NCBI GenBank assembly: GCA_950295325.1
Contig: OX485805.1
Coordinates: 41,093,501 to 41,157,500, forward strand
Origin: Polytrichum commune
Taxonomy: Eukaryota > Streptophyta > Polytrichopsida > Polytrichales > Polytrichaceae
Reading direction: 5' to 3'
DNA: 64,000 nt
The position numbers were made by a program, and so were the translations under genes. Positions 1-64,000 of this stretch are shown here, in pieces (position 1 is the first letter of the stretch; each line of letters opens with the position of its first letter). The notes beneath the pieces were generated by a model. The model was not told where the DNA came from and did no database searches. It worked only from the letters and a program-made list of their open reading frames with translations.

Positions 1-640
1 TTTATTTTCGATTATTTCAGTTCATACCTTCGACTTTCACAAAGTATTCATGCACATTCAAAGTGATCAAGTGTGATTGAATGTAATTAAGTGTAAATAG
101 CCGTATTAGAAGGTACTTGAAGGCCGGGGATTCGTGGCACTCATGTATTCTCATTAGTGAGAGTTCATTCATCTTTGCAGATGAGATGAACCACTTTAGA
201 TGTTCCATACGTCGTGGGTTCCTTGTCTCAAGGGTTTCAAAAATACCAAGTTTTAGTAGTTTTAAAAATCCTAGTCTAATCTAATACTTAAGGCACCAAT
301 ATAAAGGGGTATAGACATAAAAGATAAATAATGCCTCATATAGAAGCAAGTGGGGGCATCTTGTGTTGCCAACCTATCACTACTAATCCGGTTATTTTAA
401 AGAAAAATTAACATGGGTGGACGTTAAATACCCCCTCACGAACTTTCGGAGGTATCAAATCCGGGTTGGGGCAACCTTCTAGAGAAATTTTCTAAACCCG
501 ACCGAAAATTGTTGTCTGCCTTGCCCAACTTCAAAAAAAACATTGCCCTTGCATTCTTGAAGGCCGCTTGACTACAAATCCCATATTGAGTGCACTTCAC
601 CTTCAAGGTCTAAAATCCAATATATATATATATATATGTG
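1..640 (-). repeat. Dispersed repeat family R1, copy 1
   Basis: Read on the minus strand, about 440-620 matches about 30340-30550 closely: a short AT run, a GGATTTT-GACCTTGAAG segment, 'AAGTGCACTCAATATGGG', then 'CTTCAAGAATGCAAGGG' and a 'TTTTCGGT-GGG' segment. The block near 120-145 also matches about 30119-30145 in inverted orientation. No coding domain is visible. It may be a non-autonomous element or part of a larger one. The family is unknown to me. Confidence 0.6.
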
Positions 641-1427
641 TGTGCACTTCTAATTAGTAAATAAGCAATTGATTGGGATTTCATTCCGGAAGTGAAACCA
701 TCAATGAAGCATGTAATTAACTTGGAGGTCAAAAACATTACAAACTCCTCATTAACATTGAGGTTATAATTTTGTGACTTACCATTTAAAATTATCTTTG
801 TCATTCTAATGATTGATTAGTGCAAGTGTTCATAAGATGACCAAAAGGAAACAATGAAGATAGAATATAAAACATATAACCAAAAAAAATTATATAAAAA
901 TCAAATTTATTTTTTAGGTAATATAATATAAGGTATAAATAAATGATATGTTATTTGGAATTAGACTTGTGGGACAACGTTATGGATGGGGTATATCACT
1001 AGAAGGAATCCTGTCCAAATCAACCCTCCAGGGTAGCAGGAATTTCACTGTAAAAGGGCACCGGTATGGGTGGGTAGTGGTATGTCGCTGCAGTCCTCGT
1101 GGCCTAGTTAAAAGCCGGGTGACGGACCCAAAAAGCCTCTGTTCACACCTTTTGGGGCTTCTATGGGTGACGGTCCCTATCCCAAGGGTGATGCATACCC
1201 TTTGCCCATTCTACCAAAATGGGTGGGGTGGATTGGGTTTTGGGTGACATTGGGTAGGCGCCCTCTTGGTGACGTGCACCGGAATTGGGTGCTTTGTGGT
1301 GCGCACCATCTACCCGAATCGGTGGACATACCTAGATGGCCACCGTTGTGGGTGCACACATGCCATCCACCTATCATGTGATGACACATCCCACATTGGA
1401 GTATATGGAGGGTATGACAAGTAGGGT
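640..1427. other. No recognisable gene; AT-rich then GGGT-rich sequence
   Basis: From 640 to 945 the sequence is AT-rich with a short TA run near 620-637. From about 1150 it becomes rich in GGGTGA/GGGTAG words. The same kind of sequence, in the opposite sense, occurs at about 29200-29460, so this looks like a repeat family rather than a gene. Short open frames here lack any family signature. Confidence 0.5.
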
Positions 1428-1845
1428 AAGGGTAAGGGTTGGGTAGGTGTTGGTAGCGGTCGGGTAAGCTTCGGGTAAGGGTCGGGTAGCGTTGGGTGGG
1501 TGTTTGGGTAGCGTTGGGTAGCGTTGGGTAGCATTGGGTAGCGTTGGGTGGGTGTTGGGGTAGCGGTGGGTAGCGTTGGGTGGGTGTTGGTAGCGGTGGG
1601 TAGCGTCGGGTAGCGGTGGGTAGCGTTGGGTAGCGTCAGGTAGCAGTGGGTAGCGGTGGGTAGCATCGGGTAGCGGTGGGTAGCGTTTGGGTGGCGTTGG
1701 GTGGGTGTTGGGTGGGCGTTTGGGTGGCGTTGGGTGGGTGTTGGGTTCGTGTTGGGTGGGCGTTCTGGGTGGACGGGTTAAGGTCGGGTGGGTATTGGGT
1801 GGGTGTTGGGTGGGTGTTGGGTGGGTGTTGGGTGGGTTATCCATA
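1428..1845 (+). repeat. G-rich minisatellite (GGGTAGCGTT / GGGTGGGTGTT units)
   Basis: Roughly 40 imperfect units of 9-11 bases run without interruption. The left part is dominated by GGGTAGCG(T/G)T units and the right part by GGGTGGGTGTT units. The plus strand carries many closely spaced G3 runs, so G-quadruplex formation is plausible. Long proline/threonine-rich open frames on the minus strand are by-products of the repeat. Confidence 0.9.
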
Positions 1846-1899
1846 TCTTATGTACTCATTGCCACGACCTTCCAGCAAGTTCACACATTGAGTTGAACT

Positions 1900-2985
1900 T
1901 GTCTGTGCATGTATCCTCGACTATAATTTAGTGCAAAGACATTTGAGAGTGGGAAATGCATCCATATCCAATAGCAGCTCAAGTGGGCAAGGGACAATGT
2001 CCTAAATTGTTATTGTTTCTTGAATTTCCTTCTCAACACACAAATATTCAACAATTTCACATACCCAAATGGGACACAGTATACATGTCAAAACTGCATC
2101 TGGATAGTCCCCTTGAAGAAGTGCGTTTCTCAAAATCTCCAAAAGTGACAAAACGAATTCGGGCTTTGCTCGCTGTGCTTAGCTCTTGATAGACTACTGG
2201 AGACATATTTTTGGGGAGCTTGTAGATAGAACATCCATCGCTTCTTAACAATGCCATCCACCACCTGCACGACCTACCACACATACACCATCACCCACTA
2301 GACCCTTCAGATAACATCATACAACATAATCATTTCTCCATTCGAAATTTCCTGCCCTCTAGCAACAAAGATGAACTCGAGCCTGAAAACACTTAGAAAA
2401 CAAAAACCTTGCCCGAAAAAACAACCTCATGGGCTCCAAAATTTCCAGAAGCACGCTCCAACCAACAAGTAGAGCTAACCATTGAGCTAGAAAGCGAGGA
2501 TGTCAACTAGAAAACCATATTGGTGACGACAACCACCAATGTTCGCATCACCTCCTCAGTCACAAATTTCCCAGCCTAGCAAGAACAGAATAAAACATTT
2601 TCCTAGTGGAGTAAAAAACATCATATTAAGCTTGGAAGCACAGGAAATATTACCTGAACACACAACAACAATTAAAGACTACAACACTAAAGAGAAGTCA
2701 AGACAAGAGCAAGACAAGTGGTAGAATGTATAGTATAGACAAAGCTTCTTCAGAATATTGATAGTGCACATTAGTATCAGGAGGTTGTTGTACCTTAGTA
2801 TTCAACACACAACCACTGTTTTCCATTCTGACAGAAGTATCGGTCTTTTCAGAATAGCCACCTCCTAAACATTTCTTACGAAGTAGGTTCTCTTCTTCAT
2901 CATCGCTACTTAAGTTCTGAACTACCTATGGATGTACAGACACAATAGTCACAGCAAGCCAACACAAAACAACTGTTATTCTTGC
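1900..2985. other. No gene recognised
   Basis: Only short open frames without recognisable motifs occur here. The stretch lies directly 3' of the captured GlnRS exons and may hold the end of the element that carries them, but I see no diagnostic terminus. Confidence 0.4.
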
Positions 2986-4726
2986 CTTGTAAGTGCCTTC
3001 TTTGGCATCAGGCCAAATCTTTGCCTCAAGCTCTTCCACCTCCCCCTCATTGAAGTTTGTGACAACAACCTGCATGGCAACAACAAAAAGAACATTATTA
3101 CAGAAAAGGCTAGACCTGTAAAACTTTGCAAGGGGATTTCAAATAGGAGCTAAAGAACCACAGGCCTGGAGTACTGAGGAGACTTGATTATTGCTTAGAA
3201 AATGCCTTGGGCGTACCTTCAGAGGATTCAGAACAACCATAGTTCGTGGAGCATTTTTGTTCATATCATCCCTCACATAGTGTTCCACTAGCTCCATTCG
3301 AATTATATTATCACTGCACCAGATGCACCAATCAGTAGTGTTTCAAAACAGATACAGAGGGTGAATGCACTAAATCTGTATGAAGTATTGATGCAGGTGA
3401 GAAAATTAGCTCCTACATAGTACAGCAAGGCGCACTTTACAGTAGAGCTCAGGGGTTAAGGAATCATGGAAGTTTGAATAGATGACCAAACCTACATGGC
3501 ATGCAATGGATTTTGTTTCATGGCCTACCGGATTGTTCACTGAGCCCACCTCAAGAGATGGATCTCACACAAAACCGGGCGACCATGGTTCAATATCTCA
3601 CAAATCTTGATTTATTATAACTTATTGTGTAGTAGGGCCCACATAAATAGGACGGTAATAAAATCGCATTCGGTTGAGAGCCTGGGCCCTCACAACTTCA
3701 TGGCTCACAGCCATCGGCCAGATTGTAAAGACTTTGGCCCTAAATATCAGAGGCATCTCAGAAATTAGAAACAACAAATTTGACAATTCACAAAGATTTG
3801 AACAATGATGCACTATCCAAAATCAAGAAACCTGTGTTCATGCATTAATGATAAAAGAGCAAGTACCTGCGAGTGATGCCTATGCCTCGACAAAAGGCAT
3901 TGATGGCATCAGGTGTAAATCCTCTTCGACGCAGCCCAGCAAGCATTGGTAAACGACAATCATCCCATCCATCAACATGGTGATCCGTAACTAGTTTGTT
4001 GAGCTGAAATTTCAGTGTGCCACAAAAAAGATAAGTCTTTTCCACCTTTATCTCTTCATTCAAGAAAGTACACTTTTAGACACCTGTAATGCAGAATTTG
4101 AGCATCATGAGAGATTGAACATTGTCCAGAAATCCAAAAGTGCCAAGGATACTTACTTTTCGTTTTGACATAACTGTATTTGCTATACTCAGTCTGGAAT
4201 ATTCCCACACATATGGAAGATACAAATCAAGGGAATCCAGAAGCCAATAATATGATGCCCTCCGTGACTCAAACTCCAGAGTACATAACTGCACAACCCA
4301 CCAGATCACTACAAGGATAAGAAACCAAATAGGTAACTGATTCAAAAATCAAGTAGTATGTCAGCGAACATTTGGTGACTCTGGAACTCCTGGCCAATTC
4401 CTCAATCTAGAACCCACCTTTTCGTCATCTGCTAACAAAAAGGTCATGAAATAATACGACATCCCCAAACCAATTATGTCTGATGGGTGACTTTGAACCT
4501 ATCTTTTCATTGGCTCTCTAGACAAAGAAGATGCTTAAAATGCCAAGCAGGAAATGCTAAGCAAGAAGGACAATAGAGGAATTTTCCTCTAAGCAAAAAG
4601 GAAAAATAGTGGAGAAGGTGAAATTACCGAGTGGGTAATGTTCTCAAGGGCATCAACAATGCAATGAGTGTAGTCGTAGCTTGGGTATATACACCATTCA
4701 TTGCCAACATGTGGGTGTGGTGTAAA
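2986..4726 (-). pseudogene. Glutaminyl-tRNA synthetase internal exons (gene fragment)
   Basis: Five consecutive minus-strand exons can be read with matching splice phases: 4726-4628, 4288-4157, 4003-3867, 3313-3217 and 3069-2986. They encode GlnRS segments in the correct order: [40 protein letters not shown] to TVMSKRK (which contains the KMSKS-equivalent MSKRK); VDGWDDCRLP and RRRGFTPDAINAFCRGIGITR; the segment with NAPRTMVVLNPLK; then the start of the anticodon-binding domain, ending WPDAKEGTYK. The amino-terminal half (HIGH motif) and most of the anticodon-binding domain are absent from the window, so this is a fragment of about 182 codons and not a working synthetase. The frames themselves are open. 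The last exon would need a GC donor (AAG/GCAAGA) or is cut there. It lies about 390 bases downstream of a pyrophosphatase fragment in the same orientation, which suggests gene capture by a mobile element. The family call is secure; the capture idea is inference. Confidence 0.88.
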
Positions 4727-5113
4727 CTGCATTATCAGTCAAAAATGTGATATAAGACTCTCTTTCAACAATGTCATCTATCAGATAGTCTAAATTAAGT
4801 AGAAGCTAAGACTAAACTGCAATTTTGCAAGTTAACAACCCGTTTTTTTTTTTACCGAGAAACAAAGTGTAAACTTCACCCCAGGTTGCAAAGCCATGGT
4901 GCGTATGCAGCAAAAACAGGGGAGTCCACACCACGGGGGCTTTCTTTGAGAAGCACAGGAAGATAAATAAATAGCTCACTTAGGTAACAGTGAGCACTAA
5001 ATAAACCCTACCAAAACTGAAGCTCCTCCTGTAGAACTCGTGATTGGCAGATAGTTGTTACCCTCCAAGTTTCAGAAGTATTAGACTGAGTGACGTCTAC
5101 TTTTTGCATAGTT

Positions 5114-6255
5114 TTAGACAAGTGAGAGTTCGCCAGCGGGGACAGACCTCTTCACCAGCTTTGCCCACGCTTCATTGGTCTCCAAAATCACCTTCAACGT
5201 GTATGCCTGCATCAACAAATGCAACAGATATTTATGAACAACTTTCCATTGTCTATGAATTGGAAGTATCAGGTGCATGTTATTCAACAAAGACGGCTGG
5301 GGTAAGGTAGATGCGCCTAATTCGGTCAGTTATCTTCATTGGACACCTATATTTAAGTGGTATATAGATAGGTGTGCTTCAAGAATAGATACCAAAGAGA
5401 GACGTGGTCAAAAGAGATTGGACTACATGCTCAAAAATGATAACCGATCTAGATTCAATAATTGGGAGACTTACATTACCCTTTAACAAGCATCAGAATC
5501 TTCAATTGACAATGTATATCATATTCATATGCATTCCAGAGATTACGAGGAAAGTGGCTATGGCCTTGATTTGGATTTGCTAACCATCTCATACAAATCG
5601 AATGTTCCATATCCTAGGATAGTGGGCTAGTAAAAGAAGTAACCATTTGATACTCATCTATTTTAGTGCCAATTGGATCCATGCAGATTTAGGTCGGATA
5701 AATGGAAGCTTGTTGATTTCCTCGTACTGGATTCTACAGGTGTTAATAAGATTGAATGCAGATTCAACACTGCTGACCCAAAGCCAGTGGCAAACTAAAC
5801 CTATCATGTATACTGAGCAGCTCAGAGTGTGTCCAACAAGAATCAGCTGCAAAATGATTCTCTCAAAAATTGGCTTTCAAAGGTTTTCAAAGGCTTCCAA
5901 AGTATGTCATAAATCTTCATTGCCCACCAATTATTCAGTGAGAGAACCTTAAAAGAGTTCTCAAATTTTTGAGGGTGGGGTTTTAGGGGTTTGCCTCTCT
6001 CGGAAATTGGTGGGCAGATAATATTTGGGAATCATTTGGGTGTTATAGGTGAGACAGGTATGCAACTTCGCTCCCAAAAACACCTAGAAAAGAGGACAAT
6101 CTTAAAGGGATTGTTGGAGTCTCGGATAAAATAATGAACCTGCTAAACCATCATACCTTATCAGCAACCTTGTCACCAAGCCCAAACTTGTTAGCAGGCT
6201 TTCCATCAGGGATTTTGTAGTCCCGGAACTAGTCTCGAATTGCTGTCAAGGTGCC
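5114..6255 (-). pseudogene. Chloroplast soluble inorganic pyrophosphatase, last two exons (broken copy)
   Basis: Exon 6255-6157 reads GTLTAIRD-stop-FRDYKIPDGKPANKFGLGDKVADK and exon 5206-5114 reads AYTLKVILETNEAWAKLVKR...AGELSLV followed by TAA. Both have good splice consensus and phase-0 ends, and together they match the carboxyl end of plant plastid pyrophosphatase (PPa6 type), which hydrolyses pyrophosphate to phosphate in the stroma. A TAG stands where the family has Trp (IRDWFRDYK), so this copy would be truncated. The catalytic amino-terminal exons are not seen upstream. The intron holds a dispersed repeat (5298-5660). It lies next to GlnRS exons in the same orientation. I treat it as a pseudogene fragment. 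Confidence 0.85.
5298..5660 (+). repeat. Dispersed repeat family R2, copy 1
   Basis: This block inside the pyrophosphatase intron matches about 63175-63560 in inverted orientation. Shared words are GTAAGGTAGATG, TCGGTCA, AGTGGCTATGGCCTTGATT and AGTGGGCTAGT. Parts also match about 45340-45620. No coding domain was seen. The family is unknown. Confidence 0.6.
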
Positions 6256-6395
6256 CTGTAACACAACACACAAATATGAACAAAGAATGTCATTTTTACC
6301 AAACTAAGGATCTTTGGAACATAAAAACCTTCAGACTTCCTAGACGTAAACAGTAAGGTGTCCTGAACTTACAACTTACCACACTGGAGGTGTTG

Positions 6396-6760
6396 CTTTG
6401 TGTCCCCGATTGCCACACGTTGTTGAAAGGCTCGCTATGCCAAGAAGAGTACTGAACTTCACAGGAACGACAATGTAAATAGATACGTCCACAATTTGAT
6501 GATGGATAGAGAGTAACTTATAACACAGTGGATTACACAATAAGTGCTGTAATGCGAGCTCAAGTCCTGCATGAAGGGATCTATAGAGCACGATGTGCAA
6601 CTATGAACCGTGACACCAGATTCTAACTTCAAACAGGAGGGATGAGGCAAGGGGTAGTGGTAGACCAAGCAATTGATGGAGCGATGGATGGACATAAACT
6701 TATAACACAATCGACTACACAATAAGTACTGTGTTGCGAACCCTAATGCTTCCCTGATCA
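6396..6760 (+). repeat. Short direct duplication
   Basis: About 70 bases near 6480-6550 (ACTTATAACACA, GATTACACAATAAGT, TGCGA) recur at about 6665-6740. The open frames that cross it on the minus strand have no family signature. Confidence 0.4.
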
Positions 6761-6787
6761 CTTCAAGAATCACTCTCAAATCAAAAA

Positions 6788-7165
6788 ACACTATATTCGT
6801 TAAATTGAGACTTTTTGGGCATTTTGAGACATTCACAGAAATAAGAACAAGGATAAATGGAACACGTATTGGAGAAAGTTGTAAGATGCAAACACTTTGA
6901 AGCGGGTGTTTAGAACAAGAACCCCATTAATAACTCATATTTGGGATTGTTTAGGGCGGGCAATCCAAACCTTAGGCCAAGTTGAAGGGGAAATCTTAAA
7001 ACATTCATATTATCGCACAAAAACTTGTATGAATATGGTTTAGGTAGGGCAATCCAAACCATAGATCATATTGAAGGGGAAATATGTGAACCAATATAAT
7101 ATAACATACAAAATATTCCAAACTCATATTTGTGATGGTTTAGGTAGGGCAATCCAAACCTTAGA
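6788..7165 (+). repeat. Dispersed repeat R3, left copy, with 3 sub-repeats
   Basis: About 6788-6960 matches about 16385-16580 in the same orientation (shared words: GGCATTTTGAGA, GAGAA-GTTGTAAGATGCAAA, ACTTTGAA-CGGGTGTT). From 6950 three units of about 90 bases follow, each with 'TTTAGG-GGGCAATCCAAACC' then 'GAAGGGGAAAT'. The two copies bracket the ParB/methyltransferase gene at 8.3-14.2 kb. Confidence 0.55.
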
Positions 7166-7325
7166 CCATATGGAAGGGGAAATCATGTGACACTTATATT
7201 ATTGCAAAAAAAAACATACAAAGTGTGGCATGTAAAATGCATAGCATGCTAACACCACACATCCATTGGATAGTGCGACCCAAAATGTTCTTGCCTATGG
7301 TCCAAAACCCTACGCCTACTATGGC

Positions 7326-8231
7326 CTATCTAGCCTCGGAGACTACCTCTTTTTCTTTTGCTTCATTTTCTTTTGCTTTTTTTACTTTTGCCTCTTTTTC
7401 TTTTGCCTCTTTTTCTTTTGCTGCGGCTTCTTTTGCTCGCATTGCTTCAACATTCCTGAAAATCTCCGCCCCGCGACTATAGCCATTCTTGGGGTGACCG
7501 CCATCAATAACACATTTTGGATTCCGTCGGCCGCCCGAATTATACGACGAAGAATTCGAATACGATGAAGTGGACTGTCTTGCATTTCTGGTCATGGAGT
7601 AGAAACGCTCCAACTCGACGGACGCACTAGCCCGCATAGGTCTACGGGTGGGAGCAACCTGCAACGCGTGAATGCAAGAACACACGTGTTAGTTTAGGGA
7701 GGAAGACCCAAACGTGTCACACGTTCATTTTTTAAGTGCCGGATGATTGTAATGCGCGGTTAACCATGTTTTGGGGGGGGGGGGGGGGTTCACCTTGTCA
7801 CCGGGGGCGTTCCCGTCGGAGTCGGCGAGGAGGGGCAATGCGTCCCGCAAAGGAATAGGAAGGGTGCCACTCTTCGTAGGCCGAGCGTCCATCCGCAGCC
7901 GCCGTTGAGGTGTACTACTGCCGCCGGGCCGAGACGGGGACGTCCGGACGCATTTGCGATTTATGCCCTTGAGCGGCGACGGGGACGGAGATGGCCGGAA
8001 GATTTGCTTGGGTGGGGGGCTATCGACGACGCCGGCGTTGATAGGCTCCTTGGAGTAGTCGATGGTGGACGCGGCATCGTAGACGGTCTCGTAGAAGAAG
8101 CTCCCCAAGTTTGATTCGCTGACGATCTCAATCGAGGGCTCCAAACGCTGGCGCAAAAAAGGAAACAAAACAAAACCCAAGGGGAGGGGGGGAGGGGGGA
8201 GCATGTGAAAATCGATATACAATTGAGGCAT
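7326..8231 (-). CDS. Hypothetical protein, two exons
   Basis: Exons 8147-7794 (118 codons) and 7658-7326 (110 codons plus stop) join in phase 0 with an AAG/GTGAAC donor and a TTGCAG acceptor. An acceptor (TTTTTTGCGCCAG) precedes the first exon; alternatively translation could begin at the ATG at 8231 with no intron. The first exon is Ser/Pro-rich, with SSTPQRR and PSPSPSPLKG. The second ends in a Lys/Glu/Ala-rich helix of repeating KEKEAKE heptads, likely a coiled coil. It starts about 120 bases past the stop of the upstream ParB/methyltransferase/HAD gene on the same strand, so it is either a second gene or carboxyl-terminal exons split off from that gene. The intron next to the donor carries a run of 16 G. 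I do not recognise the family. Confidence 0.5.
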
Positions 8232-8266
8232 AATATATCACACACAATGGCACACCATGTAGTATC

Positions 8267-9079
8267 TCAAATGAGTTTATTATATTTCGCGTGAGCGTAC
8301 AACTCTCTGTACATATAGTCCTTCGGATCCATGTATCTTTCGCCTATCGGATTACAACTAAGGAACCGGGGCACGGGTAGTCCGCTCCCCACGAGCGTTT
8401 GAATGTACTTAAGTAGGTCTAACAAAAAGCGGTCTCGGACCTTCTCGACCGTCCACGTGGGGCAAACTATGAAGTTCGAGGTCGGGTTCAAAATGTTTTT
8501 GGAAGCGCTGTCGTCCACCATCAACGTGTTGTCACGGGTGGGGCGAACGTCGTAGGGACAGCCGACCATGGTCGGACGCTGGTCCCATACGACTGGCTTC
8601 AAGACCTTAAGAAATTGGTTTACGGCGGGGTTGTTGGGCTTCTTCACAACCCTGCCCTCGGGGGTGTATAATGTTTTACAAGAATCCTGTCCTAGGACCA
8701 AGCACGGGGGTTGGAGTCCCTTGAAGATGAACTCCACGACGGCCTGGGTATTCTCGGACTTCATGGAGCTCCAAATGATCACCCACCATTTGGATAGGGC
8801 GACCTGTAGGAAGCGCCGAAGGGACGGGCGGAGGTACACTAGCTTGCTTTTGATGTACGCGGGGGGTCCATCGTAGTTGGCGTCCTCGGGCTTGCAGAAA
8901 GGCACCGTAGGGACCCTCGGACAATGCACGCACTGGACAAGGACCCCGTTGAGGTCTAGCACCAGGAACCGGGTCTTGGGAGGCGAAGGTGGCGAGGGCA
9001 AAATCGGGGGGACCACCGCGTTGTCCTCCACACTCCTCGGAGAGGATCGGTGGGGAGCTGCGACGCTATGCTCCGAACC
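8267..9079 (-). CDS. Exon 6: FCP1/NIF-type HAD phosphatase-like domain
   Basis: After an acceptor (TCGCCGCAG) the exon encodes a Ser/Pro leader and then FLVLDLNGVLVQC, the position of HAD motif I. WWVIIWSSMKSENT and LMVDDSASKN follow, corresponding to motifs II and III of the FCP1/SCP (NLI-interacting factor) group, which dephosphorylates proteins such as the RNA polymerase II tail. In motif I the usual DxDxT is DLNGV, so the second Asp and the Thr are missing. Plant relatives with DLNGLL-type motifs are known, but activity is doubtful. Stop at 8267-8269. Confidence 0.75.
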   Translation of the reverse strand, partial: GSEHSVAAPHRSSPRSVEDNAVVPPILPSPPSPPKTRFLVLDLNGVLVQCVHCPRVPTVPFCKPEDANYDGPPAYIKSKLVYLRPSLRRFLQVALSKWWVIIWSSMKSENTQAVVEFIFKGLQPPCLVLGQDSCKTLYTPEGRVVKKPNNPAVNQFLKVLKPVVWDQRPTMVGCPYDVRPTRDNTLMVDDSASKNILNPTSNFIVCPTWTVEKVRDRFLLDLLKYIQTLVGSGLPVPRFLSCNPIGERYMDPKDYMYRELYAHAKYNKLI

Positions 9080-12000
9080 CTGCGGCGACGAGCGAGAGAA
9101 GGCGGACGAGGACTATGTTATGCTATGTCCATCTCAAGCAGAACGGAAATTTTGTGCAAACACAAGAAGAATTGGACCATTGGTGGCAACAAAAACATAC
9201 AAGGGGAACAACATACATTGGGACACGGATGCAAACATATGGGCGCCAAAAATAATAATTTTATTTTTACAAATCTCTATGTACAATTTCATTGGGGGGG
9301 GGACCGCGGTGAACGAGGGCATTCACACTACCCTAATTCTACATCTACAAAATTGGTTGCGCGCCGCCAAGGTCGAGCGTAGTCGAGTGCAGGTGAGACG
9401 AAGGGGATCGCGGGGGGGCACGTTGGGGGGAGGGGGAGCAAGTGTAGAGCATGGGGGGGGGGCAGGGGGTGTGCATTTCCTCCTAGCAAGGGGGACACGA
9501 CCACGCCAACAAGACAATGACCCAGGAAGTTTGGGTCGGTCGACCCAAACTGGGGAGGGCTCAGTGTATTACCTCGCCCTGGTCATGTCTCGACGATGTG
9601 GAAGCCTCCACCGTCCCCGCTGCCCCGCCTCTCTCGCCACCGCCTTCTCCGACGACGTCAGGAACCTTCTCCTGCAAACGATCGGCATCAGGCCCTTGTC
9701 CTAAACCAATCTCCGCATGTGCATCATGCATGCGTTCATCGATTTGGTTAGGAGTAGAGGTATCACCAGGCCCTTGCAGGCCTTCAACATCTAGCATGGC
9801 CGTGTCTAGTTGACACCCATGTTGGTCAAGGGAGGACTGCGCTGCAACGGGGTTTGGGTCGCCCGACCCAAACTGTCCTGCATCTGGAGAGGGCCCTTCG
9901 GACACTCCAGTGGATGGTGGGTTTGGGTCGGTCGACCCAAACATCCTGGGGTCGTCCGCTTGGTGAGGGGGCGCCATGACTATGGGGGGCCGAAGTGGTG
10001 GAGGGCCCAAAGGGGAGGAGGCTCCAGAGACGCGCCAGATGTTGGGGTCATCCACTTGCTGGACCGGCGCGTACGGAACTTGGTGGGGCCGAATCAAGTG
10101 CTGGAAGCTGAAAGACGATTGCGGCACAGGCTGCTGAGGGATGCTCTGCGGAGGGAAGCCGGGGGGCAAGTGCGGGAAGGAGCTGGAGGGAGCCACCACC
10201 AAACCTTGCACCCACATTCCTTGTATCACTTGTGATATCAATTCGGCGTGGGACGGAGGTTGGGCCATCGCCCTCTGTCGCTCCTGCTCCAACAGGAGAG
10301 CCCTCAGCTCTGCTACCTCGTTCCGCATTGAGGGCTCTTCAGCGGCAGCCTTCTGCAGACGGACGCGTTGCTCCTCGTCCCTCCTCATCTTCTCGTTCGC
10401 CTCCTCCACAGTCCGGACCTCGGGCTTCACCCTAACCATGCCAGCGAACGCTGTCGGGGAGGGGGGATCTGATCTGAGCCGTTTGGCGAGCTCAATATCA
10501 TCGTCGTCCTCGCTGCTTATGGCAATGGTCTCCTCCACGGAGTAGTCGCCATACAGCTTCTTCCCCTTCAACTTCCTCCTCTCCCTGAACGTGGCGGTCG
10601 CGTCCCTGGAGTACATGTCCCGTGCATCGTCCACAGTCAGGACGGGCACGAGCTTACTCTGCGGGGTTGCCGCCCGCATCGCCTTCTTCCGTTGAGGGGC
10701 TTCGGATTGTTGCGTGAAGCCCGTTGCCCCTTCCTCGACGTCGCCTTCCTTCTCCGCCTCCTCGTGTTCCTCTGCTTCCTCCTCCTCCTCCTCAACCTCG
10801 CCACCTTCTGTGCGGGACGGATTGCCCGGATGCAACCCGACCAGAGGTTCGGGAACTTGGGTCGTGGCCCTCATGGCCATTTCCTCCGGGTTGATGCGCC
10901 TCACCCTATCAAGAGGGTTTTCGCCACCCTGAACAACCTCGTCGATGTAGCTACCCGGGATCCAATCGAGGATGTCCATCTTCTTCGCCAGCGATTTCTG
11001 CACCCTATAAAATGGCAGATCGCCATCCTCTATGTAGGAGTATATATTCAGCCCCGACATCTACACAATCCAAGTTATAGGGAAATTAGAATTTGTCGAG
11101 GCAGTCACATATACAAGACTAAGTGAAATGTGTAGTTTGGGCCGGTCGACCCAAACCTGCAAAAAGCCTAGTTTGGGTCGGTCGACCCAAACCTGCAAAG
11201 AGCCTAGTTTGGGTCGATCGACCCAAACCTGCAAAGAGCCTAGTTTGGGTCGATCGACCCAAACTGCTTACGAGCTATAGAAAGTCACTTACCATAGCAG
11301 CATAGACAGGTTTTGAGCCTCCGAAGACGTTGAAGATGCAGTCCCCTCTCCTCGTCAGCGTCCTCATCATTCTCATGTAAAATTCCATCCGCAGCTCATC
11401 TAAAGGATAGTTCGCGTATTTAGCCTCGTCGTAGAGGCACTTGTTGGCACCCAACCCTTTTGGAACTTGGAAGAGTTTGTCCATCCGGGATATAGGGTGG
11501 TTCGGCACCTTCAACAACTCCGCTTTGTACACGAAGTACAAACACAAGACGTTGACGAACTTGGTCTTCTTGTCCCTCAACGTCGTGTAAGTCCCTTCCG
11601 CCGGTGCGGCGATGTAGTGAGACTTGGAGACTGCATACTCCGGCTGCAGTTTCCGGACAAGCTCGTACACCTGCTCCGCCCTCCTATCCTCGACTATCCA
11701 AAGCCAGATATCTACCTCCCTGAACTTAGGGCTTGCATAATCGACGAACTTAGATAGGAAGGGGTCATAGAAGAGGGTGCTCATTGTGCCCCTCAAATGA
11801 GCTTCCAGGAATATTCCTGAAATCAATCATCCCAAAAGGAAAGCGGTCCCTTGCTTTCGTCCTTATCGCCATTCTGGCGTCCTGACCTGGCCAGCCCTGA
11901 ATTTTCAAAGGCTCGAAGGTGACAAGGTTGAAGTAAGCGTCCCCTTCAAACTTGACAATCTTCTTCTCCTTGATGAAGTTCGAGAACGCACGCGCTGTGT

Positions 12001-14167
12001 GATCCGGAAGCGCCCGGTTCTTCCCACCCTTCACCATCTTGGCCCGCAAGAAGTCGTCCCCCGCTTCCCTTATTAGAGCCGCCATGGAGGCACTGGTGAA
12101 CTTATATTCATCTTTGAATGCTCTCCAGTTAGCCTCATGAACCTCGTCGTCCACGACAATATTCCTCTCTGGCACCAATTTATGCAGCTCCTGCACGATA
12201 GTCGTCTTCTTTTTCCTGTTCTCCGTCCATTCCTTCATGGTGTAGCATGAAGGAACGAAGGATTTGGGCTTTTGGAAGACAATCTTCGGGTGCACCCAAC
12301 ACCTCTTCGCCGTGGGTGCCACGTGCAGGATGTGCGATACCGCCTTCTCCACCTCCGTCTCTGACAGACCTTGAAGAGTTCTAAAGAACTCTCTCACGAG
12401 AGGTTTCATCTGCTTGAAGCGCGAGGCCAGGCTAAAGAAAGCGCCAGTGTCGGGGTCGATCAAATCCCCCGTCTCGTGCTTTTCAAACACGGTTTTCCAC
12501 TTCCTCCAAACTGAGTCCGATGCTGTAATCAAGTAAATCTCCCCCTTGAGGTCGCTGTATTTCTTTTGCTTGTGGCTCGAATTATCAATGGAGGAGAATT
12601 TGTTGATCATTTGGTATTTGAAATCCTGCACGTGAATGAAACAGAACATTTGAATGCGTGTTAGATATGTACATGTGATTTCCAAACCATATCATGACCA
12701 ACATCTACAACAAGAGTTTGGGTCGATCGACCCAAACTAAAAAAAACACAAGACTGCAACAGTTGTTTGGGTCGATCGACCCAAACTAAATAAACAAGGC
12801 TGCACCAGGAGTTTGGGTCGGTCGACCCAAACAATACTCACCTCCCACTTGGGATTCTTGTCCTTTGCATTCTCCCTCTCCTTGGGAGGCCTACCATAGA
12901 ACTCCCACACCTCCCGCGAGGCCATGATATTCCTTATCCAGGAAGCTTGGTAAGCCCTCTTCTTGTTTCCCATATTGAAGTACCGGGAGATGTCGCTGAG
13001 CTTGGTCTCGTCGTCAGACCACACCACCAGTGCCTTCCAAACCTTCAGCTTTTCCTTCTGATTGTTGGGATCATCCCACTCATTAATGAGTTGGATTTTC
13101 TTGGATGCCTCCACGCTGTGTTGGCCGTCTATCAGCCAAAAATCGCCCTTCTGAATTGTTGGCCACATTTCAGGTGTAGGCATTTTCTTGAGACCCTGTG
13201 GCATCACTACAATCGTTTGCCTGTCGTCTTTAAACTGCTCGCAAACGATCTGCGCGATTATCCAGTCAACGTAGGCGTCCTCCTTTGCCCGGACACACTT
13301 CTCCGGTGGCGCTAGATGGCACTGGCTGATGTTCACGTCGAACTTGAAATCCCTGCCCATGAAAAAACAGTGGGAGCATTTCATCGTGAAATTGTTCACA
13401 ATTTTCTACAGCTCCCCTGCATCCACCTCTTCGCCTGGCTTCGGCATGCGCATCTCCGGTGAGACTGGCTCGTCAGTCATCACAGATGACTCTCTCGCCT
13501 TCTTGGATGGAGTTGTTTGACGGCTCCCAGAAGGTGTAGGTGTCTCACTATTCGTAGGTGTTTGGGAGGGAGTGGTCCTACGCGAGTCAGCCGGTACTGG
13601 TAGCGGCATCCTCACCGATTGAGGTCTTGACGACCCTGCTCCTTCCTCTGTGGGAGCTTTCCGCCTCACAGGTTGCTGTGATTTGGTTTTGCTTTGCAGG
13701 CCCCTGTTCAGCACGGTTATTGCATGTTTTAGTTTTGTGAACCGGCTTGAGACCTTGGTATTCGATGTACTCCCATCGATAAATATTGTCTCCGGCTTGA
13801 TAACTTCCGGTTCGACACATGACTCTTTTGCATAGAGTGCGTCGAAAGGCTCGGAGAACTGGTGCATGAACATATGCGCGTTCTGCACAGCCGAGTTCTC
13901 GAGGATGACGTCGGTATAGTCTCCAAGAGACTGTACCGATGCGACCTCCCATCCCGCAAGAGTCGCCCAGGTGTGTTTCTCCACGGTTCCCACCTTGACA
14001 ACAAAAATCATTTTGTATGTTGAGGCTTTGACTACTTGAATAGACCAAGCGAGGACAAGCCCGTCCTTAGGGGAATAGGAGTCATCCTGCGGGGTTTCGT
14101 GCTCCTGCCACAACATGTCCGGCGCAGGCATGAACCACCTTTCGCCGGGTCTTTTCTTTGGAGCCAT
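8267..14167 (-). CDS. Six-exon gene: ParB-like / DNA-methyltransferase-like / FCP1-like fusion
   Basis: Proposed exons: 14167-13616, 13405-12842, 12625-11887, 11816-11293, 11060-9573 and 9079-8267 (TGA). All five junctions agree in phase and have GT-AG ends, for example TCG/GTGAGG, GAG/GTGAGT, ATG/GTAAGT and GAG/GTAATA donors. The reading frame is open over about 1559 codons. The start ATG follows an acceptor (TTTCTTACAG), so a 5' leader intron is likely. Order: unknown amino-terminal domain, Pro/Ser/Thr linker, ParB/DGQH-like domain (about residues 200-370), helical region, beta-class N6/N4-methyltransferase-like domain (about 620-820), acidic and Pro-rich linker, HAD phosphatase-like domain (about 1325-1550). 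The weakest junction is the first: without that intron a TAG at 13408-13406 separates exon 1 from exon 2, and two genes would be the alternative. The function is unknown. A role in binding or marking DNA for a mobile element is inference from its domains and from the palindromes in its introns. Confidence 0.7.
9529..9550. repeat. 22-bp palindrome, intron 5
   Basis: Arms GTTTGGGTC and GACCCAAAC around the tetranucleotide GGTC. It lies about 22 bases inside the intron from the 5' splice site at 9572. Confidence 0.9.
9573..11060 (-). CDS. Exon 5: end of methyltransferase-like domain, acidic and Pro/Gln-rich linker
   Basis: The first 40 residues complete the methyltransferase-like domain. A tract of about 20 mostly Glu residues, a Lys/Arg-rich predicted coiled coil (NEKMRRDEEQRVRLQKAAAE...LLLEQERQRAMAQ) and a Pro/Gln/Ser-rich tail follow. 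Two copies of the 22-bp palindrome (9852-9873 and 9921-9942) are translated in frame as FGSGDPNP and FGSTDPNP. The donor GAG/GTAATA at 9572 is strong. The tract resembles disordered linkers of nuclear proteins. Confidence 0.65.
9852..9942. repeat. Two in-exon copies of the 22-bp palindrome (9852-9873, 9921-9942)
   Basis: Centres are GCCC and GGTC; the arms are unchanged. Both keep the reading frame of exon 5 on the minus strand and add the peptide FGS(T/G)DPNP. Confidence 0.9.
11135..11264. repeat. Palindrome array, intron 4 (4 copies, 36-bp period)
   Basis: Copies start at 11135, 11171, 11207 and 11243 and are separated by a constant 14-base spacer (CTGCAAAGAGCCTA-like). Centres are GGTC (twice, the first with a mutated arm, GGGCC) and GATC (twice). 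The array ends 28 bases from the 5' splice site of the minus-strand gene. Confidence 0.92.
11293..12625 (-). CDS. Exons 3-4: central region and methyltransferase-like domain
   Basis: Exons 12625-11887 and 11816-11293 are separated by a 70-base intron with a CAG/GTCAGG donor and a TGATTTCAG acceptor, phase 1. The carboxyl part reads TRRGDCIFNVFGGSKPVYAAM and, across the next junction, GLNIYSYIEDGDLPFYRVQKSLAKK. This resembles the carboxyl motif of beta-class DNA methylases (pGDlVlDPFxGSGTT..A, then GR.yiGiE...y...a..rl). The catalytic DPPY motif may correspond to YDPFL (about residues 635-639). FGGSK in place of FxGSG and DPFL in place of DPPY suggest weakened or lost catalysis. The central 200 residues are basic and helical and not recognised. 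Confidence 0.6.
12716..12832. repeat. Palindrome cluster, intron 2 (3 copies)
   Basis: Copies at 12716, 12765 and 12811 have centres GATC, GATC and GGTC. The last one ends 9 bases from the 5' splice site at 12841. Confidence 0.92.
12842..13405 (-). CDS. Exon 2: ParB / DGQH-like domain
   Basis: The motif FWLIDGQHSVEASKKI (Asp277-Gly-Gln-His280 of the model) matches the ParB/sulfiredoxin fold signature 'DGxHR..A', with the usual preceding strand (DFKFDVNISQCHL) and following helices. The family binds or cuts DNA or uses CTP/ATP. In phages and bacteria ParB-like domains are often found directly upstream of N6/N4 methylase domains, the order seen here. The Arg that usually follows DGQH is Ser. 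A Cys pair (MKCSHC) precedes the domain. Confidence 0.65.
13616..14167 (-). CDS. Exon 1: amino-terminal domain of unknown function
   Basis: It begins MAPKKRPGERWFMPAPD, continues with a mixed alpha/beta-looking stretch of about 150 residues (LVLAWSIQVV, MIFVVKVGTVEKHTWATLAG) and ends in a Lys/Arg/Ser linker. If the exon is not spliced at 13616 the frame runs on through a Ser/Thr/Pro-rich tract to a stop at 13406. No known family was recognised. The basic start could be a nuclear localisation signal. Confidence 0.55.
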
Positions 14168-14193
14168 CTGTAAGAAAATAATGTGCAAGGTTA

Positions 14194-14675
14194 GTTTCGG
14201 TCGTTCGACCCAAACATCTATGACATGAATAGGTTTAGGTGGATTGTGTATTTTTATATTTCAGCATCATTTGTAATGATAATAAGAATGTTGTGATTAT
14301 TGGGTGGATTTGCATTTTATATTGTTTGTGACATGCAGGATTCCTTGATACTTTTCCTTGATACATTCCTTGATTATTATTTTGGGTTGATGTGAATTTT
14401 ATATTGATGCAAAATATCATGGATTTCTTTATGAGTTTATAATTAGAAGACTTTGTTTGGGTCGCTCGGCCCAAACATGATGCTTTGTTTTGTGTTTGGG
14501 TCGAGCGACCCAAACAAGGGGCTGTGTTTGGGTCGAGCGACCCAAACAAGGGGTTGTGTTTGGGTCGGTCGACCCAAACAAGAGGCTGTGTTTGGGTCGG
14601 TCGACCCAAACAAAAGGCTGTGTTTGGGTCGGTCGACCCAAACAATAGGCTGTGTTTGGGTCGTCTCCCCAAACA
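14194..14675. repeat. Palindrome array upstream of the ParB/methyltransferase gene (8 copies)
   Basis: One degenerate copy at 14194 (centre GTTC) lies 26 bases from the acceptor next to the start codon. Seven more copies at 14455, 14494, 14526, 14558, 14590, 14622 and 14654 have a period of about 32 bases and spacers such as AAGGGGCTGT. Centres vary: GCTC, GAGC (twice), GGTC (three times), and a damaged last copy. The array lies in the probable leader intron or promoter. Confidence 0.92.
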
Positions 14676-14699
14676 GTATTATTTTAATATATTTTTTTA

Positions 14700-15180
14700 A
14701 CTTGGCATGTAGCATATACAATGCTTATGCATTGTGTATGCTACAACACCGTGAATCTACAAACACATATTGGTTAAAATAAAATACAATACCTTTCAAA
14801 GATGTTGTGCAGACAATTTGGAGTAGAGCAGGTTGTTCTTCCAATAATTCTCAATATCAAACAAACTGTGAGAAAGTTCAATGAGAAACTTTCAAACAAC
14901 TATCAACTCTCTCAAACAGCTCTTGGATCTCTCAACCAACTCCTGAATCTCACACAGAACTACTGAATCTCTCAAAAGACTTCGAAATGTCTAAACTAAC
15001 TCCTGAATCTCACACACAACTACTGAATCTCTCAAAAGACTTCGAAATGTCTAAACCAATTCCTGAATCTCACACACAACTACTAAACCTCTCAAAAGAC
15101 TTCGAAATGTCTAAACCCACTCCTGAATCCCTCACAAAACTACTGAATCTCTCAAACGACTTCGAAAACTCTCAAACAAC
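14700..15180 (+). repeat. 58-bp minisatellite (about 14930-15180)
   Basis: Four imperfect units carry the words CTCCTGAATCTCACACA, CAACTACTGAATCTCTCAAA and AGACTTCGAAATGTCTAAAC. An open frame of 134 codons across it reflects the repeat and is not a convincing gene. Confidence 0.85.
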
Positions 15181-15591
15181 TCTTGATACTCTTAAAGAAC
15201 TCTTGAATTTCACAAGCACTCCTAAAACTTCCAGTACAAACACCTGGACCTCCCAAACAGAAGCTTTATCTCCTACACAATGTTCTACTAACTTCCCTCA
15301 GCACTTTCCAACACTCTTCAACAGTCTTGGACTAATTTCACACTCACGCTCGAAAACCCTCCTCCGTATGTTTCTGTTTCTTTCAAAATAAACCCTAACT
15401 TCCAAGATTGCACTGCGGCTATTCTATTGTAGAGCAAGAGGAAGGAGGGAAATAGAAGAATTAGAAGAAAGCAAAACGCAGGTGAATGTGAAGAAAACCC
15501 ACACCAAGCCTGAATCGCCGTGGCGCTTTGCGAAAGCGGCGCTTCAGGAGAGGCGGCGCTTCCAAGCAAAGCGCGGAGCGTAAGCTTGGCG

Positions 15592-15593
<2 letters not shown>

Positions 15594-15645
<52 letters not shown>
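15594..15645 (+). repeat. (GA)n microsatellite
   Basis: About 26 GA units. Ser/Leu-rich open frames on the minus strand are artefacts of it. Confidence 0.95.
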
Positions 15646-15649
<4 letters not shown>

Positions 15650-16380
15650 ATGAAAAAATGTGACGGTTGGGGTTTTGTTTGCCTCGGGAATTGGCCCCCA
15701 ACCGCATGAATAGGGTGCCCACAGGTTTAGGGCACCCACGGAAACAGGGTTACAGGGAACCCTAAAACCTAAAGCTTGACTCTAAACCCTTAGCGGGCCT
15801 ACCTCTTTAAGAGTACATAGGCTATTTGCCTCATAGCATAGGTTGCATTCTACAATATCAACTTTTTGTAAGTTGAAAACCTTTTGAGTTTGTAAGTTCC
15901 TCGCCAATTGCCTTCAAAACTAATTTTTAGTAGGTTAAAATCCTTCATATCTTTTAATGTTGTAGGTTTTAAAATCAAAATTTGAGTACTAAGTGGGATC
16001 CTTGGCATGAATTGAACCTGGCTAAGCCTTTCACCACGTTTGAAGGCCAAGGATTAACCAAGTCTTTTTTAAAGAGTTGATTATAAGTTATGAAAGGTTG
16101 CTAAAATTCAAATGAGTTCAAGGGTGAAAGTTCTCACCATGTTCTCATTCAACCTCTACTCTTCCTGCAAGATATAGCCTAAAGATATGTACTTAGGCCA
16201 ACTAATTTCCCAATTTGAAGAAGGATGAATGGCTAAAATCCTCTCTTTTAAAAAAAATTTAGGCAAAATTTCCTAAATGTTTTTTATCACATAGGTTGAT
16301 ATCCTATGTTTTTAAATTGTCCATAGGCTCTTTGTCCTACACTTTCAAAATTTTATAGGCTAAGTCACTAATTTTGTAGG
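15650..16380. other. No gene recognised
   Basis: Unique-looking or degraded sequence between the microsatellite and repeat R3. Only short open frames without motifs. Confidence 0.4.
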
Positions 16381-16384
16381 CTGC

Positions 16385-16640
16385 ATTTGTTTTAATCGGT
16401 ATATTCATTAATTTGGGATTTTTTCGGCATTTTGAGAAAGTTACAAATATAAGAACATGGATAAAATCGCACGTACATTGGAGAATGTTGTAAGATGCAA
16501 ATACTTTGAAACGGGTGTTCATATCAAGAACGCAATTAAGATCTCATATGAAGATGGTTTAGGTAGGACGACCCAAACATTACACTATGTTGTTGTGGTT
16601 CATATATTAATTTGAGAGAAGAGAAAATCTCAAATTAGCA
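16385..16640 (+). repeat. Dispersed repeat R3, right copy, followed by a hairpin
   Basis: It matches 6788-6960 in direct orientation. At about 16600-16635 follows AATTTGAGA - loop - TCTCAAATT, a 9-bp stem. The hairpin and its CATATATTAATTTGAGA context recur at about 23400-23440. Confidence 0.55.
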
Positions 16641-17149
16641 AATTTTAGGGTTTAGGTTCTTTTGGACCCTGCTCTAAACCCTTATTAGTTTTTTCAAAAG
16701 AACTATGGAGTACCCTAAGGTGCTACATAAAATGTGTTATTCTACAAAACTAACCATTTATATAGCCAGCGCATTCTTACAACAAAACTTTATGCTAAAC
16801 TAATACTTATCCCCTACTTACATGACACCATACCCTAAATTTTCCAAAATCATTGAAGGCATTGGTTTCTCTTTTGTTTGAGCATGTTAGAAAAACCATA
16901 TAATTGCGTTATATTTAACGATGTAACCATTCACATTTAGTCTTTACCAATGATGCCAACAATTCACACGATATTGAATGAAAAAAAAAAGATTACACAC
17001 ACCCCCCAACATGTGGAACAATTTAGAATAATTGAGTGTGGAGCCTAATAAATGAATACCTTCCCCAACTGCATTTTGCAAGGGTTTTGAAATGCACGAT
17101 CCTTATTTGAAAATGCGAACATGCTCAAGTTTCAAGTACATCCCTTAGA

Positions 17150-18000
17150 TCGTGACTTTCACGAATCACATAGTCGCCAATAAATCATGGTTCATGATAT
17201 ATTTAATATATAGATTGTGATATAAGAGTAAATGGGATAAGCACAACATCAAATGAAGCCATTCAAGCAATCATGTTGTTATTCCCTGTTCCTTCCATGT
17301 ATATTAGATGATGGCGCAAGATAAAATAGATGTTGTTTGTATATGGGGGCATCAGTGAACCACAACTACATTTGGTGTTTAGGGTTTAGGGTTTAGGGTT
17401 TAGGAGATAGGAGATAGGGTTATAACATATTAATCTATCCAATGTCAATGTATAACATTGTCTTACTCGTGAGAAGAGTCTTATAGGAAGGTTATAGTGA
17501 AGACGATGTTGATTATGTTAATTTGTTATTTGAGATGTTTAAATGCGATATATTGATTGGTCGTGTGTTTATTCAAATAACATGAAATATTGTGGATGTT
17601 AATAGGGGCTATGGGTCCAACTTTGGATGTTTCGCTCACTTTAGGGAATCACATATTAGTCGCTAATAAACCATCGTTCATGATGTATTTAATATATGGA
17701 ATGTCATGTAAAAGTAAATCGGAGAAGCACAACATCATGTTGTTATTCATTGTTCTCTCCACGTGTATTAGATAATGGAGGAAGATATAACAGATATTGT
17801 TGCATAATATTATGAAGAAGAGTCTAATTGGAAGGTCATAGTAAATACAATCTTGATCATGTTAATATGTTATATGGGACGTTTAAACATGATATCCTAA
17901 TTGGTTTTGTATTTAGTCAATGCGTATTTCATGTTGTGGATGTTATAAGGGTTTAGGGTCCAATCTTGGATGTTTTGCTCTCACACATTAGTAAACTTGA
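17150..18000 (+). repeat. Degenerate tandem duplication
   Basis: Two diverged copies of about 350-490 bases: 17155-17640 and 17645-17990. Shared words include TCATGATGTATTTAATATA, AGCACAACATCA, CATGTTGTTATTC, GAAGAGTCT and TTGGATGTTTCGCTC-like text. No gene is visible. Confidence 0.65.
17378..17404 (+). repeat. Interstitial telomere-like TTTAGGG repeat
   Basis: Nearly four TTTAGGG units, the plant telomere repeat. A shorter run occurs near 18139-18153. These are common internal motifs and do not by themselves mark a chromosome end. Confidence 0.85.
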
Positions 18001-18893
18001 AGTGAACTTGAGGATGGATTCAAGTAACATTAAAAGATTGAACTAGAAAGGGACATTGGTAGTTAGTATCCCCTTAACAACGTCCACATACGTTCGTCAT
18101 TGCCACTCTTGCATGCGAGATAATAGAGCAAGGTTCTAGGGTTTAGGGTTTAGGGGGGACAAATAAATAATTCTATTCATCATGACAATGGCCTCAAGCC
18201 TTGGAAACTCTCTCATAATTGCAGCCTCCAAATGGCCCAAACCCCACCTAAATAGGTTTACACTTGAAAGCATTGAATGGAGTTGTGTCTGGGTCTACAT
18301 ATTGGTTAAAATATACCTTGATGATACTTGAAAAAATTAATGTGGCCGCCACCCTTCCTCCCAATGGCGTATGTCATATCCACACAAAACAAAACAAATA
18401 GATTAAATAACATAGACTAAGTCATATGACGGCTGGGGTATCATAGGGGCATTGATAGATGCGCATTTTTCTATTATAAACAGAAAACGGGGAATTCTGT
18501 CAGGAGGTTTGAAATAACCTCTGCAAGAGAAGAAGGCGGGGAAGGCATCCAATGACTAAGTCTGGGAAGCGGAGGTGGATAGTATAAAGGGGCGCACCCC
18601 CCAAAAGTCGGTCCTTTTTTTCTCTTCTCCCGCTGTCGAATTCGTAGAGAGAACTCTTAGTAGGAGCTGTACTTCAAGGTTCGTGCATGCTGCCGTTCAT
18701 GAGCACTTATCCATAGCATGCAAGTTCATGAGCACCTATCCACACCATGCAACCCCACCGTGAACTTTGCAATGAGCTCAAATTCAACACACCACGCAAT
18801 ATCCGCCGCATTATACGCCGGATTTTGTGGTGTACTTGGGCGAACCTTCACCTTTACACTAGTGTTGGCGGGTTTTGAGTCTGACCCTATGAG
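18000..18893. other. No coding gene recognised; upstream region of the DUF7869 gene
   Basis: Mixed sequence between the duplication and the palindrome array. It may contain the promoter and leader exon of the downstream gene, but no element could be fixed with confidence. Confidence 0.35.
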
Positions 18894-19653
18894 GTTTGGG
18901 TCGACCGACCCAAACCTGTCCACTAGTGTGTTAGGGTTTATGTCTGACCCTTAACATGTTTGGGTCGGTCGACCCAAACCCCAACCCCAGTGTGTTAGGG
19001 TTTTTGTCTGACCCTTATCAGGTTTGGGTCGACCGACCCAAACCTGTCCACTAGTGTGTTAGGGTTTATGTCTGACCCTTGTGAGGTTTGGGTCGGTCGA
19101 CCCAAACCCCTACCCCCAGTGTGTTAGGGTTTTTTCCTGACCCTTATCAGGTTTGGGTCGACCGACCCAAACCCCTACGTGGTGTGGGTGGATGTACCCT
19201 TGTGAGGTTTGGGTCGGTCGACCCAAACCCCTACTCCAGTGTGTTAGGGTTTTTTTCTGACCCTTGTCAGGTTTGGGTCGACCGACCCAAACCACTACCT
19301 GGTGTGGGTGGATGCACCCTTGTGAGGTTTGGGTCGGTCGACCCAAACCCCTACCCGAGTGTGTTAGGGTTTTTTCCTGACCCTTATCAAGTTTGGGTCG
19401 ACCGACCCAAACCCCTACCTGGTGTGGGTGGATGTACCCTTGTGAGGTTTGGGTCGGTCGACCCAAACCCCTACCCCAGTGTGTTAGGGTTTTTTTTCTG
19501 ACCCTTATCAGGTTTGGGTCGACCGACCCAAATCACTACCTGGTGTGGGTGGATGTACCCTTGTGAGGTTTGGGTCGGTCGACCCAAACCCCTACCCCAG
19601 TGTGTTAGGGGTTCAGTCCGACCCTTATGAGGTTTGGGCCGGTCGACCCAAAC
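18894..19653. repeat. Palindrome array upstream of the DUF7869 gene (13 copies, alternating orientation)
   Basis: Copies start at 18894, 18958, 19022, 19086, 19151, 19207, 19271, 19327, 19391, 19447, 19512, 19568 and 19632. The centre alternates GACC, GGTC, GACC and so on; these are reverse complements, so successive copies are inverted. Only the last pair breaks the rule. Spacing alternates 64 and 56 bases from 19151, giving a 120-bp higher-order unit with constant spacers (CAGTGTGTTAGGG..CTGACCCTTAT and TGGTGTGGGTGGATG). The array ends 200 bases before the start codon of the next gene and probably lies in its leader intron. Confidence 0.95.
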
Positions 19654-19852
19654 CTGCACCAAAATAATTCCTGGAACTTGTTTTGGACTTGCACACAGTG
19701 TTGGGAGTTCACATTGTAGTTGTGTTGGAAATGTCTTCATCCTCGGTGTCCCCATTGATCATGGTGTCTTGCATTTTCCGATATTTGATTCTTTTGGACC
19801 CTTACATTCTTTCCATGTGTGTTGAGGTTTCATGTGCATGTGTGTAGGCGCA

Positions 19853-22800
19853 ATGGAGGGAGTTGGTGGAAGAGGGGATTCCTTCTCTGACGACATGGGC
19901 AACACCCAATCTCCGTCTGGGGATGAGCTAGACATTGTTGGGGAGGATAGTTTTGATGACAGTGCAGATGAAGGTGACTTGGGGAGTCCTTCGCCATCTG
20001 CCCCTTCTTGCCCCACTGTGGAATGTGCTGGGCTTTCACGAGCTTCATGGGTGAATTTGGATGTAATACTTGTTAATGACAGTGGAGTTGCTGTGGCGGA
20101 GGGTATTTGTCGTAACACACATCCACAAGATTGCATTGATGAAAACCCCCTTGGCACCGAGGACGTTGGAGTTGTTATATTGGAATCACTCGTACATTCC
20201 GAAGTTAATCCAACTCATAGGTTCTCGTTGCGAAGGTGGCCGTTGAGGAATGTGACAATTGATGGGGTTAATTTGCATGAGCATGAGCGACGACACATCC
20301 AAATCCAAGAGGAGCTCCAAGCAAACATTCGGCCACGCAAAGGCCTACGGAAGTACGATACATTGGCACGTCCTACTCCGTCTGCAAATGAGTGTAAACG
20401 TCAAAGGTTGCTTTGTGAGGAGTCCATTAGAGAAGTTGCCACAAAGGATTGTTGTGTACATCGTTGTTGCCAATTGTTCCCAAGGGATAAATTGAAGGCC
20501 ATCCGCGAGGAAATGTGGCTTGGAGATTTCCGTCTAAGATCCACCAAAAAGCTTGATGTCCATAGGGCGATACATGTGAACGGAGCGGGTCGCAAGGTCA
20601 TCACCCTTGAGAGCATAGACGTGTGTTGTACGGCATGGTACATCATTCACGGTGTGTCGAAAGCGGAATTTTATAGACAAGCCGCGTATGCCAAGGAAGG
20701 CCGCCGGTCCCATCACCATGGGAATACGGGCTTAAAGAAACCAAGGGAAGCAACGAGACAAGCAACCGCCACTCTGGCAACCATCATTGTCCCCCTTGCC
20801 GATGCAATGTCACACAAAACACGCACACTCGCAACCGGTGAAAAGGTTGTGGAGAAGGTTCTTCCTACAGGCACGAAATGGAAAGACATATTGTTGGACG
20901 TAAACGCAGTTGGCGAGAAGGCTGGGTTGGACCCTATTTCGTTGTCGAAACTGAATGCAATAAAAAAATCTCACTTTAGCGAATACATCACAAAAAGACG
21001 AGGCGACAAATTTGCGCGTTGTTCTAAATGCGAGAAGTTGAAACGCCTTCGAGATGCACACACGATGGGGACAGAGTCCTATGCCGCACATCAAATGAAC
21101 TATTTCAAGCATGTGATCATGCAAGAGGCACACCGTAATGATTACTACACAAATAGAGCTTTGTCCATCTCTAGGCCTTTGGAGGTCCTTACAATCATCC
21201 ATGACAAAATGGACCATGCCAAAACAACCTCACCATGTTTTGCAAATCGAATCAAAGCCACGGACGGCCTTTTTAAGCTTCCTGTATCGGTTACAGGTGA
21301 TTTCGATAACAATTGCATTGCATTACCTAAACACAAATTTGTGCTTTAGGTTTGTACTTGGGACCATAGATGTACAGCAGGTGAATTTTTTGGTGTCATA
21401 GTTGAATATTAAACCATTGCGTTGGCTTTGCAGGGATGATTGCACATGGACATGGTGATGTCAAGTATGCTCATTATGCTCTTGATTTGTATCCGGCGGA
21501 TTCAAACCACACGATAGGGTCATTTGCAAAGCTTTTACGTGATTTGGAGAAACCGCCGTCCTATTCATCAAGATTGTTATTTGAAAACTCGGGATCAACA
21601 CCTCTATATGAAGCGGTCTTGGATGGAAGAGATGTATGCGTGCACTCCTTGCCGGAGCCACCAAGTGAAGATGTGATTGCCAAGAATTTGCCCCCAACTC
21701 TGCGTGTCCAATTGGACAATTGTGCGAAGGACAATAAAAGTAGATATGTTTTTGCATATTGGTCGTTGTTGGTTGCGAAAGACATTTTCAAGGAGGTTTT
21801 TGTGTCCTTTCTATTGGTAGGCCACACGCACGACGATATCGATGCATCTTTTGGGCGGTGGAGCATGAAGTTGCGCGAGGAGGATTTTCCAACAATCCCA
21901 TTGTTGATGAAGTCGTACATGGATTTGGAGAACATTCCCGTCATCCCCCATATGATCGAGGAGGTTCCCGACTTCAAGGCATTTATAGAACCGTATATTC
22001 GAAGCGGAGCTCACCGATTGATCGGACATACGAAGGCACAACAATTTCGGTTCTACGTGCGTGACGATGGTGTCCCCGCCATGCAATACAAGTTGTTGTG
22101 CACGTCACAAGACTGGAGCCCGCCGGAGGGTCTCCTTGTATGGCGTGTTGATGGGGAGGGAAGGACGATGTTGCCTGACGGAGAGCCTAAGCCTTGCAAA
22201 CCAATACCCATGAAGAATTTGGAGGACATTTGTAAAGGCATATCAGGCTTCATACAATATTGGGAGAGTTTGAGGGTAGCGGATGTTGGTGGATCGTGTT
22301 GGCTTCGTTACGGAAGTTGGATACAATATTGGACACGTGTTCGTGGCGCTTTGGCAAACCTTCATCAAGATACACCCCTTACTTTAAGGCATGGGTTTTG
22401 GCCACAAACACGTGTCAATGTACAAGCTTCGGAGGCTAGTCTTTTGGGAAATGGAGAGGTTCGAGAGGAGTTTGATGTGGACGACCATTACGTGGGGCCT
22501 GCTAGTAGTCGTCCGCCACCATCTTTCCGCATTGCAGTGGATTGTCATGAAGGTTATATGTTCATTTTGCGTCCTGGAGATGAGACATATGCAAAGCCAG
22601 TGTGGGTGGCAAGAGCTTTGTCCAATCCAAATTTTGTAACTTCCAGCCCTCATTTTCGACAAATACAAGTAGAGTACTACCGACCGACAACACGGAATGA
22701 AGATGTTGTTCGGCATTATACAGGCTGGGATACAAACCAACACTTTCGGTGGAAGGTGGATTCTGAGCACGGTCCATCTTGGGTAGATACAGATTCCATA

Positions 22801-22920
22801 TTCATAGCATGGAAACCATGGAAAAATCATAGTGGATCAATGTCCATCCCTCAAAAGTACATAACTTTTGCAAAAGACAACCTTGCTCGGATCGCAAAAG
22901 AAGCAACCCACGTTGAATGA
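19853..22920 (+). CDS. DUF7869-type transposase-like protein, two exons
   Basis: Exon 1 is 19853-21296 and exon 2 is 21434-22920. The donor ACAG/GTGATT and acceptor TTTGCAG/GG join in phase 1 across a 137-base intron, giving SVTGMIAHGHGDVKYAHYAL and 976 residues in total. The ATG at 19853 directly follows an acceptor-like TGTGTAG, so a leader intron is likely. Exon 1 holds an acidic amino end, a Cys pair (RCSKC, about residue 389) and the segment LTIIHDKMDHAKT (about 452). Exon 2 holds RVQLDNCAKDNKSRYV (about 573) and FLLVGHTHDDIDASFGRW (about 610). These are the hallmarks of the DUF7869 family found in many plant, algal and animal repeat-associated proteins. The three acidic blocks fit an RNase H-fold DDE/D transposase; that mechanism is my inference. 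The frame is intact, so the gene is recent or under selection. Confidence 0.8.
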
Positions 22921-23460
22921 GAAGTTGGTAGGATTGTGTTAGCATGATTATAGTGTAATATGTAATTCGACAAATATATATTACTCATATGTGTGCTCCT
23001 CAAACTTGGGGCAAAGTTTGGGTAGAGCTTGCGAATGCTATATTGTTTGGGGTTGGATGAATATCCATTTACTATATTTCAATGCAGTTGTGAAGTTCAT
23101 TTTTTTTATTAAGTTTGGGACTAAATTTTCCAGTGAAGAAAAATGCATTTATTGCATGTACTTTGTATGTTGCAATGTCTATATTTTATTGACCATGCTA
23201 ATAATAGAAATCATTTTATATGTTTCTTGGGTGAAACTAGTTTGGAGTGCTCTACCCAAAGTGTTTTTGTTGATGAAGTTGATGTTGAGTGCTCTACCAT
23301 ATGTGCTTATGTACACACATAATAGATTTGGGATATTAGAACATATAATATATTTGAGATTGTTCGCAATATAGTTTCGGAACACGGAATGTTGTTTGAT
23401 CCATATATTAATTTGAGACTAGAGAAAGTCTCAATTTAACGAATATAGTGTTAAAAGTAA
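22921..23460. other. 3' flank of the DUF7869 gene with inverted motifs and hairpin
   Basis: CAAAGTTTGGGTAGAGC near 23010 is mirrored by GCTCTACCCAAAGTG near 23250. At about 23400-23440 lies AATTTGAGA - loop - TCTCAATTT with flanks matching about 16595-16640 in direct orientation. These could mark the ends of an element containing the DUF7869 gene, but the matching stretch is only about 45 bases. Confidence 0.4.
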
Positions 23461-24007
23461 GAACACAAGAATACATAAAATGCTAAGGCACACCCAATAG
23501 TGCCTCAATCTTCCTCTGAAAGGATGGTAAAGGCGAGTGAGCTCGGCAGTGTGCGTTAGCTCCAAGTGGTGGCTATGGACATGAAGCAGCTTCGCAGCGC
23601 TGTGAAGAAGCTTTGCGGAGGGCGAGAAGACAGAGTGCATGGACGAGAAAATCCATGGTGGATGAAAGGCTGGAATCGCCGAAGACATTAATCTCCACAC
23701 ACATCTGGAAGTTATGAAAGGGCCCATATTGCGACGTGCGGGATTGGAAACAAAAATAACTTTATCATGCACATGCTCCATCCATGAGGATTAATTGGGG
23801 GCGGGTGTTGTAGCAATTGTCAATGGCAAGAACTAAGCTATTGTGCAACAATCTTGAACATTACACAAGTATATCTCATCCAATACCACCACAAATGCAT
23901 CCAATATATGTGCAACTCTCCCTTTAATGAAGTTGGAATGTGGCACGCATTGGACGAACACAAAAACAACAAGGAAACCCTAATAATTGCAATCCCCATT
24001 GCATGCA

Positions 24008-24718
24008 CTATCCAAAAAACTTGGGAACTGCCGGGGTTTTGCGATGCATTTCCGGGCGGCATCTGGTGACAGCACAAAGTTGCGCCTCCATAGATTTGTA
24101 GAAGACATGAAGCATTGGGTGGTTGGTCTTTAGGAATTGCGCATTGTCCGTGCACACGACTTGTCGATGCAAGTCCTCCCACAACCCATAGGGCATGTCC
24201 ACCTCCCTCCCTCCCAGTACTGCCACAGGCACATGCTGGAAACCTATATGATTGCAGGGGGGGTTGGTTCGGTTGTAGGCATGTCTGCGTTTTTTCCCCA
24301 ACTTGGCAAAAAATTTGTCCTCTCTCCAGGAAAACATGTCATACTGAACCAAAGGGAGGATAGCCGCACGGAGGTCTACCATATTCCTGCCCGGAACAAC
24401 AATGGTTGCAGGACAGGGGGAAGGAATTAGCATTGGTAGAGCAGGGAGAGCCGTTTCAACGGGGACGATCCCAGAGGACCCCGATGGAGATGGGAAACCC
24501 AAGCAGTCCAGCATTCCCTCCGCCGCCAAAGAAACCTCGTACTCATGGATGAGATCTTTCATGGTTTCCAATTGGCTCTGCAATTTGTGGTTCACAAATG
24601 CAAGTTGACGGCCCACAACCACAATCTCACGCTCTATCTGGTCACCCTCGGAGCCAAACATGAGGAAAGGTGGACAACAAACAAGGGTTTTAGGAGGTTG
24701 CTTGGATTTGTACTCCAC
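24008..24718 (-). CDS. Hypothetical protein exon, coiled-coil containing
   Basis: An open frame of up to 236 codons. From about residue 25 it reads DQIEREIVVVGRQLAFVNHKL and onward, a likely coiled coil. A Pro-rich stretch follows (ALPALPMLIPSPCPATIVVPG), then a conserved-looking carboxyl half with RKKR-like basics (AKLGKKRRHAYNR) and Cys/His residues. Possible acceptors lie just upstream (TTTGGCTCCGAG/GG). Together with the exons at 25055-25510 and 26740-27738 on the same strand it may form one gene. Family not recognised. Confidence 0.45.
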   Translation of the reverse strand: MEYKSKQPPKTLVCCPPFLMFGSEGDQIEREIVVVGRQLAFVNHKLQSQLETMKDLIHEYEVSLAAEGMLDCLGFPSPSGSSGIVPVETALPALPMLIPSPCPATIVVPGRNMVDLRAAILPLVQYDMFSWREDKFFAKLGKKRRHAYNRTNPPCNHIGFQHVPVAVLGGREVDMPYGLWEDLHRQVVCTDNAQFLKTNHPMLHVFYKSMEAQLCAVTRCRPEMHRKTPAVPKFFG

Positions 24719-25054
24719 ATACCCACAATTTCCTCACACAAGCAGATTTTAATTTGACACACTCACAACAATGCAAGCATCAGCTGCACCTCACACAAAA
24801 TACTGGAATGGGGGCTGCCAACCCGCTGGAACTCCAAAAAATGGCGTCGAAACATGTTGCACAGGGAAATATTAGGTATTCAAATTTAGGGTTTGTAGGA
24901 GAACAGGTGGGTGTGACTGTGTGGGCAACCATTGACCACATGCCAAAGATCCAGTTCGGGCGAATGAAAAGAGAGAACACCCACAACCGAAGAATAACAA
25001 AAATCCACAAATTGATCCAACCCACATGCTGTATTTTGCACTTAATAGTAGTTG

Positions 25055-25510
25055 GAGTCATTCCTGGACCTTTGCCACGCGTTTGTTGCGCTCAGCCTTG
25101 TAGGTGTTTGGCTCTTCCACAGCAAACCCTTCTTCCTGAACGCCCCCACCCTCTTCCACACTCCCTTCCTCCTCTGCGTTCCCTTCCTCCTGCGCGCTAC
25201 CTCCACAGTCCTTGTTGCACTCTTTGTCCTCCCTTCCTTCCACAAACACTCGCCTACGCTTGGCCTCCCGACTTTGCGCCTCCTCCTGCCCCTGGTTGCA
25301 ATCGCTCCTTCCCACCTCTACTCTTCCCTCATCTGCATGCCTCAATTCGCATTGCCCTCTTCTTTCGATGCACTGGAATATAGGTTGCAAGGAGCCAATG
25401 CCAAGAAACTCGACCTCTCCACTCGCCTGGACAACTCCAACGCCAACATCCCGCAATAATTTGGCACGCTCAAAGAATCCCAAGTAGGCAGGCGTGGAGG
25501 ACTTCTCCAT
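25055..25510 (-). CDS. Hypothetical acidic exon
   Basis: The minus-strand frame is Glu/Gly/Gln-rich, with SAQEEGNAEEEGSVEEGGG and AKRRRVFVEGREDKE. An acceptor-like GAGTTGTCCAG precedes ASGEVEFLG, and a possible weak donor (AAAG/GTCCAG) lies near 25074. It probably belongs with its minus-strand neighbours. No family recognised. The plus-strand frames over it are shadows. Confidence 0.35.
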
Positions 25511-26017
25511 GCGAGGGAAGGATTATACGAATACAACACACGAACCTACGCACATACAATACCCTAGCTGAGCACATGGGCGAGGTAGGTGCCACAGTCA
25601 CCGGGTTTGGTGACTGTCACCCACATGGGCAACCGTGTGGGTGGACAACACATCACAAGTACATGCAGCCTGCGAAGCATCTGATCATGTTCCTAGTTCT
25701 TTGCCAATAATCCAATGATGATTGGATATTATTGTGCAAATTATCTAATGGTACATTTTGTGCGTTCGAAGTGATTTTACTTGCATTGGCCACAATTTAA
25801 TGATTTGAGCATATGTGGACTTATTAGCACGCCACATAGGTGTGGCTGAATTGGGTAGTCACCATGCTTGCGTATTCAACAATGTTTACAAAACAACCAA
25901 TACGCATGGAGAAACAAAAGGGAGAGCACAATAGGACTATTAGTGCACCTAACTTGATCAAGCCATGGAATTATCGCAGGTGAGTTTGTCAATCCATAGC
26001 TGCAAGAGCAAGCACAC

Positions 26018-26238
26018 TTGATGACTGAAGAGGAGGAAGACAGGGGCTTGGGATATGTCATCAAGCGTGATGAGCAGCGGCTGCAGCAACGCAGGGAGCG
26101 TGTTGATCGTGAAAAAGATACCGATGTCATCTCAGAGAGTCACTTTGAGTGCTATCCAAGGCACACACATTACAACCGTGAGATTGTGGACAGCGATGAA
26201 GATGAAGACTTGACAAAGATGGATATGGGTGGCCGGGT
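26018..26238 (+). pseudogene. RED/SMU2 (IK-like) splicing factor fragment
   Basis: The translation ends ECYPRHTHYNREIVDSDEDEDLTKMDMGGR and matches the conserved carboxyl region of RED/IK and plant SMU2 (YxECYPGxxEYNxExxDSDDExDxxKMDMGGR), a spliceosome B-complex protein. The family continues AKGRLHRWDFETEEEW, which is absent; the match stops at the GGR exon edge. The preceding acidic/Arg-rich stretch (QRLQQRRERVDREKD) looks like part of the same protein. No other exon was found, so it is a captured or duplicated exon and not a working gene. Confidence 0.7.
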
Positions 26239-26739
26239 TAGATTCACTCCCTTTCTTTTTGCTGTAGATACTTGCGCAAATTGCAAGTAGAAGATGGAGC
26301 CTCTAGTGGATGCTTTGATGCTATTCTAGTTGTTAAGGTGTCTGGTTGTTTGGATAGCTTTCAGTAAGTTTGAGATTGCTTCTTCCAATAGGCCAAAGGA
26401 AGAAAGTGCGAACAACATGCATATAAGGAGTGACATGTACTCCAAACGAGCGTGAAACATATACATGTACTTGTGCGGATATCCGCAATGAACTCATAGA
26501 AACCACTCGCATCCCAAAGGAGAATGACATGGCAATCCATATATAGAAGATGACGCACACACAAATGGTCGACATAGAAAACACATTACAAATGCGATGG
26601 TCACCGAACAGTCCATTTACATCGAGAAGTGGTGATGTGTGACGCCTCGCAGACCAGAAATCTGGGAAGGCCTGTTCCATCACCATCAAGGTCATTATGC
26701 AAAAAAAATGTGCAAAAGTGTTTCCAAGACCAGAAAGAG

Positions 26740-27738
26740 TTATTCTATGTTGCACATCAATTCATAGTCACCGACAAGAACGGTTTCATGGCCATATGAA
26801 TCCCCAAAGTCCGCATCATAGAGGTCTCTCCCAGACGACAAACAAGTGTCGTTTTCCAAAACATGTCCAACCACCCATGTCTGCGCACATGTGGCCAGCA
26901 CAGTCTGGTTCACACCCACAAGTTTCTTGGAGGGTATTCTGATTGCCACTAATTCTCCGCTCGCAGATCCGTAGAACTCCCCCCACATAGGGTATGCTGC
27001 ATTATTTCCGCCACCCCATGGGCGTGTCCCATGTACATGGTTGAGCATAGGTGCACAACAACCATCAGGCGCAACAAATTCGGGGGATGGGCAACCATTC
27101 CCCTGCAACCCTGGCGATGGTACGTGTGCAACAGCTAGTTGTTTTACGAAGCAAGCAGGTGGTAGTGATCCCAACATTTGTAGGGACCCGGAGGAATCCC
27201 CTCCGTTGTTGTATTCATTCCCCCCCTCGACATCCAACACAGGAGATAGAGCAACGGCTTGCACACCCGGAATTGTTGCACATGCCAGCTGCAGCAAGGG
27301 GGCCTCCAATATTTGCTGGACCGACTCGTTGACACGTGCCAACGAGCCTTGGATGGGCTGCACATCACTTTGGGCACACCCACTCCCCTTACCCAACAGC
27401 AATGGACGTCCTTGCCGAGGGAGTTCCAAGCATCCAGACCTGACATCCGTGGACATGCTGGGTGGGAAGCCTCCAATGTGTACCTCCATTGTGTGCCCAT
27501 CACATTGCAGTGGCCGCGGGCTGCAATGCACAACACGTGCAACATGTGTATTTGTCTTGGTGCAATTGGTATCCCCTACAATGGCGTGCCGAACACCAAG
27601 GCTGGAATTGTGTGTTGATATTCCTGCACGAGCGCGTCGCGGGGAATTGGCTGCCCATCCCGCATATGTCGGCTTTGAAGAAACATTGGCCCAGTTGAAA
27701 CGCCGTTTTTTGCGAGGAATTTCTTGTGCCAAGGGCAC
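26740..27738 (-). CDS. Hypothetical protein with basic amino end
   Basis: An uninterrupted frame of 332 codons with Cys-rich, Gly-rich content. Near its start is IPRKKRRFNWANVSSKPTYAGWAAN, which looks like a nuclear localisation signal plus a short conserved motif. No ATG starts this frame; upstream in frame is LSSSSSILAQPSGRSD with an acceptor-like CATCCAG at about 27797, so a further 5' exon is expected. Low plus-strand coding potential argues that this strand is the real one. It may be an exon of the same gene as 25055-25510 and 24008-24718, or a second product of the neighbouring transposase element. Confidence 0.4.
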   Translation of the reverse strand: MPLAQEIPRKKRRFNWANVSSKPTYAGWAANSPRRARAGISTHNSSLGVRHAIVGDTNCTKTNTHVARVVHCSPRPLQCDGHTMEVHIGGFPPSMSTDVRSGCLELPRQGRPLLLGKGSGCAQSDVQPIQGSLARVNESVQQILEAPLLQLACATIPGVQAVALSPVLDVEGGNEYNNGGDSSGSLQMLGSLPPACFVKQLAVAHVPSPGLQGNGCPSPEFVAPDGCCAPMLNHVHGTRPWGGGNNAAYPMWGEFYGSASGELVAIRIPSKKLVGVNQTVLATCAQTWVVGHVLENDTCLSSGRDLYDADFGDSYGHETVLVGDYELMCNIE

Positions 27739-27879
27739 GACGAGCGGCGATGCATCTGACCGACCAGAAGGTTGTGCGAGGATGGAGGAGCTGGATGACA
27801 GATGATTCGCCGCAAATTATTAATCCGACAACGGTGTACGGACGGATGTGCTGTGTAACAATGAGTGACAACTAGGAAA

Positions 27880-30000
27880 ACCACCTATTATGATGGTGTA
27901 AAGATGCCAAAGTTGTTTCATGGAAGTGAACGCGGATATGGAACATGTGCAAATTCACACGTACCTAAACTGCCGCACAACATGAAAGTACATGACCCAC
28001 ACGGCAAACAAGAAAATCCCACGGTTCAATTATGAAGTGAGGTTGCAGCGTGCCCACATGAATAACACTAAACACAAGAAACCCCACCTGTATTGGCCGC
28101 ACGCCCAGGTGGCTCGATTCCACACATGCCGTGAAGGGAAGCAATTGTGTGTGCGACCTCTGTGTTTGCAGGGAACGCACCCAAACCGCGGACACGCACA
28201 TGCACCCTGGCTCTCAATGTTGAGGAGGTGGATTGCGGATGTGAGTCCACCGCATGTTCATGGCGTTTGCGGTTACCGGGAGGGTTGCGGTCGTCAGCTC
28301 CCATTGTGGCAGGTCTGGACCAACAAATTTGAGGCAAATATGGTCACAAATAAAGCTTCTACGTAAGAAATAAATTCGAGCTAAGAAAAGAAACCCTTCT
28401 AAGAAAAGAAACCCGTGCCGCACCTCAGAACATGTACCCGACGATAGCAGAAGCAGAGTAGAAGCATAATAAACCTCTACTTCCTTGCCAAAAAAAAAAT
28501 CCCTGATTCTCCGTTACCTCGCACACCTCACACTTTCGCAGGATGAGGTATTGGTATAATTTCTTGATTCACAATTTCTGGTGTTTTAAGTTTTCAGTGA
28601 AATCTTCAAATACGTAAATTGTACACACCTATCGGTAAATGCAATACATTACTGTAAACTACACTCTTTCTTCTATCTAGCGTGTGTACTTGAATAATGT
28701 GCCATCAAATTAGGGTGGCGCACTGCAATTGAAGTTTTTTTTTCCTTTGTGACAAACAGTGTTGTCCGCATACATCATTGCACGGGCTTCCGCAAGCATT
28801 CTCTTGCCACCACTCCTCGCACACGGTCACCACTTGTCCCAAAGTGAACAATATCTCAACAAATCCCAAGACGGCTAGTCACGCCTCGATGCCGCCGCTC
28901 CTTGACGTGAACAGAGCGTTTCAGATTCTTTTGCAGTTAGATGTGTGCTTGAAGATTTAAGCCGAGGTTAAATTGTGAAATGTAATGCGTTGCACACTTA
29001 CATTAATTTCTCTTTTTTGTAGAATAATGTGGTGTTCTACGATAATGTGTAGCACATTAAATGAAGGTAAGTTAATGTGCAGAAGCCCGTTCATCTGGGA
29101 CAATCGGGTTGCTGTTGGGTAGCAGACACCCTGGGAGAGTATAAACCCATGAAAGGAAAAGACAGGAAATGACCAAAATAAGAGTGGCCCAGGGGGCGCC
29201 ATTGACACCCAACATGGGTGCCAAGCCAACCAATACGGGTGACAACCACCCACATATGGTGGCCACCCTCTGAAGTGCATTGTGCAACCCATGAACGCCA
29301 ACCCGTTTGCAACCCTTTGTCCAAAACCCAAACCCGAACCCCAAAAACCGCTACCCAAGGGCTACCCAAAGGGTGGCGGTCACCCGATTGGGTAGACATG
29401 GTAACCGTCACCCATGTCAACCAGGTCACACCCAACATTTACCGACCTGTACCCAAACCGCAGTCGCGGCGGCAGTCAGACTGCGGGTTACAGTCAGAAT
29501 GGCAGTGGACACAGACCCTACCATCACCGCAGAGGAGGGTTGATTTGGACACGATTCCTTCTAGTGATACTTAGAAAATCATAAGTTTCTGACTATAGCC
29601 TATCTGAATTATTATAATAATTTATCCTCGTCACATATTTTATTATCTTTAAAATCACATGGTGTATATTATTTATTTTAAATAATAATAATATTGACCT
29701 GATTTTTTAGTTCACCAATTTATCATAAGGTGATATATATTATTTTGACATATTACATATGTTTGAGCAATCACACCCGTGCAAAATAAATGAATTATGA
29801 ACAAACAAAAAATGTCTATGACAACACGTCATAATTATATATCGCACACGTTGATATCTTGCGATATTTATCAAAATAACCATGTGGAATTCAAAGCCAC
29901 GTCATGGCCTTGGAAACAACTCATAGGAGGTTAGAAAATACGCTTAAAGCATCCAAGGCCACATCATTGCCCCTTGCCAAGTAATTTAATATTTATAAAA
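27880..30000. other. No gene recognised; GGGT/ACCC-rich block at 29200-29460
   Basis: Short open frames without motifs. The ACCC-rich block echoes the GGGT-rich sequence of 1150-1400 in inverse orientation. From 29580 to 30000 the DNA is AT-rich. Confidence 0.4.
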
Positions 30001-30640
30001 TAACTATGAGGGAGAAAATAGGTCTTACATGCCAACTCGGAGGTGTTTCACTAAACTAAGCTCCATCCGAGCTTCTCGATGGACTCATCCAATTGTCGTT
30101 ACCGGATGACTTTACTTGAGTGCCATGAATCCCCGGCCGTAATTGAATGCAAGGCCTAGGTTTCTACAAGTATTCATACACATTTGAACTAATTAAGCCC
30201 GATTAAGTGCAAGTAAGTGCATACAACCTAATTAAGCACAATTCAATAAAAAAAGTATGCTTACCAATCTAATTAAGCCTAATTGATTATGAAATTCACA
30301 TCCTGGAATTAATAAGGCTATTCATGCAGGTCCTCAGAAATACGAGCATATATATTGGATTTTGGACCTTGAAGATGAAGTGCACTCAATATGGGTTATA
30401 TGGACAAGCAACCTTCAAGAATGCAAGGGAAATTTTATCTTTCAAAGTCGGGCGGAGCGGGCAGTAGTTTTCGGTTGGGATCTGAAAATTTTAGAGTTGT
30501 TTTGTGGGGGATGCCCATAGGTGCCGGATCATGGGCCCTAGCCCCTCTCCACCTCCCCTTAAAAGTTCGTAGGGGGAGGTTTAGTGTCCTTCAACCTCCA
30601 ACCACACGGTGATGCCTTTAGAATGTGCAATGGGACTTGG
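30000..30640 (+). repeat. Dispersed repeat family R1, copy 2
   Basis: Inverted relative to 1-640, with matching blocks at 30119-30145 and 30340-30550. The copies differ by many substitutions and small gaps, so the insertions are not recent. From 30710 a segment (CACTGATTGTCCCACTT, GTGAGGGAGGGCT) matches 52350-52395. Confidence 0.6.
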
Positions 30641-31020
30641 ATAACGTCATGTGTTGTCATGATGCAGTGTCATCCTTAAGATTTATTATTCTATACCATA
30701 TCCTGATCATGACACTGATTGTCCCACTTTGTGAGGGAGGGCTTATATATAGCATAACATTACTAAGGAGCATGTAGTTGTTCATGTGGGCCCTACGAAT
30801 ATAACCAAGGGGTGTCCCAACCTAGTGTAGATTCAAACTTAATCCGTGTCCACTTCAAGGGGAGGCGGGGCCCCTCGGATGCACCACATCACCACATAAC
30901 AATAACCAAGTAACCAAATAACCAAGTACCAAGAAACCCATCAAGGACAACCGCCAAACCACCAAATCGAGGACAACCCCCAAACCACCAAATGATCTAA
31001 GGTAGAGGGTGCTTAAAGCC

Positions 31021-31268
31021 AGTTAGTGTAGGGTCAGCTAATTAAGTTAGTTAGTTAGTTAGTGCATAAATATATAAGAAGATGAGAGTAACTAATTAGC
31101 ACATACGAACCCTACCCCACCAGATTTCATCTATGTTTGGACGAGTTTGTGCGCGAGCAGCCTACATGGAACTCGCCCTAAGAGCAACCTAATTGCACAT
31201 AAAAGTTGTAGAAAGAACAGACGACATTCATCCACTAACTAACTAAGTTAGCTGACCCTACACTAACT
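31021..31268. mobile_element. MITE-like element with about 40-bp terminal inverted repeats
   Basis: The left end AGTTAGTGTAGGGTCAGCTAA and TTAGTTAGTTAGTTAGTG is mirrored by CACTAACTAACTAAGTTAGC and TGACCCTACACTAACT at the right end. Length 248, no coding capacity. The target duplication is not clear. Confidence 0.75.
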
Positions 31269-31674
31269 GGGCTATTGTCAAACTCGCCGTGGCGGCGCAC
31301 CACCTCCTGAAGAGAAGGAATGGAAGCCATGAGATGGGATGGGCGAAGAGCTGCGGCCGCCACACCCAGATTTCAATTCATGATTTGGAAGTTCACGGTT
31401 TGGCCTGGGGATGGAGCGAGAGGAGATCATGGCCAGATGGGTATTGAAAACGATATCATGTAATCACAGCTACCGTGTGAGTGGGGGAGCACATCGAGGT
31501 GTACGTCTTATAATTTGCGCAGGATGATCAGAGTCTCCCGGTCATTCAGCAATTCCTGAAGCCAAATTCAGCCAGGCAGTGGTGAGTGACGGGAGCTAGT
31601 TTTGTAGGTAGAGTGTCCTGGGGATCCGAGTCTGCATTGTGGAAGTCTCGTGAGGAGTGTAGGTAATGCAAGGA

Positions 31675-32560
31675 CGAAGAAATTGACTGTGTGTGCAGCA
31701 GGACTTATGATCGAATTTTTGTTGTTGTGGTTGAGGTTGGATAGATCAGGCTTTGATTCAAGCAATTCGGGTAATCACTGTCGGGATATGAGGTGAAGAA
31801 GAGTGGGGACTTCCCTCCGATTTCCTCCGATTTTTATGATTCAGCACTGTTTCGATGAAGTGCAATTCTGCATGCTGTGAAGAATTTCGATTTATTTGCA
31901 GGAGAGGGAATATTAGTAAGTTATGTATTGAGGTTGAGTCGAAATCGGTAATGTGGCGATTAGCGGTGACAATCAGCTGCGCAAATCGCTCATCACGAGC
32001 TTGAAGGGGATTTCGAGATCATCTAACCCTAATGTCGTCCTGACTTCTCGAGTGGAGGGTTGTAAGGTAGAGTGTGTTAGAAAACCGACTTTAGGAGGTC
32101 TGCATTGATGTCTAATAGGAGGGTAATATATACATCCGGGTCGAAGAATTCCAATGTACGTGGAGGACTTATGATCGAAGCTTTGTTGATTCTGAGGTTA
32201 AGGTTGGGTCGAACAAGACTTGATTCTCTCAATCCTGCACGTAGATACTGTCGGGTTACATACTGAGTACTAAAATTCAGCTCCAGGGTGTAGAATGGGG
32301 ATGTCTTTGGAGAATTTCCACCGAACCGACGATTCTGAAGATGCTCTGTTTTGATGAAGTTCCATACATGGTGATGAGAAATTTCAATTTCGTTTGCGGG
32401 CGCTGTAAATTAGTAGATTCTAGATTGGGGTTGAGTCGCAGTCACTGGTGTGCCAACGGTGACATGCAGCTACGCAAAATCACTCGCTTCGAATATCGAG
32501 AGCATTCTAACCCTAAAGATTGTACTGAAATAAGCCTGCACGGTGAGCAATTTTATACGG
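31675..32560 (+). repeat. Tandem duplication (about 480-bp offset) upstream of the GTPase gene
   Basis: Blocks in 31675-32090 recur in 32147-32560: CTTATGATCGAA, GAGGTTAAGGTTGG-like text, ACTGTCGGG-TA, TTGAG-TTGAGTCG, TGACA-CAGCT-CGCAAA and TCTAACCCTAA (32023 and 32507). The copies have diverged. They probably lie in the promoter or 5' leader. Confidence 0.7.
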
Positions 32561-32690
32561 GATGTCGAAAGCTTCGGACCTCATGTGACCCCTCAAGTCC
32601 TAATTTCACTCGAGCTTTACGGAGATGAATTGATTGTTCCATTTTGGTGCTTGTTCTGCAGGTTTATTTCGAGATTAAGAAAAGTTCAAA

Positions 32691-35600
32691 ATGCAGGATA
32701 TGGAGAAACTCGAATTTCCAAAGAGTTACACGCCGGCCAACTTTGACGATGACGACATAGGCTGCGAGTGCGCATCGTGTGCATTCCAGCAGAAGACGAG
32801 TGTTCTCGACATCATGCAGGACTACCAATCCTCCGTGGAGTCAGACCAAAAACAGGTCGCCGCGTATACAATGTCGGAGCACTACAATACCTCAACTACC
32901 TCCTCGGAACGCTTCTTCTCGGCCGCAACCCCGGTACTCACCTTGCCATTAATTATGTTGTGAGATAGACTACATGTAATGTAAGACTTCTTTACATAAT
33001 GACTTAGAAAAATAGAGGATTACCTATGCGGTGACACAAAGGGCACCTTGCACCTGATGAGTGACCAGCAAGTCCAGTCATGATGTGTCTGGCTTGTCTT
33101 TTGGGTACCTTCATCCTTGGCAATGTGGTTCTTAGTAGTTACCTCCCATTTACGTTTTGCGATTCGAATTTCGACCAGATCTTGAAGCAGCGGGAGCTTC
33201 TGGACTTCCTCACACGCATCGACACATCCGCCATCGCGTCACCTACTCCACCTGCGTTTCTCGTTGTAGGCTCAAAACACTCCGGCAAGAGCTCCTTCAT
33301 CAACAGCGTCTACAAATTGGTGTACAACGAACCGGGAGCGCTCATCCGGAGAGCAGAAACAGGCTATCACGGTACAGTGAGTAGTCTCCATACACAGCCG
33401 CCGACCACTTTGCATTATAAGTTCTTTCCTGTGTTGCGCTCGCCGCTGAGCTCCCTGCGAGCGCCAATATTCACGTTGATCGACACCCCTGCGTTGCAAG
33501 ATAGCCTCCGAGAGGACGAGCTCTTCAATTTGCTGCTCAATGAAGTTGCCGAGTCATATGACATGGCCACGCTCTTCCCGGAGTGCGTCATCCTGCTTGT
33601 GAACTCCGCGCAGTTCGACAAGGAGAAGGCCAAGTTTGATTGGGGTGGCGGTGTGAGAGTGCCAAATATCTCAAGGTTCCTCCGAGAGGAAGGTAAAGAA
33701 AGCATGCACATCGCCGAGTTATTCTGTGTCTGTTTTCAAGTAACACTGCAAAAGGGCCCTAAAATTTATCATCTCCTCCCCGTATCGAGGATGGCTTTAG
33801 ACGGAACTATTGTGAAAGTGGTATATCTAGAAAACTCGTAGAATATGGACACTGGTGATGAACTTTGGAGCCCCAGTGGGGTGTGGTGAGCTTGTCTGTC
33901 TGCAAGTTTGTCTGCAAGTAACACAAAATTCTCTTGTCTGTCTGCAAGTTTGTCTGCAAGTAACACAAACTTCTCTTGTCTGTCTGCAAGTTTGTCTGCA
34001 AGTAACACAAATTTCTCTTGTCTGTCTGCAAGTTTGTCTGCAAGGAACACAAACTTCTCTTCTCTGTCTGCAAGTTTGTCTGCAAGTAACACAAACTTCT
34101 CTTCTCTGTCTGCAAGTTTGTCTGCAAGTAACACAAACATCTCTTGTCTGTCTGCAAGTTTGTCTGCAAGTTACACAGAATTCTCTTGTCTGTCTGCAAG
34201 TTTGTCTGCAAGTAACACAAACTTCTCTTGTCTGTCTGCAAGTTTGTCTGCAAGTTACACAGAATTCTCTTGTCTGTCTGCAAGTTTGTCTGCAAGTAAC
34301 ACAAACTTCTCTTGTCTGTCTGCAAGTTTGTCTGCAAGTAACACAAAATTCTCTTCTCTGTCTGCAAGTTTGTCTGCAAGTAACACAAACTTCTCTTGTC
34401 TGTCTGCAAGTTTTTCTGCAAGTAACACAAAATTCTCTTCTCTGTCTGCAAGTTTGTCTGCAAGTAACACAAACTTCTCTTGTCTGTCTGCAAATTTGTC
34501 TGCAAGTAACACAAAATTCTCTTCTCTGTCTGCAAGTTTGTCTGCAAGTAACACAAAGGGCCCTGAAGTTCATCACCTCTGCCCAGTATCTAGGAGTCTT
34601 GTGCATGGCACTGCTGTGACAAAGTAGTATATCTAGAGGAATAGTAGATTTGGGACATAGGTGACGAACTTTGGGGCCCCAGGAAGGCGTGGTTAAGTTA
34701 GGGTGAGTTTCCATGTAGGCCGCTCTACCACCAGATTCTAGTGGGAATATAGATGCCACCAGGTGGGATCTACATTTCCACTAGAATAAGGTGGGTGAGT
34801 GGTCTACATGGGAACTCACCCTTAGCACTTCGCCAGACTATTCTTTGTCTGTCTGCAAGTTTGTTTGCAAGTAACACAGAGGGCTCTAAAGTTCATCACC
34901 TCTGCCCAATATCCAGTATCGATGTAGATGGCACTATTGTGAAAGTGGCATATCTAGAAAATTCGTAGATTGGGGACATTGGTGATGAACCTTGGGGGGC
35001 CCCAGTGGGGTGTGGTAAGCACTTCGCCAGGCTATTCTGTGTTTGTCTGCAAGTAACAAAAAGGGCTCTGATGTTCATCATCTCTGCTCAGGAAACTTGT
35101 ACATGGCACTGCTATGAAAGTGGTGTATGTGGACAATTCGTGGATTTGGGACATTGGTGATGAACTTTGGGGCCCGGGAAGGCGTGTTTAAGTTAGCACT
35201 TCGCCAGGCTATTCTTTGTCTGTCTGCAAGCTTGCTGCAAGTAACAGGGAGGGCCCTGAAGTTCATTACTTCTACCTAGTACTTAGGATGCCTGTAGATG
35301 GAGCTATTGTGAAAGTGGTATATCTAGCAGTTTCATAGATTTGGGACAGTGGTGATGAACTCGGGGCCCCATTGAGGTGTGGTTATATTTAGCACTCGCT
35401 AGGCTATTCTGTGTCTGTCTGTAAGTCATTTACAAGGGCCCTGAAGTTCATCATATCTCTCCCAGTATCTAGGCTGGTGTGGATGATATTGTAACTGGTA
35501 ATAGTGATACATTCTACCAAGGACAGAGGTGATGAAACTTTTGGGCCCTTGTATAAAGTAAGCACTTCGCAGATCTACCAGTCCGTGTCTGTCTGCAAGT

Positions 35601-36707
35601 TCATAATCTCTGCCCAGTATCTGGGATGGGTGTTGATGAAATTACTGGTGAAGTGGTACATCTAGCATTATCCTCGATATTGAGACAGAGATGATATCTA
35701 GCATTATCCTAGGGGGGTCTTCGGTAAGTTAAAACTACATCAAGGAGCTACCCATTCATGTGTCTGTCTGCAAGTAACACAAGGATTCTGACATTCATTA
35801 TCTCTAATCCCAGCATGTAGGATCTAGCACATCGTAGATATTAAGATAGAGATGATAAACCTTAGGAGGAGCCTGTGTAAGGCAAGCACTTCACGAAGCT
35901 ACAGTACACCATTCTGTGCCCCGTCTGCAAGTAACACAAGGACCCTAAAGTTCATCATCTCTGCCCAGTATCTAGGATTATTGTAGATGGTTTCACTGGT
36001 GAATGTAGTACATCGAGCATTATCTTAGATATTGAGACAGAGATGGTCAACTTTAATAAGGTAAGCACTTGACGGAGCTAATACACAAGGTGACTTATGT
36101 TACTTGCTCATAATATCTGTCCAGTATCTGGGATGGGTGTACATGGAATTACTGGTGAAAGTGGTACATTTAGCATTATCTTAGATATGGAGACAGAGAC
36201 GATGAACTTTAGGCGGGGGGCTGGGTAAGGTAATTTGAAGGAGCTACCATTATGTGTGTGTCTGCAAGTAACACAAGGGCCCTCAAGTTCATCATTTTCT
36301 CCTAATGTCTAGGAGCGGTGTAGATATTACTACTGGTGAAAGTGGCACATCTATCTTGAATATATGGTATGAGCGATATTAAGGGCTTTGGGGTTAGTCG
36401 ATTCCTGAAACGGCATCACAGTGACAAAAAAATTTCTCATTTTCAATTTGAACCAGGAATGCCATCGGTGATCGTCATCACCCACACGGACTTGGCTATC
36501 CAGCGTAATGTAGACACGGCCATAATGATCAAATCTCTCAAAGAAGAGTGCAGCACAGACTCTGTCAACTGCATCACAAATGTCCTCGCAGGTGGCAACA
36601 ATTACCCAAACCATAGTGGAATCAACAGCTCGGAGATTTTCCACATTCTTGAGCAGGCCATGACCTTTGCAAGAGCGGAACGAGCATCCTGCTCCAAGAA
36701 CACATGA
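32691..36707 (+). CDS. P-loop GTPase-like protein, three exons
   Basis: Exons 32691-32933, 33179-33692 and 36457-36707 (TGA) join in consistent phases (0 and 1) with CCG/GTACTC and GAAG/GTAAAG donors and CGACCAG and AACCAG acceptors. They give 335 residues. G1 is GSKHSGKS (about 112-119) preceded by hydrophobic FLVV, G3 is DTPA (183-186), and G4 is VITHTD (about 259-264), where canonical GTPases have NKxD/TKxD. It resembles large-family TRAFAC GTPases such as GIMAP/IRG-like plant proteins, but I cannot name the subfamily. The first exon encodes an acidic Cys-containing leader (DDDDIGCECASC). Intron 2 is 2.76 kb and made almost wholly of tandem repeats. Without splicing of that intron the protein would lose G4. 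Confidence 0.75.
33889..34556 (+). repeat. 42-bp minisatellite (about 16 units) nested in one 170-bp unit
   Basis: The unit is CTTGTCTGTCTGCAAGTTTG followed by TCTGCAAGTAACACAAACTT and CT. Copies are nearly identical, with a few recurring variants (GTTACACAGAATT, ACACAAAATT), so expansion is younger than the host repeat. It arose from the TCTGTCTGCAAGTAACACA part of the 170-bp unit. All six frames are open, which produces long false proteins. Confidence 0.95.
34701..34821. mobile_element. 121-bp MITE, full-length palindrome, TTA target duplication
   Basis: The left half GGGTGAGTTTCCATGTAGGC..TTCTAGTGG is mirrored by the right half CCACTAGAA..GTCTACATGGGAACTCACCC. TTA flanks both ends (34698-34700 and 34822-34824). 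TTA/TAA duplications and GGG..CCC ends fit PIF/Harbinger (Tourist-like) MITEs. It is inserted in one 170-bp repeat unit. Confidence 0.88.
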
Positions 36708-36719
36708 AAACAGGAACAT

Positions 36720-37500
36720 ATTTTTAAATTTTGATTTTGATTTTGCAGAGGATGATTTTCAAATAGGTTTGCATCAGCCTTTTCATAGATATCCTCATGG
36801 TGATAGATGTTGAAGTGTTGAGTTGCAGAATATGGATGGTTGTTTGGTAGCTATATGTACAGAAAAAATGGACCAAAAAGAAAAACATATACTAATGTAA
36901 ATATGTATAGGAGTAAGAAACCAGTCTTGGGATCTGTGAATGGGGACAAGGCGGCCCAGTTTTGCTCCAGGAAAAACCTGCAATTGTAATGTGGTAGAAC
37001 TCTGAAGTGCACAGATGTTACTCTGGTAGTTGCAAGCTCTGAATTGCAGGTGTGTCATTTTTCACTTTTTTACACTTCAGCTGGGGTCTGGGCCGGAATA
37101 ATTATCCCAAATTGATGTAGCAGGAATTTATGGATGCCAAGGAGCTGAAAGTTGTGACTCCATCGTTTGCTGAATATCTGTAAAGTGCTGTCTGGTTCAA
37201 CGTGAATTACTTCTTATCTAAAGGTATTTTGCCACATGTTGTATCCACATATGTCAAGACCATGCTCAATCTAACATGCAAATTTACTTTCGACATGCAA
37301 AGTGTTGAAGCAGACAGGACATTTCGGTGGGTTGTTACTTCCCCCCCTTTCTCTTTCTTGGCTGGTCAGTCACAGTCTTGGTTTCTTAGTAGTGGCTAAT
37401 AGTTTGCACTTAATTTGGGTGTGTTACAATTTACCCAAGATAGTCGTTTCTACTGGCAGACCAGGTCTGAAATTTATGGTCTGACATGCACTAATCCATT
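36720..37500. other. No gene recognised
   Basis: 3' flank of the GTPase gene. Short open frames without motifs. Confidence 0.4.
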
Positions 37501-37596
37501 AGTACAAAGACAATGTCATCCTCTCAAAAACGAACATGTCTTTATAATTACATTACCCTTGAGAGTTTAATACAATTACAGTGCTAATTCAATATT

Positions 37597-37714
37597 ACTA
37601 GTTCTGAATTATAATAAATTCCGGGACTTCATAATATTTGATTAATTATAACTCTAGCAACTCCATTAACTACAAAAGTACCTTGAGGATTCATTAAAGG
37701 AACACTTCCCATAA
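37597..37714 (-). pseudogene. rpoB: Plastid rpoB fragment (nuclear plastid DNA)
   Basis: Minus strand reads GSVPLMNPQGTFVVNGVARV and then IINQIL-stop-SPGIYYNSEL, the fork region of the plastid RNA polymerase beta subunit. The stop is TGA where the family has Arg (CGA), a CpG C-to-T change expected after methylated plastid DNA sits in the nucleus. It is a fragment of about 38 codons. Confidence 0.85.
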
Positions 37715-37765
37715 ATATATATATATATTTTGTACTTTTCCTTCTTTTTAATGTTTCTCTATATA

Positions 37766-37873
37766 TTATTGATTACCTTGACTAGCTGTTTGTACATAAA
37801 GAATTCACAGAAAAGCAGTAGGGATTAAAATGAACAATGCAGTAGTGATAAATGCAAGAATATTTACTTCCAC
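37766..37873 (-). pseudogene. psbM: Plastid psbM copy (nuclear plastid DNA)
   Basis: Reads (V)EVNILAFITTALFILIPTAF, then L-stop-ILYVQTASQGNQ and TAA. This is photosystem II subunit M at full length, but with GTG for the start and an internal TGA. It is on the same strand as the rpoB fragment, 50 bases away. Confidence 0.85.
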
Positions 37874-37926
37874 ATTTCTATCACATTAATGTTTGTTTAC
37901 AATACTATAAGTATCATCTGATATCA

Positions 37927-38010
37927 TGCCCAGGGCGTAAGGAGCATTCTCACCTTCCTCCGGCTTACCACCGGCAGTTTGTTTAGGGTTCCAAACTAAA
38001 TGATGGCAAC
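37927..38010 (-). pseudogene. Plastid 16S rRNA fragment (nuclear plastid DNA)
   Basis: The plus strand shows GCCCAGGGCGTAAGGAGCAT, TCACCTTCCTCCGGCTTACC and ACCGGCAGT..GTTTAG..AAATGATGGCAAC. This is the complement of the conserved 16S segment around E. coli position 1150. The 'GATGACTTGACGTCATCC' part expected between the first two is missing. About 84 bases remain, so it is not a functional rRNA gene. Confidence 0.85.
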
Positions 38011-38098
38011 CAAAATTTACCAAAAGCTTGGTCTAATTTAGTTCCTTATCGTGAAGTAGGTGTAATGACAACAATTTATTTAGGAATAAATGGAGATG

Positions 38099-38126
38099 AG
38101 TGGGGGGACTTGACGCCCCCCACTGT
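38099..38126. other. Perfect 9-bp GC hairpin
   Basis: AGTGGGGGG - ACTTGACG - CCCCCCACT. It lies just beyond the plastid-derived block. Origin unknown. Confidence 0.6.
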
Positions 38127-38339
38127 GCTTGACTTACAAGTCGATCACTGGGCTTTCTTGAAAACAAGAATGTGTAACGGAAGTGCCCGTAAAGGGCACA
38201 CGTGTATTCCCGTGGGGTGATTATCACGACCAGCCCCTCCGCATCTCGGCACAGCGGAACGTGTAACCGGCCCAAGGTCCCATTTCAATTGCCAAAAAAT
38301 TTGTTCGTGGAATGGGTAGGCTAATTGCAAGGGACAAAC

Positions 38340-38760
38340 CAAAACCTCAGGTCGGGTAGGATGGCACTACTGGATGTTAAGTTTAATAACTAATTTTATG
38401 TATTATACTTATTTTTTTATTAAATAAAACATGCATTTATGCACTATCACTATATTGATTTGGAATCAATCTTATCAAATAATATTTTTTAAATTTCATG
38501 CTCTTATTGGTTTATTTGAGAGAAAATTTGATGACTTACGCTTATTACGTTCCACCGACGTTTATTACATTCAACCAATATTTATATCAAATATAATTTG
38601 ATCATATAAATTTTTTAATTTATATTGCATAAAAATGTTTTATTTTATTTTTATTTTTAATTATTATAAAAAAATTGATTAACAGTTAATTAAGGTTTAT
38701 AATAATAATAAATATTTTTTTTAATAAATAGAAATTCATATATAGACTCAAAAATATTGG
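38340..38760. other. AT-rich sequence without gene
   Basis: Strongly AT-rich, no motif recognised. Confidence 0.5.
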
Positions 38761-41160
38761 ATACATAACTTGTCACAACCCTTGCTAGCCCCCCTTGACC
38801 ATCTTGCCAATTTTCATTTCTAGCAAAGGTTACGAGCGCTAACCCTTCGCATTCCGCCATGCTAATGGTTAGCTCCTCTCACCCCGGACCTTATAGTTCA
38901 TAGGAGGGAACCAACCCTCCTACTTTGCTTTCGGGACTCACCCCTTAATCCGTAACCCATTTCTACACGTGGACTTCCATCCATGGAAGTCCAATCCTAT
39001 GTTGATCATCGCATTGCCGGAGCAACACTATAACAACCCGAAGCATACTAGGCAACTATGGCCTCACAATGGGCCAAAACCCATGGAGGCTGTGCCGTTC
39101 CGCCTCGGGTGGGTGAGGCCACACCACCTCACCCATATAAGGGCCGGTTCACACTATGGCCAAACTTCGAGAGGAGAAGCGTTTGGACCAATGAAAATGC
39201 AGAAATGTCCAAAGTCCGTCCTCTCAGCCTTCACACTAGAGGTCGAAGTCCAAAGGACGTCGCCTCCAAAAGAGCCTAGGTGGCAGCACTTTTAGGAAGT
39301 TATGGCGCCAAGAGTTCGGCCTCTCGAGCAAAGTTTGGGTCGAGCAAAATGCTCAACCCAAACTTCCGTCGAGAGGCCGAACTTTTTTTTCATTTAAATA
39401 TTCAAAATCTGACAGTGGATTATTTTAATATACTTTTTCAGCCCAAAGGCTTCTCCTCTCGACTTGGGCATAGTGTGAACCGGCCCTAAGCCTCTAGGAC
39501 TCTACGCGGGGCCCCTACCCCACCGTCAAGAAACCTCTTGTCTCTCTACCAAGAGTTGGGGCCAAGTAGACATTTTCCCTTAGCCGCTGGGCCTAGAAGC
39601 CCCCAACAGCTTCAGACCATCATAACTTCCTTGTATGATGTCCGATACTAACAACAAACCACTCCATCTTCATCTATGCTTCACGTAGATGCCGATGGAC
39701 TCCTCACTTGCCCCATTCGGGCAAGTATTGAGGAAGTTATGCCTGTTCGAACATTGGCAGTCCCGGGAATCACTCCCAGGCACTGCTGTACCAGGGCGCT
39801 GTCCAGGGACAGCGCCCCACTCAAATTGCCATAACTCCTAGCTCACACCTCCGATTCAGGTGTTCTTCAATGTCCGGGGAGAACCGGTATTTAGTGTAAT
39901 GGCGGCCGGTTGGTTTTGTGAAAAGTCCGGTTGAATTGGGAAAGTGGAGGATGTGAAACCGGTGCTTTAAAAATAAAAACGGATTTCAACTGGCAACCAT
40001 TTTGAGGAGGAGGATTTCTACCCGGATGAATTGTGAAATAAGAGGATTTCATCCAGTTTGATTCATCTAGGGTTGGATATCATCTAGTTATAGGGTTTAG
40101 GCTATGTGTTCATTGTAGGCTTGTAGTGATTTGGTGAATGGCGGATATGTGAAGCTTTTGCTTCATTATTGTATTTCATTGTTGACGGCTAGCGTTTAGA
40201 ATGTATTATGCGTGTGTCTATTAAAGATCTTCGTGGTGATCTTGATAACGTACTAATGGAAGCCATAGCTTTATGGAGGAACTCTACAAAGTTTAGATGG
40301 TTGTTTTGACATCCACAGAGGTACCTTTTAGGGCGTTTTCCTCTTGAAGGTGAAGATGATACTACTGATTTTGACTCTAACAATTGATGAATTTTATTTT
40401 TCTATATAGTATGGTATGTTAGGTTATTCTTTTATCATGCTATGGCCTCAAATCTAGTATGAGGTTTTAAGACCTAGGTATGATAGAAGAGTAAATCCAT
40501 GGCCATCAACCGGTTGATGGGTTATTTCCTATTCAACTCTAGCTATGGATAAATTGTTGATCATTGTTGTTGTTCCTTGTATGTAATGGATTGTTGATCA
40601 TTGTTGTTGGACGTTGATATCATTACATGTTATTGTTGTATGTTGATCTGTTCTTTGGACGTTGTTGTTGAATGATGTATGTCGTTTGTAGATATAATAT
40701 TGCTACATTGGAAACCGACTTACTTATCAAAATGCCCAAGCGTTTGGCCGGTTGTTATTACAATGAAGAGGAAATTAGCCGGCACTTTAAAAAAATATAG
40801 GATATTGGCCGGTCCAAATTAATGGCAACAAGTTTGCAATTGGTCAAATCTTGAAAAAACCGGTAGAAGTTGTGAAGGGACGGATTTTAGCTGGTTGAGC
40901 TCAAAAATCTCCCGAACCCTAGTGTTCTTGAGCATTCTAGAATCACCACGCCATGAGCTACGCATAGCTCATGGCCTTACCCTCATGCCTCCTAGTCTCT
41001 GTGGGTGGGAGGCGTTCCCAACGCCCGGGGCCCTCGCCCACACTAGGATCACTTGGGCCCTCTCACCAACGGCGCCACAAGTCCCAAGTGTCACTCCGGG
41101 GTCCCCCTTGTGCCCATGGTGTTTCGGGCACTCCTCATGGAGAGGTGCGCGACATAACTA
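38760..41160. repeat. Unclassified repeat-like DNA, possible LTR-element fossil
   Basis: GC-richer sequence with pyrimidine-rich blocks (AACCCTTCGC, CATAACTTCCT, CATAACTCCTAG) of the type common in the untranslated parts of large plant LTR elements. I see no gag, protease, integrase or reverse transcriptase and no paired LTRs, so the family and limits are open. A Tourist-like MITE is inserted at 39141-39486. Confidence 0.3.
39141..39486. mobile_element. 346-bp Tourist-like (PIF/Harbinger) MITE with TAA target duplication
   Basis: Terminal inverted repeats of about 45 bases: left GGGCCGGTTCACACTATGGC and CAAACTTCGAGAGGAGAAGC; the right end is the complement with few changes. TAA flanks both sides (39138-39140 and 39487-39489). 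The middle holds a second, 71-bp inverted repeat (39313-39383) with arms AGTTCGGCCTCTCGA and AAGTTTGGGT..GAGCA. No coding capacity. Confidence 0.92.
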
Positions 41161-41606
41161 GTGTTTTGATAATATAAATAGTTTTTTATTATCAAATGGC
41201 GACATGAATTGCCGTATCATATATGGTTTTGAGAGAGGGATTTGTAACTAAAACATTAACCTATCCCAATATTATGATTCTTTTTCTCCTTCGATTGGAT
41301 TACTATGTTATGGAATTCTTATTTTCTAAGGTTAGCTAATGATTCATTCAACATTGATTCATCCTTTAGATTGGATACGAGCATACACCTCATCCATCTG
41401 ACTTAAACTCCTCATCAACTACAAGTTTATTCCAAAATGATGATGATTAAAATAGTATATGAAAAGAATCTTACTATTTCAACAACAAGAAGAGGAGGGA
41501 ATACAAAAGAAGAAAAAGAAAAAGTATACATTATTTAGATTTAATAATAAAATACTTTAATCTTTTTACTTTTAGTAAAAGAAAATTAAAAGTGAGAAGT
41601 TTAATC

Positions 41607-41618
41607 TATCTATCTATC

Positions 41619-41667
<49 letters not shown>

Positions 41668-41670
41668 ATC

Positions 41671-41741
<71 letters not shown>
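41607..41741. repeat. Compound microsatellite (TCTA)n(TA)n(GA)n
   Basis: Two blocks of TCTA/TA followed by GA runs of about 13 and 25 units. Confidence 0.95.
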
Positions 41742-41744
<3 letters not shown>

Positions 41745-42899
41745 ATTACTTTCTATGTGTGGTATTTATAAAGACCTCGGTGTAGTTTTGACATACCTTG
41801 TTATTCTATCCAAATCAACTTGAAGATGGGCAAAGCTTCAGAACAAACTTGGCACAGTGCACGAGTGGATCCACATGCTAGACCAAACAACAAAAATCAC
41901 AACAACAGTATTCATATCGGTGCCTCCTATTCAAAAGGTTCGTACAATTTGACAATCAATCATAAAGGTCACATACTCAATAGCATAAATTTCTAACAAA
42001 TTCTAACCGTTCCAATCCCTTCAACATATTTGATATGTAAACCATAATTTGAAAAGCTCAAATCCACTCAATTCCCACACTTTACTTCAAGAGTTTTCCA
42101 CATGTTAAAATATTGTATGTTATTACGAATTTTACTTAGAGCATAGTCAAGTATTCAATTTTTGCAGCTCCGAATTTATTGGGCCAATTTATCACTTTCT
42201 ATGTTAAAATATAAACCAATGTTGCATCATTAAAATTGGATTAATTTCAATAGAGTTGGATGACAGTAGGTCTTAGGGGGTGTGGGCGAGATAAAGATTA
42301 GAAACAATTTTCAAAGAATTCTCTACAAATTTGTTGGTTTTGCTTGATGTGATGTGATTAGTGATGAATGGCATAAAATCCTAGAATATTCATTCAAAAG
42401 TTGTGATATAAGACCCTCATGATTTGAACACAGAGTTACGTGTGGCAAAAAACGGGAGCAATCATGTTGCATCAAGAAGGATGAGGAACAATGGGTCCAT
42501 CCACATTTGTGAAAATAATGAGAAGAGGTATCTACGTTGTACGAGTCTTGTTGTTAAATTTGATTGTCAATGTTTGGCTTCCTTCTTGCTTTGACATTGT
42601 TCAATAGTGTTATAGATCCCACACCCTAAGAAAATAATATTAGAATCCTTTAGACACATATTTGATTTAGTTTTGTCATGGTTTATGTTGTCCAAATATT
42701 TATTGCTTAATGTCGGAAGTTTAAACACCTCAAAATGCAATTTTTTTGTTGCTTGTGGACTTGTGTATATACATCTAATTTGCTCGGGGCAAATGAAAGG
42801 TGCAAAGCATTGCTCCAAAAATTATAATAGAATAATATAATAGAATCAATTAACTCATGCTAAATATATTTAACTTGGAACATGGCCAATGTTGGGATT

Positions 42900-43575
42900 A
42901 GTGTGCTAACTTTGTCATGCATGTTCACATGTTTTAGGGACATTGAGCTCCCCTACCAAACTTTTGATCCTCAACTAAACAAACCAAAACCAAGTTCGTG
43001 GAAAGGGAAGGCAAAGGTCGATATACCTCTGCAAGAGGCATTCTCACCAAGTTATCAAAAAAGATTCTTTGCCAAGGTTTTACGACACTTTGGGTTCATC
43101 TTTGATGAGGATGAAATCAACCTTCACTCAAACTTCACATGGCGGGCCTTGTTGGAGGTTGTATTAAATGCCCACATCGGCCCTTCCAGTGATGTGGAAT
43201 CCTTCACAAGGAACAACTTTTTAGGAAATGCACATATCTTTGGCAATATGGTTGCACGCCTTATGATTCCGGTATGTTTATCAATCCCAAATGTTGCATG
43301 ATTGATTATGTTAGTTTCTCTAGGCTTTGGGTGAGTCAATTGTGTCTTGCATTGGAACCATTGCGCAATTGTTGTTCATAAATATATAAAAATGAAGTAT
43401 TTGTATAGATATAGATATTATATATATATATATACTATATGTCATTGACTACAAATTATGTTTGCAAACTATAGGTGGAAGAATATCCGAACGAGAGAAA
43501 ACGAAATGAGTTGAGGGACGAGTTAAGCCATAGGATTGCATACATATTGATCTCAAGTAGACCATATTTTTTTTG
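42900..43575 (+). CDS. Unrecognised two-exon coding fragment
   Basis: An acceptor (CACATGTTTTAG, about 42938) opens a frame reading DIELPYQTFDPQLNKPKPSS and on to GNMVARLMIP. A good donor follows at 43272 (CCG/GTATGT) and an acceptor at about 43474 (AACTATAG), continuing VEEYPNERKRNELRDELSHR and IAYILISSRPYFF before TGA. Charged, soluble-looking protein, about 150 residues visible. No family recognised; it could be a piece of a transposon accessory gene or of a lost host gene. Confidence 0.4.
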
Positions 43576-43879
43576 AAGCAATCGACTAAAGAGTTGTAGA
43601 ATTTAGAAAGCAAAGAGTCCAAACTGTGTAGTTCAAAAGACTCTTATTCTTCCGGTTGAACCTCCTTTGACATGGTTCAAAGATACTTGTGATTCTTTCA
43701 CCCATAACATTACACAACTCCTTGGCTACATTCCGTGGGACCAAATATCACATGAGCATAATTTTCCTTTGAGTGTGGGTTTCCATGTTCATGAGGAGCA
43801 CTCAAGTTGTTACTGTGTACTTTCCGGATAGTAGCTATAAATTATCAAAGTTTCTTAATCACAACCTCTTACTTTGGAA

Positions 43880-44270
43880 CGAGGCCATCATGTGATTGCT
43901 TAGTGATGTTATGCCACTTCAATGCATAGAATGAGGATTTCATAGATGATTGATGCAAGTAGAGAATGGTGATACATGGATATTTTTTATGCTTGGTATC
44001 ATTCGGGTGTATACCATATCATCCAAGAATCTTCACACTATTTAGGTAAACTTCCTCTACTACCCAGATAATAGTTTGGGTAGGCCATGGTTTTCTCACT
44101 TTATGACGTAACTCACCAAGTATCGATATTTGATTAGTATGACAGTTTTGATATTGATTGGGTAGGTATTTTATAGCATTATTAACCTTTTGTATTGATT
44201 CCATGCATTTACCTAATACCGGTCCAACATTGGTATTTTCCTCGAAAAAATTCATGAAGGGAATATTTGA
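43880..44270 (+). repeat. Dispersed repeat family R4, copy 1
   Basis: About 44100-44255 matches about 60820-60945 in the same orientation (ATTTGA-TGGTAT, TTTTGATA, GGGTAGG-TTTT, ATTGATACTATACATT-ACCTA, CCAACA-TGGT). Upstream parts also align loosely. No coding domain. Confidence 0.5.
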
Positions 44271-44661
44271 TTGTTATTTTTTGGCGGATTGAGACGAACT
44301 GCATGTGGCTTGAGAATTCTGTGTTGGTAGTTCACAACTAAAACGCAACCATGACCAATTTAGTGTCCCTTTACACAAGAGAAGTTGAGAGCTTGAAGAT
44401 CAAAAGCTTGAAGAATTTATTTCTTTCATTGGCAAAGGAAGCCTTTTACTCATGCTTGTTCACTCAAGTCCGCGTTACATTTGCGGTTTCAACTTGTTCA
44501 AGCTTGCTTGCTTTTTTACGCTACTGCACAATGCTTAGATGGTGCCTTGATGGTCCTTTGTGGAACAACTATTACATTGAGGTTTACTCAAAAACAAAGG
44601 AACAAAGTATCTTTGACAAGCTCTTGTTCAAAATCTTGAGGCACCTCATGAAGGTCGCTTA

Positions 44662-44803
44662 GGCCCCTTTACACTAGAGAGGTTGCTAGTTTGAAGATTG
44701 AGAGGGCGAAGCCTCTTCGCTCACACTTGTTCATTGTTCAACTCCACTTTACATTTGATGAGAGCTTGAATTTCTTCCCACTCTTACAACACTCACACGG
44801 GCC
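44662..44803. mobile_element. Short MITE-like element with TTA target duplication
   Basis: Ends GGCCCCTTTACAC and CTCACACGGGCC, flanked by TTA on both sides. The terminal repeats are imperfect beyond the first five bases. A related sequence (GTGTCCCTTTACACAAGAG) begins near 44360, so two relatives sit side by side. Confidence 0.5.
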
Positions 44804-44819
44804 TTAATAAATCCCATTC

Positions 44820-46460
44820 GGAGTGACTACGAGAAGTTCTCGTCATTTTTTACAAGCACTTCATCCAAATCCTTGCCTTTGTTATCATATACAAACTTGT
44901 GATGATAGAAAATATTGGCCAAGCATTCAAAGGTAGGAAAATGGTTATCATTTTAGAAACTCACATGTATATCATATTGTCATATCATCCAAGAGGGTTG
45001 ATTCGTTGGTCTCTCATATTTCTTCACAAAATATGACATAATTCCAATCAATTTCATCAATAAGAATGTTTGTTACTGAAAAATAAACATCATTGCATCA
45101 AGTGTTTCTAATTTCAAACTAGCTCGTACATGGCTCTTGATCAAATTTTGCTCAGAGAAATCTCTCTCACATTGTAGTACTAGAAGGTATTACTAGTACA
45201 CTCTACCAAAGTTTTTGTAAGCCAAGCAAGGATTGTAGGCTGGGGCGGGATTTGGGCTTTGGTGAAAATACTTTAGATTCAACTAAGGTAGGCAAGTCTT
45301 CAATGGAGGATTTTCTCTCTGCCCCCACTTCTTGTAGGATATAATATACACAATTAGTGCAAGATAATTAGCGAATCCAAATCGTGCCCATAGCCACTTT
45401 CCACATATACGTATACATTTTTTTCTATAGAAAATTCTCATATATGAGGGGTTTTAATTTCAAAGTGACCCACACATGTCATTTAGGTTTCCAATGAAGA
45501 GCCCACCCCCCGGAGGAGATTGGACTACATCTTCAAATTTTAAATAACTACTCTACACTACACAATGAAAACAATTGGGAGGACTTATGTAGATAATTTA
45601 AGGAATCAAGACACATATTACACTTCTTCTAAACATAGCAAAATCAAGGAAGGTCCAATTTTCAATATGATATTTGTTGATGCTTCATAGTCTATTCGTC
45701 AACAATGCAACAAAAAGTGTTGTTGTGTAACTCTAATCGGTGGAAGTCAAGGAGAACATGAAAAATGAACCAAATAACACCCATATACCTTAGATACGTG
45801 TTTAAGATCATACACTAAATTGAGCACATCCACCTTAGAGTCCCTTTTTTCATATACTTACTGGGTAAACATAGTGAAAGAATATTTGATATTTAGTATC
45901 CAACGGATCACGGTATCAAACAAATCAAAAAATTCAAATTCAAACATACATGGACGGGTTCAAGACACAAAGTTTTTTGACTTTATGTCCGGAATGTAAA
46001 TTGTTTTCAATTGAACCTTTGGGACACAAGACCCAAAATATACATAAATCACGTAAAATCAACCTAGGGTTAGTAGATGGTAGCGACTTCGTGATAAATA
46101 ATACTACTAGAAAACATGGTCTTAGAACACACTACCCATTTGACTCGAACACGTGCTCGAACAATGATAATTAAAACATAATCCCATTCATAATTTGTAG
46201 ATTGGACTGGACACATGTAGATGGGGTTATATCCTTATGACAAGGTTATGTCCTTGTGACCGTCCTTTTCAAATGGGAAGTGTGTTCTAGGCCACACAAT
46301 CCTAGTAACCGTGACAATTATGAGCAATTTCGACTAGGGAAACGTGGCCAAAGTTCCTCTTCAGGATTGACGGGCTCAGATTCGTCATTGTCATTCCGAT
46401 CATTCCACTGCTGATGAGCCCACCGACCGACCACAATCCGTTCCATGAATCATCTCTATC
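44820..46460 (-). repeat. No gene; contains R2 copy 2 (about 45340-45620)
   Basis: GCGAATCCAAATC..CCATAGCCACTTTCC near 45375 is the complement of the R2 core, and GAGATTGGACTACAT..AATTGGGAGACTTA-like text near 45520 matches 5400-5475. The remainder lacks recognisable features. Confidence 0.4.
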
Positions 46461-46469
46461 CATACAGTA

Positions 46470-47310
46470 AGTGTTGATTTGCACGTGATTCGCACAGCTA
46501 AGTTATCACCTACTTGACCTAACTTTGTTTTCGATCAAGCACCAATTGATCAAATGTGTTGATCGAAAAAGCACAGGAGGGAGCGGAAGCATCACAGAGT
46601 GTGAGTTACGTGGGATGAAATGCACACAGATTGTGACTAGCACCTTTGAAATCACTCCTAACCTATCGAGACCTATCAAGAATTTTTGGTACGTGTGCTG
46701 GGATATGCATAGCAGAGCATTGTGGCGCGAAAGATACGAAACCCTAGATTAGCACAGATTGCGAATTCTCTCTTCCCTTGGATAAGTTGTATTAATTAGA
46801 CAGTGATTCACAAAAGGATCACCTACTTTGACCCTGTCTTGAAGCGCACCAGTTGATCAAATCTAGTGAAAGAGAAGGTGCGGGATATAATGGAAGCGTA
46901 AACAGAGCAGATATGAATTGCACTCACATTTGCTGAGAAATTCTTGAATTACTGTTACTAGAGCTTTGAATGCCCATGGCGCAAATTACGGAACTCTTGA
47001 TATGCAGAATTTGGAGAAAGGCACGCAAATTTTCTAGCCGTGGAGTAAGTACCTTCGGTTTGCAAGTGATTCACACAAGCATCACCGAACCTAACCCTGT
47101 CTTGAAGCGCAACAGGAGGCAGTGGAAGGGTTACAGAATGATTAGAAATGAATTCCACACGGATTGGGACTACCAAACTGAAACCACCGCAAACCTATTC
47201 AGGCTAACTACTAAAAATTCCTGATACTTCGCAATGCCCATGGCGCAACATTGTGGCGCGCAAGTTTCGAAACGCTCGATAAGCAAAAATCGCAGATTCT
47301 CTCTTCCCGT
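46470..47310. repeat. About 280-bp degenerate tandem repeat (3 units), 3' of plastocyanin copy 1
   Basis: Units near 46475, 46800 and 47060 share GTGATTCACACAAGCATCACC, CCTGTCTTGAAGCGCA, GAAATGCACACAGATTG-like text, AATGCCCATGGCGCAA and TCTCTCTTCCC. Confidence 0.65.
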
Positions 47311-47737
47311 GGGGCTAATATAAGATCATTGTCTATCCTATCACGCCACGAACTGGGCGAAGTCCTACGCCTTACGGCTAGTCTCAAGAATGTTGTTAGA
47401 AGCGAGTCCAAAGGCGAGGAGTAGTGCGAATACAATCGAAGTAATGGCCTTCGCCTGAACTTTAATCCCTGGCGATGTTCGCAAACCTCTGGTGAACACG
47501 TCAAATCAGAGTAAGATCCTACACCTTAAAAATTACAAGGGGCTCAAAATCTATCTGCGCATTCCGAATCGCACCGAAAACGAGAAGAGGAGCACACAGT
47601 GCATTGAGGGACCTCGAATCTAAAGAAAAAGGTGCAAACAAAGGTTCGCAATAATAAAGAATTTACTCAATTGAGAATGTACTGTACACTGTCGGGCACC
47701 TTTCTACACAACACCTTGAACTTCAAGGCCAAACACT

Positions 47738-48250
47738 CTACGACACGGTGATCGATCCCTTCATGCCGGCGCCCTGGTGAGGCTCGCAGTAGAAGCTGTA
47801 GGTGCCGGGGGCCTTGAAGGTCTTGGAGAAGCTCTCTCCGGGTGCGTTCAGGTAGTCCTCGTGGTTCAAGTCGTCAACCTTCACACCGGAGGGGATCTCG
47901 TCCTCGTCGAACACGACGTTGTGGGGGTATCCCTTGTTGTTCACCCATGTCACGGTCTCTCCAGCAGAGATGCTGAGAGAGCTTGGGGAGAAGACGAGAG
48001 CGCCATCGTCATCTCCCATCTTGATCTCGGCTGCCCCTGCGGACGCGGCCAACAACAGGCTGCTGGAGGCGGCGAAGAGCGCTTTTCCAACGTTCTTCCA
48101 AGCGTCGCTGCTAGTCATGGAGGCCCTGCACACGGGTGCCATGCGGACAATATTGGTGGAGGCGACCTTGCTGCTCACGGCGGCCTTGGTGTCGGCCTTC
48201 AAGCCGCAGAAGGAAGGCACGGACACGGCAGCGGCTGCGAGGGACGCCAT
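47738..48250 (-). CDS. PETE: Plastocyanin precursor, copy 1
   Basis: A single exon of 170 residues. The start at 48250 was chosen because copy 2 starts at the same MASLAAAAVSVPSF; the frame is open further upstream but that part is not conserved. Residues 1 to about 50 are a chloroplast transit peptide rich in Ala/Ser/Val. Residues 56-73 (ALFAASSSLLLAASAGA) are the thylakoid-lumen signal, giving a 97-residue mature protein starting AEIKMGDDDG. The type-1 copper ligands are His110, Cys155, His158 and Met163 (YCEPHQGAGM), that is His37 of the mature form and the usual loop. The acidic patch DEDE is present. It carries electrons from cytochrome b6f to photosystem I in the lumen. The mature chain is two residues shorter than in seed plants, as in algae and bryophytes. 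Tyr109 replaces the usual Phe before the His. Confidence 0.97.
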   Translation of the reverse strand: MASLAAAAVSVPSFCGLKADTKAAVSSKVASTNIVRMAPVCRASMTSSDAWKNVGKALFAASSSLLLAASAGAAEIKMGDDDGALVFSPSSLSISAGETVTWVNNKGYPHNVVFDEDEIPSGVKVDDLNHEDYLNAPGESFSKTFKAPGTYSFYCEPHQGAGMKGSITVS

Positions 48251-48499
48251 AGCTGTGGTGAGACTGCGAAGAACTGAGAAAACTCTGAGAGCAGAAGAGA
48301 GAGATTGCGGAGATGCAAGAAGGAGAGGAGGAAAGGATATGAAGCGAATCCAAGCGGCCGCTGCGTGACAGTAGACTCTTCTTTTTAGCCTTATCTCGCC
48401 GATCCACAGATATGATCCAAATTTGAGGCTCAAAAAACTGGACAAACAGGACCGCGACTCAATAGCCACATGCTCAAGTCGAATACGTAGGAGATTCAG

Positions 48500-49470
48500 A
48501 GCGGTTTGTATTCTACTACACCTTCACCTCGCAAAGATTGTTACTTTTCACCTTTTTCCTGAAGTTTTGGTCTGCGACGACGTTGTTCATCGATCTACGT
48601 GTGGTAAATTCCGACGACATTGGAAAATTTCCATTATCGGCTGTCATTTGTGTTGAAAAGGCATCATCGGAATAACTCTGCACGGTTTCGGTCACACTTG
48701 CAGGCTGATTGTGGAGGTCGACAAATAGCTAACAAAATCCCTCTGCAGTTTTAGCACCTCCAAACTCTGCAAATGGAACATGGAAAAATTTAGATGGGGC
48801 ACTCAATGGATACAAACAGATTTTTTTCATGTGAAAATGAATGCACGTCAGACCGTTGAGCACATGTAAAGAACTCCCGTGAACATTGCAGTCCGATGTC
48901 TTTCAATTACTGATGGTCTCGTAAATCATCCGGGTTTAGAGTTCTGCGACCTCGACGTCTCAGTGCAGTTTCTTATACTTCCATTTCCATGAGGACAACA
49001 ACGAGAATATATGGCAGCTGCTTAACACCTGATTGTTTGAAGAACCAATACTTAATTTGGTATATTTCAATGACTGTCAATTACAGATATTTAGTTCCAC
49101 TGTTAGTGCCTGTGGCAGGAGGATGGAAAAATGTATGTACTTGCGGGTCTGACAATTGCAGAGACAGTGCTCCGCGTTCCATATGTCCTGATGAATTACT
49201 CCAAACGAAGGCAACGTGTCGAAAAAAATAAAATAGAGTTGTAGCAGCAATCCCTGATGATGAAAAGAATACAAATCAGATCAGACACTTTGATTCCGTC
49301 ACGAAGAAATTCAGAGTTCCAATATGTCAATTGCATCAGTGGCTATGGCATGCACGAGATCAAATGATGGAAAATTGTTCAGAAAACGATAGCTGAAAAT
49401 TCCACAGGGTCATCAAATGCGATATGGGAGACTACAGAACATACCAGCCAGAGATAAAAGAAGCAGTTCG
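48500..49470. other. No gene recognised (5' flank of plastocyanin copy 1)
   Basis: Short open frames only. The promoter of copy 1 should lie at about 48260-48700, but I see no convincing TATA box. Confidence 0.4.
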
Positions 49471-49479
49471 GCTAACGCC

Positions 49480-50270
49480 AACATCCTTCCGCTTTCAGCA
49501 TACAGAGTAAGGCGATTAGAAACAGACATAGCCATAACCTTCATAAGATTCTAGAAGAAAGCTTGCAGGTTGCTATAGAATTCAGTATCCGTTTAACATT
49601 TCGAAAAATTCTCTTCTGTGCTAGTGGCAGTACGTCTTTGATTTAGAATCGTGAGAATTCTGTACAATCCAGTCAATCTGCTACATTACCACAGCAATAA
49701 TTGCGCACTGCAAGATAAGAGTCGTAAGATAAGGGCAAGCATACCAGGCTCTATATCCTGGATACGGCGAACTAATTTTTACACCCTTCCGATTTCAGCA
49801 TTCGGAGGCAGACGATTAGAGACAGAGGTTAACCACCACCTTCCAAGTGAGCTTACAGATTGATACAGCTTCAAGTTAAGAGAAAAGCATTCTATGCTGG
49901 TGGCAGTTCGACTTCGTTTAGAACACAAACAGCACAAGATAATATCCTAAGATAAGAGCAAGCATGCCAACGCGTTCGGAGGGGTTCAAGTACTTACACA
50001 CACGGTATAAGTAGTAGTTCAACTAATTCCAACATCCTTCCATTCCCGCCACTGGGAGTAAGGTGGTAAGAAACAGAGGCTTAACGTAATCCACTTGCAG
50101 TTGCTCTAGCACTCAGCCCATTCTGCATTTAGAAGAGCGGTCTTCTGAGCTAGTGGCATTTTCATTATCGGCAAAGCAAGAAAATAATGTACAGTACAAA
50201 TTGGTCTCCCACATTACCAAAGCAAATGCTGCGCATGACAAAGTATCCTAAGGGCGGGCATACCAGACTT
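49480..50270. repeat. About 270-bp degenerate tandem repeat (3 units), 3' of plastocyanin copy 2
   Basis: Units near 49480, 49780 and 50030 share AACATCCTTCC, TTTCAGCAT or equivalent, GGCGATTAGAAACAGA, TTCT-TGCTAGTGGCAGT, TAAGATAAG-GCAAGCATACCA and ACATTACCA. Confidence 0.7.
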
Positions 50271-50473
50271 TTCACAGGCAAACTTGAAGAACACGAAAAC
50301 AGCTTCAAAGAAAATGCAGAATGAGCAACGTAGAGGAGCAGCGTGAACTTCCAACACAGAAGGGGAGGGGAGGCAGAAACTCAGAGTCAATAGAGCATTT
50401 ATTGTACACTATGGTAACACATCAATTTTCCGTCGCAACTCGAACTAAGTTACTTGACTAAACCGTTAATCAT

Positions 50474-50986
50474 CTACGACACAGTGATCGATCCCTTCAT
50501 GCCGGCGCCCTGGTGAGGCTCGCAGTAGAAGCTGTAGGTGCCGGGGGCCTTGAAGGTCTTGGAGAAGCTCTCTCCGGGTGCGTTCAGGTAGTCCTCGTGG
50601 TTCAAGTCGTCAACCTTCACACCGGAGGGGACCTCGTCCTCGTCGAACACGACGTTGTGGGGGAAACCCTTGTTGTTCACCCATGTCACGGTCTCTCCAG
50701 CGGAGATGCTGAGAGAGCTTGGGGAGAAGACGAGAGCACCATCATCATCTCCCATCTTGATCTCGGCTGCCCCTGCGGACGCGGCCAGCAACAGGCTGCT
50801 GGAGGCGGCGAAGAGCGCCTTTCCGACGTTTTTCAAGGCATCGCTGCTGGTCATGGAGGCCCTGCACACGGGCGCCATGCGGACAACATTGGTGGAGGCG
50901 ACCTTGCTGCTCACGGCGACCTTGGTGTCGGCCTTCAAGCCGCAGAACGAGGGCACGGACACGGCAGCGGCTGCGAGGGACGCCAT
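50474..50986 (-). CDS. PETE: Plastocyanin precursor, copy 2
   Basis: A single exon of 170 residues, identical to copy 1 at all but five positions (Val23 for Ala, Val34 for Ile, Leu51 for Trp, Phe109 for Tyr, Val119 for Ile). Transit peptide, lumen signal and all four copper ligands are intact. It lies 2.7 kb upstream of copy 1 on the same strand, a clear tandem duplication; the nucleotide sequence is nearly identical through the coding region but the 5' flanks differ from each other. Copy 2 has the standard Phe before His110 and is probably closest to the ancestral form. Confidence 0.97.
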   Translation of the reverse strand: MASLAAAAVSVPSFCGLKADTKVAVSSKVASTNVVRMAPVCRASMTSSDALKNVGKALFAASSSLLLAASAGAAEIKMGDDDGALVFSPSSLSISAGETVTWVNNKGFPHNVVFDEDEVPSGVKVDDLNHEDYLNAPGESFSKTFKAPGTYSFYCEPHQGAGMKGSITVS

Positions 50987-51344
50987 AGCTACAGATGCTA
51001 ATGCAGAAATGTCGTCGAATTGAGAGAGTATCGAAGCTCACTGAAACACTGCGATGTGCCGGAGAGCGGAATGGGGTTTGCACTATGAAGGAGCGCAGGG
51101 AGGGCGGAGGTGGCGATGGCGACGGTATCTGATCTATCTACATATCCGCAGCGAGCGAGGAGTGGACCGGATAAAAAGCAGCAGAAGCTCCAGGGTTTCA
51201 TTGGACCAGCTGGCCTTTCGCTCGCCAGGACATCGACGTTATTAAGTCCTCGCCGTAACTAACATCACAAATTCTCAATTTCCCAGAAGGAGAAGAAGAA
51301 GCCAAAACAAACCATACAATTTCCACCAATACCACACTGACTAT

Positions 51345-51543
51345 CCCAATTAGCACATGCTACTATTCGGAGTTGCGCAATGCTATCACTATTTAATGAG
51401 GATTTCATATTTATACCAACCAAACGTCATTTATGTTCTATAATGTCCAAACATCTTAGTGAATCTTTGTGGGTGGACATTGAACTCCTGAGTATGACGT
51501 TATTACACTGCGCAACTCTAAATAGCAACAGGCACTAATTGGG
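51345..51543. mobile_element. 199-bp MITE-like element
   Basis: Imperfect 38-base terminal inverted repeats: CCCAATTAGCACATGCTACT..GAGTTGCGCAATG against CACTGCGCAACTC..AATAGCAACAGGCACTAATTGGG. The same CACTAATTGGGAT end recurs at about 52793-52806. The target duplication is unclear (AT at most). Confidence 0.75.
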
Positions 51544-51985
51544 ATCATCAGTGTAGGTGTATTTCTCCCTACGCCACATAAGCAGTCTTCTTCTTCTTTT
51601 TCTTCTTTCATACCTCTCATTCATCCAACATAAAAAACTAAAACCGCTCTAGAGGTTTGTCGCCTATTCATTTCAAATGGCCTCGACTATATTAATTTGG
51701 GGTTTTTGAAGCTAATTTCAGTGTCAAATTGACTATGAGAAAATAACCTCCGGGTTGCATACTATTTCAGGACTTTTATGTTGGATTGATGAGAGGTAGG
51801 CTTGTATACAATAATTCCCTCTCTCCAACTTCAATCAACTATTGGTCGTTAGTGATAGACGACACTCTTTGCTAACCTATTTGTGACCAAATAAATTTTA
51901 CAAATCTAAATTCAATCAATCCTCCCTTCCTCTTGTCCTAGCTCTTTACTATTATTTTGCCCTATTCTGTCCCCTTTTCTTCATG

Positions 51986-52040
51986 GCCTCCTTAATATCA
52001 TGTGCGCTTTGGTTGCCACTGACGTGATATTAGGGAGGTC
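51986..52040. repeat. Small inverted repeat
   Basis: GGCCTCCTTAATATCA and TGATATTAGGGAGGTC form a 15-bp imperfect stem around a 24-base loop. Confidence 0.6.
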
Positions 52041-52349
52041 AGACTGTACTTAAGTCGTGAGATTCAAAGGGGGAGATGGTTGTAGCACTAACAGAGGTCA
52101 TTAGCTAACTCATGATCTGGACCAATAGTTTCCTGACACGTAAGCGTTAATAATCCTACGTGGGGGCCACGTCTAAGAAGTAACCTGTTCGGGCAATGGA
52201 TGACTCTTGACGGATGAAACTTGGATGACGATAGCAGGATGAAGGTGCCTGAGAACGACGGATGAATGGAGTCTTCGGAACGAGGACGAAAGTGAGCCAA
52301 ACAGATTGGTCGCCGGTCATCCACCATACTTAGTGGGTTTATAAGTGTA

Positions 52350-52810
52350 TACAATACACTGATTATCCCATTTAGTGAGGGTGGGCTAATACTGCACATG
52401 GGAAATTAGTGAAGGTGACACTAAATTTTCTTTATGCTATGAAATTAGTGTCACCAAAAGATGTAGGGTTTCAAGAGCTCAAAGTGTTAGAGTGTTAGAG
52501 TGTCAGAGTGCTAAAAACTCTCTATGCAAACTCTGTTCAGTTTCTTAATGTTAGGAATGTCTCAAGAGTGAGTGGCTCCAACTTAAAAAACGAAAAGAAG
52601 CCTCTTCAAACTGACCAAAAACAAATCATGCACTTTGCAAACACCTTAGAACACACACTAATTTTCGTGAAATGTACACGGCAAATGAACATGTTACATA
52701 CATGAATTTGGTATCACTTGGTACATATTTCAACCCTCACTAATTTTAAGATTTAGCAAAATAGTGCATGTTTCGGGAATTAGTACCACATGCACTAATT
52801 GGGATATCAA
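52350..52810. mobile_element. Possible MITE related to 51345-51543
   Basis: The left end ATCCCATTTAGTGAGGGTGG and right end CATGCACTAATTGGGAT are partly inverted copies of each other. Internal AATTAGTGTCACC motifs repeat. Its left part matches 30713-30755, so the family is dispersed. Confidence 0.4.
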
Positions 52811-52951
52811 TGTAGTTTACGATATCTGTTACATCATATGGCTAATCTCAGTCTCCAAGCCCTGAAGAAAACCTAATTAGTGCTATAACTGTGAGGCTTA
52901 GTTCTGAATTTACTTCTAGCATATGGCGACAAAGGAGGGATCATGTGACAT

Positions 52952-54595
52952 ATGGCCTTTAAAGGATGTGGTGACATTGGGACTTATAAGTACACCACAA
53001 AAAGTGTGAGGTTTTTTTTAGCCATAATGAAAGATCTGGGATATCCCACTGACTCCATAAATCTCATAGGAAACATATATTCACAATCCTCAACAATATT
53101 CACTGGTGAACACTTCGGTAAAACCTTACCAATCCCCATTCAAAGAGATACAATACAAGGTGATACCCTTAGCCCATATCTATTTATCATATTCCTAGAA
53201 CCCCTCCTCAGATGGCTACAACAAGGGAATAATGGATACACTTTTGGTACATCTAAAATTACAATCTCATCAGCAGCATATGCAGATGACCTAGCAGCAA
53301 TCGCCAATAAACTAGAGACACTACAAACACAACTCAACAAACTAGACAAATTCTGCGAATGGGCAGGAATGGATCTTGGAATACCCAAATGCGCAATAAC
53401 TGGATGCCCAAACAAATCCAAACTTCACCCCACAACCTTTAAAGCCCTAATCCAATCTACCAATATCAACTACAGAAACCAACCTATACCAGTCTTAAAC
53501 CAACATGAACCATACACGTATCTAGGAATAAATCTTGCACCATCACTCAAATGGAAAACACAAATAAATACCACTACAGCTAAAGTAATAAAACAGTGTC
53601 AAGCCCTTGTAACATACCCAGCTACTATGAAACAAAAAATAAACATGGCAGATACAGTCATACGTGCTGGAATAGCATACAGCTTCTACGCAGTGCCATA
53701 CTCCATACCAACTATCAAAAAACTCGATAAAAAAATCATAGCACTTCACAAAACGATATGCGGAATACCCAAATGCACATCTAACATCGCTACACAACTC
53801 CCACACAATCTATTCGGAATCGAAGCATTCTCACTACAAAATGCCTATTTAAGATGCATTGGAGAACAACTACAAAACGCACTCAATGATAAAGGTAGAA
53901 TTGGGAAAATATATGTTGGTCTACTTCAATTCATACTCGCCAAATATGGGGGCTCTAAGGAAATCACCCGCATTAAATACCACCACTGTGTTAGATCACC
54001 CATCACTAGAACATTATTCTTGCTCAAACATAAAGCCGGAGTCCACCTAAAAAGTACAATAAACAATTTCCTACTAACCCCATCCCCACTTGAAACTGCA
54101 TGGATGCAGGAAGCACAAATGCTTCATGGCCTAAATTCCAACACCTCACTTAAATTACTACACAAACTACTTGTACATAATATAATCACACTAGACCAAA
54201 TTACCATGCCTAATGGTACCACTCTAATGAACCCGGACGAATTCAAAATCTACCACTTCACTCCTTCTAAACTTATCAAAAGCGCACTTAACATAGCTAA
54301 TCAATTATTTTGCCACCCTCCTGGAAATCAATGCCCCCTACCATGCCAACAACACCATCCACTAAGATCCCTAAAAAATAAATATATAATAAGACACCAC
54401 AATATCTTACCACACCCACCAACCGCCCCCGTACACCCCCCTAACCTCCCCATCCCCCCTCTACCCCCTCCTCCCAACAACATGCTTAAAGACCCCCGAC
54501 AATTCCCCATACACAAAATAATCGATCATAAACAAAAACAATCCAATGACCATAACGGAATAAAAAGAACAGTCACGTCGTACTTATGTCAATAG
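52952..54595 (+). CDS. LINE reverse transcriptase part
   Basis: 547 codons. IQRDTIQGDTLSPYLF (about 63-78) is RT motif 4 and SAAYADDLAAIANK (about 107-120) is the catalytic motif 5, with both Asp present. GIPKCAITG and YTYLGINL follow, as in the RT thumb border. The remaining 350 residues are the helical LINE connector. The TAG that ends it is in the same frame as the next part and is probably a decay mutation. Confidence 0.88.
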   Translation: MAFKGCGDIGTYKYTTKSVRFFLAIMKDLGYPTDSINLIGNIYSQSSTIFTGEHFGKTLPIPIQRDTIQGDTLSPYLFIIFLEPLLRWLQQGNNGYTFGTSKITISSAAYADDLAAIANKLETLQTQLNKLDKFCEWAGMDLGIPKCAITGCPNKSKLHPTTFKALIQSTNINYRNQPIPVLNQHEPYTYLGINLAPSLKWKTQINTTTAKVIKQCQALVTYPATMKQKINMADTVIRAGIAYSFYAVPYSIPTIKKLDKKIIALHKTICGIPKCTSNIATQLPHNLFGIEAFSLQNAYLRCIGEQLQNALNDKGRIGKIYVGLLQFILAKYGGSKEITRIKYHHCVRSPITRTLFLLKHKAGVHLKSTINNFLLTPSPLETAWMQEAQMLHGLNSNTSLKLLHKLLVHNIITLDQITMPNGTTLMNPDEFKIYHFTPSKLIKSALNIANQLFCHPPGNQCPLPCQQHHPLRSLKNKYIIRHHNILPHPPTAPVHPPNLPIPPLPPPPNNMLKDPRQFPIHKIIDHKQKQSNDHNGIKRTVTSYLCQ

Positions 54596-57253
54596 ACTAC
54601 AACAAATAACAACACATATAACAAATGGCGAACTCAAAGGGACCTATACCCCTACTGTGAAGCCAACACATGTAATCACAACACAGACCTACTTATTCAT
54701 TACTACAAAGAAAGACAACACAAACTTTTTTCAAACATAATTAATGCCTACTTCTCCACAGAACAACATAGAGACACAAGATACGTCACACCAACCACAA
54801 TAATTCCACTAGCACATATCTCTATTAATGAATGCAACCCAGAAAACGACATCGAAACAAACTCTGATACCATCCAAACACAATTCGATGTCGCTCACAT
54901 ATACGAAGACAATGGCCGACACCTCATTACCATCCCGAAAGCTAGACTAACATGGCTATGGAAACAATTCCAATTGGCAAAAAACAACACACACGGTCTA
55001 GAACCATCTACCCAATCGTTCGAAACTGAAATTGTTTGGTTATACCAAAGGTACAAATACTGTATCCCAAAAAATGACCCACTCAAACGAGCCCAATATA
55101 CAATACCAACCCAAATATTAGATCTCCTAATTACAACATTCAATATTAACCACTCATATTTTTCATCCCCAGTTACATGCCCCACACAATTCACCCAATT
55201 CTACTCACCATTCTCGCGAGACATAATATTTGGATCCCTAGGTAAAGCGTTTGACCATAAATGGCAAGGAATCGGTTACGCACACCCTCATAATACAACA
55301 GACCTACAACAAGCTATTCACTGGGCGCGCATAGCGGCCCAAAATGATCCATATACAATCACTATACTTATATCTCCGGATACTAATTGGTACCAAAACT
55401 CCAACCCACACACAGGCCCATTCCCAGACACACACGTCATTGCCCATTTCGCCGCTGATACGATCACGTATGAGGAACCCACAATACCCTCCGAGCTCAA
55501 TACCACAAGAAAAGAACCATCTACCATACAAATATTTTGTATCCATCACCAAAACAATAACATAGGCACCTGCGAACAAATGAAATTAATAAGCGACACA
55601 GCAAATAACCTCCAAATACTACAAAGTCACACACAAACTGCACCACCCACCCCTCTAAACACCACCGTTAACCCTAGTAAAAAATGGGCTAAATCAAACT
55701 ACCCAAACACACCCCTACACAATAATATCCCCATCCCACAACTTCCAAACTACCAAACTAACTTACCGCTAAAATTCCACCCCCAATTTAGCTACTACAC
55801 GGACGGATCCTTTATAAAACCCAAAGAAATTGCCCCTGGGGTATGGAGAAGAGAAAGAGCTGGATACGGTATCTATAGCCCCAAAGGCTTAAATATCGCC
55901 AAAAGACTCCATGGGCATCAAAACATACTACGTGCAGAAATGATGGCTATACACAAAACACTAAGAATCATCAATACAAAATTCCCTAATGAACCCGCAT
56001 ACATATTCACAGACAGTCTAAACGTATTATACCTACTCAATACACAAATTAAACACCCCACTCTCCACAATAGTCACCCCGACCAAACCACACTCAACTC
56101 CATGGTAAAAATCCTCCAAGACCGTACACAGCCAATCACACTATACAAAGTCAGAGCACACGTCAACATTGACGGTAATGAAAAAGCGGATAAACTAGCA
56201 AAAGCCGGGTTAGAATTAGAACACAGAATTGCCATCCACCCATACGAACATGCCCACGCCATCCCGTACTATTACCAAAAGGACGTCTGGGCCTCGATGG
56301 CAGACGTCCCAGACAAAGGCCCAGTAAGATTCTTAGAAAAACAAATTAAAAAATATGATAGGGAAACCAATATAGCAATCATGGCCACACAAACCCCCAA
56401 CACGTGTAAATGGACAGAAAATAGAGACATTGACAAAGAACTGTCCAACGAATTCTGGACAAATCCCTTAATCACAGACAAACAAAAATCATGCCTTATT
56501 AAATTCCGTACAGGAACATACATGGGTAATGCTAGAAAACAAATGTTCTTCGGTCACCAGAGGTACCCCTCTATCACATGTCCTATATGCAATTCAAACG
56601 ATCCAGACACTTGGCTACATGTTCTACTGAAATGCAACCAACAACATATACACTCACTACGAATTAAAAGACATAACAAAGCAGTCGGAGAAATTAGGAA
56701 GCTTCTAATCTCGTCCGAAAAATCCCGATGTTTTACTCTCATGAATGCCGGTACCTTCAATAATAACCCCCAAGAAAATACAGTCCCCAATTGGCTACTC
56801 CCCTGTACATGTAACACACAAAGATGTCATTGCAACGCAAGATTTCGACCTGATATACTCTGCGTTAAAGGATTACCATATCAAAATGACCCTCCCATTG
56901 ACATTGACCCTAACCTCACCATACAATTTATTGAATTCACATATTGTAACGACAGATTTTCCCCAGAAACAATAGAAGCAAAAAACAACAAATACAAACC
57001 TTTGATTGATAGTATTGCTTCCAGAGGATGGAAAATCGAACCACTTATTGTCATCACAGCTGGGGCCCGAGCTACGGCCCACATCCCATCTATGAAAATA
57101 CTAGAAGAAAATCTCAAAATACCCCTGGTTACCATCAAAAATACCTTTAAAAACATTAATACCATTGCAATACAATATGCCATGTCCATCCTCCTCCATA
57201 AGAGGAGAATTGAAAACCACCAACCGCTCCCCCAAAACTTAGACCCTCCATAA
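54596..57253 (+). CDS. LINE RNase H and restriction-like endonuclease part
   Basis: Same frame as the RT part; the conventional start codon is absent (first TTG at 54974). Residues counted from 54974: RNase H with YYTDGSFI (about 273), AEMMAI (about 321), FTDSLNV (about 345) and NEKADKLAKAG (about 400), so all catalytic acids are present. The zinc knuckle CPIC-x9-H-x5-C starts at about 535. The endonuclease-like region has RPDILCV (about 624), EFTYCND (about 653) and KNNKYKPLID (about 666), matching the R/K-PD...D/E-x-T...K-xxKY pattern of restriction-like LINE endonucleases. Confidence 0.82.
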   Translation, partial: TTTNNNTYNKWRTQRDLYPYCEANTCNHNTDLLIHYYKERQHKLFSNIINAYFSTEQHRDTRYVTPTTIIPLAHISINECNPENDIETNSDTIQTQFDVAHIYEDNGRHLITIPKARLTWLWKQFQLAKNNTHGLEPSTQSFETEIVWLYQRYKYCIPKNDPLKRAQYTIPTQILDLLITTFNINHSYFSSPVTCPTQFTQFYSPFSRDIIFGSLGKAFDHKWQGIGYAHPHNTTDLQQAIHWARIAAQNDPYTITILISPDTNWYQNSNPHTGPFPDTHVIAHFAADTITYEEPTIPSELNTTRKEPSTIQIFCIHHQNNNIGTCEQMKLISDTANNLQILQSHTQTAPPTPLNTTVNPSKKWAKSNYPNTPLHNNIPIPQLPNYQTNLPLKFHPQFSYYTDGSFIKPKEIAPGVWRRERAGYGIYSPKGLNIAKRLHGHQNILRAEMMAIHKTLRIINTKFPNEPAYIFTDSLNVLYLLNTQIKHPTLHNSHPDQTTLNSMVKILQDRTQPITLYKVRAHVNIDGNEKADKLAKAGLELEHRIAIHPYEHAHAIPYYYQKDVWASMADVPDKGPVRFLEKQIKKYDRETNIAIMATQTPNTCKWTENRDIDKELSNEFWTNPLITDKQKSCLIKFRTGTYMGNARKQMFFGHQRYPSITCPICNSNDPDTWLHVLLKCNQQHIHSLRIKRHNKAVGEIRKLLISSEKSRCFTLMNAGTFNNNPQENTVPNWLLPCTCNTQRCHCNARFRPDILCVKGLPYQNDPPIDIDPNLTIQFIEFTYCNDRFSPETIEAKNNKYKPLIDSIASRGWKIEPLIVITAGARATAHIPSMKILEENLKIPLVTIKNTFKNINTIAIQYAMSILLHKRRIENHQPLPQNLDPP

Positions 57254-57265
57254 AACCCACCCAAA

Positions 57266-57316
<51 letters not shown>
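57254..57316. repeat. (TA)n tail
   Basis: A7 then about 22 TA units. It serves as the 3' tail of the LINE on the plus strand and lies at the 3' side of the minus-strand SINE-like unit. Confidence 0.9.
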
Positions 57317-57319
<3 letters not shown>

Positions 57320-57322
<3 letters not shown>

Positions 57323-57520
57323 TAGTATCTATTTACAGCTCAGAATGAGGGATTGGTGCCGGTTGGTTGGTACAAATTCCTGCTTTTTACTCACTTGCAG
57401 CACCAAGTCACGCGTTACATTTTAGACGATCATACGGACTCGACTGAAATCGAACCCGGAACGTCTTAACTCAAACATCCTCCCACAACCAACTGAGGAA
57501 TCATGACTTGGCGTTCACTC
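57320..57520 (-). mobile_element. tRNA-derived SINE-like unit
   Basis: On the minus strand ATTCCTCAGTTGGTTGTGGG (A-box-like, about 57485-57505) is followed about 35 bases later by CCGGGTTCGATTTCAGTC (B-box-like, about 57440-57458), as in a tRNA-type pol III promoter. A tRNA-unrelated body then leads to the (TA)n. It does not fold as a clean tRNA, so it is a SINE and not a tRNA gene. Confidence 0.6.
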
Positions 57521-59340
57521 TCATAACAAAAACACTAATTATACCTAAAAGGCATGCACCGCCGTGGGCCATGATCGGCCCACGTTATTTGTTTCTCGGT
57601 TACTATAGTGTCCATCCTCGAAAGAGGAGAGTAGTTTTGTCCCAGCTTCCCCATGTCCTGTGGGCATCGGGTTGTTGGCATTACGAACGGACACTCCATT
57701 CACGCCAGCCCCTAAAAGGGACCGGAGTTTCTATCTATCTGAGGTTTTTTTTGAGCTTGGAAACAATAAAGAGTTTGATATAACATGATTTGGTGCTAGA
57801 AAAGGTCTTTAGTTTGTACTTGGAAGAATTACGAAGATTCTAGAGATTTAAGAAATATCTTTGATTTTACTTTTAAATAGGTTATATATGAAATAATGGA
57901 ATCATATTATTTAAAAAAATAAATTCTTTCTTTTTATAGGCCCCAACTTAAGTTATTGATTGTGCTTCATATTCTTAGGCCTACTTTCAAAGAAAATCAT
58001 ATTTCCTTCTAGGATGTGAATGAGAGTATGTGACATGCCATTATGAATATTTCAAAATTATCGACCACTTTTTATTTATGAAATAATTTAGTTAAAGAAT
58101 TTGGTTCAACCAAGTTCGGTAGTCAAAGCTTGGCTTACATTGAAATTTGTAGTTTCTTGAACCGTTTTTAGAATCACATCATCATTTAGCATAAATCTTT
58201 GGCAGCTATAAAATAGTACATTGTGTTCCTACCTTTTAGCATGGATGACTTGACACATTCAACTGAGAGCACGAGTTGAGCTTGCTCAAATCGCACATCA
58301 CGCCCTCGTGTTGTTTCCTAAAGTGTCCCAATACACATGTTTCCCTCACGGCTCCTCTAATGAGGGTACACACTCTTGCTTTTTGTTGCTTTATCCCAAT
58401 TGACAGAGGAAGAGGAAGAGCCACTTGCCAATGTGCAAAGGGTTGGTAGACATCTTCAAGGAAAAATGATGTTCATTTCCATCAACCTTTGCAACTTGTC
58501 CATTACATACAACCTCAGGCTTTTCAAACATGTAAATATGTTAGTCTAGTTCCCACATGTCTCGAAATTACAACCTAAAACCTTTGATTGACCGTCAAAT
58601 GTATAAATATTTTTCTCTCGTCAAAGTTTACAATATACAAGCAGCCAAAAATGGTTTCTCAACTAAAAACCTTATATTTGATATTTCACATGTCATGTCG
58701 CAGAAAAAAAAAAATTCTAACATACTATGTAGTAAGAAATTAAGTTACTCATATGTTTACTAGACTAAATATTGTATTTAGTATCACTTACTATCTGAAA
58801 TTACACAATGTTATAATTGTTTATTGTGTACCTCATTTTTTTTGTCAAAAAGGGTTGGATTAGTTGTTTTGAACATTGTAGATCATCAACATTTTTACAT
58901 GGTAAAAAAATTACATCAATAGTAGAAGAAAGACATAGCATTGTGTGACTCCGAAAAGTAAGTGACACTAAATACAATTATTTAGTGTAGTAACTTACTA
59001 GTATGTAGTGTAGACAGGAGCAACGCAGGGAATCACGCCCACTCCATCGCCTTTGAACAATTGTCAAGAGACTTGCACTTGGAGAGACAAGACTGCACTT
59101 TGAAGAATCTCCAGCCTCCACAACCCAACACGATCTCCGACCCGCCCAAACCCAACACAATTTCCACCGAGAAGGTGTGTAACATCGCTGCCTTCATGCG
59201 CTTTTTAGGCTACTTGTGTGTTTGCTGAGTGCGATCAGTAGGTTGTGTGAGATGCAAACATTTACGTATGATGAAATTTGCTATCATGGTGCTGGGCTCA
59301 CATTCCTTTGTGTTCTTCTCTTGAATCAATGCTACAATTG
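57520..59340. other. No firm gene; possible isolated exon at 59010-59175
   Basis: Near 59010-59175 the plus strand is open as SNAGNHAHSIAFEQLSRDLH and LERQDCTLKNLQPPQPNTIS, ending at a GAGAAG/GTGTGT donor. It is not recognised and could be a leader exon of the transporter gene. The rest has no features. Confidence 0.3.
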
Positions 59341-60100
59341 CTACGTGGTTGTGGAGTTAAGAGGAGCTCAGGGCATCCAAATTTACGCCTTCTACATACG
59401 AAGAATCCAAATTCTTCATCTTCGATCGTTCTTCAATCCTTTCTTCAATTCTTCGTCTTCTTCTTCTTGTCTTTGCCTGCTTTGCAAGCGGTCTGAATTG
59501 CAGAGGTCTATGTAGGAGTCTGCGATTTGATGCTACGGTCGGGCACCTCTCTCACATGGCTATGGAGTTACCAGGAGCTCGAAACCTCCAAACTTAGCAC
59601 TTTTCACACATCCAAGTACTTCTTCAATAATAAATCTTCTTCTTGTCTTTGTCTAATTCCCAAAGAGGTTTAACTACCAGAGGATTTGTGTAGGAACCTT
59701 TGGAATTAATCCGCCACTTGGGCACCCCTCTCCCATGGTAGCTCAGTGTTAACAGGCAGAGTTAACAGGAGCTCAGTGCCTCCAAATTTAGCACCTTTTA
59801 CACATCCAACTCCTCCAAATTCTTCAAATTCTCCTTCTTCAATTCTTGTTCTTGTTCTCGTCTTTGTCTACTTTCCAAGTTGTTTGACTTGCAGAGGTTT
59901 GTGTAGGAATCTGTACAGTTGATGCTACAATCGGGCACTCTCTCACATGGTTATGGAGTTAACAGGAGCTCAGAGTCTCCAAATTTAGCTCTTTTATCAA
60001 TACCCTAATTCTTCTTCTTCTTCTTCTCCTCCTTCTCCCGCGCTTGTCGAGTTTCCTAGCATTGTGACTTGCAGAGGTTGTTTTTAATAGGAATTTGTGA
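59340..60100 (+). repeat. About 200-bp tandem repeat (4 units) upstream of the ENT gene
   Basis: Each unit has GAGTTAACAGGAGCTCAG, CCTCCAAATTTAGCACCTTT, a CTTCTTC-rich tract, GTCTTTGTCTACTTT and CTTGCAGAGGTTTGTGTAGG. Units start near 59345, 59560, 59755 and 59955. Every unit carries an acceptor-like CTTGCAG after a pyrimidine tract, so repeated leader exons or alternative splicing are possible. Confidence 0.8.
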
Positions 60101-60303
60101 ATATTTGCTTCTAAGTTTTTGCAGACGTATGCAAGAAGGAGGCCAGGAGGATTGGGTTACTTAATTAATCCAGCACCTGGTAATTTTGGGAGGCAGAAGG
60201 GGGTTAAGTTACAGCTACCCAGAGAGGTGGATGATGGAGTGAATTGCAAGGGTGGGGATTGAATTCATTAGCATTCATTCCAGGCTGGGGAAATTCCGGC
60301 GCC

Positions 60304-63300
60304 ATGGCTGAGGCTACTGCCCTCACCATGCCTCCTGCTGAGCAAGGGGAGCCTCTAAAGGTTTATTAAATCTTTTCTCTTCAAATTCTTCCATAATCTG
60401 TTATGCGGAACTATGTTGCTTTCCTGCACTGTGTTCTTCCCTTGCTGTGAACATCAGTTTGAAGGGCAAGACATGAATTGGATCAGATTAATGCACCCTT
60501 GAATACAAGCATTTTCTCCACTTTACTCCATGTTTCCCTAGGTGGTACATACGAGTATTAGTCTGGAATCGTCTTTTAAAAAATAGAAATATACATTATT
60601 CGGGTATCTATAATGAGAATTTCACCTTTTTATTTGGCACCCGTAGGATATGAGTATTTGACGGTATTTCTGTTTTCGAAACCATTCGAGTCTATATGCC
60701 ATGCAAGAAACTTTCATACCTAGGAAAAATTGCCCTAGTATCACTATGGTCTAGAATGTTACTGACCCAAATAATAACTCGGGTATACAAAGATTCTCTT
60801 ACCTTGACATACCCACCAAATATGAACATTTGACTGGTATTAGAATTTTGATACCCGCGGGTGGGTTCTTTGATACCATTGATGATGTTGTTTATTGATA
60901 CTATACATTCACCTATATAGCAGACCAACACTGGTGCATTTGCCCAAAGTTTCCTGTCAAAACTCCCATCACAGATCAATTTTGAAAGCAGTCGTGGTGA
61001 ATATTCTGGATTCTCTGACCTTGTGATTTTTATTTTTTAGTTTCATGTGATTGTGTTTTTGGCAGGGTAGAGCTGCTGCATATGTGGTTTGCTGGCTGCT
61101 GGGAAACGGCTGCCTCTTTGCATGGAATAGCTTGCTGACCATTGAAGACTACTTCCTCATTGTCTTCAGCGTGAGTTTTCGTTTCATTCGGACCTCGAAA
61201 AAAACCTTGGACATATATCTCCTAAGCTGATATGGCCAAAAATATTTTTCCAAAAAATATTAATGCATATGAGAGTAATAATTGCGCCATCATTTCATGC
61301 AGCTTGCAAAACAAAATCCTTTTGGGGGCAAGAAAACTAGAAGTTTGTAATGGAAACCCTAATCATTCATACTCGAAGAAGCAATCTGGTCGAAACACCT
61401 CCACAATCAACACTTTGGAATAAATAACTCAAATAACAGATGTAACAAAGAATGTGGTTACAGCAAGAGACGCACTCCACAACTAAGGCTACTGTCTGCC
61501 CATTTTGATCAAAGGGCATGCCGATAAAACCACATGTGTACAATGTCAGAGTGCCCAAAATTTATGGATAAGTCTAGATATACTTTAAAAGCTAGTTTCT
61601 AGTGTAATTTAAGGGTAGGTCATCAACCAGACTCAGATTTAGGTTCCATAAGGGCTCCCTCGTAAGACCTGGGACTGTTATAACTAAAAAGAAACGATAA
61701 ACTAAAAGAGATTTCCTTCGATTCTTACACCCAGCAAGTCCCTTGGGAATGGAAGTAACTTCCCTTATTCCAAAATAGTCAATGTGAAGTAGTTGCACAA
61801 AGATGAAGTTGTTGACATTTTGTTCCTCTCATTTGTCTCAGAAGTACAAGGGGTTCGGAGATCGAGGTCTTAGTGATTAATATACAAACTTTTCCAGCTT
61901 AAGTGATCACCTAAACCTCTTAGAAACCCTAAGACATGTCCTGGCGTGTGAAGCTCCCTAACAATAAAAATAATCCCCATCAGCGTCTCGCAACAGTTTC
62001 ATTTTGATTTTCTTGGGCATCCAAGTAAGAGAGTTCACCACCCCACAATACATTTTGTGAAGTTCGATAATTACGGGGGCTTGTTTTGTTCGGTTGCAGG
62101 GGTACCATCCCACACGGGTGTTCACACTGGTGTATCAACCCTTTGCTCTTGTGACGATTCTTGTACTCACACGGTACGAGGCGCGAATCAACACGCGCCT
62201 GCGAATTCTCGTCGGATACACACTCTTTTTTATATTCGTGCTACTCATCCCCGTTGTGAGTGTGAACAACAAAATTCTCAAAACCTCACAAACTATTCTT
62301 GATACTCACAAAACTCCATGATTTGACCTCACAAGCCATTCAAGATGTTTGACATCGTCTTGTGTTGTTCTGTTATAAGTACCACAAAACCCCACAATTT
62401 GACCTCACAAGCCAATTCAAGATATTCGTTATCACCTTGTATTGTTCCGTTACCACAAAACCCCATGATATGAACTTGGTCCATGTCCGTGTTTAGAGAA
62501 TTTCCACCTGATAGAAAGATGGAGTTTTTCTTGTGTTTGAAGTGACAAAGCTCTAGACCCTTGTGTTCTGTTCTGTTCAGTTGAAGTTTTGCCTACAGTT
62601 TCATTACAAGGTTTGTCCATCACTAACTGAGACTTCATCATGGGTGTGGGAATTTGTGTAGTTGGATTTAGCCACCCATGGACGCGGTGGAATTGGGCCT
62701 TACATTGGCACTTGCATCTTCGTGGCGGGATTCGGATTTGCAGATGCACACGTGCAAGGAGGCATGTTTGGCGAGGTTTCATTCATGCGTGCAGCCTATG
62801 TTCAGGTGTGCCACAAAAACAAAAACAAAACAAAAAATTAAAAAATCATGAGTCGGGTGTCCAGTTTAATCCTTTCATACACAAACTAGCTAACTGGGAG
62901 CCTTGCCATGAGCTGTAGTAGGCATCCAGCCTACTGAGCCGCGGTGCCGTCAAGGTAGATATTGAGTGCTTACTATAGCCAATGGCAGGGCGACATGTGT
63001 CCATTACCATACTCATTGGTCAGGCCATGGCAAGGTCATCGAAACCGGGTCATAATGTGCCTCCTTGTATCCAATCAAGAATAGACACCTCGGTGGGAAA
63101 ATCGTTTGGCCTGACCAGTATATATGCACCACCATTTTGTGGGCATCTACGTCATGGACAAAAACACTTCATATAAGGTAGCCAAGTCTTGAACAGTTGC
63201 TTTTTCTAACTAGCCCACTTTTCCTCCAACACGAAACACGTGATTGCATGAGATGGTGAGCAGATATGAATCAAGGCCATAGCCACTTGTCTCATAATTC

Positions 63301-63717
63301 TTGGAGGTCATATGGATGTCTCATTTGTAATCAAAGTAAAGATTATCTTGCACATTAAATAGTCATACAGGTCCCCCCCCCCAAAAAAAGTATGTCGACT
63401 ATTGGACTTAGAATGGTTAACACAATTTGAACATGTAGTCCAATCACATGTTTATTTGGCGGTCATTCTTGAAATCACAACTGACCACATACCACTCAAA
63501 TATGGTTGTCCGATTCAGATAAATGACCGACTTAGGCACATCTACCTTACAAGAACATGACCAGTCTACTATGACCTTAACTACAAAGTGTGTGCATATG
63601 GCATTTGGTAGGCTTTTACTGCAGGTTTGGCAGCCTCGGGGGCGATCACATCCGGCCTCCGTCTCATTTGCAAGGCCAGCTTCCCCAACACCAGGGATGG
63701 ACTGCGCAAAAGCGCTC
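60304..63717 (+). CDS. Equilibrative nucleoside transporter, first five coding exons (gene continues past the window)
   Basis: Exons 60304-60360, 61066-61170, 62100-62255, 62662-62805 and 63612-63717 all join in phase with GT-AG ends. The model gives 189 residues plus one base. It starts MAEATALTMPPAEQ. TM1 has LLGNGCLFAWNSLLTIEDYF with the ENT signature (W-N), then YHPTRVFTLVYQPFALVTIL, LRILVGYTLFFIFVLLIPV, LDLATHGRGGIGPYIGTCIF, VAGFGFADAHVQGGMFGEVS and AGLAASGAITSGLRLICKAS..NTRDGLRKSA. This is the amino half (about TM1-5) of a plant ENT, a plasma-membrane carrier that imports nucleosides. The long hydrophilic loop and TM6-11 must lie beyond 64000. Introns contain repeats R4 and R2 and a MITE. 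No defect is visible. Confidence 0.93.
60690..60945 (+). repeat. Dispersed repeat family R4, copy 2 (ENT intron 1)
   Basis: Matches about 44030-44260 in the same orientation, moderately diverged. Confidence 0.5.
63175..63560 (-). repeat. Dispersed repeat family R2, copy 3 (ENT intron 4)
   Basis: Complement of 5298-5660 (GTAAGGTAGATGTGCCTAAG, AGTGGCTATGGCCTTGATTC and AGTGGGCTAGTTA on the minus strand). Confidence 0.6.
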
Positions 63718-63815
63718 GTAAGTTCGATTAATTCTTCTATCACTTGCTTAGAAACCTGTCATCTCCCTTCCAATTGAATCTAGTAATTCTCAATCTCTTG
63801 AAACCAAGGTCGTAA

Positions 63816-63960
63816 CATTACTCAGCACTTAGTGCTCATTCAGTGGACCCTCGGAATATAACAGTCGGATGCTCGAAAAGTTGTGCAAGGAGATTCAGAT
63901 TTTAACTGAGCTCCCAGCATCCGGCTGTTATATTCCAAGGGCACACATTGCTGAGTAATG
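63816..63960. mobile_element. 145-bp MITE-like element in ENT intron 5
   Basis: CATTACTCAGCA..GGAATATAACAGTCGGATGCT is mirrored by AGCATCCGGCTGTTATATTCC..TGCTGAGTAATG. The left arm has an extra segment of about 20 bases. No coding capacity. Confidence 0.75.
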
Positions 63961-64000
63961 GTATGGCTTCATGCATGCGGGTGTTATCTGGTTAGTTTTT

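Follow-up and report, generated by a model that had tools for sequence, protein, structure and literature searches.

Palindrome arrays of a moss DNA transposon appear to change type with its ParB-like protein

The stretch of Polytrichum commune DNA analysed here (64,000 nucleotides; the window) contains a complete DNA transposon that carries arrays of a 22-bp palindrome in and around its own genes. The new observation is a second palindrome, B, in diverged relatives, located in the same introns and tracking the ParB-like protein that these elements encode. We propose, with a probability of about 0.6, that the palindromes are the sites of a self-encoded regulator, probably an anti-silencing factor of the VANC kind, on a cut-and-paste element. 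A search judged by titles and abstract openings found no published description of this moss transposon/palindrome system.

The window holds a complete, high-copy transposon

The transposon spans positions 6787-23452 as a single complete unit of 16.7 kb. Its ends (AACACT..AGTGTT) and associated repeats are as follows.

6783..6786, unstranded: left 4-bp target site duplication (TSD), AAAA
6787..6814, plus strand: left terminal inverted repeat (TIR), 28 bp, AACACTATATTCGTTAAATTGAGACTTT; 28/28 in 9 further pairs
6949..7159, unstranded: three imperfect repeats of the form GTTTAGGTAGGGCAATCCAAAC, which departs from the palindrome at 4 positions, in the subterminal region of the left end only
16394..16652, plus strand: nested miniature derivative, ~260 bp, the left end of a related element fused to a right end; it holds the copy of repeat R3 at 16385
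23425..23452, minus strand: right TIR, 28 bp, perfect
23453..23456, unstranded: right 4-bp TSD, AAAA

An earlier reading made from the letters of the window (the sequence-only reading) had placed the element at 7326-22920 and offered the R3 pair (6788 and 16385) as possible borders. The true borders lie outside that interval, and the R3 copy at 16385 belongs to the nested derivative. The central proposal of the sequence-only reading, one mobile system comprising two divergent genes and their arrays, is borne out by the TIRs, the TSDs, the number of places occupied by each end and the divergent gene linkage. The TIRs were free of mismatches at both ends in 10/10 copies (9 further left/right pairs and the window), and the TSD was perfect in 9/10 (8/9 further pairs and the window); the L033/L034 pair, with mismatched flanks (agta/acag), was scored as a failure. 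Two left/right pairs lie ~24 and 27 kb apart, presumably owing to nested insertions. TIRs and TSDs recurring in several copies point to a cut-and-paste DNA transposon.

The transposon is present in high copy number, and its transposase and ParB-like genes are linked and divergent. Each end occurs at at least 40 places, window included, at 96-100% identity. Among the matches listed, at least 48 of 87 transposases have a divergent ParB-like gene within 30 kb upstream, against ~1.2 expected, and at least 3 pairs show another arrangement. The window element carries a DUF7869 transposase (plus strand), a large ParB-like gene (minus) and a probably separate NIF/HAD phosphatase-like gene (minus).

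The transposase has an open frame and matches DUF7869

19853..21296, plus strand: DUF7869 transposase, exon 1
21434..22920, plus strand: DUF7869 transposase, exon 2 (intron 21297-21433)

The transposase of the window is a 976-aa open frame with a single 137-bp intron, in agreement with the sequence-only reading. It matches the DUF7869 profile (PF25273) at 151.5 bits (cut-off 26, E=2.6e-44), as do 32/32 aligned relatives, and D421, D424, D546 and D588 (P0012 numbering) are invariant in 32/32 relatives. Exon 2 is stop-free in 74/87 scored copies, from 1867 candidates. The window transposase has CxxC at 390 and HxxxxH at 450. The Lanisha superfamily is credited to Maumus, McDaniel and Carey (2020), who work on mosses. 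In the available text of PMC12730594, the CMCT group (EnSpm, Chapaev, Lanisha and others) is described as having TSDs of 2-5 bp, CA..TG ends in most cases and, from the second D to the last E, the intervening motifs C(2)C and H(3-4)H. The 4-bp TSD of the window element fits the CMCT range, and a resemblance to Lanisha, compared by description only, extends to cut-and-paste movement and the 2-5 bp TSDs of its group (PMC12730594, same text). Membership of KDZ (Zisupton) was rejected since the TSD of that family is given there as 8 bp (PMC12730594) and is 4 bp here. Also rejected were a MuDR-type transposase and homology to VANC: the transposase matches DUF7869 only and the ParB-like protein matches no family.

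A ParB-like gene and a NIF-like gene lie on the minus strand

8267..9112, minus strand: NIF/CTD-phosphatase-like (HAD) open stretch, start codon unplaced; open in 8/8 copies, window included
9561..11060, minus strand: ParB-like last exon with a low-complexity tail and its stop codon at 9561
11293..12625, minus strand: ParB-like exon stretch kept in relatives; the window copy changes frame near 11.79 kb
12842..14167, minus strand: ParB-like first exon stretch, motif GDFWLIDGQHS, ATG at 14167; in-frame TAG in the window copy

The sequence-only reading had taken the ParB-like gene, like the transposase, to be spliced and open. It looks open in other copies (exons 3-4 stop-free in 80/95 scored copies, from 1225 candidates) and apparently lesioned in the window, where an open frame requires the assumption of two further short introns, of 57 and 70 bp. 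These introns were rejected because every covering aligned relative translates the stretches concerned (4/4 and 6/6). The window copy therefore most likely has a TAG in frame at 13406-13408 and, near 11.79 kb, a change of reading frame.

The same reading had described the product as a ParB/methyltransferase/HAD fusion. Only part of this stands. ParB similarity is weak (phrog_1033, E=0.04, 1/8 members); the protein matches no Pfam family, family searches identified no DNA-binding domain, and searches of solved structures gave no useful match. No methyltransferase family appeared in profile searches at E up to 1 or up to 10, the filters of the latter dropping most matches above ~0.1. The HAD part is NIF/CTD-phosphatase-like (PF03031, 51 bits against a cut-off of 21.8), and its fusion to the ParB-like part is doubtful: it is probably a separate gene, since it sits beyond a stop common to the window and P0003 (GEVIH/GEVMH). 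In BLAST alignments of this stretch across copies, 26 variant sites give a nonsynonymous/synonymous ratio ~0.3 times that expected.

Palindrome A fills five places within the element

Palindrome A is a 22-bp dyad, GTTTGGGTCG-NN-CGACCCAAAC (GTTTGGGTCGNNCGACCCAAAC). Searching the whole 64 kb at ≤1 mismatch found 30 sites (25 exact), all within 9529-19653 and none outside, in line with the scarcity noted previously. Fifty dinucleotide shuffles of 9001-20000 contained no exact copy.

9529..9942, unstranded: palindromes A at 9529, 9852 and 9921, in or beside the last ParB-like exon
11135..11264, unstranded: intronic array of 4 copies with a 36-bp unit
12716..12832, unstranded: array in an intron, ~46-bp unit, 3 copies
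14194..14675, unstranded: 7 sites in the upstream region of the ParB-like gene, most in a 32-bp unit
18894..19653, unstranded: 13-copy array in the upstream region of the transposase, with a 64/120-bp unit

Arrays upstream of both divergent genes had been noticed before; two ParB-like introns and the last-exon region are now added. No palindrome with 0-1 mismatch lies near either transposon end. In array-to-array comparisons the palindromes are 92-97% identical and their flanks 10-36%. Among 125 A sites (chosen at ≤3 mismatches from 16 loci, many of them near-copies) every arm position shows at least 97% consensus and the centre varies. A dyad of two 10-bp half-sites around a variable 2-bp centre is strongly supported by these alignments. 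Genome-wide, palindrome A was counted 9231 times, against 0 for the reversed control, and viral contigs contained none.

CpG depletion of the spacers was considered as a sign of methylation history and dropped, as the observed/expected values point both ways: 0.09 and 0.14 in two A arrays, 0.42 and 0.36 in A introns, and 0.84, with depletion nearly absent, in the B transposase array.

Palindrome type follows the ParB-like protein

Relatives with a ParB-like protein only 34-37% identical carry a different palindrome, B (TTTACGAACG-NN-CGTTCGTAAA), in the same introns as A. Palindrome B was first inferred from read-through peptides: in the tails read through these introns, clade-A relatives spell A and clade-B relatives spell B. 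These tail signatures were defined after sight, and B was afterwards tested on genome DNA, which contains 2909 exact copies (reversed control, 0). The sequence-only reading had proposed examining co-occurrence of palindrome and gene. Clade-B loci have 4-8 B sites and no A in 10/10 cases, clade-A loci 1-4 A sites and no B in 8/8 (window included), and 8 arbitrary loci (72 kb) contain neither.

On a tree of the ParB-like protein, built from the window and 63 of 74 chosen relatives (11 shorter than 400 aa were dropped; P0004, P0005 and P0180 are outside the set), A/B changes once among 36 labelled rows. The other 28 of 64 rows bear no palindrome label (18/36 in clade A, 6/24 in clade B); many of them have short tails, and the tails of P0007, P0125 and P0128 carry another signature. 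Treating unlabelled rows as their own state gives 23 changes, against a shuffled mean of 30.8. A and B thereby separate in a single event, and the branches that divide them are long.

A complete B element (n=1; TSD TCAT) has the same layout as the A element. Its TIR is similar (25/28), and the identities of its proteins are 63% for the transposase, 44% for NIF and 34% for the ParB-like protein (to P0001). Its 34 B sites occupy the five locations that palindrome A takes in the A element, and it has no A. In the best local alignment, the left ends of the A and B elements match up for ~48 bases and no further. Taken together, these comparisons strongly support the view that palindrome type tracks the ParB-like protein clade and not the transposon ends.

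A third dyad, C (GTTTAGCTCGNNNCGAGCTAAAC), occurs at 5 sites (≤3 mismatches) in L048, a single decayed locus of a third clade. The same threshold finds none in the window, in 25 further element loci or in 70 kb of arbitrary sequence; ≤6 mismatches proved too loose, two patterns together matching the arbitrary sequence (70 kb) 9 times. L049, from the same search, has no C at ≤5 mismatches and a single differing dyad. L050-L057, found with a distant query, were rejected as a new type, being A-type.

What the palindromes may bind

Because palindrome type follows the ParB-like clade, the palindrome is most likely a binding site of the ParB-like protein, presumably as dimers. This switching supports the earlier idea of the arrays as sites of binding or control. 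Under our preferred model the element-encoded protein would load onto the arrays at both promoters and within its own gene, and would keep the element transcribed against host silencing. It would do so in the manner of VANC of Arabidopsis VANDAL elements, although neither the protein, the site nor the transposase is related to theirs. The NIF-like phosphatase may assist through transcription or chromatin, a guess from its family name only.

VANC is the best-described sequence-specific transposon anti-silencing system. En/Spm TnpA is an older case, an element-encoded protein that binds repeated sites in its own element and reverses silencing; TnpA sites are subterminal, whereas the moss sites are at promoters and in introns. 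In VANDAL21/VANC of Arabidopsis, as far as the available text of PMC5735166 and PMC10398659 goes, a DNA transposon likewise has an accessory protein, short tandem motifs lie upstream of its genes and within their introns, and the motifs of related elements differ along with the protein. Specifically, tandem motifs occupy the VANC and VANB introns and the region upstream of VANA (PMC5735166, same text). The moss elements share this pattern of tandem motifs in noncoding regions of their own genes, of a type that changes with the protein. They differ in having a DUF7869 instead of a MuDR-family transposase, a 22-bp dyad instead of a 9-base directional motif (PMC5735166; PMC10398659, same text) and a ParB-like protein without Pfam family. 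Fungal DNA transposons with a TET/JBP dioxygenase also carry an accessory gene thought to counter silencing; the accessory protein is different, and site arrays are not described in the available text (PMC12730594).

Tentatively, moss DNA transposons may have independently acquired ParB/parS-like nucleation, in which the protein would load, spread and keep silencing off, with protein and palindrome re-tooled together (A, B, C) so that copies fall into non-cross-reacting regulatory groups. As in bacterial ParB, the first exons encode a ParB-like motif, GDFWLIDGQHS. Palindromes A and C end GTTT...AAAC, as does parS. Unlike the bacterial system, the moss gene is eukaryotic, spliced and transposon-borne, with tens of sites and weak homology, and helix-turn-helix and CTPase parts were not recognised in its product. 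If the link is true, a eukaryotic transposon would be making use of a ParB-type protein.

It is possible, at rather lower probability than our preferred reading, that the ParB-like protein binds the palindromes as an ordinary promoter regulator, an activator or autorepressor acting without methylation or chromatin effect. Arrays upstream of both genes that track the ParB-like clade would suit such a regulator. However, two introns and the last-exon region are filled as well, in A and B elements alike, which a promoter operator does not need, and ~30 sites per element would exceed what an operator requires. Binding by the DUF7869 transposase is unlikely: the TIR is nearly constant between A and B while the palindromes are wholly different, and near-exact palindromes are missing at both ends. 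In favour of this reading, the transposase is linked to the palindromes and itself differs between A and B. Still less probable are captured sites of a host factor (insulator, enhancer or replication elements), to which tandem arrays of a CG-containing dyad might point; such a factor would not explain why, within one genome, A and B elements differ in parallel with their ParB-like clades. A reading of the palindromes as no more than tandem satellites or hairpins, spread by slippage with no protein partner, is hardly credible despite the regular repeats of several arrays, as arrays of unrelated units have the palindrome alone in common, arms are nearly constant and centres variable, and array places are kept between A and B while their sequence is not.

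The self-encoded regulator that we favour bears on how an anti-silencing protein and its sites co-change. Within one genome, A and B elements keep their gene order and have related transposases and similar ends around a swapped protein-site pair. Natural variants with both palindrome arms changed were also observed (FTDARP; GGGCC/GGCCC), and with the A and B elements they form a ready natural set for specificity-switching tests.

A recently mobile transposon with many copies

Positions 6787-23452 of the window are a recently mobile DNA transposon. At its two ends the interval carries a 28-bp inverted repeat without mismatch, AACACTATATTCGTTAAATTGAGACTTT, with AAAA outside each as a target site duplication (TSD). 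In the 408-Mb assembly (seven large sequences of 42-78 Mb), copies of the left 2.2 kb of the element are spread over all seven large sequences, at no fewer than 40 places (the window and 39 others, 96-99% identity), and its right 532 bp was found at at least 40 places with 98-100% identity. All nine further left/right pairs examined carried the 28-bp repeat without mismatch and eight had a perfect 4-bp TSD (TCAT, CAAG, GTAT, CTAT, CAAA, TCAT, CAAG, ATAA), as did the window. These common termini and TSDs bear out the sequence-only reading, which had proposed one mobile system at 7326-22920. The ninth pair (loci L033/L034) had perfect ends but lacked a matching TSD (agta/acag), perhaps owing to recombination between copies or to a changed flank. 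Two TSD-matching pairs, spanning ~24 and ~27 kb, presumably hold nested insertions.

The element contains smaller repeats. A miniature derivative of ~260 bp is nested at 16394-16652, its left part aligning to the left end of the element and its right part to the right end; a single degenerate palindrome lies in it at 16557. A separate 20/60-bp tandem repeat (14892-15223, ~16 units) lies upstream of the ParB-like array. Three imperfect subterminal repeats resembling GTTTAGGTAGGGCAATCCAAAC (6949-7159) occur at the left end only, being absent at ≤3 mismatches from the right end and from B element ends (see below); they may represent palindromes that have decayed, or else sites for the transposase.

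Divergent transposase and ParB-like genes

The plus-strand transposase (976 aa, two exons) matched DUF7869 at E=2.6e-44, and its exon 2 was stop-free in 74 of 87 scored copies (the best among 1867 candidates). Its named relatives come from mosses (Physcomitrium patens, Ceratodon purpureus), and the Lanisha superfamily, cited in PMC12730594, may already cover this lineage. Among the matches listed, 48 of the 87 transposases had a ParB-like gene divergently placed ≤30 kb upstream, against ~1.2 expected by chance, and 3 pairs showed other arrangements; the two-gene arrangement noticed in the window thus recurs elsewhere in the genome.

The ParB-like gene lies on the minus strand and starts at 14167. 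A five-exon open reading is possible. Two of the introns it assumes are, however, translated in relatives (4/4 and 6/6 of those covering them), so that the window copy has in all likelihood an in-frame TAG as well as a frame change. Of the open spliced frames initially claimed for both genes, that of the transposase stands and that of the ParB-like gene is probably broken in this copy. In other copies of clade A, the relatives associated with the window's palindrome, exons 3-4 were stop-free in 80 of 95 scored (the best among 1225 candidates; the window's own copy is not among them). A link to ParB is suggested by the motif GDFWLIDGQHS, together with a single weak profile match; the GTTT...AAAC of the palindrome resembles parS. 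Beyond this gene, a minus-strand NIF/CTD-phosphatase-like (NIF-like) stretch was open in 8/8 copies. Its variant sites, 12 of them nonsynonymous and 14 synonymous against an expected ratio of 2.83, amount to ~0.3 of neutral, on few sites.

Palindrome A occurs in five places

The 22-bp palindrome, A, occurs 30 times at ≤1 mismatch between 9529 and 19653 and, at that threshold, nowhere else in the 64 kb; the sequence-only reading had noted few copies elsewhere. Its groups are as follows.

Group 1: last-exon region of the ParB-like gene
Group 2: intron 11061-11292
Group 3: intron 12626-12841
Group 4: upstream of the ParB-like gene
Group 5: upstream of the transposase

The arrays originally described just upstream of both genes are present, and palindromes also occupy two introns and the last-exon region. 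Between groups, flanks were 10-36% identical and palindromes 92-97%, so that what the groups share is the palindrome itself, not some longer repeat around it. In a profile of 125 sites chosen at ≤3 mismatches from 16 loci, many of them near-copies, every arm position was ≥97% consensus, whereas the central two bases varied (11/16 dinucleotides). The genome holds 9231 exact copies and none of a reversed control pattern. Counts of CpG in array spacers gave results in both directions. Palindromes at 9852-9942 lie in frame within the last ParB-like exon, reading FGSxDPN.

A second palindrome accompanies a diverged ParB-like clade

A profile of ParB-like exons 3-4 recovered 73 relatives, many with open frames extending into the following intron. 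Where such tails were long enough, those of one clade, whose members are mostly 58-79% identical to the first query sequence, spelled A in three frames (SLGRxTQT, FGSxDPN, VWVxRPK). Tails of the clade 34-37% identical (clade B) spelled another signature, also in three frames (FTNxRS, LRTxVRK, YERxFVN), which decoded to one dyad, B = TTTACGAACG-NN-CGTTCGTAAA. Predicted from these peptides, B was then found in 2909 exact copies in the same genome (reversed control, 0). Over 103 sites its core ACGAACG-NN-CGTTCGT was conserved at ≥94% and the outer three bases at 68-91%. All ten clade-B loci examined carried 4-8 B sites each (≤3 mismatches) and zero A; all eight clade-A loci examined, window included, carried 1-4 A and zero B; eight arbitrary loci (72 kb) had neither.

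In a 64-row tree with long branches, labelled A/A' in 18/36 clade-A rows and B/B' in 18/24 clade-B rows (28/64 unlabelled), the labelled rows require one A/B change. Both arms were altered together in the variants FTDARP (P0167, P0168) and YGRASV (P0165), and in FGPVGPN and FGPTGPN of P0006. Three relatives forming a sister group of clade A (P0007, P0125, P0128; tails SFGRTPET, FSRTPES, SFSRPPET) perhaps represent a further palindrome type.

One complete B element was recovered.

C1:49675985-49692660: complete B element, 16,676 bp

Its terminal inverted repeats are 25/28 identical to those of the window at both ends, with TSD TCAT, and its genes keep the window's order and orientation (NIF-like 44%, ParB-like 34% to P0001, transposase 63%). 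Its 34 B dyads (≤3 mismatches) occupy the five places that A holds in the window, and A itself is absent. When the left ends of the A and B elements are compared, their best local alignment stops after ~48 bases. Ends and transposase were therefore kept while the internal dyad changed together with the ParB-like protein. This comparison (one complete B element and ten partial B loci) is the main argument that the dyad is probably read by the ParB-like protein and not by the transposase. Even coding palindromes seem to follow type in a comparison that drew on the window, relative P0003 and locus L047, since A peptides in the last exon correspond to B-type peptides (LRTRVR, TNARS) in the matching frames of the B element.

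Evidence for a third type, C, is weaker than for A and B. The distant relative P0176, used as query, gave two old copies, L048 and L049, each with stops and lacking A or B dyads at ≤5 mismatches; eight other loci from this search were A-type. L048 has five sites of a putative C = GTTTAGCTCG-NNN-CGAGCTAAAC (≤3 mismatches), on either side of the exon; with the same cut-off, the window, 25 further element loci and 70 kb of arbitrary DNA gave none. In L049 a single dyad of different sequence, ATTTAGGTTGGCACAACCTAAAT, was seen, and C was absent at ≤5 mismatches.

A possible role in anti-silencing

In Arabidopsis VANC/VANDAL elements, as described in PMC5735166, tandem short sites lie in regulator gene introns and upstream of element genes, site and protein change together, and VANC strips DNA methylation from copies carrying its motif. 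The moss element likewise has tandem sites in the introns of its own putative regulator and upstream of genes, co-changing with the protein. By this analogy, the self-encoded ParB-like protein would act in anti-silencing of the element; the chief rival is plain transcriptional control. If it does, the moss element would represent a similar system of separate origin, since it shares neither the transposase family nor the accessory protein nor the motif of VANC/VANDAL as described there.

Other features of the window

Outside the element, GGGTAGCGTT-type repeats of 10-11 bp extend across 400 bp (1430-1837), and a 42-bp tandem repeat occupies 33891-34557 (~16 copies, 94% matches). Two directly repeated stretches, each 300 bp or longer (47737-48036 and 50473-50772), are 98% identical and lie 2.7 kb apart. 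Two long plus-strand open frames of 547 and 759 aa lie at 52952-54595 and 54974-57253, the latter within a strongly GC-skewed stretch.
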